Positions 1 to 64,000 of a stretch of 64,000 nucleotides of DNA are shown in pieces. The number at the start of each line of letters is the position of its first letter. Position 1 is the stretch's first letter. The notes beneath the pieces were generated by a model, which was not told where the DNA came from, did no database searches, and saw only the letters and a list, made by a program, of their open reading frames with translations. The stretch is from Agelas oroides. Lineage: Eukaryota > Porifera > Demospongiae > Agelasida > Agelasidae. The translations under genes and the position numbers were made by a program. The stretch spans positions 5,654,699 to 5,718,698 of the forward strand of contig OX422194.1 in NCBI GenBank assembly GCA_949130485.1, given 5' to 3'.

Positions 1-295
1 TGCAGCAACTGTCCACTCTTGAATGGGCTCAATAAAACAGCATGCAAACAACTGCAAGTTACCAGAATCAACTAACTTGTGTTTCAAGTAAACGAGAGCC
101 ACAGGTGACAAGCAACAACTGCCACTCGAGGACTTGCTTGACAACCTGGTGTCATATTTGACTCATACAAGGAAGATATAATAAAAACAAACAACATACC
201 AAATCGACTTAAATACGCTAAGTATAGAATTTACTTAATGATAGAAATATTAGGTAATAGTAAAATAATATCTCGAGCTTTCATCCTGATTACAG
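1..295. other. Intron of gene A, left edge of window
   Basis: No exon is supported here. The stretch is AT-rich and ends in TTACAG, the 3' splice site used by the FN3 exon that begins at 296. It is inferred to be intron because the following exon needs a split codon from an upstream exon that lies outside the window. Confidence 0.5.
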
Positions 296-670
296 CACCT
301 CCTGCCCCACGTGGCATAAATGTTACACGCATCAATGACACTACAATAAGTGTTAGCTGGCAACCTCTGTCCCTGGTGGAGGCCCGTGGACACATCACGT
401 ACCGTGTGATGATCACACCCACCACTGGTAGTAGGAGGAGGAGACAGGCTACTCAGGGGGAGAGAGTGTGCACATTGTCATCTCCCTGTGTGGTACCTTC
501 CAATGAGAGCAGTGTGATAGTGGGGGGACTGGACAGAGACACAAGCTACTCTGTGATTGTCATGGCTGTGAATAGTGAGGGTGAAGGTGGACCAACATCT
601 GTGCCAATATCTGCTCCTCGTACAACAACATCTACTCCTCGTACAACAACATCTTCCTCTGTTATGATAG
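296..670 (+). CDS. Gene A: FN3-domain exon plus Thr/Ser-rich stalk
   Basis: Internal exon of a cell-surface receptor-like gene. Its translation has the FN3 pattern: the B-strand motif ISVSWQPL and the F-strand motif YSVIVMAVNSEGEGG. The exon starts after TTACAG and ends before GTAAGT at 671, and both flanking introns are phase 1, the usual arrangement for shuffled FN3 modules. The C-C' region is longer than usual, with a polybasic run GSRRRRQ and two cysteines (VCTLSSPC). After the domain comes a short mucin-like stalk with the repeat PRTTTS twice, which leads into the transmembrane exon. FN3 domains normally act in extracellular adhesion or ligand binding. The ligand is unknown. Upstream exons lie outside the window. 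Confidence 0.85.
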
Positions 671-737
671 GTAAGTTTAAGTATTAGGTAAGTACTCCAT
701 CATATACAATGATTTTCTCTCTGTTGTTATATGATAG

Positions 738-870
738 ACATAGGGACTGTTGTTGGTGTTGCTGTGGCACTTGCTGTAGTCATCATCATTGTGATAATCA
801 TGGGAGTGGTGATAGGAGTTCTGGTGGCAAAGAACAGATGCTACCAACTCCCAGTTCAGCAGCATGCAGT
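738..870 (+). CDS. Gene A: transmembrane-helix exon
   Basis: A short exon read in phase after the FN3 exon: the split codon is completed as GAC and then reads IGTVVGVAVALAVV and on through an uninterrupted hydrophobic stretch of about 30 residues. It ends in a basic stop-transfer segment, VAKNRCYQLPV. This is a typical single-pass type I transmembrane helix. The acceptor is TATATGATAG and the donor is GTAAGT at 871, leaving a phase-2 intron. The preceding intron is only 67 bp. The exon is too short to stand out as an open frame; hydrophobicity and exact phase agreement on both sides support it. Confidence 0.8.
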
Positions 871-1178
871 GTAAGTAGTATACTGCATAAAGTACACATG
901 AGTGGTCCAGGCTTGAGCGAGGCCAATGCTATATACATGTAGACTATAGAAATTTTGTCAATGCATGCGTATGTTGTGAACAAACCATGTATTTTGGATG
1001 TACTGTGCTGGTTGTTGTACTGGAACACCTTAACAGAATCTGGACAGAAATGCATTGTGAGAGAGTTCATCACACTGCATGTTTTATGGCAGAGGCTAAC
1101 AGAGCTTGGCCTAAGCTACTTCAAGTAAGAAATATGGAAATTAGCAAGACACAGTGGTCATAGTCATGCACAATAGAG
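871..1178 (+). other. Gene A last intron, left part, with a possible alternative exon
   Basis: Mostly featureless intron. One stretch, 1037-1124, lies between TTAACAG and GTAAGA and is open in the phase left by the transmembrane exon (29 full codons). It would exit in phase 0, not phase 2, so including it would shift the frame of the final exon. It may be an alternative exon or chance. Confidence 0.25.
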
Positions 1179-1261
1179 GTTGTATGTCGAGTGGGGGAGC
1201 ACCAACACCGCTGGCACATCGATGTTCAAAATTTCACACATACATAAAGTGTGAAGTTAAA

Positions 1262-1437
1262 ACATAAAGGGAGATGGGGATGGGGCATTTATGGCTTAGA
1301 TGGATGGGGCATTTTATGGCTTAAATGGGTGGGGCATTTATGGCTTAAATGGGTGGGGCATTTTATGGCTTAAATGGGTGTGGTATTTATGACTTAAATG
1401 GGTGGGGCATTTATGGCTCAAATGGATGGGGCGGTTA
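1262..1437. repeat. G-rich short tandem repeat in satellite unit 1
   Basis: About seven degenerate copies of a 24-27-bp unit containing GGGTGGGGCATTTATGGC. The same block recurs 2258 bp further on in each unit (from about 3520, 5778 and 8036). The G tracts could form G-quadruplexes when single stranded. Confidence 0.85.
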
Positions 1438-1642
1438 GTTACTGTTTTTGGGAGATATGCTCAAAAAATACTGGTCTTCAGGGGAGTACCCTTTCCGGTC
1501 CTCGCATGACCACGGGTTTCGGTCCCTTTGAACTCCCGACCCGTGGCCTACTACAGAAAGGGCGGGACCACTCCCCGCCTAAGGTTTGCTTTGAGGAGCC
1601 CAGCTTTTGGTTGGCACATAGTGCTATGGGCAGTCACAGTGC

Positions 1643-1869
1643 TATAAATATTCTAATTACTAAACAAATTGGGGGTGGGGCTCAATGGATGGAGTTATCA
1701 TATTAACTTATAATAACTAGGGGGATGGGCGAACGGTTAACGTACGGGATTCTGGCTCGCTATCGTGTCGTCTTGGTGGAACGTCTGGGAGGCTTGTTCT
1801 TCGCTGGTAGGCGCTTCCTGTACCGAAGATAATTCGGGTCTGTACTGCGGCGACCATCTCACGGTGAGT
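1643..1869 (+). promoter_or_regulatory. Possible promoter, tiny ORF and splice donor in each satellite unit
   Basis: In unit 1 a TATAAATA motif at 1643 is followed by an ATG at 1725 that opens a 35-codon frame starting MGERLTYGIL and ending at 1832, and then by a strong splice donor, CACG|GTGAGT, at 1864. The same arrangement repeats in all four units. This could be a transcription start with a short first exon, or a relic of an element from which the satellite formed. Nothing in the peptide is recognisable. Confidence 0.25.
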
Positions 1870-2064
1870 ATTATTAGTTGTTTGTGTGTGATACTCGGTC
1901 GACGGGCTTTAAATGGGAGCGTGCTTCTCTTAGTAACGGCGTACCTATCCTAGTAACGGCATTGTTACGCTAGTTATGGCGTGTGCTTTACTATAGTAAC
2001 GGTACGCCTAGGGCTGTAGTCGGTTCCATAAGGCTGAGCTAGGGCTGGGTTGGGGCTGCTCTGT

Positions 2065-2540
2065 GTTATCTGCGAGGCTCACTCACAGTGTGAAGCTCAT
2101 TCACATTAAAAATTACGAGTGTGAGGCTCACTCACACTTGAGTTGCTACTGTGAGGCTCACTCACAGTTACGCTACGGGTGTGAAGCTCATTCACACTTG
2201 AGTTACCACTGTGAGGCTCATTCACCATTATGTTACGAGTGTGAAGCTCATTCACATTAAAAATTACGAGTGTGAGGCTCACTCACACTTGAGTTACTAC
2301 TGTGAGGCTCACTCACAGTTACGTTATGAGTGTGAAGCTCATTCACACTTCAGTTACATGTACTACTGTGAGGCTCATTCACCGTTACGAGTGTGAAGCT
2401 CATTCACACTTGAATTACTACTGTGAGGTTCACTCACAGTTACGTTACGAGTCTGAAGCTCATTCACACTTGAGTTACTACAGTTACGTAATGGGTGTGA
2501 AGCTCATTCGCATTTTAAATTACGAGTGTGAGTGTGTTAG
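2065..2540. repeat. Array of short palindromes in satellite unit 1
   Basis: About fifteen copies of imperfect palindromes of the type TGTGAGGCTCACTCACA and TGTGAAGCTCATTCACA, spaced roughly 30-35 bp apart and separated by short linkers such as CTTGAGTTACTAC. Each can fold as a small hairpin with TGTGA/TCACA stems. Equivalent blocks lie at about 4323-4798, 6581-7056 and 8839-9314. Confidence 0.9.
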
Positions 2541-3230
2541 GATGAGGGCTTTATACTTTATACACATGTATCTATGTGGAGATGGATAAAGACGGGGTCT
2601 TTTTGACTACAGCTGTCCTTCCTCTCGCAATTAAATACACTGTGGTAGCTAGGTGGGAGATCCCCTGCGGACGGGGTTGCGGGCCTGGGTGGGTTGACTG
2701 TACAAGCACATTGCCTGAGCGGATACTCTCACTATCCACCACCTCAGCCTCCGGCTCAATTATCTCTTTACCAAGGGGGTATCCTATGGTTAACTTTGGA
2801 AAATGGGAATGGGGCTGGGGGTTGTAAAGATGTATTCGACTAATCTGTGGAAGGCTTGCTTGTGACCTAGTTACAACAGTAAGCTCAGATACTAAAACCT
2901 CTCTGTGTGCATGCTGTAGGTTTCTCTACGGGCTGGGTCAGGCTGTGTTAGGATGAGGGCTTTATACTTTATACACATGTATCTATGTGGAGATGGATAA
3001 AGACGGGGTCTTTTTGACTACAGCTGTCCTTCCTCTCGCAATTAAATACACTGTGGTAGCTAGGTGGAGATCCCCTGCGGACGGGGTTGCGGGCCTGGGT
3101 GGGTTGACTGTACAAGCACATTGCCTGAGCGGATACTCTCACTATCCACCACCTCAGCCTCCGGCTCAATTATCTCTTCACCAAGGGGGTATCCTATGGT
3201 TAACTTTGGGAAATGGGAATGGGGCTGGGA
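2533..3230. repeat. Internal direct duplication within the satellite unit
   Basis: A block of about 287 bp at 2533-2819 is repeated at 2944-3230 (offset 411 bp) with only a few differences, for example GGTGGGAGATC against GGTGGAGATC. It recurs in the second and third units; in the last unit only the first half of the pair is present before the array ends. Confidence 0.9.
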
Positions 3231-6200
3231 CAAGGAATTATTATTGGAGAGATATTCCTTCATGCACAGTGAGAAGTCTAGCCTGTTGCTTATTGTCATG
3301 CTGTTTAGGTCTAAGGCATGCCTGAGGTATTATGGTTGTTAGAACACGTGCGTCTTCGGGTGGATCCATTGAAGGATGCTGCGGGTTCCCCATTTGGCAA
3401 GGCTGACAGACTTTATCTGTACCTGCATGTTCAGAAGTTGTATGTCGAGTGGGGGAGCACCAACACCGCTGGCACATCGATGTTCAAAATTTCACACATA
3501 CATAAAGTGTGAAGTTAAAACATAAAGGGAGATGGGGATGGGGCATTTATGGCTTAGATGGATGGGGCATTTTATGGCTTAAATGGGTGGGGCATTTATG
3601 GCTTAAATGGGTGGGGCATTTTATGGCTTAAATGGGTGTGGTATTTATGACTTAAATGGGTGGGGCATTTATGGCTCAAATGGATGGGGCGGTTAGTTAC
3701 TGTTTTTGGGAGATATGCTCAAAAAATACTGGTCTTCAGGGGAGTACCCTTTCCGGTCCTCGCATGACCACGGGTTTCGGTCCCTTTGAACTCCCGACCC
3801 GTGGCCTACTACAGAAAGGGCGGGACCACTCCCCGCCTAAGGTTTGCTTTGAGGAGCCCAGCTTTTGGTTGGCACATAGTGCTATGGGCAGTCACAGTGC
3901 TATAAATATTCTAATTACTAAACAAATTGGGGGTGGGGCTCAATGGATGGAGTTATCATATTAACTTATAATAACTAGGGGGATGGGCGAACGGTTAACG
4001 TACGGGATTCTGGCTCGCTATCGTGTCGTCTTGGTGGAACGTCTGGGAGGCTTGTTCTTCGCTGGTAGGCGCTTCCTGTACCGAAGATAATTCGGGTCTG
4101 TACTGCGGCGACCATCTCACGGTGAGTATTATTAGTTGTTTGTGTGTGATACTCGGTCGACGGGCTTTAAATGGGAGCGTGCTTCTCTTAGTAACGGCGT
4201 ACCTATCCTAGTAACGGCATTGTTACGCTAGTTATGGCGTGTGCTTTACTATAGTAACGGTACGCCTAGGGCTGTAGTCGGTTCCATAAGGCTGAGCTAG
4301 GGCTGGGTTGGGGCTGCTCTGTGTTATCTGCGAGGCTCACTCACAGTGTGAAGCTCATTCACATTAAAAATTACGAGTGTGAGGCTCACTCACACTTGAG
4401 TTGCTACTGTGAGGCTCACTCACAGTTACGCTACGGGTGTGAAGCTCATTCACACTTGAGTTACCACTGTGAGGCTCATTCACCGTTATGTTACGAGTGT
4501 GAAGCTCATTCACATTAAAAATTACGAGTGTGAGGCTCACTCACACTTGAGTTACTACTGTGAGGCTCACTCACAGTTACGTTATGAGTGTGAAGCTCAT
4601 TCACACTTCAGTTACATGTACTACTGTGAGGCTCATTCACCGTTACGAGTGTGAAGCTCATTCACACTTGAATTACTACTGTGAGGTTCACTCACAGTTA
4701 CGTTACGAGTCTGAAGCTCATTCACACTTGAGTTACTACAGTTACGTAATGGGTGTGAAGCTCATTCGCATTTTAAATTACGAGTGTGAGTGTGTTAGGA
4801 TGAGGGCTTTATACTTTATACACATGTATCTATGTGGAGATGGATAAAGACGGGGTCTTTTTGACTACAGCTGTCCTTCCTCTCGCAATTAAATACACTG
4901 TGGTAGCTAGGTGGGAGATCCCCTGCGGACGGGGTTGCGGGCCTGGGTGGGTTGACTGTACAAGCACATTGCCTGAGCGGATACTCTCACTATCCACCAC
5001 CTCAGCCTCCGGCTCAATTATCTCTTTACCAAGGGGGTATCCTATGGTTAACTTTGGAAAATGGGAATGGGGCTGGGGGTTGTAAAGATGTATTCGACTA
5101 ATCTGTGGAAGGCTTGCTTGTGACCTAGTTACAACAGTAAGCTCAGATACTAAAACCTCTCTGTGTGCATGCTGTAGGTTTCTCTACGGGCTGGGTCAGG
5201 CTGTGTTAGGATGAGGGCTTTATACTTTATACACATGTATCTATGTGGAGATGGATAAAGACGGGGTCTTTTTGACTACAGCTGTCCTTCCTCTCGCAAT
5301 TAAATACACTGTGGTAGCTAGGTGGAGATCCCCTGCGGACGGGGTTGCGGGCCTGGGTGGGTTGACTGTACAAGCACATTGCCTGAGCGGATACTCTCAC
5401 TATCCACCACCTCAGCCTCCGGCTCAATTATCTCTTCACCAAGGGGGTATCCTATGGTTAACTTTGGGAAATGGGAATGGGGCTGGGACAAGGAATTATT
5501 ATTGGAGAGATATTCCTTCATGCACAGTGAGAAGTCTAGCCTGTTGCTTATTGTCATGCTGTTTAGGTCTAAGGCATGCCTGAGGTATTATGGTTGTTAG
5601 AACACGTGCGTCTTCGGGTGGATCCATTGAAGGATGCTGCGGGTTCCCCATTTGGCAAGGCTGACAGACTTTATCTGTACCTGCATGTTCAGAAGTTGTA
5701 TGTCGAGTGGGGGAGCACCAACACCGCTGGCACATCGATGTTCAAAATTTCACACATACATAAAGTGTGAAGTTAAAACATAAAGGGAGATGGGGATGGG
5801 GCATTTATGGCTTAGATGGATGGGGCATTTTATGGCTTAAATGGGTGGGGCATTTATGGCTTAAATGGGTGGGGCATTTTATGGCTTAAATGGGTGTGGT
5901 ATTTATGACTTAAATGGGTGGGGCATTTATGGCTCAAATGGATGGGGCGGTTAGTTACTGTTTTTGGGAGATATGCTCAAAAAATACTGGTCTTCAGGGG
6001 AGTACCCTTTCCGGTCCTCGCATGACCACGGGTTTCGGTCCCTTTGAACTCCCGACCCGTGGCCTACTACAGAAAGGGCGGGACCACTCCCCGCCTAAGG
6101 TTTGCTTTGAGGAGCCCAGCTTTTGGTTGGCACATAGTGCTATGGGCAGTCACAGTGCTATAAATATTCTAATTACTAAACAAATTGGGGGTGGGGCTCA

Positions 6201-9200
6201 ATGGATGGAGTTATCATATTAACTTATAATAACTAGGGGGATGGGCGAACGGTTAACGTACGGGATTCTGGCTCGCTATCGTGTCGTCTTGGTGGAACGT
6301 CTGGGAGGCTTGTTCTTCGCTGGTAGGCGCTTCCTGTACCGAAGATAATTCGGGTCTGTACTGCGGCGACCATCTCACGGTGAGTATTATTAGTTGTTTG
6401 TGTGTGATACTCGGTCGACGGGCTTTAAATGGGAGCGTGCTTCTCTTAGTAACGGCGTACCTATCCTAGTAACGGCATTGTTACGCTAGTTATGGCGTGT
6501 GCTTTACTATAGTAACGGTACGCCTAGGGCTGTAGTCGGTTCCATAAGGCTGAGCTAGGGCTGGGTTGGGGCTGCTCTGTGTTATCTGCGAGGCTCACTC
6601 ACAGTGTGAAGCTCATTCACATTAAAAATTACGAGTGTGAGGCTCACTCACACTTGAGTTGCTACTGTGAGGCTCACTCACAGTTACGCTACGGGTGTGA
6701 AGCTCATTCACACTTGAGTTACCACTGTGAGGCTCATTCACCGTTATGTTACGAGTGTGAAGCTCATTCACATTAAAAATTACGAGTGTGAGGCTCACTC
6801 ACACTTGAGTTACTACTGTGAGGCTCACTCACAGTTACGTTATGAGTGTGAAGCTCATTCACACTTCAGTTACATGTACTACTGTGAGGCTCATTCACCG
6901 TTACGAGTGTGAAGCTCATTCACACTTGAATTACTACTGTGAGGTTCACTCACAGTTACGTTACGAGTCTGAAGCTCATTCACACTTGAGTTACTACAGT
7001 TACGTAATGGGTGTGAAGCTCATTCGCATTTTAAATTACGAGTGTGAGTGTGTTAGGATGAGGGCTTTATACTTTATACACATGTATCTATGTGGAGATG
7101 GATAAAGACGGGGTCTTTTTGACTACAGCTGTCCTTCCTCTCGCAATTAAATACACTGTGGTAGCTAGGTGGGAGATCCCCTGCGGACGGGGTTGCGGGC
7201 CTGGGTGGGTTGACTGTACAAGCACATTGCCTGAGCGGATACTCTCACTATCCACCACCTCAGCCTCCGGCTCAATTATCTCTTTACCAAGGGGGTATCC
7301 TATGGTTAACTTTGGAAAATGGGAATGGGGCTGGGGGTTGTAAAGATGTATTCGACTAATCTGTGGAAGGCTTGCTTGTGACCTAGTTACAACAGTAAGC
7401 TCAGATACTAAAACCTCTCTGTGTGCATGCTGTAGGTTTCTCTACGGGCTGGGTCAGGCTGTGTTAGGATGAGGGCTTTATACTTTATACACATGTATCT
7501 ATGTGGAGATGGATAAAGACGGGGTCTTTTTGACTACAGCTGTCCTTCCTCTCGCAATTAAATACACTGTGGTAGCTAGGTGGAGATCCCCTGCGGACGG
7601 GGTTGCGGGCCTGGGTGGGTTGACTGTACAAGCACATTGCCTGAGCGGATACTCTCACTATCCACCACCTCAGCCTCCGGCTCAATTATCTCTTCACCAA
7701 GGGGGTATCCTATGGTTAACTTTGGGAAATGGGAATGGGGCTGGGACAAGGAATTATTATTGGAGAGATATTCCTTCATGCACAGTGAGAAGTCTAGCCT
7801 GTTGCTTATTGTCATGCTGTTTAGGTCTAAGGCATGCCTGAGGTATTATGGTTGTTAGAACACGTGCGTCTTCGGGTGGATCCATTGAAGGATGCTGCGG
7901 GTTCCCCATTTGGCAAGGCTGACAGACTTTATCTGTACCTGCATGTTCAGAAGTTGTATGTCGAGTGGGGGAGCACCAACACCGCTGGCACATCGATGTT
8001 CAAAATTTCACACATACATAAAGTGTGAAGTTAAAACATAAAGGGAGATGGGGATGGGGCATTTATGGCTTAGATGGATGGGGCATTTTATGGCTTAAAT
8101 GGGTGGGGCATTTATGGCTTAAATGGGTGGGGCATTTTATGGCTTAAATGGGTGTGGTATTTATGACTTAAATGGGTGGGGCATTTATGGCTCAAATGGA
8201 TGGGGCGGTTAGTTACTGTTTTTGGGAGATATGCTCAAAAAATACTGGTCTTCAGGGGAGTACCCTTTCCGGTCCTCGCATGACCACGGGTTTCGGTCCC
8301 TTTGAACTCCCGACCCGTGGCCTACTACAGAAAGGGCGGGACCACTCCCCGCCTAAGGTTTGCTTTGAGGAGCCCAGCTTTTGGTTGGCACATAGTGCTA
8401 TGGGCAGTCACAGTGCTATAAATATTCTAATTACTAAACAAATTGGGGGTGGGGCTCAATGGATGGAGTTATCATATTAACTTATAATAACTAGGGGGAT
8501 GGGCGAACGGTTAACGTACGGGATTCTGGCTCGCTATCGTGTCGTCTTGGTGGAACGTCTGGGAGGCTTGTTCTTCGCTGGTAGGCGCTTCCTGTACCGA
8601 AGATAATTCGGGTCTGTACTGCGGCGACCATCTCACGGTGAGTATTATTAGTTGTTTGTGTGTGATACTCGGTCGACGGGCTTTAAATGGGAGCGTGCTT
8701 CTCTTAGTAACGGCGTACCTATCCTAGTAACGGCATTGTTACGCTAGTTATGGCGTGTGCTTTACTATAGTAACGGTACGCCTAGGGCTGTAGTCGGTTC
8801 CATAAGGCTGAGCTAGGGCTGGGTTGGGGCTGCTCTGTGTTATCTGCGAGGCTCACTCACAGTGTGAAGCTCATTCACATTAAAAATTACGAGTGTGAGG
8901 CTCACTCACACTTGAGTTGCTACTGTGAGGCTCACTCACAGTTACGCTACGGGTGTGAAGCTCATTCACACTTGAGTTACCACTGTGAGGCTCATTCACC
9001 GTTATGTTACGAGTGTGAAGCTCATTCACATTAAAAATTACGAGTGTGAGGCTCACTCACACTTGAGTTACTACTGTGAGGCTCACTCACAGTTACGTTA
9101 TGAGTGTGAAGCTCATTCACACTTCAGTTACATGTACTACTGTGAGGCTCATTCACCGTTACGAGTGTGAAGCTCATTCACACTTGAATTACTACTGTGA

Positions 9201-9736
9201 GGTTCACTCACAGTTACGTTACGAGTCTGAAGCTCATTCACACTTGAGTTACTACAGTTACGTAATGGGTGTGAAGCTCATTCGCATTTTAAATTACGAG
9301 TGTGAGTGTGTTAGGATGAGGGCTTTATACTTTATACACATGTATCTATGTGGAGATGGATAAAGACGGGGTCTTTTTGACTACAGCTGTCCTTCCTCTC
9401 GCAATTAAATACACTGTGGTAGCTAGGTGGGAGATCCCCTGCGGACGGGGTTGCGGGCCTGGGTGGGTTTAAGTGTCTATTGATGCATAGTAATTGCATA
9501 TGTGGGTCTCATTTCGAGGCTCTCCCTGAGAACAAGGTTATACTGGTGAGATCCTCTGTTTGATACCTTTGAAGCTCTTGATCAACATTAGCACTGAGAG
9601 TTCCATTTCAGCTTAGTGCTGTTCTGCAAAAGCCCAAAGCTTCAAACATTGCAGCTTGCTCACACTCAATTATTATTAGATAGTACTTTGACTGACAAGG
9701 TTCAATGCAGTGATTACATCATGCTTTTCATTGCAG

Positions 9737-9950
9737 AAAAGACAAGCCTGTAAAGTGGAGTCAAGTGGCAGGGTTACATGCTGTGGACATCACTACAACA
9801 CAGTGTGAAGCATATGTGACAGTGAACCAAGGGCACGAAAATGAAGATGTCACAGTAGTACAGCTACCATCATCAGAATATGACATTCCAACCACTCAGT
9901 CAAAGCAGAAAAATGAGAGTGCACAGGAGGATGAGTATGAAGTAGTGTGA
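9737..9950 (+). CDS. Gene A: last exon, cytoplasmic tail with tyrosine motifs
   Basis: The terminal exon begins after CATTGCAG and is read in phase 2, exactly the phase left by the transmembrane exon at 870, so the two join as V-KDKPVKWSQV across an 8.9-kb intron. The tail of about 70 residues is acidic and polar and contains three tyrosine motifs: EAYVTV, SEYDIP and, at the extreme C-terminus, DEYEVV followed by TGA at 9948-9950. Such motifs are typical docking sites for SH2-domain proteins after phosphorylation; YDIP fits the YxxP pattern bound by Crk-type SH2 domains. The signalling role is inferred. No canonical ITIM is present because the -2 residues do not fit. Confidence 0.75.
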
Positions 9951-10955
9951 ACATGTTTTATGAATACTTCATACGTAAAGATAGAACTGTAACTAGCTAT
10001 GTAGCCACATAGCCAATGTTTACTGTGAATAGAATAATTATTACGCTGCATTGTTTGTTAACACATAGGCTAATAATTTGTCTACTTCTGTCCATTTGTC
10101 TAGTTCATAATGTTACTCTTGTAGTCCTTTTTGTTGGCAATTTCTCAACTTGAATAACTTAGCTAAGATCTGGAATGTCAGATCTACTTATTGCTATCTC
10201 TGTCCTTCCTAATTAATTTTGTATACATTATATGGTGTTTACAATGTAAACAAAGCAATTTTAAATGAGTCAAAGGTCAAGGGTCATGGTGCATACTTTA
10301 CTTTGCAAATGCTCATTCTTAGACTCTATTACTTTGTATCATAGTGACTTTTTCTGTATTAGATTTATTGCAAGAGTGTTGTTACTACCAGCTAGCTACC
10401 TTGTAATAACTTTGATACTCCACATACTTGGTATCATAATCTGGGCAGGGTATGTCATGACACACATCATGACATGTGACAGTCTGTTTAAGCATACCAC
10501 AACAGCCCTATAGTGACAACATTGCATGACTATTGTTTGTGTGTCTTTCATTTCTAGATATATATAGCAACACAAAATTTTAGTACACAGCAACTTACTT
10601 GACATCAGCCTTACAAGTTGCATAGCTAGTAGCTGACACAAACAACTCAAAAGACAGCTCAAGGTGTAAGGTGTAATAACACTCCACAACTACAGTGGAA
10701 GCCACAGTTCATCGTGTTTAACCTTAAGCTCTATTCTAGGCATTACCAAACTATACTACTGTGTCCCTTTCACTGCTGCGAGCAGCTTCCATGCTGTATA
10801 TCACACTGACAAAGTCTTCAACACATTTACATTAAGTGCACCCCCAATTAGTGTCAACTGATAGCTACATTGCTCCATTTTCTCGATGCAGCTGGGATTT
10901 ACATTGCTATATACACTTCAGTTAAAAACAGCAGCAGTATGATACCTCCACAAGG
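9951..10955. other. Gene A 3' flank, no gene seen
   Basis: Probable 3' untranslated sequence followed by intergenic DNA. No clear AATAAA signal was noted close to the stop codon. The small open frames here, including a hydrophobic one at 10265-10513, have no recognisable domain and overlap frames on the other strand. Confidence 0.4.
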
Positions 10956-10991
10956 CCATCATCATCATCATCATGATCACCATCATCATCA
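10956..10991. repeat. CAT-rich microsatellite
   Basis: Imperfect CAT repeats with GATCACCAT interruptions. The methionine-rich frame it creates on the minus strand is low complexity. Confidence 0.8.
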
Positions 10992-11243
10992 CTCCGGGTA
11001 TATCGTTTAACACTGTCACTTCAATCGTTTCAGATAATTTCACAAGACAGGGGTGGTGGAGCAGACTGGGCGATCGCCGGACCAATGTTTTGACTGAGAC
11101 GGTGTGCCGATCCTTCAGGCGCATCATAGTCTTCACATCTGATCTGTGCCCGCACGAACTTCACGATCCGAATCATGGTAAAGGAGAGCTGCGAACCTGA
11201 GAAGGAGCAGATTTTGAGCGTGGTGGCCACACATTCTTGGCTT
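10992..11243 (-). other. GC-rich segment, possible but unproven minus-strand exon
   Basis: This block is richer in CpG than its surroundings and open in more than one frame on both strands. On the minus strand an ATG-started frame (MIRIVKFVRAQIRCEDYDAP and on) ends near 11030. No domain is recognised and the strands cannot be distinguished with confidence. It could be a 5' exon with a CpG-rich promoter, or part of an old transposon. Confidence 0.2.
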
Positions 11244-11252
11244 GGAATAGAC

Positions 11253-11860
11253 TAGCCTGGTACCCGGCGCGGAGGAAGAGCGCCTGGTACACACTGATCG
11301 CTTCCGGTTAATTAAAAATGGCGTTGCTCACGTTTATGACGTTCACACTGTTTAGGGGCGTGTGCTCTGACGAAATTTAAGTACTAAAGATCCCGTCGTG
11401 GCCCAGTTAGCGATAGTGGCATCGTTGTGCCGCCTTTGCGGATCCCCTGTGGCTTATAGCCACCATAGAGTAGCATTGTTTGGTAAAAAGGCTAGCCAGG
11501 AAAGACTAGCATCAAGGATAAGCGCTCTGTTGGATATAACGTTGAACGATGACGACGGCTTACCGAATCTCATGTGTGCGAAGTGAAAGCGGAGAGTTGA
11601 AAGTTTAGAGAACCATACACTTGGGGTCGTAAGTCGCTGAAGGACTTGAGAAATCGCTTGCTGGAAGATCCGAACTTTCATTACGCACCATTACATTATC
11701 CTGACAAGTTTACTATATCGAGTCCGAACACTGACGTCACATGACACGGAAGAATCAGAAAATAGCCCGGAGTCCCCACATCTTGGGGAGATTAAACGCA
11801 TGCGCAAACAGTGTGTACCAGGCGCTTCTCCGTTTTTCGCGCGCGCCGGGGACGAGGCTA
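11253..11860 (+). mobile_element. Nonautonomous TIR transposon with 9-bp TSD and zinc-finger-like ORF
   Basis: 608-bp element bounded by TAGCCTGGTACCCGGCGCG and its inverted counterpart ending GGGGACGAGGCTA; the inverted similarity continues for about 50 bp. It is flanked by a perfect 9-bp duplication, GGAATAGAC, at 11244-11252 and 11861-11869, as expected of Mutator-like elements. Inside, 11398-11586 is an open frame lacking an ATG, with LCRLCGSP near its start and LMCAK at its end, resembling a ZAD-type treble-clef zinc finger whose last cysteine codon has become a stop (TGA). The frame is probably a captured or inherited transposon-protein fragment. Confidence 0.8.
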
Positions 11861-11870
11861 GGAATAGACT

Positions 11871-12512
11871 AACTGCGAAGCAATTACACTGATCGGCTTG
11901 CGTGCGCCGCTGTTCACGCGGTTCTTCGGGTGCACTTGTAACTAATCAGGCTACGTATTATTTCCGGAGTAGTTAAGTAAAATCATAGCTATTAAATGTA
12001 CTGCGTTTGTGGCTACGCCCACTCTTCATGTTTCGTAAGTGTTTCCATAGCTGATACAGCCGTTTCGCCAGCGTACAACTTCCGCCAATTTTAATTTAGC
12101 CACGCCCACTCGTTTTTGAGTCACCAAGCGAACGCCTGAAATGAGCGAGATTCTTCGTGCGACTGTGATGTACTATATCTCGGTAGTGGCGCCACTTACT
12201 GCTGCTTTACACGCAGGGCATATGAAGGCGGGTTTCTACAGTCCAACAAACCAGGTACAATTTTGCTACCCACCTCATAGTTGATACCATCGCCGATCTC
12301 GTACAGCTCCTACGAATCACAGCTAAAAAACATAGTGTAAACTGTCCTCTCCAACAGCGTTTCGCCAGCTGCATTCAAGTCAAAATTTTGCATACTGACA
12401 GTAGATTGTTAGCTCAATTCTCATCCTCAGAAAGAAGTTGTTCTGGCCATTCTGCGGGTCGTTTCGTCCGCTCAAAGTTGACCCCAAAATTATCACACAT
12501 GAACCACATAAA
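11871..12512. other. Intergenic, repeat-derived, no gene seen
   Basis: Contains CACGCCCAC-type motifs and two TTTCGCCAGC segments (near 12064 and 12361), which suggest old repeat ends. No convincing coding frame is present. Confidence 0.35.
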
Positions 12513-12561
12513 TAGCCTTGTTCCCAGCCTCCAATGTCACAGGAGCCTGGGAATGAGGCTA
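12513..12561. mobile_element. 49-bp palindromic micro-MITE, TAGCCTCG family
   Basis: Ends TAGCCTTGTTCCCAGCC and GCCTGGGAATGAGGCTA form inverted repeats with almost no interior. Flanking 9-mers CCACATAAA and CTACATCAA agree at 7 of 9 positions, a likely decayed target duplication. An open frame crossing this element (12534-12743) has no recognisable domain. Confidence 0.6.
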
Positions 12562-12890
12562 CTACATCAATACAAGCAAAACAAATATCAAACAAAAATC
12601 CACCTATTGTGGGTATCAGAAGTTCAGCAGTAATGCAAACTAGTATACAACAATTCAATGCAAAGCCTGTGGGCACTGGTTATTCATCAAAGACGGAAGC
12701 AGTCTCCCTACAGAGAGAAGTAAGTGAACAGAAGCAAGATTAAAACACATCATTAAATATTGCAAAGCATCAGTGGCAGTGTTGCCACTCTGGCTGGTCC
12801 AGTTTTGGCTAGATGACTTTTCCTGCAAAGGTTTATCATCAAAGCCTCGCCACGCTACGAATGGTGGCAAGAGGGCATGCAACTAGTATA

Positions 12891-13236
12891 CAGTGGAACC
12901 CCGCTTAACGGACATCCCTCAACAGCGGACACCCACGATATAACGGGCAATTCCGAAAGTCCCGACTGTTCTTCCATTCACTTCAATACTTAAGCAACCC
13001 CTGAACAGCGGACACCCCGCTACTCCGTATAACAGACAGCTTTCGCGCCCCCAATCGTATGCAAACATTACTTAACGACCCCGATTTAGTGGACACTTGT
13101 CGACCTTTTCAGCAATATTGTCCATCACGCTGCTGGAGCTAACAACTTGACATTAGATTAGCGCTGTTACTCACGGAAGTATACCGGAAGCCGCTGAGTT
13201 AGGGACACCTCGTTATAAGAGACAAAATGTTGGTTC
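12891..13236. mobile_element. Pogo/Tigger-like MITE remnant
   Basis: Starts with CAGTGGAACCCCGCTTAACG next to a TA and continues with repeats of the type AACAGCGGACACCCC, a pattern known from nonautonomous pogo-like elements of the Tc1/mariner superfamily. A partial inverted counterpart (CTCGTTATAAGAGAC then GGTTCCA) ends near 13236. No transposase frame is present. Confidence 0.55.
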
Positions 13237-13248
13237 CAAATGGTGTCT

Positions 13249-13487
13249 GCAAGAGCACATAAGAACGGGCGGCTAGAGTAAGAGTGTGTAACTCCAACAG
13301 AAGCCCACAGTCCGGTCAAAAGTATTGAACTTACTAAAAATAGAACACCCGGCACATGCTCAGCAACAACAGCTGATGTCTACGCGCAGACATGTTACTA
13401 TTTTTAGTACGGTTCAATAATTCCGACTGGTTTCAAATTTATGTAGTTACATGCTCTTACTCTAGCCGCCCGTTCTTATGCACTCTT
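13249..13487. repeat. Inverted repeat pair
   Basis: About 42 bp around 13249-13290, containing AAGAACGGGCGGCTAGAG, recurs inverted at about 13445-13487. The 150 bp between the arms holds no gene. It is probably a nonautonomous DNA element. Confidence 0.6.
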
Positions 13488-13527
13488 GATGTCTGCTATA
13501 GAGGGGCTCCATATGTGAACAACACAT

Positions 13528-13571
13528 GGCCTGGGAACGAGGCTATATCATACCCAGCCTTGTTCCCAGGC
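13528..13571. mobile_element. Abutting ends of two TAGCCTCG-family elements
   Basis: A right end, GGCCTGGGAACGAGGCTA (13528-13545), is followed after 10 bp by a left end, AGCCTTGTTCCCAGGC (13556-13571). The sequence after the latter (GGGAGCACCTGATACACACT) resembles the inside of the 11253 element, so it is probably a truncated copy. Confidence 0.5.
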
Positions 13572-13813
13572 ACTCAAAAATCGGAGGGAGCACCTGATAC
13601 ACACTGTTCATGCATGTGCAAAGTCTCCTTGGTAATGGTTAGAATAGTTTTTGACTATGCAGGGAGGACCTAGCTGCACACTAACCAAAGGAGAGTTAAG
13701 TGTATTGCTACTGCACCCTATTACAGTTTCCATACTCACACATTGTTAAGTGCATACACTTACATCTCCACAGGAAGGAACTGAGTACCTTACAGCAAAG
13801 TGTGCCTAACAGC

Positions 13814-14392
13814 TAGCCTCGTTCCCAGGCTCTCCCCGCTAAGGAGGCAGCAAGCCTGGTACATTTTATTGCATGACGTCAAGGGTAGGCATGACTTAAT
13901 TATGTGGGGGTGGACTAAGCTGGGCGCCCACGCACGTTCAAGCACAAGCGTTTTCAAGACTACTACAGTCTTCTTTTCAGGTAAATATGGCTTTTGTGTG
14001 TTAGCTTCATCTTTGCAGTCAGCTATATATAGTTGTCCACATAGAACAAGTCGATATCTTGACTCAGTGGTGACAACTCAAACAACAAAGACGCTTACAA
14101 CACACAACAATCACGAAATTTCTTGCCATTCATCCTGTCAGGTGCCGTGTCTGACACTCTGAGAATCTACTACACCGGTCTACCTTGCGATTTACGGCTA
14201 CTATAGCCAGCGCTTTTTTGCCATCGTAGCTACACATGTACTTGCCTCGATCACAAGTTCCAAACTATGTGGGCTGGATTCCGTGCATGCTCACGCACAA
14301 TTAAGTCATGTCTACCTTGTGTCTACCCTTGACGTGATAAAATGTAGCAGGCTTTCCCCCTCCTTAGTGGGGAGAGCCTGGGAACGAGGCTA
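13814..14392. mobile_element. 579-bp TIR element, TAGCCTCG family
   Basis: Left end TAGCCTCGTTCCCAGGCTCT and right end AGAGCCTGGGAACGAGGCTA are inverted, and the inverted similarity continues through the AAGCCTG/CAGGCTT and TGACGTCAAGGGTAG segments for about 100 bp or more. No target duplication could be matched, so one end may be rearranged. It has no transposase frame. Confidence 0.7.
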
Positions 14393-14478
14393 GAGATATG
14401 TCACTGTACATAACCAGTTTTACAAGGCCCTCCTGGCATATCAAGTAACAAAAGCTGGGGTGAAAGTCTGGAGCGCAG

Positions 14479-14577
14479 ATGGAAAAAGAGGACCTCGCGC
14501 GGCGGGAAGCCGATCTGTCTGCAAAGCTCAAACAGCTCTTGATCCCCAAAGACCCCAACGATGGCAAGAAGATTTGA
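14479..14577 (+). pseudogene. Bacterial prfA-like (release factor 1) fragment
   Basis: A 32-codon open stretch containing ARREADLSAKLKQLLIPKDP followed by NDGKK. The segment LLxPKDPNDxKN is a conserved landmark of bacterial and organellar peptide chain release factor 1, just before the RAGTGG region, which is missing here. Local GC content is higher than in the flanks. It lies 38 bp before a DnaB-like fragment in an otherwise transposon-filled eukaryotic region. The call is from remembered family motifs. Confidence 0.45.
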
Positions 14578-14614
14578 AACTCGTGCGAAAACTTTGCGAT
14601 GGAACGGAAATTTG

Positions 14615-14776
14615 ATGGCGTCCCCAAATGCGACATCGAATGCGGTTGAACGCGCCTTGCCCCAAGCTGTGGATGTGGAACGCGCGGTGTTGGGGGCGAT
14701 GCTGATCGACAACATGGCGATCAACCGCGTGACCGAGGTCTTGGGCGATGAAACCGCGTTTACACCTACAGAAGGT
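14615..14776 (+). pseudogene. Bacterial dnaB-like (replicative helicase N-terminal) fragment
   Basis: An ATG at 14615 opens a frame with ALPQAVDVERAVLGAMLIDN followed by MAINRVTEVLGDE. This closely matches the N-terminal domain of bacterial replicative helicase DnaB (typically LPPQxxEAERAVLGAMLID...). Similarity stops where the expected FYxxxH motif should follow. The frame stays open to 15310, but the later residues look unrelated and base composition drops to that of the host flank. It is not a working helicase: the motor domain is absent. Likely a filler fragment of bacterial DNA, perhaps from a symbiont, or a chimeric assembly join. Confidence 0.55.
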
Positions 14777-15309
14777 TTTGAAGCATGCACCATCCATAGT
14801 CTAATAGGGGGGTGCAAGGTGAGTGCTGCACAACCTAGCCAGGTCACACTGCTTAATTATTGCAAGTTTTTGGAGTCTCAAATACACAAAACTATGTATG
14901 GGAACAACTTACTATTCACTTGGTGGAAAGTTGCACCAAAGGACACCATCCACAGCAAAAATCGTTATCTCTGCTATTGGCGAAACGCTATTGGGGAGGC
15001 GATCGTGTCCCTCATTCAGAACCAGCAAAACGGAGGATACCTCGAAGACGACGCGATTTCTCTACTGTTCCAAGGCGTAGGAATACCGGACTTGTTCAGT
15101 TACATAGCACAGTCCTTGCTCTTCCTCCAAGACCCGATCGACTGCTGCGTGCCATGCGTGCTCACACACGCACGACTCCAGCTGCCCTCCAACGAAGTGC
15201 TCCAAATGGAGTCTGCACGTGACGGTGAATTCATGACGTATTCGTGTTTACGCCAAAAATTAAAAAATGACCACTCCTATTGCACTTCCGGTCGCTGGCG
15301 AAACGGCTG
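14777..15309. other. Unassigned GC-rich stretch after the bacterial-like patch
   Basis: Several overlapping open frames on the plus strand, none recognised. The end (CACTTCCGG... and GACGTATTCGTG) resembles the inside of nearby DNA elements. Coding potential is undecided. Confidence 0.3.
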
Positions 15310-16828
15310 AATAGAGCCAAATGGATTGGCAACGGCAATAATTTTACGTGCAATCCTCGTTACGGTCACGTGATGCAGACGAACGCGGCAATGACTGTAA
15401 GCGCCGACTGCACGAGAGCGACAGTTATGTCTGCTTTCTGCTTCCCCAGATGTCAAGTAGTGCCTGGCAGACTGCTGCTGTTAAGGAGGAGTGTGAAACA
15501 GTCCTTGGAGTTATCAGTAGGCCTGGAGACAACCAGGACAGATCGATGTGTTCTTTGAGACTGCTGAAGCTACCTGTGCATAAGGCCAGGGAAAAGTGCA
15601 CACAATCGCTGCAGACCCCTTGTTTTGTCAGCATTGCACTTGCTAATCTACTGCTAATACTGTACCAGCAGACTTGACCTAACCTAGTGCACCGATCTTT
15701 CTAGAAAACTACTAGACTTTTCACATTATTTACACCCTTCAAGGCCTCGCACGAAACTGTGTGTTGTATTACAGATAAATAAGCCATTCTATTGCTAGCG
15801 TGTCCAAACAAAAAATAAAATTTTGCAATGCTGAAAATTTGGAATTACCGGCATAAAGAGCAGCCTTAGAGTAACTGAAAAATATGCATATTGCCTGGAT
15901 TACCTTCATTTTACATCAGAATATGGCTTTCCGAAGTTAAACGTCGTCGTACTCGTCGACGAAAAATAAAAATGCAGACAAGAATTTTGTAAATGGATGT
16001 TCTTACCAGCAGAATTGGAAAGAGGAACCAAAGCGCTTCAATTTGATGTGTGTTGTGAGGCTATTGATCAAAATCTCGACTGTGGTTGCATTCTCAAAAA
16101 AAGTTGCGCAAATTTGCGATTATTAGCAACTCCAAGCAAATAAATTGCAATACAGAAAATTTGAAATTACTGGCCTAAAGAGCAGCCTTAGGGGAACCGA
16201 AAAATATGCATATTGCCTGGATTACCTACATTTTATCTCAAGATATGGCTTTCCGATGTTAAATGCTACGTACCATTTTAATATAAAAAGCGGTTAAAAC
16301 GAAAATACAGGCCAGAATTTTTGAACTGCACGTTCTTACCAGCAGAACTTGAAAGAGGAACCAAAGCGCTTCAATTTGATGTGTGTTGTAAGGCTATTGG
16401 TCAAAATTTCGTTTGTGGTTGCGACCGCTACGCAATTTTGCGTTTGGACTCGCTACTATTACATTCTTGGCTATTGCTTGCACGTTATGACCGCTTGCAA
16501 CATGGGATAGCCTTGTTTAGTTTCCAGAAAAAACTACAAAACTATTATTTTAGCGTTTCTACGTTGCATAACAATTAATTCACAGCCAAGCATAGCACAA
16601 TTATTTACCAGAGCATGCAGATACTGTGCAATAATCGATAGATACGCTTGGACCTACCGTATAATACCCTACACAGGAGATAAGCCTGTTAGTAAGCATT
16701 TCCTGACGTGCCTGCTCACCGTAACTTCGATGGGTGTGCCGTACCAAGGATAGGACGTGACGTCATCTGCGTTTTGCCCGGGTTTGGCCGTAAATTTTTT
16801 TGCCGTTGCCAATCCATTTGGCTCTATT
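15310..16828. mobile_element. 1.5-kb TIR element with internal 322-bp duplication
   Basis: AATAGAGCCAAATGGATTGG at the left end recurs inverted at the right end (CCAATCCATTTGGCTCTATT), with about 40 bp of inverted similarity through GCAACGGCAA. Inside, a segment from about 15828 is repeated 322 bp downstream with some divergence; the shared landmarks are AAAGAGCAGCCTTA and GGAACCAAAGCGCTTCAATT. No transposase was recognised, so it is probably nonautonomous. Confidence 0.7.
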
Positions 16829-16832
16829 AACT

Positions 16833-16907
16833 TAGTCTCGCGTGGCCACACCCCGTTCAAGTCTCTTAACCCTCTCTTGCGGAACGGGGTGTGGGCACGC
16901 GAGACTA
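16833..16907. mobile_element. 75-bp palindromic micro-MITE, TAGTCTC family
   Basis: TAGTCTCGCGTGGCCACACC and the inverted GTGTGGGCACGCGAGACTA form arms of about 26 bp. Flanking 9-mers CTATTAACT and CTATTATCT differ at one position, indicating a 9-bp target duplication. Confidence 0.8.
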
Positions 16908-17088
16908 CTATTATCTATGCCTATGCCTATGGTGTTTCTGAGCAGTTTGACTGTTGCCAAACAAACCCGGAACGCTGATATCAGATTTTGGGTGATTTTA
17001 CACCCGAACGCACGGATTTATTGGTAAGCGAGTCAAGAATAGCCTAAATTAAAGACGGTACAGTATGCCCACATAATTTACAAGTAGG

Positions 17089-17282
17089 TAACATCCTCCG
17101 GGAGTGTCCTCCTGAAGATCATCAATGCCACCATGCATTCTTGGACCGCAGGAGTAACTCTCTGAGTGGTATGGCGGAAGTGCTGGACAGGACCCTCTCC
17201 CCCATCCCCTAACCCTGCATGTGACATGGGTGGGGCATAAACGCGGAGTTAGGAGGGTGTAACCTCCGTCCTTGCATGCCAG
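17089..17282. repeat. About 195-bp repeat, copy 1
   Basis: Direct repeat of 17780-17975. Shared landmarks are TTCTTGGACCGCA, CAGGACCCTCT, GGGTGGGGCATAAA and GGTGTAACCTCCGTCCT. The pair brackets the palindromic element at 17447-17742 and adjoins the DIRS-like fossil, so they may be terminal or internal repeats of that element. Confidence 0.7.
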
Positions 17283-17446
17283 CACTGATCACGTCAAGGA
17301 CCACTCTTATGAGTGGACCAAGACAGAGAAAGGTTGTGTTAGATAAAAATGAATGATGAGGTTGTGCTGCTGCACATATGGCCAATGAAGCCACATGTTA
17401 ATTACCATTTGGGGAGACCCTCACTAAGGTGTACGGCGCTCCTAGT

Positions 17447-17742
17447 ACAAGGGGTAGTCACTTATATGTCCCGTGTAGAAGCGTTTGCGACTGGGATCAA
17501 AACTGAATCAAGCGATCAAAGCCCTTTTGGGAGGCCGATCAAGGGATCAAGGTGACCTCCGAACTGCTAAAAATCAACAATCAAGAACGCGCGGCTGCAA
17601 TTTGACCTTTGACCCTTGAAAATCAAGCGATCAAGAGCCTCAGAAGGGGACGATCAAGCGATCAAGCACACTTTTTGCCGATCAAAAACTTTGATCGCGG
17701 TCGCAAACGCTTCTACAGGCGACATAAGTGACTACCCCTTGT
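17447..17742. mobile_element. 296-bp palindromic MITE with GATCAAG-rich core
   Basis: Ends ACAAGGGGTAGTCACTTAT and the inverted counterpart ending GACTACCCCTTGT, with about 45 bp of arm including GAAGCGTTTGCGAC. The core holds about eight GATCAAG or GATCAAA motifs. It has no coding frame. Confidence 0.75.
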
Positions 17743-17779
17743 AGTACCCCTTGATGTTAACTTTGTCTGACTGCATTAA

Positions 17780-17975
17780 CATCCTACAGGGATCTCCTCC
17801 TGGAGATCATTAATGACACCATTCTTGGACCGCAAGGTAACTCCCTGAGTCCTATGGCAGCAGCTAGTGCTGAACAGGACCCTCTGCCCATAGCCTAACC
17901 CTGTGTCATGGGTGGGGCATAAAGGCGTAGTTAAGAAGGTGTAACCTCCGTCCTGGCCTCCTCCGTCAAACATGC
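17780..17975. repeat. About 195-bp repeat, copy 2
   Basis: Second, diverged direct copy of the block at 17089-17282, immediately left of the DIRS-like sequence. Confidence 0.7.
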
Positions 17976-17989
17976 CACACCCCTAAAAA

Positions 17990-20715
17990 CTGAATGTCAG
18001 CAATACATCATAAATTTACAACAGGATACGTCATATTGAGGCCCAAAGCTATTCTGTCAGGTGCCGAGAGTACCCAACTAACTGTTCTCAGGGACTGCGT
18101 AGCTGCATACTGCAGGTAAGCAAGGCTATCCCAGCTTCCTAGCGTTTTAATAACGACATCCTCAATCCCTTTTGCTGCTGCAGTCGTGGTGGCTCCAGTG
18201 TTGAAGCTATAGTATGTGTGCAATATTTGGTGTGGTCAATCCCTGCACTAGCCAATGCTTTGGAGAACCTCTGATGTGTGGACTTTCGCCCGTCCTGGTA
18301 CACAAATGGGGCCTGCATGGCGTGGTTCCTCTTACCCTCAGTATGCAGGATGTTGCAGTTGGCAATGCCAGTACTCCATGACTATAAAGCAGTCTTAGAC
18401 AGATCCATTTCACAAGGGGGTGGACTTGCATGATGGCAAAACATCCTCATCAATTTGCCCAGTAGCTGCAGTGCTCAGTTACCTAATGTGCATAGCTGGG
18501 TCATACTCTTTGTCACTTGGGACAGTCATCTCTCCAACCCGCAGAAAAGCAAAGAAGCCCAGGCAGCATGCTGCCCGCAACATCTTAGTGTCTGGTTGTT
18601 CTGCTAACAGCTCCGTACTGCCTTCATGCGAAGGAGCAGGGATAGAGTAAGTAGAAGGCGCTCCCTTGGCTCTTTCTCCACCTCAGCCTTTTTGATCCCC
18701 TGCAGGAAATACTGAAGTCTTTCCATTGTTACCCTGCTAAACGGTCTAGCAAGGCTGCAGCAATCTGCATGTGGTGGACAGCTGACAAATACACTTTTAT
18801 GGTGGATGTTTTAGGTTCTCATTAGCCAACCATGCCACAAATGCACACAGAGACTATTCACATGCTGGCAGAGCAGACATACCACACTGCTGACGAAACT
18901 TATGGTATCGTTCTTTGGCACTCATGTAAGTCTGCTGTGTGGAAGGGGGCCATTCCTTTCGTAAAATATTGGAGATCTCCCGCAACTCTTGAGGAGTGGG
19001 AGTGGGTATAGTTGCTGAGCTCCCTGGCACCTAGGTTATGTCATGATATGGCATCTGCTGCTTCATTGTGTTGACCTGGGTAATGTTCAGCTACAAGGGA
19101 TATGTGGAAGTGAGCTGTAAAGAAAAATAAACTTCTCATGAGGTGCATGGCTAGTGGAATCTTGCTTGTTCCTGATCTTATGATGGCTACCACAGCAGCA
19201 CTGTCACAACGGCAACACACTGTCTTTCCCTGGCACTCATGACCCTATACTGCACAGGCTATTACTATATAGGTAGGAGTTCCTTGACTGTGATGTAGAC
19301 ATCCTACCACAGACTGTGCCACAGCCCCTGGAACCACTTTCCCATTGACAAAAAGGCACTACAACCCAATTTTCCTGATGCATCAGATGTGAGGGTCACA
19401 TCAGGTGAAACCCTTCCAAGTGACACCATCATACTCATCCTGTTCCAATCTGACAAGAACTATTCTAGATCGGAGTAGAAGCTTGCACTCAGATGAATGT
19501 GGTGGTTAGCAACTTGAGCCAAGTCGATCATACGGCAAAGAAACGGACAACCTGGTTTCACCACTCTTGCAGCATGCTGGAGATGACCAACCAGCGACAA
19601 CAGTTCTCTTTTTCATGCATGATCTCTTACCCCTCCAATTGGAGAGCAACACTTTCAACCTGTCCAACTTCTCCACTGGGAGATATAGTTCTAGACTTTC
19701 AGTGTCCAGGGTGATTCCCAGAAACTGCAGCTTTTGTGGTGGGCCCACCAGTTAGTTCTAAACTTTCAGTGTCCAGGGTGATTCCCAGAAACTGCAGCTT
19801 TTGTGCTGGGCCCACCAGTTTGTCACTGGCTAATGGTACACCCAACTCCAGACTGCAACTGCAAGTTGGAGTGACTTCCTACACTGGCAAGACTGAGGGG
19901 GGCCCACAATCAGAAAATCATCTAAGTAATGCAGGGACGGCACCACCCCTCTATTGGACAGTATCCACTGCAGCCCATCTGCTACAGCAGTGAAGATCTT
20001 CGGGGCTGACCTCAGCCTAAAGGGCAAGGCAGTATCAATGAACAGTTTACCCTTCCATCTCATTTCCAGTAGCAAGCGATCCTCAGAATGCACTGCGAGT
20101 ATGCGATAAGCATTTGCCACATCAAACTTTGCTAGCTCTGAGTCAGGCCCCTGGTGAAGGATAATATTGACAGCATCATCAATGGAGGCATATGCCAAGG
20201 AGCATAGCTCAGGTGAAATCCCATCGTTAATGCTTCCACTGTGACATATCAACAATAAATCTCCACTTCCCTGGCTGGTGTGGTTTGGGAATGACCCCAA
20301 AAGGCTGATGCGCACCCCAGTTAGTTGGTGCTCGGTACAAACTGCTACAACCCTACCGGCAGCAACCTTTTTAGCCAGATATGCATCCACAACCTCTGGA
20401 TTCTGCTCAGTTGATAGCATGTTTCTCTTGGCTGGTTTACAAAGCCTCTCCTCCAGTCAAAACCAATTCGAAACCCATGCTGGATCCCTTGTATGAGGTA
20501 CGTGTGACACATACACTCTCTGTCCAGTGGTGGTGAAGGGCTGCTGACCATGCCTCCACATGTTGTCCCTCATCTGGGGTGTTACTATCCAATATGTATT
20601 TACGTGAACACTGACTCCAGGTAGCTTACAGAAATGAGAAGTTACCATGTGTGCTTCGATAACAATTGTTTTTGCTCGTGGTGCCAACGCTACAGTCCAG
20701 CAGTAGCCATTCAAA
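17990..20715 (-). mobile_element. DIRS-like retroelement fossil
   Basis: Decayed retroelement, mainly on the minus strand. The reverse transcriptase part is recognisable at about 19506-20420, with ELAKFDVANAYRI, KLFIDTALPFRLRSAPKIFT and SLHYLDDFLIVGPP. The tyrosine-recombinase part is at about 18008-18500, with NTGATTTAAAKGIEDVVIKT and, nearby, CPVAAVLSYL. This combination identifies the DIRS/tyrosine-recombinase group. It is broken and rearranged with many interruptions, and is probably old. The 195-bp direct repeats to its left may belong to it. No complete ends were identified. Confidence 0.75.
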
Positions 20716-21765
20716 CTTTCCCGCTAAGCAGAAGTGAATTTGTGCTAGCACTCATTCGAAAATGACAGTAGCTAAGCCATTGGTCCAAGCAAGCAAACAA
20801 ACAAGGAAACAAGCATACCGTGCATGCACAACACAGTTATGCTAGTGTGGGGCTCGCTCCAATTTTTTGTGTGTCATAAGTATTAAATAGTAATCAAGAA
20901 AAGAGTTCTCGACATGTTTATTGAGAGGGGAATAAAACCCCCCTGTGGAAAATTTAGACTAAAACCACAAAACTGGTGTATGAAGGAGTCAGGAGTTTGT
21001 ATCTATCGCTGCTTGCTTGTTTGCTTGCTTGCTTGGACCAACGACTTACCGTAATTTTAAAGGAGCGAATTCAAATATTTTGTGAAAGTTGCATTTCCAT
21101 GTGGTCACTAGCACAAATTCCTTTCTGCTTAGCGTATCCTGTGAAACTGCATGTGACAAATGGTGGATGGTGAACAATTGTCTTGTTGAAGCCATACAAC
21201 TTTACAAACACCTGGAATTAAAAGGAGTACCTTTCACAGAGGTTATGGTGCCATCACGTGTTGAATACCTGGAAAACCAGATTTATTGTTGTACATAGTT
21301 TATGCAGGATATCAGTTTATCACATAATACACATGTGGTATGTACATAAGTGCTGAACAGCTGAAAGTCATCAGCTGAAACAATGTGGAGAAAACACATG
21401 ATGTGCCCCGTGGCAAATTTAGGATTAAAACCACAAAACTGGTTTATGAAGGAGTCAAGTTTGTATCCATCGCTCAAATGTACTGTCTCCTCCTCAGGGA
21501 GCTCATGCATGTAAATGTGTCCAAATTTTGTCTTTGATATGTGTCCATTTGTCACTTACCTACATGTATCTTGGCTGTACTGCACTGGTTATGTTGGTGT
21601 GTATGTATGCAATGTGTTGCATACTATATGAGACATGAGCTACAACACCATGGTAAAACAGCACTAAACTGTAGGTTCTGTGAGGTCCAGTTTAGTATAT
21701 ACATGCATAATATGCAGTAATACTGTGTTGAGTAAAGTTAATCTTTCTGTTTTACTGCAGCTACA
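20716..21765. repeat. Gene B upstream region with inverted and direct repeats
   Basis: CGCTAAGCAGAAGTGAATTT at about 20723 recurs inverted near 21108-21135, and a GCTTGCTTGC-rich segment near 21003 mirrors 20792-20812, so 20722-21140 looks like a nonautonomous inverted-repeat element. A short direct repeat containing ACCACAAAACTGG lies near 20961 and 21429. No TATA box or gene is convincing. The last bases, TTTTACTGCAG at 21750-21760, could be the 3' splice site of a 5' UTR intron. Confidence 0.45.
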
Positions 21766-21838
21766 ATGACACTCCTGGGTCCATTCCTCATGCTCCTGGT
21801 GGTGTGTTGGAGTGGACAGTATGTTGATGGGCAAGAAG
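21766..21838 (+). CDS. Gene B: first coding exon, signal peptide
   Basis: The ATG at 21766 begins MTLLGPFLMLLVVCWSGQYV, a classic secretory signal peptide with a hydrophobic core and small residues before a likely cleavage site around WSG-Q or YVDG-QE. The exon ends GAAG before GTTAGC at 21839, phase 1. The next exon supplies TA to make the Val codon that begins the first Ig domain, so phase and sense both agree. A 3' splice-like TTTTACTGCAG lies 5 bp upstream of the ATG, suggesting a 5' UTR intron. Confidence 0.75.
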
Positions 21839-23116
21839 GTTAGCACTAGTGCAGTCTCCATGCTGTCAGGGGTGAACTGAAGTTTAATTAATTAGTAAAA
21901 TGGGAGATGGTGCTATGACCAAATGTTTGCTATTTGAGTTGTACAATGATATTATTGGTGATTTAGCCCATACACTATAAAGCTTTGATGCATTCTATGA
22001 TGGTGAGAAGTGCTGTATTTACATAATCAACCTGCTACAACTTAGACTCCTTCAAATGGTTGAATGCATTTAAATCCCTCCATGATTCTGGATTGTACAA
22101 AGGCACAATAGAGTAGTCTGACAGTGAAACAGAGTGTTGATTAAATTATACAGTCATGTGTGGCAAAAACAGGGTATTCAGTGAAGCAAAATGTTAATTG
22201 CATGTTGGTTCAGGCCCGTAGACAGGGGGTTCGAAGGGGTTCACTCAAACCCCCCTTTTAAAACATTTTATACACCATACATTTAAGTACCTACCATTTG
22301 TAAGTGGTACACTAGCTTTGCTGCCATTGAGAATCACCACTGTACAAAACGAGTTTGGTTGCAGCTATGCACTCCGTTTGTTCATGGAGGACCAGCGGAT
22401 GAACGCAGATGAAAGGACACACGTAAATACGTGCATAAATTGTTATTTCAGGTGCTTGAGAGTTCACCAGTTGTCCTTTTAGTGATTCACTGCCAACAAT
22501 GAAGTGACAACTGAACAGGCTGCAGTCAAACCATCTTTCTGAAACACACACTCCAAGAGCTAGAAGGAATGCTGTTGTGACCAGAGGTTTGTTGCATGAA
22601 TGAACAGTTGAAATGTATGGAGATCCTCTTAAGGAATTTTTTGTATTCCCTAGAGCATTGCATAGCTCCCAGGGACAATAAAGTTATCGTAAACATTTGT
22701 AGCTAACTCACATTAGCATCTTTGTGTCCAACATTCAACTGAAACAGCGTACTTTTGGTCACAACAACATTTCTGTTTTCACTGTGCATGCATGGAAACA
22801 TATACAGTGGTAGTCTATAGACATCTTGCCGTCGTATAAGCTTTATGCTCTTCTGACATATTTTGAGTATTCTTTGCATACTGTTTCACCATCTGTCACC
22901 CTAGTCTTGTACGCTCCCTTCACAGAGAGTGTGGTTTGCGAGACTACCGTCACCCCACCAGCTGTTCTGTCCACCATAGTACTTTCTTTTCTAGAAATTC
23001 AATGTCAGCTGGCTTAACAAATGCATAATATGGACAGCCAAAAATTGGTTGCAATACTGACTTTGCAAGCCATGCAGCTACTACGGCTCTGCTTCTGTCC
23101 CAAAATGGCCTCAGAC
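21839..23116. other. Gene B intron 1, left part
   Basis: No exon seen. Near 22215 a short block, GGCCCGTAGACAGGGGGTTC, resembles a transposon end. The remaining open frames are short and unrecognised. Confidence 0.35.
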
Positions 23117-23580
23117 ATCACTGCAAAAACAAATTGGTTGTTTTAACCACAGAGTGGTTACCCTGGTTGCAGACAAGCAAAAGAGACAGTGGTTACTATA
23201 ATATATTTTGCTGATAACATAAGACAACTGGAGAGGAAGCTTCCCAGACTATCTTACAACCATCATCTTGCAGTTAGTAACCATGCACTGAACATCTGTG
23301 CAACAACAACCAAGATCTTGCAGATATAGTGACCATTGAACATCTGTGAGAGAGTCACCAGCTTTTGTCAAAAGCATCATCTTTGTGAAGTGTGATAGTA
23401 GTGACTCCCTCACAGATGTTCTGTGGGTTGTCAGTTGTAACCTATGATTTGGGCTCAGGTTGCTTATGCAATTAGCCTCTAGTACCAAAATAAGCTACTC
23501 ATAACCACTGTCTCTTCAGCTTGACTGCAACCAGGGTAACCACTCTGTGGTTAAAACAACCAATCTTTTTTTGCAGTGAT
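23117..23580. mobile_element. 464-bp TIR element
   Basis: ATCACTGCAAAAACAAATTG at the left end pairs with CAATCTTTTTTTGCAGTGAT at the right end. The arms run about 80 bp and include GTTTTAACCACAGAGTGG on the left strand and its complement on the right. The core has a second palindrome, GAACATCTGTGAGAGAGTCA against GTGACTCCCTCACAGATGTT. It is nonautonomous. Confidence 0.8.
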
Positions 23581-23879
23581 CATGCATGCATGCAGAGTTT
23601 GGATGAAATTGGTGATCCATTAGAACCAGGAACACCATCAGCAGGTTTAATGTAGCACTGCCAAATTGTCTTCACTTACGTAGTTAAAAGCACTTCAGCT
23701 CTATAAAACATGGAAGTATAATTCTATTATTTGGTGTAAAAATTTCAAGTAGGCAACTGATAAAAACATTTACTCCAAAAATATTTACTTCTTCATCTAC
23801 CGTAGTGTCCCGCAAATACGCCCCCCCACCCCCCACAAACAATATATGGCTGTTGCCAAAATTTACTGACAACTATGAG

Positions 23880-24120
23880 TGGCAGTCCCGTGTAGAAATT
23901 GAAGGCTATTCCGTTGCGTATTTCGATCGCATCGCTGTGTTTCAACGCCGTATTGCTGAACATCCGGGGCTCATATGCGCTTCGTAGATATTCAATTATT
24001 CATACAGCTACGAATCACGTATGAGCCCCGCTCTTAACGGAAGTTCAGCGATATGGCGCTTCAAACACAGCAATGCGCGTGCACGACGGAATAGCCTTCG
24101 ATTTCTACATGGGACTGCCA
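23880..24120. mobile_element. 241-bp MITE, TGGCAGTCCC family, copy 1
   Basis: TGGCAGTCCCGTGTAGAAAT at the left end and ATTTCTACATGGGACTGCCA at the right end form a long hairpin, with arms continuing through GGCTATTCCG and GGGGCTCATA. A second family member lies at 54076-54320. This copy sits inside the composite element 23798-24782. Confidence 0.8.
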
Positions 24121-24712
24121 CATGTATAAATAACATCCTTCCAGATGGCAACTGCAAAGTCATCAAATGTGTTGTCTTCTTCTGTCTGGACACTAGGGAT
24201 GCGGCTAATATGCGGGCATAGTTTTCGGAATAATCGGTAGCTCTGCGGAGTGAGCATAATCGGGAATAATTGGAAGGCAAACATTGAGTGCACAAGGTGC
24301 TTCCGCTTCGCGCGCATGGGTATAAAGCTGTTAGAGGTGTGCCTTTCTATTCATAAGGGATGTTTCATGTCTGACTCCTCCTTTGTGGTGAAGCTTGTTT
24401 AGACAAAGATCATGATAAAAGCAGCTAAGTAGCACTACACTCTAAAGGGCGAATCAACAGCGCTAATTTTGTTGGTGTGAGCACCTTGGGGACGCAGTTT
24501 TAACTAAATTCTATTAATTGATTAACTTACTGCATGAGCATAATAGGGACACAACAAGAGCATAATTGGACATAGTTTTAAGCATTCTAGCATAGCATAA
24601 AGGGTGAATTTTTGAGCATAATAGCCTCATCCCTACTGGACACAAAGTTGTGGGCGGGGCACCAGAAGGGAGGGCGTAATCGCGAGAGAAAATGTCGCAT
24701 CCCACGTATAAG

Positions 24713-24737
24713 CCCCCCCCCCCCCCCCCCCCCCCCC
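24713..24737. repeat. Poly-C tract (25 C)
   Basis: Uninterrupted run of 25 cytosines within the composite element. Its length is unreliable in most sequencing data. Confidence 0.9.
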
Positions 24738-24967
24738 TGCGCTTTGTACTAAGGCTAAGGTTGCAAAAGGGACACTACGGTATTATATGTTTACTATAAA
24801 TGAGCTCTTTCCTGCTGTCTTGAAATAACATTATGATACCATATCATCTGGAAATTACATCTCAACATTTGACAATTAAGTCATAGTTTTATTGCAGTGG
24901 TGCTCAAAAAAGCCAGATGTATGGCTTGATATGTTCATTAAAGGATTCTCTATAGCTGTTACAGATA

Positions 24968-25128
24968 TTTTCAGGTTGGTTGAGGGAATCTGCAGAGTAG
25001 CAAATCACTTATGTGTGCCTTATTAAATAATGACAAGAGCTACATCAAACTCAACACTTGCCATTATTTTATTAGGTACGCATGAGTGATTTGCTACTCT
25101 GCAGCAATTCCCTCAACCAACCTGAAAA
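24968..25128. mobile_element. 161-bp palindromic MITE
   Basis: TTTTCAGGTTGGTTGAGGGA at the left end and TCCCTCAACCAACCTGAAAA at the right end form inverted arms of about 45 bp that also share CTGCAGAGTAGCAAATCACT. It has no coding frame. Confidence 0.8.
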
Positions 25129-25393
25129 CCTCTGTTATATGCTATTGAAACTGCCTTCCAATACATTGGGTACTTTAAATATTGTACAAACAGAAAATTT
25201 TTGTGCAAATGAATCTTGCTTGCTTTGTCTAGTATAACTATATGTATATATGTGTATTTGTACCAAGCGCATATGCCTTGGCAGAAACATACATGTACTT
25301 TTTGAATTGTGGCTACATGTATACATAACAAAAGGTGTACAACCTATACTTTGAAATATTATTGTACTCATGCCACTCTTCATCTTCCTGCAG

Positions 25394-25690
25394 TACTCAC
25401 TATCACAGCCTCCATCACCTCTCCCACTGGTCCCTTCACTGCTGGCCAGTCCTACACCCTCACCTGCACAGCCACTGTCACTGGGGGAGAGACACTGTCC
25501 ACCAACACCACCATCAGATGGATCCACCCCAGTGGGAGTGTGACATCAGGGGCTGGTAGCTCTCTTAACCTCTCACTCAACCCACTTCGAGTGTCTGATG
25601 CCGGGCAGTACACCTGCAATGTCAGTGTGTCTTCACCATTCCTCACTGGACCTCAGAGTGCCACTAACATGTCCACCGTCAATGTGCAGA
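25394..25690 (+). CDS. Gene B: Ig domain 1 exon
   Basis: Starts after CTTCCTGCAG and ends before GTAAGC at 25691, phase 1 on both sides. It encodes one Ig-like domain: B-strand cysteine in SYTLTCTATV, C-strand tryptophan in TTIRWIHPSG, and the F-strand signature DAGQYTCNVSV. Several N-x-S/T sites (NTT, NLS, NVS, NMS) suggest glycosylation. It joins directly to the signal peptide. Ig domains of this kind mediate extracellular recognition; the partner is unknown. Confidence 0.9.
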
Positions 25691-26455
25691 GTAAGCCATT
25701 TTCACCTCTGAATGCATGTGTTTGGCTATTTCATGTGCTACATGTTTGACAGTGGTATTTACATAAGTGCGATACACATATTTAACCCTGGGTGTGCAGT
25801 ATTACCCATGTTGTGCTCGGCAACTGATTTACATAGACATTGAGAGTTGCAGCCATTGATGTGCTTAAAATAACTGAACCAGTATGATCACTTTCAATGG
25901 TACTTTTTGTTTAAGCATTATTATGCATGTTTGTGTGAATGGGAGGCATGAGTGCAGCCCTGGGCTGGGCCAATTTGTAGCTTTATCTGAGAATGTAATC
26001 ACATTATTGCAGCCTAACATCTGCAAGTTTGGATGTCTAGGCAGGCCTGGTGGAAGCAAAATAACATCGGTCTGACTTACCCATATTGGAGTGCATGTAT
26101 TAGCACACAGAAGCTAAGTGGGTGTGGGGCAGCTCCCCCAGGAAAAGTTTTGAAACTTGATGTTCTAAAATGGCTTCTGAGGTAACTCATTGCTTGATCT
26201 AACTCAGTCAAAACATTGGTCCACAGTATGTGCCGGGTCTGTCAGACCTGCTCCACCACCAGGTCTGTGACAGATGGAACATCTTGGACTCAGGGTTGAT
26301 GATGCACATAGACCATATTGATGACACCCCTTTGATGTCCAAGGGCAGATTGTCCAAGATTCCCCCATCTGTCCTAGGAATACATACCTTGGTCTATACC
26401 AGTGTCATCAATTCTTAATTCAAGATATCAGGCCCGTACTTAACTTTTTGTATCT
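25691..26455. other. Gene B intron 2, left part
   Basis: No exon seen. Between about 26230 and 26400 are degenerate TGTCCAAG... and CATCTGTCCTAGGA... motifs related to the tandem repeats at 27395-27735. Confidence 0.4.

Positions 26456-26489
<34 letters not shown>
26456..26489. repeat. Poly-G tract (34 G)
   Basis: Uninterrupted run of 34 guanines, an obvious G-quadruplex former and a likely site of length error. Confidence 0.9.
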
Positions 26490-26490
<1 letters not shown>

Positions 26491-26639
26491 GAGCATGAAG
26501 TGGGAGGCTTTGCTTGGCTACTGTAGAACATGAGATGGAGAGATGTTCCAGACGCTAGCGGTTGGCTGGTGAGCTTCATCATTGAGGGGCGAGGAAGCAG
26601 GGCGCTTCCGCAAAGTAGCTGGCATGTCCATCGTTGCTG

Positions 26640-26930
26640 CAGGTGGTCCGCGTTCACGGTAGACACTTTAACAGTAAACAGCCGAGTAGCTTAACTAAAC
26701 TTTTAATCTCAATATTTCGACTTCGGGATGAGTCTTCTTCAGGAGATGACAGGTGACTGTGAGGTGAGTCTTTATACACGTACCATGACTGTCTGACAAG
26801 AGATGATGCATGAAGGGGGCGGCGGCAAAATTGTTAGCTGAGCTAAAGCACATGACCGTCCTGCAGTTCTTCACTCTAGGGAGGTGTGGGGGGCATGCCC
26901 CCCCCCCCCCCCCCCCCTGCCAAGGAAATT
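26640..26930 (-). repeat. Repeat end with poly-C tract
   Basis: On the minus strand the segment reads CCTGAAGAAGACTCATCCCG then AAGTCGAAATATTGAG, a tail pattern seen at the ends of some retroelements; the family is not identified. A run of 20 C (26898-26917) follows. CTGCAGTTCTTCACTCTAGG near 26863 is related to the arms of the 37443 hairpin. Confidence 0.4.
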
Positions 26931-27394
26931 TTGACAGTTTTAGGTTTTCTGAGACACATTCTGGTATATTCTGAGGCATATACAGAAACATACAGAGAAG
27001 CACACAGAGCTTCTTGAGAAGAGGCTCATTGGGTGGCTCATCATTGTCATCATTGTTTGCTGAGCAACTGGAGGCTGGAAACCATCTTCATCGGCTACAT
27101 GTGCTATACTGAGTGCATGCAGAATGCATGCATGCATGCCCAGCTTACTAATCATCTGATAGTGTGCATTATTAGCGATTTGAAAGCCACTGCCTAGGCA
27201 GCACTTGGCAGCCAACAGTCTCGCCAGCCAGACTCAAACCAACCCCAGTGTGGATGATTTTTAGTATCACCCATGGGGCACGCATACTGAAAGCAAATGA
27301 CTAGGGAACACTAACTGGCAGGCCAGCGGTAAGTCAGTAAGTGAATGCAAGTAAGTCAAGTTCTCTTGGGGGGGGGGAGGGGGGGGGGATACGG

Positions 27395-27735
27395 CTCTGG
27401 ATGTCCCATCTGTTCTAGGACTAGCTTGGACAACCAAGGTTGTCATCAACAGGTCTCAGGTCTAAGATGTCCCATCACAGGAAAACCTTAGACATCCAAC
27501 AGTTTTCCTGACATGGTCTGTGAGGATCTTCAATCTCATATCCAAGATGTCCCATCTGTCCTAGAACTACCTTGGACGTCCAAGGATTTTCCCTACATGG
27601 TCTATGATCATCTGGGTCCAAGATGTCCCATCTGTCCTTGGACATCCAAGGGTTGCCCTCGACATATTCTGTGAGTATCATCAATCCTGGGCTAAGATTT
27701 TCCCGGGGTAGTCTTAGGACTCGAAAGATGGGACA
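27395..27735. repeat. Degenerate tandem repeat, roughly 75-bp unit
   Basis: About four diverged units sharing AAGATGTCCCATCTGTCC and CTTGGACATCCAAGG; the second motif is itself palindromic. A G-rich run (about 27369-27388) precedes the array. Confidence 0.65.
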
Positions 27736-28005
27736 CCTTGGATCTTGGAATGGTCAGGGACAAGTACAAGGAATAATACTTAGTAAGAGTGAGTCCATAG
27801 ACTATACCCACGACAACATTTGATGTTTTCGATATCTGGAGATGGTGTTGGGAATACTTTGACGTATGTATAATGACAATCCCAGATAAAGCATTCTAGC
27901 ATTATAGTATTGGATGCCAGGTAGTGTGGGTTTGGCAAGTGCATTGTAAGTAAACTTAGGAGTAGCTATATTTGTTACTGCGGGATTTTCAATTTGTCAC
28001 TCATA

Positions 28006-28147
28006 CTATTCTTGTTACACAGTACTCTCCCCTACTGTGAGTATTGAGTTTGCAACCTCTGGAACCGTACTGTTTGCTATTCTTGTTATACAGTACCCTC
28101 CCCTAGTGTGGATGTTGATTCTGTAACTCCTGGAGCTGTCACCTATG
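28006..28147 (+). repeat. 71-bp tandem duplication of an intron-exon boundary
   Basis: 28006-28076 and 28077-28147 are diverged copies of CTATTCTTGTTAYACAG plus the first 50-odd bases of the Ig 2 exon. The first copy therefore carries a second potential 3' splice site at 28022. Because 71 is not a multiple of three, using it would shift the frame and reach a stop. Confidence 0.75.
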
Positions 28148-28450
28148 CTGGCAACAATGTGACTCTTAGATGTGTGATTACTTTGTTGGGAGGAGTCACT
28201 GACAATGATGTAACAGTGAGCAGTAGGTGGACAAAGGATGGTGTACCATTCGCTGGTGTCAGTGGCCGGGTCATTCTCACACCTTCTCAAAGGTTCACTG
28301 GGACTAGCTATTTCACACAGTTCATGTCCTCTCCTCTGAGTTCCTCCATGGACAATGGCACCTACATGTGTATCGCTACTCTTACACCACGACAACCAGA
28401 GTTTGTCACTGGTACCAACACATCAGACTCAATAGCTCTTGCTGTTATTG
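28094..28450 (+). CDS. Gene B: Ig domain 2 exon
   Basis: Acceptor TTATACAG, donor GTGAGA at 28451, phase 1 both sides. Ig landmarks are NNVTLRCVITLL (B-strand Cys), VSSRWTKDGVPF (C-strand Trp) and MDNGTYMCIATL (F-strand Cys). N-glycosylation sites are present (NVT, NGT, NTS). The upstream acceptor created by the tandem duplication is judged not to be used for the main product. Confidence 0.88.
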
Positions 28451-28619
28451 GTGAGACATATCTTCTACCATATGTATGTGGCTCTTTCTGCTTTTGGTAC
28501 ATCAAGTATATTCTATACATGTACGGTTTGGTATCACAGAAGAGTTTCATGCACCTACTCAGGTATTGTTTGTATGTGGAGTAGACTACTTATCTACATC
28601 CAAGCTACGGCAATACCAT

Positions 28620-29985
28620 AGTTTTGCGAAAGAGTGCCTATGGTACCTTACAAGTCTGTCAAAGTGGGAGGTCGGCACTCTTTCAAAATTTACCCACGGA
28701 AGAGTGCCCATGTCATGTTTACAGCACCTGGATGCCCTGGAACCAAATAATTGCACAAACAATAATGTACAACAGAGCTGCCAGCACCTTCAAAGTCAAG
28801 TCCTGACAGCACACAACACTCTGAACGGCACCATATCACCATGAGCGTAGTGTAGCTTGCAGAGGGCACTTACATTAGTATGTGTATCTACGCAAAAATG
28901 CCTTGTAATAACCTTCAGTGAAGTATAACACAAAGTTTCTTACCTCAGATATATGCATAGCACTTGAAGCTGTGCTTCTCCAACTCCATGAGTGCACTCT
29001 ATTGGCCACACGAAGCTTACTCTAGTGTTGGTGCTCATTTGTGTAAATTTGACCCTATACAGAAAATTTGAGCCAAAGTAGGGGGTGGGTGCTCTTTCAC
29101 TAGAGTATGACTGTGAGGCTGTCCCTGGCAGGTTATGCCAGGGGTCTTGGATTCAATGACTGGAAACTACTAGTTTTCATGTTACTTAGTTCTTTTCCCT
29201 TCATAAATTTTCAGCTGAGACAAGACATCTACTACCGTTGTCTCACGAAAGAGCCCCCATGGGCGGAGCAACTTACAAGCCTGCCAGAGAAAGGGTGGGC
29301 ACTTTTTTAACCATGAATGAACACCCATGTATGCTTACAGTGACTCATTGCTCACAAATTTGCTGAAGTATTTGACATGTATAACAGAGCCACTGGCTTT
29401 GGAAGCTCAAGTTCTGACAGCATGCAACACTCTGAATAGCAAAACGACACCATGTGTGTGGTGTAGCTATCTTTCTGCATTTATACCCATGAAAGAGCGC
29501 CCATGTCATGTTTACAGTCATGTTTGCAGTGAGTTGATGCCCTGAAAGCAAATAATCGCACAAACAATGGAGCTGCAGCAGCTTCAAAGTCAAGTCGTAT
29601 GGCAGCACACAACACTCTCAACAGCACCATGTCACTGTAAGCATGGTGTAGCTTGCCGAGGGCACTATACAGTAGTATGTGCATCTATGCAAAGCAACCT
29701 TGTAATGACCTTAGTGAAGTATAACACAAAATTTCTTACATCAGATGTGCATATACGTACGTAGCACTTGACCCCTATACAGGAAATTTGGCCCAAAGTA
29801 GGGGGTAGGTGCTATTTTGAGGGTGGGCACTCTTTCACAAGACTATGGTATAAGGCTGTGAGGCGGTTACTGGCAGGTTATGCCAGGCATCTTAGTTTCA
29901 GTGACTGGCAACTACTACGTTACTTAGTTCTTTTCCCTCATAAATATGTGTTTATTTTCAGATGAGTTAAGACATCTACGTACTA
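28620..29985. repeat. Intron tandem duplication
   Basis: Two diverged copies of a unit of 0.6-0.75 kb, about 28620-29235 and 29240-29985. Shared landmarks are CCCATGTCATGTTTACAG, CAGCACACAACACTC, GAAGTATAACACAAA and GGCAGGTTATGCCAGG. No exon was recognised inside; it is an intron-level duplication. Confidence 0.7.
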
Positions 29986-30023
29986 ATGTCTTTTCCCCTT
30001 TGATGACCATTCTCCCCTCTCAG

Positions 30024-30389
30024 TCCCAATCCTGACTGTATCCCTCACACCAAACACCATTCGTCTCCCCAATGTGGCTCCCTACAACACCTTTTCCCTC
30101 ACCTGCACTGCTACCAGCAGTATTCAGGGTGTGGGGAATGTGGCCCTTTCCAAGAGCTTTCAGTGGAGGCGGCGGTATGATCCTGATACAACAGGTCTGA
30201 CACAGCTCTCCAGTAATGCCACCATTCAGATCCAGGATGGAGACAACCTGAACCAGCCCACCAGCTCCAGCATGCTGACAGTGACTGAAGACATCCCTCA
30301 AGACTACCGATACCGGTGCCGGGTTGACCTGGATCTACCTGCTGACAACATTTTCACTTTCACTGATGTATACCCCATCACTGTCACTG
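30024..30389 (+). CDS. Gene B: Ig domain 3 exon
   Basis: Acceptor CTCCCCTCTCAG, donor GTAAGT at 30390, phase 1 both sides. Contains NTFSLTCTATSS, KSFQWRRRYDPD and DYRYRCRVDLDL, matching the B-strand Cys, C-strand Trp and F-strand Cys of an Ig domain. The C-C' region carries a basic patch. The exon lies directly upstream of the FN3 exon series, the usual order in Ig-FN3 adhesion receptors. Confidence 0.88.
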
Positions 30390-30424
30390 GTAAGTGTTGC
30401 TCTTCCAAGGGGACACATTTTGCA

Positions 30425-30597
30425 TGTGTGAAAGCAATATGATTATGTTATACTGATTAATTGGAACGATCCTGAGTGTGAAAGCAATACGATTATGTTA
30501 TACTGATTAACTGGAATGAGCCTGAGTGTGCAACCGATATGATTATGTTTTGGTGATTAATTGGAATGAGCCTGAGTTTGCAAGCAATATGATTAGG
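30425..30597. repeat. 50-bp tandem repeat, 3.4 copies
   Basis: Units begin near 30431, 30481, 30531 and 30581 with AAAGCAATATGATTATG and share ATTGGAATGAGCCTGAGTGTG-like ends. They diverge by a few bases each. Confidence 0.85.
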
Positions 30598-31117
30598 ACC
30601 TTGTCGCAAAATTAAAAATATTTTCTGGCGTGTTTGTCAGTGATTCGTGAAAACGTATGCTCAGGAAAGTTTCCCACTATATGATATGTCATTCTTTATG
30701 TATAGGCCCACCCCATATGAGAATATATGCAGCTCAGAACACTTTTCAGGAGTTTATAGGGATGAGAGTAGGCCACCTAGAGACTTTTCCAATTTTTCAC
30801 GATTTGCGTCATGTAGCCCTGCAGTAAGTTTCTCTGATTTTGTTTAAGCACCTAGTTTGTTCTGCAACTGTGTTGTACTTGTACCACACTGAACAGTTGC
30901 CTACTCTCACTCAACAGTGTACTGTAGCGAATTTAGTGTTACCCCGTACTATAACCAAATTCCCTCTGTAGCGCCTGCTTGTTGTAGAAATACAGTAGCT
31001 TTTTTTTGAATGTTATATTATGTAGGGAAATTTGTGAAATACTAATTTTATTCGTGAACATGTACTGGTAACCTTACGTAGCTAGCCAAACAAGTAGCAT
31101 GCATCAATGGATTGCAA
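30598..31117. other. Gene B intron, no feature seen
   Basis: AT-rich, with no convincing exon. Short open frames are unrecognised. Confidence 0.35.
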
Positions 31118-31460
31118 TACCGTAGATCGGGAATATAAATAATTAAAATGTTCATGGTGTTAAATTTCGTGGTTGGTTCGATCTGCGATTTTTTTTAACA
31201 GTTGACAGTTACAATATGGAGGAGGGCCTGGAGTGTTCCTAGCATATAGCCTACTTCCAGGTATTGGGTATCACTGGCTGTAACTCTGTGGCTGTCAGGA
31301 GTAGTCGTCGATCGGACATTTACCTCGGGAGGTGTGGACATGCACGCACACTTACTAGTTGATCATCGCTGCGTAAATGTTTTTATTCGCGTGTTAAATT
31401 TTCACGGTTGGTCTCAACTGCGAAATTATTTTAACAGCGAAATTTACTCGATCTACGGTA
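31118..31460. mobile_element. 343-bp TIR MITE, TACCGTAGATCG ends
   Basis: TACCGTAGATCGG at the left and CGATCTACGGTA at the right are inverted. The subterminal GTTAAATTT...GGTTGGT motif is present at both ends. It has no coding frame. Confidence 0.7.
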
Positions 31461-32054
31461 ATTTTCTTTGTGTGATACGTATATTTGTAAACAATCATTG
31501 AAACTGCATCTCTCTGAAAAGAGGCAAGCCTAGATGTTATTATACGAAGTCACCGTCTGCACAGGATGTGTTTCAGTCAATACCAGGCCTCATTACCTGC
31601 ACTGGGATGATGCACAACACTTTTGTATCTAATGTCATCATTCCTAAGATGCACTTGATTAACATTACTAGTACTCACCAGCAGTTCCAGACATTGCTTA
31701 AAGCTGAACTAGTACTTGGGTTGTTTTACCTATCATATAGGATGGGAATGTTTTGTGAGATTTTAATAATTCTGAGTATATTGTGAGCACACAAAAATTG
31801 GAATGCATTGTATAAATTACACACTAAGAATTTACATCAACAAGGATAAATGTATGAAGTGTGGAATTGTAAACATGGATCTTGCTAGTGTAGTGTGCTT
31901 CATCAAGATGAGTCTGGACCAATTCTTGCCCTGGCTGCATAAACAAGCTTAAATAAACACTACGCTCACCTTGTAGGGGGCTCATCGCTGGCTGGCAGGG
32001 AAGGTGCTGTGCACAGCTCATGCAGCTTGACTGTAAAAAGGCCATGGTTGGCAC
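31461..32054. other. Gene B intron, no gene seen
   Basis: A low-complexity open frame at 31568-31786 lacks any domain. From about 31900 the sequence resembles 32225-32330 (shared GGCTGCATAA and CTGGCAGGGAAGG), an old short duplication. Confidence 0.35.
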
Positions 32055-32204
32055 TAGTCTCACGTGGGCAGACCCTACCATAACTATAGTCACTTATGAG
32101 CTTGTATCACACCTCAAATTATTTGTGGGGTGTTTAGATACAAATGCATGTTAGGCAGTGGACCAGACCCTTCCTTCTAGGTAGGGTCTGGCCATGCAAG
32201 ACTA
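32055..32204. mobile_element. 150-bp micro-MITE, TAGTCTC family, perfect 9-bp TSD
   Basis: Ends TAGTCTCACGTGGGCAGACC and GGTCTGGCCATGCAAGACTA are inverted over about 25 bp. Flanks 32046-32054 and 32205-32213 are both GGTTGGCAC, an exact 9-bp target duplication. Confidence 0.88.
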
Positions 32205-32678
32205 GGTTGGCACCGGGTGGGCCAACTCTCGTTTTGGCTGCATAACAGGCTTAGAGAATTCTCACCTTGTTTAAGTGGCTCATTTCTGGCAGGGAAGGCT
32301 GCTTGAGTTCTGAGCAGGTGCTTGCCAACTGAACATACTGACTATTGCATGCTTGTTAATGAGTGAGAGTGGTTGAGCTCACCAGTCGGCTTATTTTGCC
32401 TGAAAGTGCATTTGGGCTCAGTTTTGGAGTCAGAGCTCAGACAGAAATGAAGATATGGTGCATTAAAGGCATGTGTATGCTAAAAATAGTCTCAAGTGAA
32501 AAAAATTCTGGTGTTAAAGGGTTATTAATTTACACAACTGCAAAGTTAATGTTTGCACATTCTTGCCAAAACTGCAAAGTAAACGAGAAAATTTATTTCC
32601 CCACAAACATTTCCAGCTATATGGTATTTACTATCACCTCTGTATATTGATTCTACCTGGACCAACTCTTCCCTACAG

Positions 32679-32999
32679 GTCCATCTACTCCATTGCAGCC
32701 ATCAAATCTCATGTCCACTGACATCACTCACAATAGAGCCACCATCCACTGGACTGTGTCCATGGTAGCTTACACTCCTGAGAACTACACAGTGCACTTT
32801 GGGACTAGTCCTGGTTCACTGACCCCCTTCAACCAGCACCGACAGAGTGGTGACAACTTCACTGCTACCAACCTTCCATTTACTGTACAGCTGACTGGAC
32901 TGTCTGCTGGGACCACATACTACTACCAGGTGGTGGCTGTGAACTCTGTTCCAGGGTCCACTCAGAGTACCACACAACAGTTCACAACAAGAGAACAAC
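32679..32999 (+). CDS. Gene B: FN3 domain 1 exon
   Basis: Acceptor TTCCCTACAG, donor GTAAGC at 33000, phase 1 both sides. FN3 features are RATIHWTVSM (B strand), ENYTVHFGTSPG (C strand) and GTTYYYQVVAVNS (F strand). The domain begins the FN3 run after three Ig domains. A decayed copy of its 3' end is preserved at 37535-37591. Confidence 0.9.
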
Positions 33000-33039
33000 G
33001 TAAGCTGATGTTTCTATACAGGCAATACCTGTACATTAA

Positions 33040-33292
33040 CATTAGAGTTGCCAATACACATGGATTGGAGTAGCTAGGCTCCTGTCCAGTGTTTTTTTTT
33101 TTATTGTCTATACATAGTTCTCCAAATAACAGAAAGCTGGGTGGGGGCCGGGTAATGAGGCTGGGTTGGAGGTAGATCCACACAAAATTTGTTACTGGTT
33201 TCTGGTTCAAGGAGATTAGCAAGATTATGCATAGCACATGATTTTCTATTTTATCAGAATACCATTTAGAGTTGTCAAATTTATTGCTATTA
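33040..33292. repeat. Intron duplication, copy A
   Basis: Direct, diverged counterpart of 38141-38176 plus 38877-39078. Shared landmarks are AGTTGCCAATACA, TAGTTCTCCAAATRACAGAA and ACCATTTAGAGTTGTCAA. Together with the exon relic at 37535 it shows that an FN3 exon and its following intron were once duplicated in tandem. Confidence 0.75.
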
Positions 33293-33344
33293 TGAAGTCT
33301 AGCTACAGGGCCGTACATAACGCATAACAAGAGCTACGAATAAT

Positions 33345-34373
33345 ATGGCTGACGAATCTCTCTCTGAAGCGTTCGTTGAAGCTCCTATTGAGGACCCTGT
33401 CCTAGCCTGCGTTGTCTCTCTTCGTGACAGACTACCTACCTGTGATGTAAGGAAGTTGATTTTGGACAATTTTGCTGTCTCTGCCATAAAAAGTGCCAAG
33501 AAGCTTTTGTGGGCCGCCCGGCAGGCCGTTCTGCGGCAGAATAAGAAGAAGCTGATCGACCGACGCGCTGCTCAACGCGCTGTTGAAGAAGTCGAATTTG
33601 AGGACCTGATCGACTTTGTGGATTGCCTCGACGAGTGTGAGAAACTACCGCTGGTCTCCGTCTCTGCCAAGGATCTCGTGTTGTTACTGGCGGCGGCGTT
33701 CAAGCCAAGGCCTCGCTCAGAGTCTACTGAAGACATAGCTGGGGTTCTGTCCAGTCATCGTGAGAACTTTGAGACAATTCAGAACAAGATTACTGTCTTA
33801 GAACGTGAGTTGCAGAGTAATATTTGTGCTGTTCAAGAAAGTGTGAATCAGGTCTCTCTGCAATTGAAGGGCCACTTTTCTGATGATCCAAGTCATTACA
33901 GGTCAGTGGGTGCCCACAGACAGACCGAGAAGGCTGGGTCTCGGGAGCACACTGACCGGTCTCATAACGTTGTTGTTTTTGGTGTGCCAGAGAGCAGGGA
34001 TTTGCTGGGTATGGAAGCATTAGTCAGTCGTGCATTTGAGTCAGTTGTTGGATGGAAGGTTACAATTACAGATTGCAGGCAAATTGGGAGATTCTCAACT
34101 GAGTCAGTAAGGAGCCGACCTTTACTCGTGAAGTTTGCCTCTGTTTGGGATCGTAGGCTACTTTTGAGCTCCAAGTACAAGCTTAAAGATTTCTCTGAAG
34201 CCAATTTGTTTGTGAGAGAAGATAGGCCACCCAATGAGCGCAAAGGATCTGCTCGACAGCAGGCTTCACAGCAGGGTGTTAGTGCTACTACTAAGTCTCT
34301 TGCTCGCCAAGGAGGTGACCCTAGTTCAGGTGCAAGGATTGACCTTGTTGACAATGGAGAGCATGTCAATTAA
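33345..34373 (+). CDS. LINE ORF1 protein (nucleic-acid-binding)
   Basis: 342-residue intact frame from ATG at 33345. The N-terminal third is charged and unrecognised. Around residues 130-180 a likely coiled coil includes NKITVLERELQSNICAVQES. The C-terminal half has NVVVFGVPESRDLLGMEALV, then FASVWDRRLLLSSKYKLKDF, an RRM-like arrangement seen in ORF1 proteins of LINEs. Such proteins bind the element RNA and chaperone it in the retrotransposition particle. The end overlaps the ORF2 start by 20 bp. Confidence 0.75.
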   Translation: MADESLSEAFVEAPIEDPVLACVVSLRDRLPTCDVRKLILDNFAVSAIKSAKKLLWAARQAVLRQNKKKLIDRRAAQRAVEEVEFEDLIDFVDCLDECEKLPLVSVSAKDLVLLLAAAFKPRPRSESTEDIAGVLSSHRENFETIQNKITVLERELQSNICAVQESVNQVSLQLKGHFSDDPSHYRSVGAHRQTEKAGSREHTDRSHNVVVFGVPESRDLLGMEALVSRAFESVVGWKVTITDCRQIGRFSTESVRSRPLLVKFASVWDRRLLLSSKYKLKDFSEANLFVREDRPPNERKGSARQQASQQGVSATTKSLARQGGDPSSGARIDLVDNGEHVN

Positions 34374-36991
34374 CATTGTGTCGTATAATTGCCATGGCTT
34401 CCGTAACAGTAGTGGGTATGTAAAAGAATTATTAGAGCAGTGTGACATACTTTGTCTTCAGGAACACTGGCTCCTCGATCAACAGCTCTGTGATTTGAAC
34501 ATCTGTCAAAATTTTGCAGTGACTGGAGTCAGTGGAATGGCATCTGATTGTGTAATTCATGGTCGCCCTTATGGTGGATGTGCTGTTTATGTTAGGAATA
34601 CTTTGTCTTCATCCATTTCACATTGTCAGGTAGTCTCCAGGAGATTTTGTGGCATTAAGGTTAAGCTGGCTGGAGGGCGCATCCTTTTGGTGGTGTGCGC
34701 ATATTTACCCTTTGACAATGGTCATGCCTCCGACTCTCTCAAGTTTAGTGAAGTGCTTTGTGAATTGGAAGCATTTCTGAGCACTCAATGTTATGACCTG
34801 CTGGCTGTGGTTGGAGATTTTAATGTTGACTTTACACGTACTAATCGTCCTCGAACTGGTGAATTGCTACGTTTCATGCAGGCTACTTGTTTAGAGGCTT
34901 CAGACCTCCACTTCCCCTCCATCCAATTTACATATGAGAGTGATAATGGGTTAGCTCGTTCTTGGGTGGATCACTTTTTGTTTTCAACCTCAGCCTCCCA
35001 CCTGGTTAGGTATGTTGATATAGTGTGTTCTGGTGACAATCTGTCTGATCACTTGCCTTTGGCTGTATCCTTAGACTGTCAGCATGTAGTGTCTTCTTCT
35101 GTTGGTTCCTGTTCAACCCAGGCTAGGCGTGTAGCTTGGCACAAGGCGACCTCGGATCAGATTAATGCTTACCAATCCTGTGTGAGGGAGTCTTATAAGC
35201 AGTTTGTTATACCTGACCATGTGTTAAATTGCTCTGATCCTCGTTGCAAAGTGCACTGTGACTATCTCTCTACCCTCTGTCGTGATTTGGTCTGTTGTTT
35301 GGTCTCTTGTGCTGATGCTACCATTCCTCCGGCATCTCATAGAAAACGGGTAGCTGGTTGGAAAGATGAAATTCCCCCATTTAAGGAGAGGTCTCTGTTT
35401 TGGAATCGGCTATGGTATGAGAGTGGATGTCCTCAGGCTGGGGTGTTGTTTCAGCTGAGAAAACATGCCAAAACTCGGTATAAGTATGCTGTGAGAAGGG
35501 TTATGAGAAATCAAGATAAGTTGAGGCGTGCTAAGCTGGCTGATGCTCTCTCTCATGGCAAGTCTAGGCATTTCTGGCAGGAAGTGCGAAGTTGCAGTGG
35601 TAGGAAGCAGGTTACCCCTCACTCTGTTGATGGTGTCTGTGGCAATGAGAACTTGGTTGAACATTGGGCTGATAAATTCAAGAATCTGTTTACATCTTCC
35701 AACCCTAATTCCTCGAACTTGTTGGCACAGGCTCTGGCAGACCTTGAAGTTTCTGTTGAGGACATGGGCTCTCTTTCATTCTCAGCTGACTCTGTCTGTG
35801 CTGCTTTGAAAAAGTTGAAACATGGTAAGTCAGAAGGAGGGTCCTTGACATCTGACCACTTAATTTTTGCTCCTCGTTGTTTTGCAGAAGTGCTTGCTCC
35901 TGTTTTCACTTGTCTAGTACGGCACGGGTACATGCCATCCGTGTTTAGAGATGCTGTTATTCTTCCAATCCCAAAGGGTGGTAATACGGATCTGTCACAA
36001 TCTGCTAACTACAGAGGTATTGCCCTAGCTTCCTGTTTCAGCAAGCTTCTGGAGTATTGCAGCTGTTTGCTCTCCTCTCACCTTCAATTTGGTTTCAAAC
36101 CAGGGTTGTCTACCACATTGTGCACTGGTGTGCTGAAGGCAACTATTTCCCGTTATCTCGCAGGTGGATCTTGTGTGTATGGCTGCCTTGTTGATGCCTC
36201 CAAGGCTTTTGACAGTGTTGACCATACTCTACTTTTAGAGAAGTTGCTGAAAAGGGGCCTGCCTATTTGTGTTGTTCGTTTTCTGCTCACATGGTATCAG
36301 ACGCAACGTTTAAGGGTGAGTTGGAATGGTGTCCAATCTGGCGCATTTCCTGTTTCTCGAGGAGTCCGACAGGGAGGTGTAATTTCTCCCATTCTGTTCG
36401 CTCTGTATATTTGATGATTTGCTGTATGAACTTGAACAGTCTGGGGTTGGTTGTTTCTGTGATGACCAGTTTGTGGGTGCACTTGCTTATGCTGATGACC
36501 TTACATTGTTAGCTCCCAGCCCTGCTGCTCTTCGGAGGTTGTTGTTCATTTGTGAGCAGTTTGGAGCCGCCAACATGTTGAAGTTTAATCCAGATAAAAC
36601 CCAATGTATCAAATTTTCACATAGTTGTACTGTTGGTGCTTGTAATTTTCGTTTTTGTGGCAAGTCAATTTTTTGTGCGAAGTCCGTTGTGCACCTAGGT
36701 CATGTTCTTACCTGTAATTTGATGGATAATGCTGACATTCTTAGATGCTCTCGTGATTTCTGTAAGCAAGTAAATGGTATCCTGTTTAGGTTTGGCTTTT
36801 GTGATCCAGTTGTACAGACTAGACTGCTCCTTAATTACTGTATGTCTCTCTATGGCTGTGCTTTGTGGTCTCTTAATTGTAGTGAAATTAAACACTTAGA
36901 TGTGAGTCTTAATAAGTGTTTACGACGTATCTGGTCACTTCCCCCTAATAGCCATACTGGTATTGTTCATTGTGTTTCTGGTTGTGTATAA
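34354..36991 (+). pseudogene. LINE ORF2: AP-endonuclease and reverse transcriptase, frameshifted
   Basis: The ATG at 34354 overlaps the end of ORF1. The N-terminal endonuclease has the expected motifs in order: VSYNCHGF, CLQEHWLL, VVGDFNVDF, SWVDHFLFS and SDHLPLAV. The reverse transcriptase follows with ANYRGIALASCFSKLLE, LVDASKAFDSVDH, RGVRQGGVISPILFALYI and, after a frame change near 36411, AYADDLTLLAPS containing the YADD catalytic pair. The frame change looks like one extra T before the conserved DD. A second frame change lies close to 36960-36990, after which the C-terminal tail is open to 37262. The element is therefore probably recently inactivated. Confidence 0.85.
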
Positions 36992-37442
36992 TGTTTGTTT
37001 TCAACGTTTCTGTAAGTTGTATCAGTCTGCTTGTAGTAGCAGTAATTTCCTTGTACGTACAGTTTTTCAATCTGCATCTCTCTCCTGTCGCAATTTCATT
37101 GGTCAAAACCTTATGTTTGGCAAGAGTTTTGTACGGGATTATAGTAGTATCTCTTTAGATTCAGTTAACTTGGTTAGAGAGTTGAGAGATAACTCACTGT
37201 TTGTACCAGGCTTTCAGACCTCTGAACTGAACTTATTTGTGCATTATGTGTCTACTTCATAGTTAGGTATCTACTCTTTTAATTGTACTCCTTTTCTGTG
37301 GGGTGAATAATAATAATAATAAAAAAAATAATAACTTTTTCCATCCTATAAAGGAGTTCAAGACGTGAGTTGAGATCTCCACAAACGGGTACACAGGACA
37401 GCTTTCAGAACACCTAAAATTTCCTGGAGGACCATATGCCCC

Positions 37443-37534
37443 CAGACCCCCCTAGAGTGAACGACTGCAGGGCGGCCATGTTCTCTACTTCACCTAATGA
37501 CATTGCCTGCAGTCGTTCACTCTAGGGGGGTCTG
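37443..37534. mobile_element. 92-bp perfect hairpin element
   Basis: CAGACCCCCCTAGAGTGAAC (start of a 28-bp arm at 37443-37470) has an exact inverted match at 37507-37534, with 36 bp between. It replaces the 5' part of a duplicated FN3 exon. A relative of one arm lies near 26863. Confidence 0.85.
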
Positions 37535-37591
37535 TAAACTATGTGGGATCCACTCAGAGTACTATGCAACAGTTCAGAACAAATGAACTTC
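37535..37591 (+). pseudogene. Relic of a duplicated FN3 exon
   Basis: The last 57 bp before a GTAAGC donor at 37592 match the 3' end of the FN3 exon at 32679-32999 (shared TCCACTCAGAGTAC and CAACAGTTCA), and the following intron also matches. The 5' part of the exon is missing, so it cannot encode a domain. Confidence 0.75.
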
Positions 37592-37600
37592 GTAAGCTGA

Positions 37601-38140
37601 TACCGTAAACTCCGGTTGTTAGGCGCACCCTGCTATTAGGCGCATATTATTTATTAGGCGCATGCTTCCTTCCTGGTACACGGCATCATTTATTAGGCGC
37701 ATGTGGACTCGGTACACGAAGGCTGCGAGGGATCGAGGGAAAACCATGGCATCATGAACACGCAGCACACTCGATGGTCATCCTGAAGTCAACAAAAGAC
37801 GAGATACACAGGCTTTTCCTGTTTCTGGCAAACACAAAGCTTGCAAGCCGCATCCTTCGTGGCCTACGAGACTACTACCCAACGACTACCGTACAACAAG
37901 TCCGAAAAATTTCACGGTCTTCTTGAGGAGGATGGAATCTTCTGATTTTACGTCGATACTCGCCAGGTGAACGCGTCTAACGATCTGCTGCGCGCTGCAT
38001 ATTGCCGCTGAGTCGTCAAGCCGCCTGTAGGGTGTGGCTTTCATCGCATCCCTTATTTAGCGCATATCCTCTATTAGGCGCATATTTGCTTACCACTTAC
38101 ACTTATAAGCGCATGCGCCTATTAACCAGAGTCTACGGTA
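37601..38140. mobile_element. 540-bp TIR element TACCGTAAACTCCGG
   Basis: TACCGTAAACTCCGGTTGTT at the left end and the inverted AACCAGAGTCTACGGTA at the right end. Subterminal TATTAGGCGCAT repeats occur at both ends. It sits exactly where the duplicated intron is interrupted. The inner 350 bp is GC-rich, without a recognised frame. Confidence 0.75.
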
Positions 38141-38176
38141 TGTTTTGTACATGCCATACCAAGTTGCCAATACATA

Positions 38177-38876
38177 GGGTGTCTCTATTCACTGGACTGG
38201 ATACTGGACTGGACTACCTTTTTGCCACTAAAATCCTTTTTTTTTTTTATGCTCTGTAATTAGACTCACCTACCAGTAGAGTTGCAAACTACATTATACT
38301 AAACCATGGCTTCTTGCTGCCCAATATCCTAGATGATTTCCAAATGGGTCGGGCCAACCACTTCTGGAGAGCAACTGTGTTATCGAGAGGTAGCAGTACA
38401 GTTGACTCTTTGCCTCAGTAGAACTTTCTACTTGTATCTCTCATTTGTCCCTAATTTCAAGGAGTGATGTAATGCTTCTTTGCCTGCATTTGCACATAGC
38501 TGCACTGCCCGCCACCCCACCTGCTGCCATCCAGAATTGAGTATACTAAACTACACACCATATGCCACTAACTGGTAACTTGATTATACTGGCAGATTAA
38601 ACATGCTCAAGTTTGCTTCACAACAGTGATTGCGCTGGAGTGACAGCTGCGGTATAAATACAAGTTCGCAGCTACAATTATCTTCTTATGGTAAATATAG
38701 AACATTTACTAGACTTTTATGTGCCAATTAAGAACCTGCATTTGTGTGGTATAAGGCTGTGTTTCTAGGCAATATGCAACACTACAGGCAAGTGAAGCTA
38801 ATTACAGGGCATAAAAATGATTTTATAGTGGCAAAAAGGTCAGTCCAGTAGTCCAGTCCAATGAATAGAGACACCC
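38177..38876. mobile_element. 700-bp TIR element, probably hAT-like
   Basis: GGGTGTCTCTATTCACTGGA at the left end and TCCAATGAATAGAGACACCC at the right end, with about 80-bp arms including CTTTTTGCCACTA. Flanks AATACATA and AGTACACA each differ by one base from AATACACA in the uninterrupted intron copy near 33050, implying an 8-bp target duplication. Confidence 0.75.
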
Positions 38877-39287
38877 CAGTACACATGAATTGGTTGTGTC
38901 TGTAGTTCTCCAAATGACAGAATGCTGGGTTGGGGCCTGGTAATGAGGCAGGGTTGGAACTAGGGTCATAATACAAAATCAATAATTGGTTTCTTGTTCA
39001 AGGGAGATTAGCATGATTACGGTACATGGTCATTTTATTTTATTGGAATACCATTTAGAGTTGTCAATTGTATTGCTAAAGACTTAAAAAACATTAAAAA
39101 TGTAAAAAGATGTAGGGATGGCATGCCAAAAAGTATGCAAACAAGGTAGGGATAATGCATGAAAGCAAAGGTCAACATATTGGCAAAGCCCCATCCCTAC
39201 ATCTTTTTCACACTACAGTTAGTGCATGGGGGTCTTCCTAAAACGTACCACAAGTTCACAACCTTTATTACTGGCAGTTCATGGCTG

Positions 39288-39340
39288 TAGCTTCGTTCTC
39301 AGGCCACCTCCTCCTCCCACATGGCCTGGTAATGAGGCTA
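39288..39340. mobile_element. 53-bp micro-MITE, TAGCCTCG family
   Basis: Ends TAGCTTCGTTCTCAGGCC and GGCCTGGTAATGAGGCTA are inverted. The flanking 9-mers no longer match well, so it is an older copy inside a larger element. Confidence 0.6.
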
Positions 39341-39453
39341 GTATGACCCTCTTGGTAGCATTATGTTATACAGAACCTCTTCAACAACTTAAGCAGTGAG
39401 TTGGAGTAGACTGCAGACTTATGATAGTGTCGTTAAAGTACATGGCATGGTTT

Positions 39454-39510
39454 TAACCTCGTCCCCAGGCCACATTCCTTCTCCCACATGTTGGCTCAGG
39501 GACGAGGCTA
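39454..39510. mobile_element. 57-bp micro-MITE, TAGCCTCG family
   Basis: Ends TAACCTCGTCCCCAGGCCA and CTCAGGGACGAGGCTA are inverted. Target duplication is not clear. Confidence 0.55.
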
Positions 39511-39714
39511 ATATGATCTAGCAGCATTGCATCAACTGTAGTGTGAAAAAGATGTAGGGATGGGGCTTTGCCAATATGTTGACCTTTGCTTTCATGCATT
39601 ATCCCTACCTTGTTTGCATACTTTTTGGCATGCCATCCCTACATCTTTTTACATTTTTAATGTTTTTTAAGTCTTGTTTCTGTACTTTTTTGATGTTAAT
39701 CTCAGTTCCAGTTT

Positions 39715-40455
39715 AATACACGTAAGTGTAATCACAACACCAGAACTTGAAACGGCGTTGACAGTTTAGTAGTTGTTCCAGGCATGTATTAAATAATTAG
39801 GCCTATGTGTAATATAGGCAGCTAGAACCTGATGAAGGGCCAACCACTCAATTAGGCCTATGTGTAATATAGCCAGCTAGAACCTGATGAAGGGCCAACC
39901 ACTCTTCCTACCAAACTTTGTGAAACCAATTTCAGTTGTCAATCACATGACGACTGACCAGCTGCAGCACAGAAACTACTATCCTACTGACGACTGACCA
40001 TCCTAGCTTTACAGTTCAAAGGCTATTTTTAGTGTAGCTACAAGTAGGCAGCTGAATGCAGCGCCTTACCTACGTAGTGTTCATAAGCCTTGCCCAATGC
40101 CGGCGGGAGGAAAAGACCGCGACAGCCAAGCGTATTGCCCGCTGGCGATTTCGCTTGTGTACTAGTCTCGCTTCCAGACCAATGACCGTGGTCTTTGGTC
40201 TGGGAACGAGACTTCGTGTGCGCATGCGTACAAAATTAGAAAATGGCGTCCTAAGCAACGCACAGCAGCCTCAGAGTGTTGTGAATGGCTTTTGTTGACC
40301 AGGGTGAACTTGAAGCTATGAAGACGCTGAGTGGTCGTAGAGCTCTGCGCTGTGATAAGCATCAGTTTCGTGCTAAAATTACGGTGAGTGCTTGAACCGT
40401 TTTTGAGTTATTGTTGTTTGAACAAAAGTCGTAACGAAGAAAGAAAGAAAGAAAG
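39715..40455. repeat. Intron duplication, copy 1, with a possible captured exon
   Basis: Diverged direct counterpart of about 41790-42475. It contains two 55-bp tandem copies (39796-39905) sharing GCTAGAACCTGATGAAGG, a TAGTCTCG-type palindrome (40163-40214), and a 33-codon frame from ATG 40285 to 40383 ending exactly at a GTGAGT donor. Copy 2 has lost that ATG. Confidence 0.6.
40163..40214. mobile_element. 52-bp micro-MITE, TAGTCTCG variant
   Basis: TAGTCTCGCTTCCAGACC and GGTCTGGGAACGAGACTT are inverted; flanking 9-mers match at 6 of 9. The same insertion is present in the duplicated copy near 42192-42241, so it predates the duplication. Confidence 0.6.
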
Positions 40456-41119
40456 AAAGAAGAATACGAAAAATGGCACTTTTGCTATCGCACACTTTTG
40501 CGTTTAGCTGTCTTCCGCGTGGTTTTTGGCCACTTATATGAGTCTTACTGATCACAAAGGCACTCAAAGAGGAAGCCTGGATGCTTAAATAAACTTTTTG
40601 CGTGTTTGTGGTGAAGTTATACGGCTTTTGCTTAAGTATTGCATATATTGCGCGTCGGCGCCATCCCTACATAGAGAGTCTACCGACTCTCTGATTATGG
40701 TAGGACGGACATCAGCTGCTGCACTTCACACAGCAAGAGCAGGACTATTACTCCCTGAAAGCAATGCATCTTCCTCTTGATAACCACAGAGCACTTTCCA
40801 ACACATTGTCAACAACCAGTGACAAAGAGGTCATTGTACGCCTCCCTTTCTCAGTGTGCTCACCTTGAATCGTTTGTCATGCCAGTGATCTTCAGTTCAT
40901 TAGTTAGCTCCTCAGTTCATTAGTTAGCTCCTCAGACACTCTTGCATCAACAGAAGTCACGTTTGTATCAGGGAGAGGCACGGCAGAAGTACAAAGGGCA
41001 CAGATGGAGACCAGAATCGGTTATTATAATAACCGATTCTATAGCTTTGTGTGGCCTAATACATTTTTTGTGAGTTTGTCAAATATGGTTGAAAAATGAT
41101 TTTTTTCACTCATTTCCAG

Positions 41120-41410
41120 CTCCCACTCCCCCCCGGATGTTCCGGATTACCTCAGTGATGACAAGGAGCCTTAGCTTTTCATGGCAGACACCTATGACCC
41201 TGAATGGAGTCTTTGTTGGGTATCAGCTGTCTTGCCAACCCCTACTGTCAGGCATCCCTCTTCCCTACATCCTTACCACTGGACCTACTGCAGTAATGGT
41301 CATGCTCTCTAACCTCTATCCTGGTGTGGGATACAACTGTAGCATTGTGGCTAGGAATGGTGCTGGACCATCAGATCCTGTTTACATCAGTGGTACTACT
41401 CTGGAAACAG
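41120..41410 (+). CDS. Gene B: FN3 domain 2 exon
   Basis: Acceptor CTCATTTCCAG, donor GTATAT at 41411, phase 1 both sides. Begins APTPPRMFRITSV; RSLSFSWQTP is the B strand and GVGYNCSIVARNGAGPSDP covers the F-G region, with the YNCS cysteine motif common to the following FN3 domains. This domain is most like FN3 domains 3 and 4, suggesting local exon duplication. Confidence 0.9.
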
Positions 41411-41480
41411 GTATATCAGTCTATGTAGTATGTATACCTAATTTAGTGCTACTATGTTACTATATAAACAAGAAAAGAGC
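41411..41480. other. Start of gene B intron after FN3 2
   Basis: Short AT-rich intron sequence leading into the inverted-arm element at 41481. Confidence 0.4.
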
Positions 41481-41722
41481 AACATTAAAAATGCAGGGAT
41501 GGCATGCCGAAACAGTATGCAAACAAGGTAGGGATGATGTAAAAGTGAAGGTAAATATACAAAGCCCCATTCCTCCATCTTTTCCACACTAGAGTGCAAC
41601 TGTGGTGTAAAAAGATGTAGGGATAGAGCTTTGTATATTTACCTTCACTTTTACATCATCCCTACCTTGTTTGCGTACTTATTGGGATGCCATCCCTACA
41701 TCTTTTTGCATTTTTAATGTTT
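41481..41722. mobile_element. 242-bp hairpin element related to 39079-39675
   Basis: The arms share AACATTAAAAATG, AACAAGGTAGGGATGATG and GATGTAGGGAT with the 39079 element but have almost no interior. It is a deletion derivative of the same family. Confidence 0.8.
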
Positions 41723-41789
41723 TTTATTTGTTTTGTTTCTTGATTTTAATTTTAGCTACAGTTCGACCTAAGCCTAAGAATATTTTTAT

Positions 41790-42459
41790 TTAAGTGTAAC
41801 CACGTACAAACCCAGAACTTGAAATGGCATTGGCAGTTTAGTATAGTGGTTCCAAGCATGTAATAATTGTGTGACATTGCCAGCTAGAATGTGATGAAGG
41901 GTCAACCACTCTCCGTACCAACCTTTTTGAAACTCATTTCCTAATTTTCGATCACATGACAACTGACCAGCTGCAGCACAGAAAACTGTACTGACAACTG
42001 ACCATCGGCTAGCTTTACAGTTTACTAAAGCCGTGAGTAGGCTATTTTTTAGTGTAGCTATAAGTGAGCAGCTGAATGCAGTGCCTTACCTACGTGGTGT
42101 TCATAAGCCTTGCCCACTACTACAGGAAGAAACCGTGTCAACCATGCGTAATGCCTGCTGGCCAACTTGCGATTTCGCTCGTGCACTTGTCCATCTACCA
42201 GACCAATGACCGTGATATTTGGTCTGGGATTGAGACTACATGTGCGCATGCGTACAAAATTAGAAAATGATGTCCTTCACAACGGACAGGCCAGGCAGTG
42301 TTGTGAACAGCTTTTTTGACCACAGTAAATTTGAAGCTATGAAGGCGTTGAGTGGTCATAGAGCTCCATGATGTGGTAAGCATCAGTTTCATGCTAAAAT
42401 TACAGTGAACACTAGAACTGTTTTTGTGTTATCGTTGTTTGAACAAAGTGGTCATAACA

Positions 42460-42475
<16 letters not shown>
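41790..42475. repeat. Intron duplication, copy 2
   Basis: Direct, diverged copy of 39715-40455. Shared landmarks are AGCTGAATGCAG, CCAGACCAATGACCGTG and CATGCGTACAAAATTAGAAA. Together with the neighbouring hairpin elements this marks a tandem duplication of about 2 kb that included an FN3-2-proximal intron segment. Confidence 0.7.
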
Positions 42476-42555
<80 letters not shown>

Positions 42556-42557
42556 AA

Positions 42558-42608
<51 letters not shown>

Positions 42609-42612
42609 ATTG
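42460..42612. repeat. GAAA then AAAT microsatellite
   Basis: About 24 uninterrupted AAAG units followed by about 13 AAAT units. A shorter GAAA run is at the equivalent place in copy 1 (40434-40463). Confidence 0.95.
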
Positions 42613-42649
42613 AGTTTAACTGTCTATGGATGCACTATCTACAGCTACG

Positions 42650-44183
42650 TATATGCATGCAAGTGGGCTACATAATGTTGAGGGAGGCATACCTAGTTAA
42701 CACTAGAATAGTCAAGAATGGAACTTGGCCCCTGCTCAGCTTTCCATCACTTTCAGTACATACTGCAAGCAACAGACGAGGCCCTGGTAACGAGGATACA
42801 CCAACTGTTCATCAAATCCAAAAAAGGATAATCTATTCTGGTGTTCTATTGCTAAGTCACACAAATTACAACTCTGATCTTGAGTTGTCGGATGTAGCCT
42901 GCAGGCTCTCCATGCCCTTCTCCCACACATGATACAAAAACAAAAGGAAGGGGATGGAAACGAAAACTAGCTGTGTCCCAAGCCTCCTTAATTCTTTGGT
43001 TTGTATAATAAATGGAAGTAGAAGAAAAATGAGGAAGGTTTGGGAGCATTTATTACATGACTTGGAGTGTGATTAGCTGTGGCCAGTCATCTGTCCCAGT
43101 GGTTAGTGTTGAAGTCGTTTTACTTATATTAGATTGTTCCTGGTTCTTTACACTGCACTGGGCTGCTCTATCTACAACATCGCCAGCTGCAATCATGCTA
43201 CGTAATAGTTCATTTTTTGTGGCACGTTGCATGGATGGATCAATGAACTGTCTTACAGCACATTTGCCATACTAAGGCCACAGCAGGAAAATATCCTATT
43301 TCTCACTTACCGCCGCACAGACTTTCTGATAGTTCCACCTCTCAAAACACAACACAATTACGTAATTATGTATGTAACACTTCTGCACAATATGGTTGTA
43401 GAAGCCTTTGGAAAACACAGTAGAATCTTGGCTGTTTCTTTTATCAACAGCTTCATTTTCTTATGTTTTTACAGTTGTGTTTTGTTAATTCTACGTCCGC
43501 CCGCACTGATTTTCAGCCATTTCCAGGATGAGAAACAAAATATTTCCCTATTATGGCCTAAGCTAAGGCTTACATCACACACTGTATCTGAGCCTCGGAT
43601 GTCACATGCCACAAGCTAGTTATATGTTGCCAGATCTCAGACTGTTGCGTCGACCTTTGGTACATCAAAAGTGCTGCATCTGAGACATTGCCCTCGTGCT
43701 CATATAGAAACTATGTGACATCAAAGGTAGAAAAGATAGCAAAAGTTAAGGTGGAGGCATGGGAGTGAGGCTTAATAACCCTCAAGTGTCAGACCCTTCC
43801 TTCTTCTGGACAGTTTCCAAGGGTAGTTGACTACATATGGACCTAAGAACATGCTCATGTCAGCATAGACTTTATCTATAACAGCCTCCCGGGGTAAAAG
43901 TTTATGTCCAAGTCAGCTCCAGAGTTCTGTATATCTGTCTACACCTACCTGAAAAATAAACAACAGACTTATTCTAAGTGATAGACTGACTAGTCTTGGA
44001 TGGCCAGACCCTTCTGTGTATGGTATGGCCACGTGAGACTATAGACTGACCTTATATCCAGTAACTAGTCTCACAAGCCAGTAACTTGCATTTTGACGCT
44101 CTTTGGTATGAAGATCATTCTTCTGTGATGATTTAATTGCCATTACATCATGGGCACCAGATGTTGTGAACTTAGTGCGCCCC
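42650..44183. mobile_element. Truncated copy of the GGGGCGCAC element
   Basis: Diverged copy of the element at 47823-49762: 42730-42990 matches 48357-48700 and 43640-44183 matches 49245-49762, ending in the same CTTAGTGCGCCCC terminus. The left end is missing, probably lost at the microsatellite junction. It carries a micro-MITE at 43991-44041. Its open frames are not recognised. Confidence 0.65.
43991..44041. mobile_element. 51-bp micro-MITE, TAGTCTC family, perfect 9-bp TSD
   Basis: TAGTCTTGGATGGCCAGACC at the left end and GGCCACGTGAGACTA at the right end. The flanks 43982-43990 and 44042-44050 are both TAGACTGAC, an exact 9-bp target duplication. Confidence 0.88.
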
Positions 44184-44725
44184 ATTTTGAAATTAGCAGC
44201 CAGAATGGGTGCTTATTTTCATGGGATGCTAATAAACACATGTAATTTTCTGGTAGCATACAGTTGTGTGGGAACAGATTAGCTGTGATGTATTTTATGC
44301 CTAGAGGTTCTTTTTCTGCTAATTTCTGTCCAATGTTAATACCTTTTTTTAGAACCAGAGATATAGTCAGCAATCGATCGATCACTACGCTAACCCCGCC
44401 CACCAAGGTAAAGCGCATGGAACTAACAAATCCGTTACGAGGATTTTGCTATTTTCTGGATATGTTTTATCAAGAGGCCTTGCCTAAAGTTTTTTTTTTT
44501 TATCCCATGTTAACTAGACTTCCACACTATGTGTAGTGGGTTAGCTTAATGATTTATTTATGGTGGACAATCTGGCTTGTCCACCTGCAATCAAGTCAAC
44601 TGCATTTAAGTCACCGTTTTCTTTCAACTTGGGATACGGTTACTCGAGACATTTTACGTTTTGCCTTGCTGCACTGAGCAACGTAAGCATTATAACATAA
44701 CAGTTTCTCTTTGTTCCTTCCCCAG
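44184..44725. other. Gene B intron before FN3 3
   Basis: No exon seen. Contains a poly-T run near 44491 and a pyrimidine-rich tract leading to the acceptor CCTTCCCCAG. Confidence 0.4.
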
Positions 44726-45016
44726 CTCCCACCGGTCCACCACAGAGTTTCACAGTCACTCCTGGAGCAAGGAACATGACATTCTCTTGGTCTCCTCCTG
44801 CTCCCACTGAACGTAATGGGGTGATCACTGGCTACTCTCTCTCCTGTGTCCCTGAGGCTGCTGGGGGGAACAGTATTTCCATGCAGTACACAGCAGCAGG
44901 CACCTTCACTCTGGGAGGGTTCACACCAGCCACCTCCTACAATTGCTCCATTTCTGCCAGTAACAGCCTGGGAAGTGGACCAGCAACATATCTGATCAAC
45001 ACTACCCTGGAAACTC
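44726..45016 (+). CDS. Gene B: FN3 domain 3 exon
   Basis: Acceptor TTCCTTCCCCAG, donor GTAAGT at 45017, phase 1 both sides. Begins APTGPPQSFTVTPGARNMTF; SWSPPAPTERNGVITGYSLS is a textbook FN3 B-C region and SYNCSISASNSLGSGPATY the F-G region. The following intron is only 101 bp. Confidence 0.92.
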
Positions 45017-45117
45017 GTAAGTGAAGATGTTTACATAGATAGATCTTTTGCACTCGATTTGTATAGAATGTACCAGTACCCACTCTGATTATCCTTGTAT
45101 GTTACGTCTCTCCCTAG

Positions 45118-45405
45118 CCCCTGATGCCCCTCCACAAAACATAATGGTCTCACTGATTGATGATTTCCCTGAGATGTTGTTTTTCTCCTGGCAGCCTCCT
45201 CCTCCAAATCTACAAAATGGGATAATCACTGAATACACCATACTCTGTACTCCCAGTGGGGGTGGTCAAAGTGTGGAATACGTGAATGAAATTAGTCTCA
45301 ATGCTACGGTGATGATGTTTACTCCAGCCACTCAGTACAACTGTACCTTCACTGCAAGCACCAGTGCTGGGCCAGGAACAGAGGCTGTTCTACCTGTGCT
45401 TACTC
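45118..45405 (+). CDS. Gene B: FN3 domain 4 exon
   Basis: Acceptor TCTCCCTAG, donor GTAAGT at 45406, phase 1 both sides. Begins APDAPPQNIMVSLIDDFPEM; SWQPPPPNLQNGIITEYTIL and QYNCTFTASTSAGPGTEA are the usual FN3 landmarks. Strongly similar in layout to FN3 domain 3, consistent with recent tandem exon duplication. Confidence 0.92.
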
Positions 45406-47567
45406 GTAAGTGAACAGTCTTGTTGTACCACTTGCCAGTTGAGTTATGCAGATTTATTTTTTCTTAATCTCTGTTATCCCTAGCTAGTACATGAATGAAT
45501 ACATGCCAGCAATTCATAGCCACGAAAGGCATTGTGTGTACTGTGGTAGACAGTCACACAGTGTGCACTGCCTACACCACACAAAGCTAAACTTAGTGAT
45601 TTTTATGCTATAGCAATAGAATCCTGTAGAATAAAATTTAAGTCATTAGAGTTCTGTGGCTGTGGCAATCGATTGTGTACAGGTTCATCCCCTCTCAAGC
45701 TATGGATAGTAGTAGAACCTATCATCAAATGAAATGCTCAAAAGGCCTGCTCTAGATTAGTCTGAGGCCTCTATAAGTCATATTAGTCATTATCGAGTGC
45801 TTTCATGAGCACCAGAACCGTTAACATCAGTGGACAGCATTGATGAAGTACCTGACTAGCAAATCATCTATGTTCTGACTGACTGACATTCTTCAGCCAG
45901 GCAATGCAAAATGCAACATGTAGCTACTACTGGGTATTGTACTTACCACTTATTTTTTCTCAAAACACTCAAGCTATTCAGCGATTCTCAGGCGCTACCA
46001 TACTTATGCTTGCTACTATTTATAAATATAAGCTATGCGATGAAACCAAGAGATTACAGGATTTAGATACCCGCTGAAACCACTTGCCACACGAGTGGCC
46101 AACCAACCCTTTCTCTCCTTAGCAACAAAACTGTGTAGTATTTTTCACTTTAGTTCCAAAACTGCCTAGCAATGGCTACAGTTCAAATTCTCAAATAGTG
46201 AGCTCTCTTTCAAGCTGTTCATTTACCTTGCGGCGATTCAACATTGTACTCGCTCAGTGACGCTCACTAGTGATTGGAATTCAAATTCAGAGCACCTGAG
46301 AATGAGACCAAACTCTACCACCATCATGAACTTCCTGGTGAGTGCATTGTATGGCTCCCACTGAAACTGTAGACAAACTCCGTGTGAACTGGTCAAGTTC
46401 AAGACTACTGCTGTTGAGTTCAGCTTACATCTTTAGACTGTAGCCATTGCCATATAACCGCTAATGAGAACTCGCTGCTATATTTGTGTAGTGCTACATG
46501 GTATTAAAATGCAATTTCAGTCACAGGTGGCATATGTTGAATTTACGTACAGGTCCATAAGTCGGTCTACCTGCAATTGAGCAATCAGATTTAAGTATTT
46601 AATTCAGCTATAGTATAATAGAAATTACATCACTGTGAGCACAATTGAGCGTTTACTTTCAGGGCAATTAAGGCATGGGATTTAATTTTCACATAATCGC
46701 TACGTAAAGCTATATCATTGTCATATCCTGGTGAATGAGTTCTTTAGCCTGTAAGCTGTACGTAGGACAGAAGCGTGGTGTTTGTATGCCGTCAGCGGTT
46801 AAACACTTCAACTGCAAGTGACCTTTTTACTCTGTACTGCCAACCGTGCACATGAGAACTGTTTGTGTCGACGCAGAACAGAAGAACATCAAATAAAACA
46901 ATCGGACATGGCTCAAAGGATTGCTTACCATCAGAGAATACCAAAACTTTGTGTTGGTGGTGCTTCTGTAGCATGTGTAGTGTCTTGCCGCTATCCAATA
47001 TTTTTGGCACCATGCAGGAATACTGTAGGAGGCTCCTGGTTCTTCCACATATAGTACCTTTTAGTTCAATTAGTATAGCAAGTTTGGTAGCGAGCAACCG
47101 TTGTCTTCTGCTCTGCCTTTGTCATATGTTAGCATAATTGATATTAGTGGTAATTGATAGCCATGCCGCAAACACGGTTTCCACGGTACCATAGGTATAG
47201 CTTAGGGCTTCATATATACACAAATCAATTTTATTTACATACACATTATTAATTTTTATAAATATAGTGTAAAAATTACTTGTCCCATGGCTTAGTTCGC
47301 CTGAGCTAAGCTTACTGTGGTATAAAGAAGACAACAGTTGTCACAAATTATGTCTGCAAGAGCCAAGATCAGGTGGTATAATGCAAAACATGGAAATAAA
47401 ATATATACATGCTAAGGCTCCAACGAATAGCCGAATATTCGACTATTCATTGTGAATTTACTGTTTGACGAGGAAAACGGAAGCCTAATATTCGGAGGTG
47501 GAGCGTCCCGCTGACTCAGATCATGCCACGCTTATGTCTCATGCCCAGCCCGTGCGCAGCAGGGTGG
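45406..47567. other. Gene B intron, no gene seen
   Basis: About 2.1 kb without a convincing exon. Overlapping open frames at 46792-47137 occur on both strands and match nothing recognised. Confidence 0.35.
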
Positions 47568-47613
47568 TAGCCTCGTACCCAGGCCCCACCCAAAAGTCCT
47601 GGGTACGAGGCTA
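47568..47613. mobile_element. 46-bp micro-MITE, TAGCCTCG family, perfect 9-bp TSD
   Basis: TAGCCTCGTACCCAGGCCCC and TCCTGGGTACGAGGCTA make up nearly the whole element. Both flanks (47559-47567 and 47614-47622) read GCAGGGTGG, an exact 9-bp target duplication. Confidence 0.9.
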
Positions 47614-47822
47614 GCAGGGTGGGGTCTGAGTCACGCTAGCTCAAAAATCATGATGGCTGCTAGTACTAGTACTAGCAGAATGCGTTGCATTGTGGGGCGA
47701 GCCTGAGCAAGCAGTGGCATGAAGGAGAGAAGAGCAGCAATCTGGTTGGTTATTGCTTTTGCACTTACGACTTATGTAACCCGGGTAGGCGGAGGATGTG
47801 CATGTGGCGTGTATTCGCACTC

Positions 47823-49762
47823 GGGGCGCACTAAGTTCACAACATCTGGTGCCCATGACGTAATTGCAATTACTTCACCACTGAAGAATGACCTTTGTAC
47901 CGAAGAGCTACGAGATAGAGCCAAGACTCAAGTCACTGGAGGAGGTCAGTCTACCACTTAGAAAAGGTAGATTCGGTTGTTTATTTTTTAGGTAGAGAAA
48001 GGGAACTCTGGAGCTGACTCTTGCATAAAATGTCACCTTTGGAGGCTGTTCTAGTCTTGGATGAAAGTCCATGCTGACAGCCTGGTATGCTTTTATGAAT
48101 GCACCATCTGGAGCTATACTGCTAAGGGAGGCATACATAGCTAACACTAGAAATGATACAAGTGGAACCTCAGGTGATTCTGACAAGTGCAACAGCTTCA
48201 TTCAAGTTCACATACAAGGCAATGAGTGATGTGTGGAAGACCTCCCCCTCCCACACATGCACACACACACACACGCACACGAGCAGCTATGTTGATGAGA
48301 CTTTTTCCTAAGATCATATGATACACAAAACTGTAGCCTCGTTGCCAGGCCCCTGTTCAGCTTTCCATCACTTTCAGTACATACTGCAAGAAACAAAATG
48401 CAGTCTGAGAGCAGGACTACACCAACTCTTCATAAAATTAAAGGGAGCATAATCAACAGAACTAATCTGGTGTTCTATTGCTACGTCACACAAATTAAGA
48501 ATTCTGATCTTGAACTGTCAGACGTAGCCTGCAGACTCTCCAACAAAGCATCTGCAGAAAGAATGAACACCAAACATTATCCTAACAGGGTGATCCTCAT
48601 TTTCAGTCCTTCTCCCACACATTAACCATACAGAATAAAAACATAGGGAGTGGAAACAAATTAGCCATGCCTGAGGCCTTCATAACTGGATCAAAGAACT
48701 ATTTTACGTCACATTTGGCATACTAAACTATAGTTACATCAGATGCACTGGATGTATGAGCCTGTATACAGTGAAAACAACCTAAACTGTGTTCTACAAA
48801 AACTTGACACTGTCAAAGAGGGCATTTTGTTAGAACTGGTTTTGAACATTTATATAATTATGCCACTTGGGCCAACTAGAGGCAAAAATTTGTTCTTGGA
48901 ATGATACATTCTCAGATCCCAGACTTCAGAGATCTAAGCGCGGTAACAACAGTGACAGATCATCAGAGCAACAAGAAATGCAGACGCTGGGAAAGTTTTT
49001 GATACCCGAGACTATTGTAGTACACAGGGATAGAAAATCAATAAAGATGTAATGTTTCGTTTGCTGAATCACGGGTAGAAGTCTGTTTGGAGTTGAATTT
49101 CAGGTATGTTGATTATCAACCATTAGCGCACCTATCCTACAGTTCTTATGTCTGCTGGAGATCTGTGTGCGCAACAAGAGTGAAACGTTTCGTAAGTGTC
49201 CTAGTATCAATTAACGCCTCTATACCTAAAGGATTTCAGATCAACTGTGGCATTGACCTTTGCTACATCAAAAGTGCTGTATCTGAGACATTGCCCTTGT
49301 ACTCATAATTATGAAAACTATATGTGACATTCAAGGTGGTGCAATTCACATCACAAATTACTTCAACAAGCAACAAAGTTGGAGCCAATGGAGGTGGAGG
49401 CACGGACGTGAGGCTTTTAAATGCTTAATAACCCTCAAGTGTCCAATGCAGATCCCACTTCTGTCAGTTTCCAAGGGTATTTCACTAGCTATATCTGGAC
49501 CTAAGAATTTATAACGTCAGCATGGACTTTCATCAAAGACTCTCAGCCTCCCAAGGTGACATTTTATGCAAGAGTCAGCTCCAGAGTCCCCTTTCTCTAC
49601 CTAAAAAATAAGCAACCGAATCTACCTTTTCTAAGTGGTAGACTGACCTCGTCCAGTGACTTGGCTCTATCTCGTAGCTCTTCGGTACAAAGGTCATTCT
49701 TCTGTGGTGATGTAATTGCAATTACGTCATGGGTACCAGATGTTGTGAACTTAGTGCGCCCC
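47823..49762. mobile_element. 1940-bp GGGGCGCAC TIR element with 10-bp TSD
   Basis: GGGGCGCACTAAGTTCACAA at the left end and TTGTGAACTTAGTGCGCCCC at the right end; the inverted arms extend about 250 bp. The flanks 47813-47822 and 49763-49772 are both ATTCGCACTC, a 9-10-bp target duplication consistent with a Mutator-like element. No transposase frame was recognised. Confidence 0.85.
48255..48281. repeat. CA microsatellite
   Basis: Short (AC)n run with one CG interruption. Confidence 0.9.
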
Positions 49763-49848
49763 ATTCGCACTCATCTGATCTCCGGTGCCTCAGCAGTTAG
49801 CCTCGTTCCCAGGCCCGAATACGGGACAAGACTACTCAGCAGTAGTCT

Positions 49849-49933
49849 TAGCCTCGTTCTCAGGCCCCGCCCAGCTCTCCATCCCATTTTCTGTACCGGA
49901 ATGCTGGGCGGGGCCTGGGAACGCGGCTCAGTA
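49849..49933. mobile_element. 85-bp micro-MITE, TAGCCTCG family, perfect 9-bp TSD
   Basis: TAGCCTCGTTCTCAGGCCCC and GGGGCCTGGGAACGCGGCT are inverted, with CGCCCAGC/GCTGGGCG continuing the stem. Both flanks read CAGTAGTCT (49840-49848 and 49934-49942). The extreme right end is slightly altered. Confidence 0.8.
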
Positions 49934-50159
49934 CAGTAGTCTCGCGAGACTACTGCAAGTCGATCTAAAATGTGGAAGTTTTTCCACGTAAGTGGAGATA
50001 AAACTGTTACTTGTCACATCTGCCAAGCAATCATGGCATCCTGCAGAAGACCCTCTCAAGGCCTGGGAACGAGGCTAACTGCTGAGGCACCGGAGATCAG
50101 ATGAGTGCGAATACACGCCACATGCACATCCTCCGCCTACCCGGGTTACATAAGTCGTA

Positions 50160-50985
50160 CACAGATTACACTTTGCTACAAGATGACATCATAACCATTT
50201 GTAATTGGGTGGCTGACAATCATCTGGTACTGAACCTCGCCAAATGCTGCTACATTGTTTTTTCTAGAAAACATCTGTCGACTATGCCTACATCAGATTT
50301 ATGTGTTGGTGACACTCACTCCCTTACTAGAGCTCATCACCATAAATGCCTTGGAGTCACTCTAACACCTGATCTCTCTTGGTCCCTTCACATCGCTAAT
50401 ATTTGCAAGAAAACCAGAAAACAAATTGGCTTACTGTACAGAAACTTATACCGATTTGCAGACTCTTCAATCTTGTTAAAACTATACACTTCACTTGTCA
50501 GGCCGCACACAGAATACGCTTGTGCTATCTGGGACCCTCATCTTTCCAAGAACATTCTGGCTATTGAAGGCACACAGAAATTTGCTCTGAGAGTCTGTCT
50601 CAAGAATTGGAGAGCCGACTATGACCTTCTCCTCAATCTGGCTCATCTCCCACGACTGTTGTCGAGAAGGAAATTTTTAAAACTATGCCTGCTCTTCAAC
50701 ATCTTCACAGGGAAGGTTGCATATCATGATTCCCCACTTGTTAGGCGGTTATCACCCTATCCTAACTGACTCCAGAACTGACCACTTCAAATATTCTTTT
50801 TTTCCATCATCTATCGATGCCTGGAACTCCCTACACTTTGATGTTGCCAGCAAGAACTCTCTGTTGTCCTTTAAACATGCCCTACATAACTAGTTGTATT
50901 CGTAGATTATGTCTTGTTATTGTGTTGTTGTTTGGTTTTGTTGTAAGGTCTTTAGATTGACACTAGCTCATATATATATATACAG
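50160..50985 (+). mobile_element. 5'-truncated CR1-like LINE fragment
   Basis: Open frame to 50769 holding only the C-terminal part of a LINE reverse transcriptase: DYTLLQDDIITICNWVADNH, KCLGVTLTPDLSWSLHIANI, LVRPHTEYACAIWDPHL and RRKFLKLCLLFNIFTGK. The catalytic YADD region is absent. A frame change near 50765 precedes a further conserved stretch (SSIDAWNSLHFDV). The fragment ends near a TA-rich tail. It is a different lineage from the 33.3-kb LINE. Confidence 0.8.
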
Positions 50986-52336
50986 CTATTTCTATTGACC
51001 TGTGCTAATGCATCAAATTTATTATCATAAAAATAAAAAAAAGGAGACGAGAGGCCGGCATACAAGCAGGCGAAGCTTAATGTTTTTTACAAAGAGCCGC
51101 GTCTGTTCACCTGAGCGGTCAGCTGTAATCAGCGACTTGATGACACAGGCTGCTATATATGGACTGTATATGAGGAGCAACTCCATACACAACTAGCTAT
51201 GTGCATGCAACAAGTTCTGCATATGAGTTTCATTAGTACAAAACACATTGACCATCTCCAGACTTCCCTTTTGAATGTTATCTACAAAAGAAACAAAGCA
51301 CAGCCATCCTCACATCAGTACCCAATATTCGTACATAACTACCCTATATAGGCTCACAGAACGACAACAAGCAATACAATCTACACAGCCATACATAAAA
51401 TGTACTTTCCAAGTCACAAAAGTTTCTAAACATGAACAAGTGCAATCCCCCAATCACCCTAAACAAGGTAGGAACAACACCACGATACTTTTACACCATC
51501 CCTATATCTTGTGCCATTTTCAAACCACACATGCACACCACAGTCAGCTAAATGCCACATTAGCTTATTCAAGTCATTGTAGTGCTTTCATTAAATAAAA
51601 CTCACAACAACCCGTTGTGCAAACCAATATGCACTACAGATTCAATATAGCTCACTCTACAGTCTAACACATACAAGACAATACACATCTGACATGCTCA
51701 TAACAGACAAACAATATCAGCTGTTCACAATGCAAACAAACTTTGTTTCACTGGTTGTTGCTAAAACTACAAGCTATATCACAGTGGGCTGATTTCTTCT
51801 GGAGCTATGGCCCTGAGCAATGCACTGCAACAAAACAAGTCACTGTTAAGTAGGCAACCCTCTGGCTTCCTTTTTCCTAGTAACCACATGGACGTGCAAT
51901 GCATCTGCATTTCTACAAATTGTATCCAACAACAAAACCAACACATCACAATATCATTAAACTAACACCACGTGACAAACACCACAGAGCATGGTTGGCA
52001 AAATGGTACAGAATGTAGCCTGGGTCGCTCCTCCCTTGTTTTGTTGCTTTATGGGGGTTCCATCCCTACATGTACATGTTTTCATTTAGGATACTTTTTG
52101 TGACTTTGTACTTTCATAGCTGTTATGGAATTGTTGGTTTATTTGCACATAAGGTCTAGTTATGTTTCTTTGAACTTTAGTTTTAGTTCAGAATTTAAAC
52201 ACTGTGGAGCTAGAGCAAGTGTTCTAGGGTGTCCAAGAGCCCTTTACAAGAGGTTTTCACTGAAACAGTGACTTGTATGTAACCAAGTGAAGAAATGTAT
52301 GCTCTGTTTACATTGCAAGTCTGCTCCTTCCTACAG
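50986..52336. other. Gene B intron before FN3 5
   Basis: No exon seen. Short pieces such as CTAAACAAGGTAGG (about 51460) and CCATCCCTACATGTACATG (about 52062) resemble arms of the 39079 hairpin family. An unrecognised frame at 51275-51598 is low in complexity. Confidence 0.4.
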
Positions 52337-52624
52337 TGCCATCATCTCCAGATAATGTAACACTGACTACTAGCTCATCTCCACTGCGAGTAACATGGAC
52401 TATTGACCCACCAGATGGACTGGTCACAAACTACACCATCTATGTGACCAGACTGGAGAGGGGGAGTACAGTGGTTAACTACACATCTACAGACACTCAG
52501 CTGCTGCAGTTTGATATCCCCAACCTTGACCCATATGAGCTGGTGGAGGTTAGTGTTTCAGCCAGCAACAGTGCAGGAGAGGGTCCCAGGAGTCCAGGAG
52601 TGAGAGGAAGGACCAGAGAAGAAC
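52337..52624 (+). CDS. Gene B: FN3 domain 5 exon
   Basis: Acceptor CCTTCCTACAG, donor GTAAGC at 52625, phase 1 both sides. Begins VPSSPDNVTLTTSSSPLRVT; WTIDPPDGLVTNYTIYVTRL and ELVEVSVSASNSAGEGPRSP are FN3 landmarks. Several N-glycosylation sites are present. The domain ends TREE, like the TRE end of FN3 domain 1. The next intron is 79 bp. Confidence 0.92.
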
Positions 52625-52703
52625 GTAAGCTCAGGATGTTTCCTATTGTACTCTAAGGTATGCAGATAGGTGCATATGTTACTACACTGGTATTTATGTG
52701 TAG

Positions 52704-52907
52704 CTCCAGGAATTGTGAACAACTGCCCATCAAGTTGGACTGATCTGGCTAATGCCATCCAAGTTACCTGGGCTGCTCCACAGAGGCCGAATGGAGCACT
52801 GCTGCGATACCATCTCCAGCTCACAAGCTATGGTGGCAGAACAGTCATTGCCTCTGAGAGTGTGGGGAGTGGCTCTGTACTTGGTCAATTGGACAACAGA
52901 CAACTGG
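52704..52907 (+). CDS. Gene B: FN3 domain 6, N-terminal half
   Basis: Acceptor TTATGTGTAG, donor GTAAAT at 52908, phase 1 both sides. Encodes the A to C' strands: APGIVNNCPSSWTDLANAIQ, VTWAAPQRPNGALLRYHLQL and GSGSVLGQLDNRQ. The domain is cut mid-way by an 878-bp intron, unlike the single-exon FN3 domains before it. An alternative is that this half-domain is a decaying copy, but the second half exists in phase. Confidence 0.8.
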
Positions 52908-53785
52908 GTAAATATAGTGGTTCATGATGGTATATGTTGTAAATGTGACCTGAACCACATAACATTTTGCATTATAATTTTGTCCTAAATAGATCATGTA
53001 AGATGTAATGCATGACATCCAATCTGAGTATATGATTCTTGTTAAATGTTATGTTATGTATTGTGAGTATGCGTTAAAACGTAAATGTGTGTAATTTTAA
53101 AGTGGGCTTTAAGCTTTTCATGATGTACTCACATCTGCTCCTCCTGAGAGTGAAGCAGTGTTATGAGAAAGCCCTTTTAGCTAAGAACCATCATACTCTA
53201 GTGTGAATGCAGCACTAAACTCCAGCATCTTGGGGTGTGGTTTAGATTTGAATTGAAAAGCGACTCGCTGAATGCTAGAGGTGCACAGTATAACACTTAC
53301 CAGCACAACTTTTTGAAGCACCACTCCAAGGAAGTCAACGTGTTAGTCTACACATGTGCACTTTATGTATGGATGTGATCAGTTTCACTCACAGTTTTGT
53401 ACTCAGCTGGCGATTTTTTTGCCCAGGTATGGGGACAATCCAGAGACTAATTTTTAAAGAAAGCAGCTGGAAATGCACAAAATGGAGGCACTTCAGTCGT
53501 TTTCAGAAAAGCATATGTGAAGATGCAAAAAATTTACATTGTGATTATCACGTATATGAGTCACAAAGCTGTCTAAATTACCTGATATACGCAAGCGAGC
53601 ACAACCAATCACTCAACCCTACTTTGTGAATACATGCGCAGGGTAATAAATGTTGTTTGAATTGTGACTGCTGTAGCCTAGCAGGCCAACTTTGTGACAA
53701 ATACACAAATGCTAGTTTGCCATTAGGCTTGAGACTATTGTATCTATGTTCTAATCTTACACATGTACCCTTCCAATCTCCACAG
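52908..53785. other. Gene B intron within FN3 6
   Basis: No feature recognised. One open frame at 53354-53629 lacks domain signals. A pyrimidine-rich stretch, CTTCCAATCTCCACAG, ends the intron. Confidence 0.4.
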
Positions 53786-53878
53786 AGGCTGGTATTCCCT
53801 ACATTGTTAGCATCTTTGCAGAGAACTCAGCTGGCAATGGAACTAGGTGTAATGTCACTGACTTCACAGATGAACTTG
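53786..53878 (+). CDS. Gene B: FN3 domain 6, C-terminal half
   Basis: After AATCTCCACAG the frame reads EAGIPYIVSIFAENSAGNGT, the F-G strands that complete the domain begun at 52704. A weak donor, GTCTGT, lies at 53879, phase 1. If it is not used the frame stays open to a stop at 54043-54045. A further possible exon begins at 53977 (GPATVLQAGC) and stops at 54062. Either would end the protein without a membrane anchor. Confidence 0.65.
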
Positions 53879-54075
53879 GTCTGTTCCACTACTGTACACA
53901 CCAACACATTGTCTTGCTAGCAATTGCAACAAGTGTTTGCAAACTGTACATGTGTGATTTTACATTGGCTTATCAGGGCCAGCAACAGTACTACAAGCTG
54001 GTTGTACTGGAGTATCACCCTGGGCAGTGCTACAGCTTGATGTAGCACTATTGTTGGAATGAAATGTAGTATATG

Positions 54076-54320
54076 TGGCAATCTCGGATAGAAGTCCTTT
54101 GCGAAATTTGACCGCGTTACTGCGTTCAAAGCGTTGTAGCGCAAAACTTCTGTTAAGGGCGGGGCTCATATGAGCAGCGAAGATGCATGAATACCTGATA
54201 AGTCTGCGTAGCATGTATGAGCCCCGCCTTAACAGAAGTTCTGCGCTACTGTGCTTTGAATGCGATAATGTGGTCGAAATACGCAAGGGAATAATGTTCG
54301 ATTTCTATCTGGGACTGCCA
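54076..54320. mobile_element. 245-bp MITE, TGGCAGTCCC family, copy 2
   Basis: TGGCAATCTCGGATAGAAGT at the left end and GATTTCTATCTGGGACTGCCA-like sequence at the right end form inverted arms; GGCGGGGCTCATA and TATGAGCCCCGCC form the inner stem. Same family as 23880-24120. Confidence 0.8.
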
Positions 54321-54570
54321 CATGTGAACAATTACAAGAATTTTGTTCAGCAAGTGCGGAAGGTAATGGCAAGCAAAGGTTATGAGTTAAATGTATCAAA
54401 ATTGGAAGTTCTACACTATAGTCACTGCCACTATGTATCGTTGTCCACTAAGTGGATAATGGATGTATGAAAGTTGGTTGCACTAGCTCTGTATAGTAGT
54501 GCTAAAGGACACATCTGTTCCCAGAAAGCAATAACATGAGCTATCTAACAGTCACTCTAGATGGACTTTT
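54321..54570. other. Gene B intron between MITE and minisatellite
   Basis: No exon, membrane segment or repeat was recognised. Confidence 0.4.
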
Positions 54571-56310
54571 AATAGCAGGTTTTGATGTTCCATTCTAATA
54601 GCAGGTTTTGATGTTCCACTCTAATAGCAGGTTTTTGATGTTCCACTCTAATAGCAGGTTTTTGATGTTCCACTCTAATAGCAGGTTTTGATGTTCCACT
54701 CTAATAGCAGGTTTTGATGTTCCACTCTAATAGCAGGTTTTGATGTTCCACTCTAATAGCAGGTTTTTGATGTTCCACTCTAATAGCAGGTTTTGATGTT
54801 CCACTCTAATAGCAGGTTTTGATGTTCCACTCTAATAGCAGGTTTTTGATGTTCCACTCTAATAGCAGGTTTTTGATGTTCCACTCTAATAGCAGGTTTT
54901 TGATGTTCCACTCTAATAGCAGGTTTTTGATGTTCCACTCTAATAGCAGGTTTTTGATGTTCCACTCTAATAGCAGGTTTTTGATGTTCCACTCTAATAG
55001 CAGGTTTTTGATGTTCCACTCTAATAGCAGGTTTTTGATGTTCCACTCTAATAGCAGGTTTTTGATGTTCCACTCTAATAGCAGGTTTTTGATGTTCCAC
55101 TCTAATAGCAGGTTTTTGATGTTCCACTCTAATAGCAGGTTTTTGATGTTCCACTCTAATAGCAGGTTTTTGATGTTCCACTCTAATAGCAGGTTTTTGA
55201 TGTTCCACTCTAATAGCAGGTTTTTGATGTTCCACTCTAATAGCAGGTTTTTGATGTTCCACTCTAATAGCAGGTTTTTGATGTTCCACTCTAATAGCAG
55301 GTTTTTGATGTTCCACTCTAATAGCAGGTTTTTGATGTTCCACTCTAATAGCAGGTTTTTGATGTTCCACTCTAATAGCAGGTTTTTGATGTTCCACTCT
55401 AATAGCAGGTTTTTGATGTTCCACTCTAATAGCAGGTTTTTGATGTTCCACTCTAATAGCAGGTTTTTGATGTTCCACTCTAATAGCAGGTTTTTGATGT
55501 TCCACTCTAATAGCAGGTTTTTGATGTTCCACTCTAATAGCAGGTTTTTGATGTTCCACTCTAATAGCAGGTTTTTGATGTTCCACTCTAATAGCAGGTT
55601 TTTGATGTTCCACTCTAATAGCAGGTTTTTGATGTTCCACTCTAATAGCAGGTTTTTGATGTTCCACTCTAATAGCAGGTTTTTGATGTTCCACTCTAAT
55701 AGCAGGTTTTTGATGTTCCACTCTAATAGCAGGTTTTTGATGTTCCACTCTAATAGCAGGTTTTTGATGTTCCACTCTAATAGCAGGTTTTTGATGTTCC
55801 ACTCTAATAGCAGGTTTTTGATGTTCCACTCTAATAGCAGGTTTTTGATGTTCCACTCTAATAGCAGGTTTTTGATGTTCCACTCTAATAGCAGGTTTTT
55901 GATGTTCCACTCTAATAGCAGGTTTTTGATGTTCCACTCTAATAGCAGGTTTTTGATGTTCCACTCTAATAGCAGGTTTTTGATGTTCCACTCTAATAGC
56001 AGGTTTTTGATGTTCCACTCTAATAGCAGGTTTTTGATGTTCCACTCTAATAGCAGGTTTTTGATGTTCCACTCTAATAGCAGGTTTTTGATGTTCCACT
56101 CTAATAGCAGGTTTTTGATGTTCCACTCTAATAGCAGGTTTTTGATGTTCCACTCTAATAGCAGGTTTTTGATGTTCCACTCTAATAGCAGGTTTTTGAT
56201 GTTCCACTCTAATAGCAGGTTTTTGATGTTCCACTCTAATAGCAGGTTTTTGATGTTCCACTCTAATAGCAGGTTTTTGATGTTCCACTCTAATAGCAGG
56301 TTTTTGATGT
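54571..56310. repeat. 27-bp minisatellite, about 64 copies
   Basis: Unit GCAGGTTTTTGATGTTCCAC plus TCTAATA. The first copies are irregular (26-bp units with four T, and CATTCT for CACTCT). From about 54840 on there are about 55 copies with no visible mismatch. Because 27 is divisible by three, the array is open in several frames on both strands (for example MFHSNSRFL repeated), which is an artefact. It lies within or just after the 3' part of gene B. Confidence 0.97.
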
Positions 56311-56367
56311 GATTTGATTTCATAGTGCCAAGTAACTATTTTTTATAAACTTTAGAATTACTGACAG

Positions 56368-56486
56368 AGACTCCTAGCTATGCCATACCCCTGCAGCGGA
56401 ATGCATGTACAGATGTGAGCACCAGAATTGACGATGCTATATTTTATGTGGTCCCTAGCTTCAGCTGTGCATGCTTTGGCTACTGA
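56368..56486 (+). CDS. Gene B: possible last exon, tyrosine-motif tail
   Basis: After TACTGACAG (or the in-frame upstream TTTAG at 56355) a phase-1 reading gives ETPSYAIPLQRNACTDVSTR then DDAIFYVVPSFS, ending at TGA 56484-56486. Two YxxP motifs (YAIP and YVVP) resemble the YDIP motif in the tail of gene A. That similarity and the phase are the only evidence. No transmembrane exon precedes it, so it may be an orphan tail, or the membrane exon may be lost or unrecognised. Confidence 0.4.
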
Positions 56487-57651
56487 GGTACAACCATCAG
56501 GCAACAACCAGCCTTTACAATACAGGTATACAATATGGTTAGGCTCACACCAGGCAGTGAAACACTAATCCATCAGGAGAGAAGTCATGTTGAGTAGTTT
56601 CTCTTAGTAATACTCTAAATGCGATTTGGTAGCAGCTATTTTGTCAATAGATGACTTGAAGTGAGTAACAGGCAAGTGGAAAAACCAAGAGTCACACAGT
56701 GGCTTTAGGTGTGGTAACTACAGCCAAGGGTCCTGGATTGTTCAATTCCTAGTGAATGCTGGCTTTTACTTTGATTCTTATCATTTACCTCATACCATCA
56801 AAAAATGTGTTTGTTTTCCAAGCAAGATGGCCTTAGGTGTGCTCTGCCACATAGCTACCAAGGGCAGTCTACATCCATGCACGTGTGCCACTTCATATGA
56901 TGCACGTGTCATGCCTGCACATGAGTGTGGTTGAGAAATTTGTCCATTAATCTTTTAGTGGCTTCTCAGTTGGCTCCTGCATAAATGAAGGCACATTCTT
57001 CATGTACCGTTCCTTACAATACATCGTCGTTACGTCACGTAGTGTTGTTGTTCTTACGTCGTGAACGTCGTACTGTTAACGTCCCAGGAGAGCAAGACAA
57101 AGGGGTCATTCCATGTCAAATCAACACAAAAAATACCTGACCCTCACGGATTTGGATGAAACTTGGTTCTTACATAGTGTCTGTTGAGACATTAACCCAC
57201 ACAGTCAGTTTCAGCGTTATATGGCTTCAGAGTTAGAGCCAGCCAAAAAGTCAATTTTTTACCAAATTTTGGCTTACCCTTTGTACTTAATCAACCATAA
57301 CTTTAAGCATGATTAACTTTATGACCTACAATTTGCACCACTTGTAGCTCATAAGATTCCCTTTCATTTGGTATAAGTATATCTCGGGTCAAGGGTCACC
57401 ACTAGTGTACTTTGACCTTTGCTCTCTCAAAAACGGACGTTTTGATTTGAATCAATTTTTTACTAAATGTTCTTTGGGGCCTTCTCTTTAAGTGCAGTAA
57501 AATTGGTTTTGGGACTGCCATGGGATTCAGAGATACTTGACAGAATGTAATGGCAGTTAGGGGAGATACGCAAGTAATCGACCGTATACTTACCCGATAG
57601 GGGTGCATTTTGATCAGTATGACCCTCATAAACATGACATGACAAGTAGAC
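56487..57651. other. Gene B 3' flank, no gene seen
   Basis: Around 57107 the sequence GGGTCATTCCATGTCAAATC begins a region to about 57550 with repeat-like character, possibly the end of an old DNA transposon. No coding frame is recognised. Confidence 0.35.
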
Positions 57652-58867
57652 ATAATTATGTGGCTAATGGATGATGACCAAGTGGTAGTTGCCATGGTTA
57701 CAAGGTAATTTATTGCGATTTCCCTCTAGTATGCAGCTCAATGCTACAGGTAGGAGGTAAACCTAGTACCCAGTCATATTCCTGCAGCATATTTACACAC
57801 CACAATGGTGGATGTGTGACCACACCAACAAGTGAATTCCTTTAGTATATGTTATCACAACTCCATGAGCATAGGTAGTGCTTCCTAGGCCTTTGTTGCC
57901 TTCAGTTTCTAGGTTCTTACACACTATGCAAAACATGAAGTATGGTCATAAGTATGCTGTGACATCAGGTGGGCAGAGGATATACACACACTTAGGGTGG
58001 TACCCATCTATAATAACATTTTTGGTATATATCTATCCCTAACAAAGCAGTATTGATACTATCTTCGTTGTGAATGCTCTTGCGTCCAGCCCATGGATGG
58101 ATGCTAGAAGAAAGGACCTTAAGATCCTTCATTAGGCACCACCTCCCATGTGTCTAGCTATCTTCTGTGTGCCTGATGTGTCATTCATCTGACTAGATTT
58201 TCCAGGCCATTTGTGTTCTATTTGCATACTGCATGCAATCAAAGAAGGTGGTGAAGGCAATGGTAGCATGTGCACTTACCTCATAAGAGCACTCATTATA
58301 TGCAATGAAGTCCCATCACCTCTAAATAAAGAGCTTGAGCAAAAAATAGTGGGCAAGCAACCATTTTTCTAGAAATCTTAACTCTTGTTCACATCGAACA
58401 GGTTAGTGTGCCCTGAGTACAAGGCTAACAGTTAGTGCATGCACCTGTCATGCAGTTGCCATCTTGCCCATTCTGCCCTCAGATGAACTCAGTGTCCATG
58501 CAATTTGTTAAGTGCCTTACCCATGACACAGCTTTCTGTCACTAGTATGGACCTTCCTACTGCAGTCTTGATACAACATTATGACATAATCACACACTGA
58601 GGCACTCCAATATAAATTGATCTACCAACTTAATTTTAGAATATTGCAGCTGTGTACCAAGGAGCTAATTTTAATACCATAAAATTTTCCTGCACTAGGG
58701 TAAAGTAGTCATTGTGGGAAGAACCTAAGTAAACTCTAACATGAAAATTTACTGTCACTTCTGCATGTTGAACAGCATTCAGTTGTTTGCTAGAGATTAA
58801 CTACAATAAATTACCTTGTAACCATGGCAACTACCACTTGGTCATCATCCATTAGCCACATAATTAT
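57652..58867. repeat. Large inverted repeat, 64-bp perfect arms
   Basis: 57652-57715 and 58804-58867 are exact inverted copies, containing ATGATGACCAAGTGGTAGTT on the left strand. The 1.1 kb between has no gene or transposase signal. The right arm stops exactly where the Ty3/gypsy LTR begins. Confidence 0.85.
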
Positions 58868-59097
58868 TGTACTGTTTCCAGTGAGTTCGTCCGAGCGTAG
58901 CGAGAAGCTGGCTCGCGGAGATGGACTTTCACCAGCATAAATTTAATGGAGACTCAATACATGATATAAATCATGGCTTTTTATACACACACAGAGGTCA
59001 GACAGAAATATGCCAGGTGCATATGATGAGACAATGATTGGCGCCATGAAACAGGTAAAACAGCACAAACAATTAAAGACAATGGAATTCTGTTACA
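58868..59097 (-). mobile_element. 3' LTR of the Ty3/gypsy element
   Basis: 230-bp LTR, in element orientation starting TGTAACAGAATTCC and ending CAGTACA (TG...CA ends). It holds a TATAAAAAG promoter-like motif. Immediately inward is a polypurine tract, TTTAAGGGGAGGAGAG, that would prime plus-strand DNA. The partner LTR lies beyond the right edge, so an age from LTR divergence cannot be given. Confidence 0.8.
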
Positions 59098-59157
59098 CTC
59101 TCCTCCCCTTAAATACCACATAGGGGGGTCTAAACAGATATCATGGAAATGTCTGGA

Positions 59158-62100
59158 TCAAGTTCCATATCGGACAGGTGGATGTCTACTTCGATCACTC
59201 CGTTTGAGTGGTTTGATTGGAAGTTCATTGGAAGTAGTCGGAGTTTCGGCAGGTGAGGCACTTTGTTCTCGCTCGGGTGTATTGGAAGTAACTGTTGGAG
59301 TTTCAGAGTTTGTCATTCCAACAGGTGAGGTGCTTTGCTCTTGTTCAGGTGCATGGTACCATGTAGGAGCATTTATACCACTGTAGCGCCACAGTCGATT
59401 TCTGTGCACAACTTTTGGTTTAGCTTTTGGTCCCAATTGAATTCTGTAAACCAAATCATTGATTCGTTTGGTGACGATATAGGGACCTTGCCATGGGCGT
59501 TGCAACTTTGGAGTTAGGCCTTTCTTTCTCTGGGGATTGTGTAGCCACACAGCTTCTCCAGCTTCTAATGGCTGATATTCTAGCAGTGAGTCATATCGCT
59601 GTTTCATTCTATTTGACATGAGTTGCATGTGTCCACGAGCAAACTCATGAACTCTCTCAAGTTGTTCCTGCAATGTACTTGCATAGTTCGTTGCAGTCTG
59701 AGGTGGCTCGTCTTCAGGCCTGCCAAACATTAGGTCTATTGGCATTTTCAGCTCTCTTCCCAGCATCATTCTTGCAGGTGAACAACTAGTTGTGTCATGA
59801 GAGGCTGAACGATACGCCATTAGAAGGAAGGGAATGTGTTCATCCCAATCCTTTTGGTTGTGATCAGCAAACTTCAACAGTTGTGCTTCCAATGTCCGGT
59901 TGAAACGTTCAACCATACCGTCTGATTGTGGGTGGTATGGAGTGGTTCTTGTCTTTTTAATGCCCAGCAGCCGACACATTTCAGAAAATAATTGTGACTC
60001 AAAGTTTCGACCTTGGTCAGAATGTATTAGCAGGGGCACACCAAACCGACATACGAACTCTCTCACAAGTAGCTCAGCTACTGTGGTGGCTTCCTGATTG
60101 GGCATTGGATATGCTTCGACCCACTTGGTGAAGTAATCTGCGACAATCAGAATGTACTTGTTTCCGGTTTCTGTAATTGGCAGTGGTCCCAGCACATCTA
60201 TGGCAATGCGCTCCATAGGCGAGCCAACATTGTACTTCGCCATTGGTGCTTTGATCTTTTTCTGTGGTCCTCGTTTTTGAGCACAAAGATCACAATTGCG
60301 GCACCATTCTCGGACATCTTGTTGGCACTGGACCCAGTAGAATCTTTCCCTGACACGACTCAGGGTCTTGGCAACTCCCAAGTGTCCAGCCGTTTGGGTA
60401 TTGTGTAGCTGTTGTAAAACTTCAGACCTTAGTGATTTGGGAAGTATCAGCTGCTTGACAATGGCATCCCCAGATGGAGTCTCCCAGAGGCGATACAACA
60501 CACCATTATAAAGTCGGAGACTCTGCCACTGAGCACAGTAGACTTTGGTGTTGTCACTGTGTGGAGCAATCTCCTCCCATGGAGGTCTGTGACTGCTTCT
60601 CTCCAACCACTCTAGCACAGGCTTGACATCTTGATCGTTTAGTTGTGCCTGTCTTAGCTCTTCAGGAGACCGGTTACCAGCAGCACCAGTCAGCAGATTG
60701 AGTGCAGCAACATAAATCTGAGAGCTGGCACATGCATCTCGAGACTTGGCTGGAGCTTGAGGTTCCTCCTGTGACTCTGCTTTGTCACAGTGGTCAGATA
60801 ACACCTGGGTAGTGGTATATCGAGTCTGGGTGGCACCTGGCTCCGTAGACATCTTCAAGTCTTCCTGTGAATCCAATCTTTCACAGTGCTTACAGGTGTC
60901 TCCCCAACATGGTCGTCTTGATAGGGCATCTGCATTACCATGTCTAGCCCCCGGTCGGTGTTCAATGGTGAAGTTGTACTGCTGAAGGCTTTCAATCCAC
61001 CTGGCAATCTGGCCCTCTGGGTGGCGGAAATTCAGCAGCCAACGGAGAGCTGAGTGGTCGGTACGAATTAGAAACGTTCTCCCATAGAGATAAGCATGAA
61101 AATGCTTAATGGCTTTCACTACTGCTAACAGCTCTCGCCGAGTGACACAGTAACGGCGTTCTTGTGTACTCAATGGACGACTGAAGTAGGCGATCACTCT
61201 CTCCTCTTCTTCTGGAACGTTCTGAGACAGCACACCTCCGATGCCAGTTGCACTTGCATCTGTATCAAGTATGAATAAAGTGGCTGGATCAGGGTAGACC
61301 AAGACAGGAGCCTCTGTCAGAGCCTGCTTCAGCCTTGTGAAAGCATCTTCTGCTTCTGGAGTCCATGAAAATGGAGAAGTAGTGGCACACTGATTTAGAG
61401 GATGTGCAATTTCAGCAAATGCAGGGACGAAGCGACGGTAGTATGAACAAAGTCCCAGAAAGCTTTTGACTTCTGTGACTGTAGCAGGTCTTGGCCAGGT
61501 TTTGACAACTTCAATTTTTCCGGGATCCGGAGAAATTCCTTGTTCACTCACCACATGCCCCAAATATTTGACTCTTCTCTGAAACAGGATGCATTTCGCT
61601 GGTGAGAGTTTCAGCTTTGCTTTTCTCAACCGCTCAAACACTTGGCACAGGTTTGCAATTTGTTGGGAGAAGGAGTGTCCTGGCACAATGATGTCATCCA
61701 AGTAGACTAGGGCCACGGATATGGGCAGACCGAAAAGTACCTGCTCCATCAATCTCTCAAATGTTGCTGGGGCGTTGCAGAGCCCAAATGGCATGACTTT
61801 AAATTGCCACAACCCACTTCCAGTTGAGAAAGCTGTCTTCTCTTTAGCAGAGTCATCCAACGGGACTTGCCAATAGCCACTCTTGAGATCCAGTGTAGAA
61901 AAGAATTTTGCTCCGGAGAGTGCTTCAATGGTGTCATCTATGCGTGGCAATGGGTAAGAATCCTTGTGAGTGACGTCGTTGAGTTTGCGGTAGTCCACGC
62001 AAAATCTGGTACTCCCATCTTTCTTGTTCACTAATACGATAGGTGATGACCAGGGACTGGCGGATGGCTCAATTACATCCAGTTCTCTCATTTCCTGAAC

Positions 62101-62928
62101 AGATCTTTCAGCTTCCTCTCTTTTTGCCAGGGGAAGTCTCCTTAATGGCTGCCGAATAGGTGGTGCTTCCCCAGTGTGGATTTGGTGCTTTATGAGGTCA
62201 GTGCATCCAAGGTCATGTGGACCTGCAGAAAAGATATCTGAGTATTCATTCAACAGTTTGTGTACTTCTTGACACTCAGTCTCTTCCAGTGCAGCGACAG
62301 AACGTTCATACAGTTCCTTCAAATGAGGGGGAAGCTGCATCAAGATCTTGGCATTCTGAGTGCACCCAGTCAACATCCCTTTCTCAATATCTGCCCTCGA
62401 AGCAAGGACGGAGTGGATGGTTTCACAGCGAGCCAGCTCTGTGCCCTTGTTGATCACCTGCTGCTGGTTAGAGAGATTCATCACCCTCAGAGGCACCTCC
62501 TTTCTCTGAAGATCAACCAATGTTCTTGCAACCAGAAGGCTTTCAAACGAGCATGTTGGTTGTTCCAATAATCCCCAACGATAGTCAACTTGGGCTCCAT
62601 CCACTCTCACTGGAACCACTGTTTCTGCAAGAGGGGGTAGACACACACCTTCTGTCAACACAGCCTTGTAGCAATTAGGCTCCTTACTGGCTTTCATCTT
62701 CTTCAGAGGAATTTCCTCTTCTCCAACAATCAGCGATCCATCTTTGAGGTTCACCTGACAACTGTGGGTCTGTAGAAAGTCAAGTCCAAGGATGCATTCA
62801 TCATGAATGTCTGCAACCCAGAGTTCTTGAGGTAACACCAGAGACCCAATGCCCAGCTGCAACTGGCCTCTTCCGTGAATGGGAGCATGCTCTCCAGTCA
62901 GTTCATAGACAGCTATCAACAGGCTCAA
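59158..62928 (-). CDS. Ty3/gypsy pol polyprotein
   Basis: Long open frame of 1256 residues. In order: end of the aspartic protease (ECILGLDFL); reverse transcriptase with VLVNKKDGSTRFCVDYRKLN and VALVYLDDIIVPG; RNase H with FILDTDASATGIGGVLSQ; integrase with an HHCC zinc-binding region (HNTQTAGHLGVAK and CRNCDLCAQK) and catalytic segments DVLGPLPITETGNKYILIVA, HSDQGRNFES and YHPQSDGMVERFNRTL; a C-terminal GPY-type segment (PWQGPYIVTKRINDLVYRIQ). No chromodomain is evident. This layout (RT-RH-IN) places it in Ty3/gypsy. Confidence 0.92.
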   Translation of the reverse strand: MSLLIAVYELTGEHAPIHGRGQLQLGIGSLVLPQELWVADIHDECILGLDFLQTHSCQVNLKDGSLIVGEEEIPLKKMKASKEPNCYKAVLTEGVCLPPLAETVVPVRVDGAQVDYRWGLLEQPTCSFESLLVARTLVDLQRKEVPLRVMNLSNQQQVINKGTELARCETIHSVLASRADIEKGMLTGCTQNAKILMQLPPHLKELYERSVAALEETECQEVHKLLNEYSDIFSAGPHDLGCTDLIKHQIHTGEAPPIRQPLRRLPLAKREEAERSVQEMRELDVIEPSASPWSSPIVLVNKKDGSTRFCVDYRKLNDVTHKDSYPLPRIDDTIEALSGAKFFSTLDLKSGYWQVPLDDSAKEKTAFSTGSGLWQFKVMPFGLCNAPATFERLMEQVLFGLPISVALVYLDDIIVPGHSFSQQIANLCQVFERLRKAKLKLSPAKCILFQRRVKYLGHVVSEQGISPDPGKIEVVKTWPRPATVTEVKSFLGLCSYYRRFVPAFAEIAHPLNQCATTSPFSWTPEAEDAFTRLKQALTEAPVLVYPDPATLFILDTDASATGIGGVLSQNVPEEEERVIAYFSRPLSTQERRYCVTRRELLAVVKAIKHFHAYLYGRTFLIRTDHSALRWLLNFRHPEGQIARWIESLQQYNFTIEHRPGARHGNADALSRRPCWGDTCKHCERLDSQEDLKMSTEPGATQTRYTTTQVLSDHCDKAESQEEPQAPAKSRDACASSQIYVAALNLLTGAAGNRSPEELRQAQLNDQDVKPVLEWLERSSHRPPWEEIAPHSDNTKVYCAQWQSLRLYNGVLYRLWETPSGDAIVKQLILPKSLRSEVLQQLHNTQTAGHLGVAKTLSRVRERFYWVQCQQDVREWCRNCDLCAQKRGPQKKIKAPMAKYNVGSPMERIAIDVLGPLPITETGNKYILIVADYFTKWVEAYPMPNQEATTVAELLVREFVCRFGVPLLIHSDQGRNFESQLFSEMCRLLGIKKTRTTPYHPQSDGMVERFNRTLEAQLLKFADHNQKDWDEHIPFLLMAYRSASHDTTSCSPARMMLGRELKMPIDLMFGRPEDEPPQTATNYASTLQEQLERVHEFARGHMQLMSNRMKQRYDSLLEYQPLEAGEAVWLHNPQRKKGLTPKLQRPWQGPYIVTKRINDLVYRIQLGPKAKPKVVHRNRLWRYSGINAPTWYHAPEQEQSTSPVGMTNSETPTVTSNTPEREQSASPAETPTTSNELPIKPLKRSDRSRHPPVRYGT

Positions 62929-63129
62929 TCAGCTTCTGGCTTGCTGCACCCAGGACATCAGGTCTGACAATAGAAATGTTGCTGCCCGTGTCCACGGTGA
63001 TTTCACAGGTCCTCCCATTGACAGTACCTGAAACAGTGAGATTATCAGCAACAGCATAAATAGAGCCAGTTTTAAAAATGTTTTTAGGGGCTTTAAAATT
63101 ACTAGCCGAGCTTTGCCCCGCAAGCTCGG

Positions 63130-64000
63130 CTACTGCTCGTTTCCCGACTGGGAAACCTCAGTCTCAGCAGGATGACTCCTCCGCTTAGGACACTCTCGCC
63201 TCTGGTGGCCCCTCTCCTTGCACTCCCAGCAGACCAAGTTACTCCTGTCAGACTGGTTCCTCTCCTTCCTGGGCGGGGGGAACTGCCGTGGCCTGCTCGG
63301 TCCTTTGGTGACTTGTCGGAGAGCATCCACCAACTGCTGCAGAACATCACCAGTCTGCTCCTTGGCCCCCTGGTTAGTCATCCTACACTGTACAGGGTGT
63401 TTCTCTTCCAGCTGAGCCTCCCGCACAAACCTGGCCTTCTGTTTGCTCGCCAATTGATAGGATTCTAGCTCTAGAGCTGTCCCAAGAGCATCCCTCAGTG
63501 TGGCAGGCTTGTTCTGGCGAATGCGGAGTCGCATATCTTCATCCGGTAGAGCGTCTACAAACTGGTCTTTTGCCAGCACCTCCACCATAGATTCAGCTGC
63601 CTCAGGATAGGCCAGACGCACGAGATGCTCAACATCCTCTGCGAGCTCTGCAAGACTCTCATCTCTGCGACGGGTTCTAGCTTTCAACCGCATCCGATTG
63701 AGTTCTGTCTGGTGTGACAACCCAAAACGAGTGTCCAGGGCAGTAGTCAAGGCTTCATAACTTCCGCGCTGTTCAGGGGGTAGGTTAGTCAGCACTGTTG
63801 CAGCTGGCCCCCTCAGGCTGATGGCCAGATAAGCTGCTTTTTCTGCGTCACTCCATCTGTTCATCATCGCCAACAGCTCAAACTGTGTCCGGTAGGCATC
63901 CCAGGCAAGTTTTCCATCAAACGGAGCAGGTCGCTGCTGCTGGCCGACAGGGGTAGCAGCAGCTCCTCCTCCTCGGGTTTCCGCATCTCCGTAGGGCCCG
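63130..64000 (-). CDS. Ty3/gypsy gag, partial
   Basis: Open frame entering from the right edge. It contains a capsid-like region with WSDAEKAAYLAISLRGPAAT and LDTRFGLSHQTELNRMRLKA, and near its end a single CCHC zinc knuckle, CWECKERGHQRREC, typical of nucleocapsid. The protease part lies between this frame and pol; families of this kind use read-through or frame change to link gag and pol. Confidence 0.85.
   Translation of the reverse strand, partial: GPYGDAETRGGGAAATPVGQQQRPAPFDGKLAWDAYRTQFELLAMMNRWSDAEKAAYLAISLRGPAATVLTNLPPEQRGSYEALTTALDTRFGLSHQTELNRMRLKARTRRRDESLAELAEDVEHLVRLAYPEAAESMVEVLAKDQFVDALPDEDMRLRIRQNKPATLRDALGTALELESYQLASKQKARFVREAQLEEKHPVQCRMTNQGAKEQTGDVLQQLVDALRQVTKGPSRPRQFPPPRKERNQSDRSNLVCWECKERGHQRRECPKRRSHPAETEVSQSGNEQ

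Follow-up and report, generated by a model that had tools for sequence, protein, structure and literature searches.

The window (the whole stretch of Agelas oroides DNA that we analyzed, 64,000 nt) contains at 47568-47613 a 46-bp element that consists of TAGCCTCGTACCCAGG, 14 bp, and CCTGGGTACGAGGCTA. A first-pass annotation had placed this palindrome between exact direct copies of a 9-mer, and it was right: GCAGGGTGG is present, unchanged, on each side. It had also reported similar termini elsewhere in the window. The 17-bp end does recur, with 18 matches in the window at three or fewer mismatches versus 0.09 expected from shuffled sequences. The copies in the window are:

11253-11860: 608-bp element with diverged ends; exact duplication GGAATAGAC at 11244-11252 and 11861-11869
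12513-12561: 49-bp element; duplication matching at 7 of 9 positions (CCACATAAA / CTACATCAA)
13529-13571: two outward-facing ends, 13529-13545 and 13555-13571, separated by 9 bp (TATCATACC)
13814-14392: 579-bp foldback member with 57-nt arms, 91% complementary; direct duplication not found
39288-39340: 53-bp member with matching ends and no clear duplication
39454-39510: 57-bp member with matching ends; flanks agree at 5 of 9 positions (a decayed duplication or none)
40163-40214: 52-bp member with ends of a sister type (TAGTCTCG...CAGAC) and no clear duplication
47559-47567: left target duplication GCAGGGTGG, exact copy
47568-47613: element of 46 bp, A variant, whose 16-bp inverted ends have 14 bp between them
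47614-47622: right target duplication GCAGGGTGG, exact copy
48334-48350, plus strand: lone end with no recognized partner
49798-50077: outer pair of exact ends, whose flanks are an inverted, not a direct, repeat
49849-49933: 85-bp element inside 49798-50077; exact duplication CAGTAGTCT at 49840-49848 and 49934-49942

The exact 9-mers that had been reported around 11253-11860 and 49849-49933 are both there, although the right end of the latter element has a 4-bp insertion. Another of the reported termini, at 13528, is the right-hand end in the outward-facing pair, and three of the reported sites (13814-14392, 39288-39340, and 39454-39510) have no clear duplication. The outward-facing ends have exactly 9 bp between them and may be adjacent insertions with one common duplication; a second such pair occurs in our sample of flanks (L044, see below). 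The flanks of 49798-50077 form arms of 53 nt (49763-49815 and 50060-50112) that are 100% complementary.

The window has other features as well. A 249-amino-acid open frame (14561-15310, plus strand) adjoins the element at 13814-14392; its residues 33-64 match the N-terminal domain of the bacterial DnaB helicase (PF00772, E = 3.8e-5), and this may be transferred or symbiont DNA. Within 1-9252, internal repeat arrays come back four times at a period of 2,258 bp, which looks like four tandem units of ~2.26 kb. There is a 27-bp minisatellite at 54570-56310 (~65 copies, 99% identity). A non-LTR frame (endonuclease and reverse transcriptase) lies at 34234-36414, and a Gypsy-type LTR element (pol and gag frames) lies at 59158-63873.

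The window sits in contig C12 of a 259.3-Mb assembly, and we searched the whole assembly for ends. With at most one mismatch, TAGCCTCGTTCCCAGGC occurs 36,358 times (17,811 forward and 18,547 reverse), and the reversed-pattern control occurs 0 times. The first-pass annotation had suggested a genome-wide search for inverted pairs of the end. At a spacing of 0-30 bp, we found 299 exact pairs of the T variant and 297 of the A variant, which is a one-letter variant (reversed-pattern controls, 0). The sequence of the 17-bp end forms an imperfect dyad (GCCTCGTTCCCAGGC). In a sister end, TAGTCTCGTNCCCAGAC, the paired positions 4 and 16 are both changed, and this form has 5,226 exact copies, as compared to 683 and 722 for the forms with a single change. 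The dyad may thus matter for binding by the putative transposase. An exact 9-bp duplication flanks one member with sister ends (L128 3512-3843, 332 bp). At C1:3270065-3270612, ten sister ends, TAGTCTCGTCCCCAGAC, follow each other at a spacing of exactly 59 bp, so that the end of an element has become a tandem repeat.

To survey sizes, we took 28 exact T-variant ends on contig C1 (27 distinct flanks, as two share a flank): the first 8 listed, with 1.5 kb downstream, and 20 that were hand-picked at steps, with ~0.4 kb downstream. The hand-picked set skipped two places that were already known as tiny pairs, and up to 5 mismatches were allowed in the second end. Thirteen of the 28 pair up with a duplication, giving elements of 57, 61, 66, 74, 75, 76, 90, 97, 101, 103, 250, 364, and 449 bp (10 of the 13 are 103 bp or less); one other is a doubtful pair (99 bp), and 14 have no acceptable partner in the stretch that was read. 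Small size is thus common in the family rather than an oddity. The largest single elements with a duplication are 831 and 833 bp, and these are foldbacks with arms of 404-409 bp (95% and 85%); other long members carry shorter arms. The smallest members are 32 bp and consist of two 16-bp ends fused directly to each other. This form occurs 10 times among the 50 listed of the 56 A-variant pairs with interiors of 0-10 bp and 3 times in the T variant, and it thus probably has two or more origins. The family had been described as spanning 46 to about 600 bp; it is indeed one family, and its range is wider, with members of 32 bp elsewhere in the genome and members above 600 bp. The copies of 32-64 bp are too short to code, and we analyzed members of up to 833 bp as DNA.

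To examine target duplications, we used the first 50 listed T-variant pairs (contigs C1-C4) and the first 50 listed A-variant pairs (C1-C2). Pooled with the window element, these are 101 copies; 8 were dropped because of shared flanks, which leaves 93 tiny copies (32-64 bp). Because both ends had to be exact for a copy to be included, the sample may lean toward young copies. With duplicates still included, exact matches between the flanks of the 50 T-variant pairs are found for 25 pairs at an offset of 9 bp and for 0-3 pairs at any of the other offsets in the range 2-14; in the 50 A-variant pairs, there are 24 at 9 bp, 4 at 8 bp, and 0-2 elsewhere. Flank identity is also maximal at offset 9 (0.807 and 0.729 in the two sets, versus 0.21-0.31 at the other offsets given). 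After removing duplicates, 79 of the 93 copies have a target duplication of 8-10 bp: 66 have 9 bp (at most 2 mismatches), 10 have 8 bp (at most 1), and 3 have 10 bp (at most 2). If the right flanks are permuted (200 times), then 0.91, 0.17, and 0.08 copies are expected for 9, 8, and 10 bp, or ~1.2 in all. The remaining copies are one doubtful 11-bp case (a palindromic target), two with inverted flanks, and 11 with no duplication. Nine of the ten 8-bp cases belong to the A variant, and the 9-bp targets show a weak preference (61 targets). Duplications of 9 bp had been proposed for these elements; most are, but 8 and 10 bp occur too. It had also been stated that genome-wide copies without duplications would speak against the proposal, and in our sample most tiny copies have them. 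Together, the shuffles, the reversed-pattern controls, and the permuted flanks exclude a chance origin.

If the elements inserted into these targets, then related sites without the element should have a single copy of the duplication. We built 108 queries from elements of 30-1000 bp whose duplication has at most one mismatch (duplicates kept) by joining the two flanks so that a single duplication copy remained, compared them with the sequence gathered for this analysis, and set aside matches to the query's own locus or its duplicate. The proposal had also been said to fall if there were no polymorphic or orthologous empty sites; related empty sites do exist, as paralogs from a single genome rather than alleles. 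For six elements, we found a related empty site that has the duplication once and aligns without a gap across the junction:

Window 39363-39190: empty site for L098 (54 bp), 92.5%
Window 16195-16372, plus strand: empty site for L104 (62 bp), 90.4%
Window 17580-17734, minus strand: empty site for L054 (55 bp), 81.5%
L005: empty site for L100 (57 bp, 8-bp duplication), 83%, with gaps further out
L135: empty site for L132 (400 bp), 98.4%
L015: empty site for L022 (386 bp), 90.9%

L022 and L066 also contain related empty sites for L054 (82-86% across all three, including the window). The neighborhood that serves as the empty site for L098, 39190-39363, itself contains the 53-bp member at 39288-39340. 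The match of L049 to L068 is weaker (79%), and we did not count L109 and L144 (which match poorly at the junction or have gaps there or close by) or L031 (short). The flanks and the empty sites show that these elements inserted with duplication of the target. Terminal inverted repeats, a target duplication of narrow length, short size, and high copy number make them MITEs, and the long inverted arms that fill most of the 831- and 833-bp members make the family a foldback family.

The interiors of the tiny copies vary. The 93 sites have 92 different interiors, which form 86 clusters at one edit or less and 72 clusters at 2 edits. In contrast, a 32-base stretch from the center of the 831-bp form has 94 copies in the genome at up to 2 mismatches, some of them in local arrays (control, 0), and the same arms are found at 831-833, 97, 60, and 48 bp. 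Larger elements that shrank when they inserted, or later, explain this better than a tiny master copy that spread, and the first-pass annotation is not supported where its wording, very small transposons, implies that the copies moved at that size. Small size is not associated with decay of the duplication (rho = -0.007 across 79 elements), which rejects slow, progressive erosion, in which smaller copies would be older; the deletion seems to have been a single, early step. Among the 50 listed smallest pairs, the interiors that recur are the empty one, CCACGTGG, CCGTTAACGG, and CCGG, which are perfect palindromes, and CCACATGG, which is one CpG-to-TpG step from CCACGTGG. Four of 7 palindromic interiors recur versus 1 of 20 others (Fisher p = 0.009; 50 listed of 56 pairs with interiors of 0-10 bp); the other 19 non-palindromic interiors are single. 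Because self-complementary words are direct microhomologies of the two arms, collapse between the arms would yield palindromic products repeatedly. L072 contains a 94-bp element (59-152) with an exact duplication, AGTCAGGCA; by eye, its interior carries the end in inverted orientation together with 18 bp from the right flank of this element, and we take this as a sign that fold-back template switching followed insertion. L112 (101-209) similarly has an inverted copy of the end and adjoining target sequence in its interior, as expected for remodeling after insertion.

We also looked for a transposase. The genome has 119 hits to MULE domains and 23 to Merlin domains. Within 2-2.5 kb on each side, none of 16 MULE loci (8 + 8, of the 119 hits) and none of 10 Merlin loci (of the 23 hits) has a transposase that is framed by the family's ends. 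Three Merlin loci (L132, L135, and L138) have family elements nearby only. Near one MULE locus (L126), there is a single correctly oriented end 1.6 kb downstream, with no partner in the stretch that was read, and in L068 the 831-bp element adjoins a MULE domain and does not enclose it. On C1 (5.44-6.24 Mb), a variant end lies ~1.5 kb downstream of six duplicated MULE hits, but it is oriented as the left end of another element, so we do not take it as a link. We then scanned the same loci for any inverted ends with 8-10-bp repeats. Five of the 10 Merlin loci have long inverted ends that differ from those of the family, and in one of these loci (L139) the 8-bp target repeat is convincing; for the 16 MULE loci, the scan gave nothing of this quality. 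The Merlin results imply that the scan can work, yet it says little about MULEs. In L133, L138, and L139, the long inverted ends run through GGATATCC, and the outer ends of L139, GGATCATGTAGGATATCC, are flanked by the 8-bp repeat CAATACTC. The ends of the family are thus not those of the Merlin loci that we read. Tc1/mariner elements duplicate TA, and exact matches at offset 2 are found for just 3 of 50 and 2 of 50 pairs. hAT and P elements, as a rule, make 8-bp duplications, and here 9 bp predominates (66 of 79). The observed duplications of 8-10 bp do match those of MULEs. Given these duplications and the foldback build, a MULE transposase is our best guess.

We propose that these elements are an abundant, non-autonomous family of foldback MITEs, probably Mutator-like, and that most of the tiny copies are collapsed remnants, or bare ends. 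We put the probability of this reading at about two in three. A transposase acting in trans would recognize the ~17-bp end, itself an imperfect dyad, and would insert the element by a staggered cut of 8-10 bp, mostly 9 bp. The long-armed forms (831-833 bp in one subfamily) would be the amplified, mobile ones, as the many copies of one center suggest. Most of the 32-64-bp copies would be derived from such forms by loss of the arms from the center outwards, often with joining at short self-complementary words, and with one independent deletion per insertion. The deletion might be due to misrepair after excision (abortive gap repair) or to fold-back slippage; both fit. Both ends and the target duplication would persist, which would leave bare ends.

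Two observations speak against collapse: identical copies of 32 and 40 bp lie at unrelated targets, as would also be expected from tiny mobile masters, and 11 of the 93 tiny copies show no duplication. In the A variant, all five of the 32-bp copies that we examined (of ten) have a duplication of 8 or 9 bp (four exact, one with one mismatch), and the 40-bp CCACGTGG element, which like the 32-bp element has ten copies among the 50 listed pairs, has an exact 9-bp duplication in three of the four copies that we read (L073, L081, and L165; none in L164). There are also similar, though non-identical, 61-62-bp copies at several targets (L092, L104, L110, L114, and L117), and smaller copies are not older. 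So, copies of 32-64 bp could be true micro-transposons that were excised and inserted at that size, with perfect palindromes working best and the ends perhaps bound in trans or as a cruciform. We consider this unlikely. It does not explain 92 distinct interiors at 93 sites, and recurrence is nearly confined to perfect palindromes (among the 50 listed smallest pairs), which repeated collapse predicts too. The spread of a tiny master would give many copies of one interior, as for MADE1, which has a high copy number, a TA duplication, and a single consensus. Also, 32 bp of stiff DNA with two 16-bp ends would be hard to synapse. The narrower idea that the perfect 32-40-bp palindromes of two abutting ends are themselves mobile would require synapsis in trans or an extruded cruciform, and we doubt it slightly more; such palindromes would be shorter than any nuclear transposon that we know of.

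A different question is whether our family was moved by a transposase other than a MULE, such as Merlin, hAT, P, or an undescribed DDE enzyme. This is a real possibility, if not the one that we favor. It would account for the lack of family ends around the 16 MULE loci that we inspected, but 103 of the MULE hits lie outside that set, and the stretches that we read would miss any ends at distances above 2-2.5 kb. The Merlin loci are not framed by family ends either, and five of them have ends of their own; the predominance of 9-bp duplications argues against hAT and P; and mosquito MULEs combine duplications of 8-9 bp with foldback ends and a terminal motif that is palindromic (PMC5225508). Finally, hairpins could arise by replication slippage or template switching, with no transposition at all and with flanking repeats by chance. 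The strong palindromy is consistent with this, as are the inverted flanks of 49798-50077 in the window, L072, and L112. However, 79 of 93 copies with direct duplications of 8-10 bp (null, ~1.2) and empty sites with one copy make this explanation very hard to believe. Both cases of inverted flanks in the sample (L072 and L112) lie in longer elements that have direct duplications, so we do not treat inverted 9-bp flanks as a class of their own.

The tiny copies are a natural data set on how palindromic elements lose their interiors, as each of them would record a separate deletion junction, framed by the duplicated target. If any tiny copy did move at that size, it would challenge what is expected of end pairing by transposases on DNA that is far below the persistence length. 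Copies of 32-64 bp probably escape the usual annotation, given its size cut-offs. In the open-licence literature, as judged by titles and the openings of abstracts (on MITEs, foldback elements, Mutator, the shortest elements, and sponges), we did not find a description of this family.

Among known systems, and going by the parts of the sources that we compared, the repetitive hairpin-forming elements of sponge mitochondria are also short, repeated hairpins, but they are mitochondrial (PMC2800124; this comparison does not extend to target duplication). Muta1 and other MULEs from Aedes resemble our family in their 8-9-bp duplications, foldback ends, and palindromic terminal motif, and they have given rise to many non-autonomous derivatives, in which ends are truncated and interiors vary (PMC5225508). 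Unlike our family, their transposase is known and they have 145-bp ends with subterminal tandem repeats; the description that we compared has no derivatives of tens of bp (PMC5225508). The Tm1 Mutator/Foldback family of root-knot nematodes has 9-bp duplications as well, and most of its members are foldback or MITE-like, but its MITE-like members average 431 bp with 39 and 22 copies (PMC3169594), as compared to tens of thousands of ends here. MADE1, a human mariner MITE of 80 bp with two 37-bp ends around 6 bp, is similarly a near-perfect palindrome that is nearly all end (PMC1784062). Our copies differ in being 32-64 bp, in their 8-10-bp duplications, and in having a different interior in nearly every copy that we sampled. 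In kind, then, this is a foldback MITE; what is new, and we think remarkable, is the tiny size, the apparent single deletion per copy, and the fused 32-bp form. With hundreds of nuclear copies of 32-64 bp, most of which, in our sample, retain an intact target duplication, the lower bound on the size of recognizable transposons falls well below the 80 bp of MADE1.
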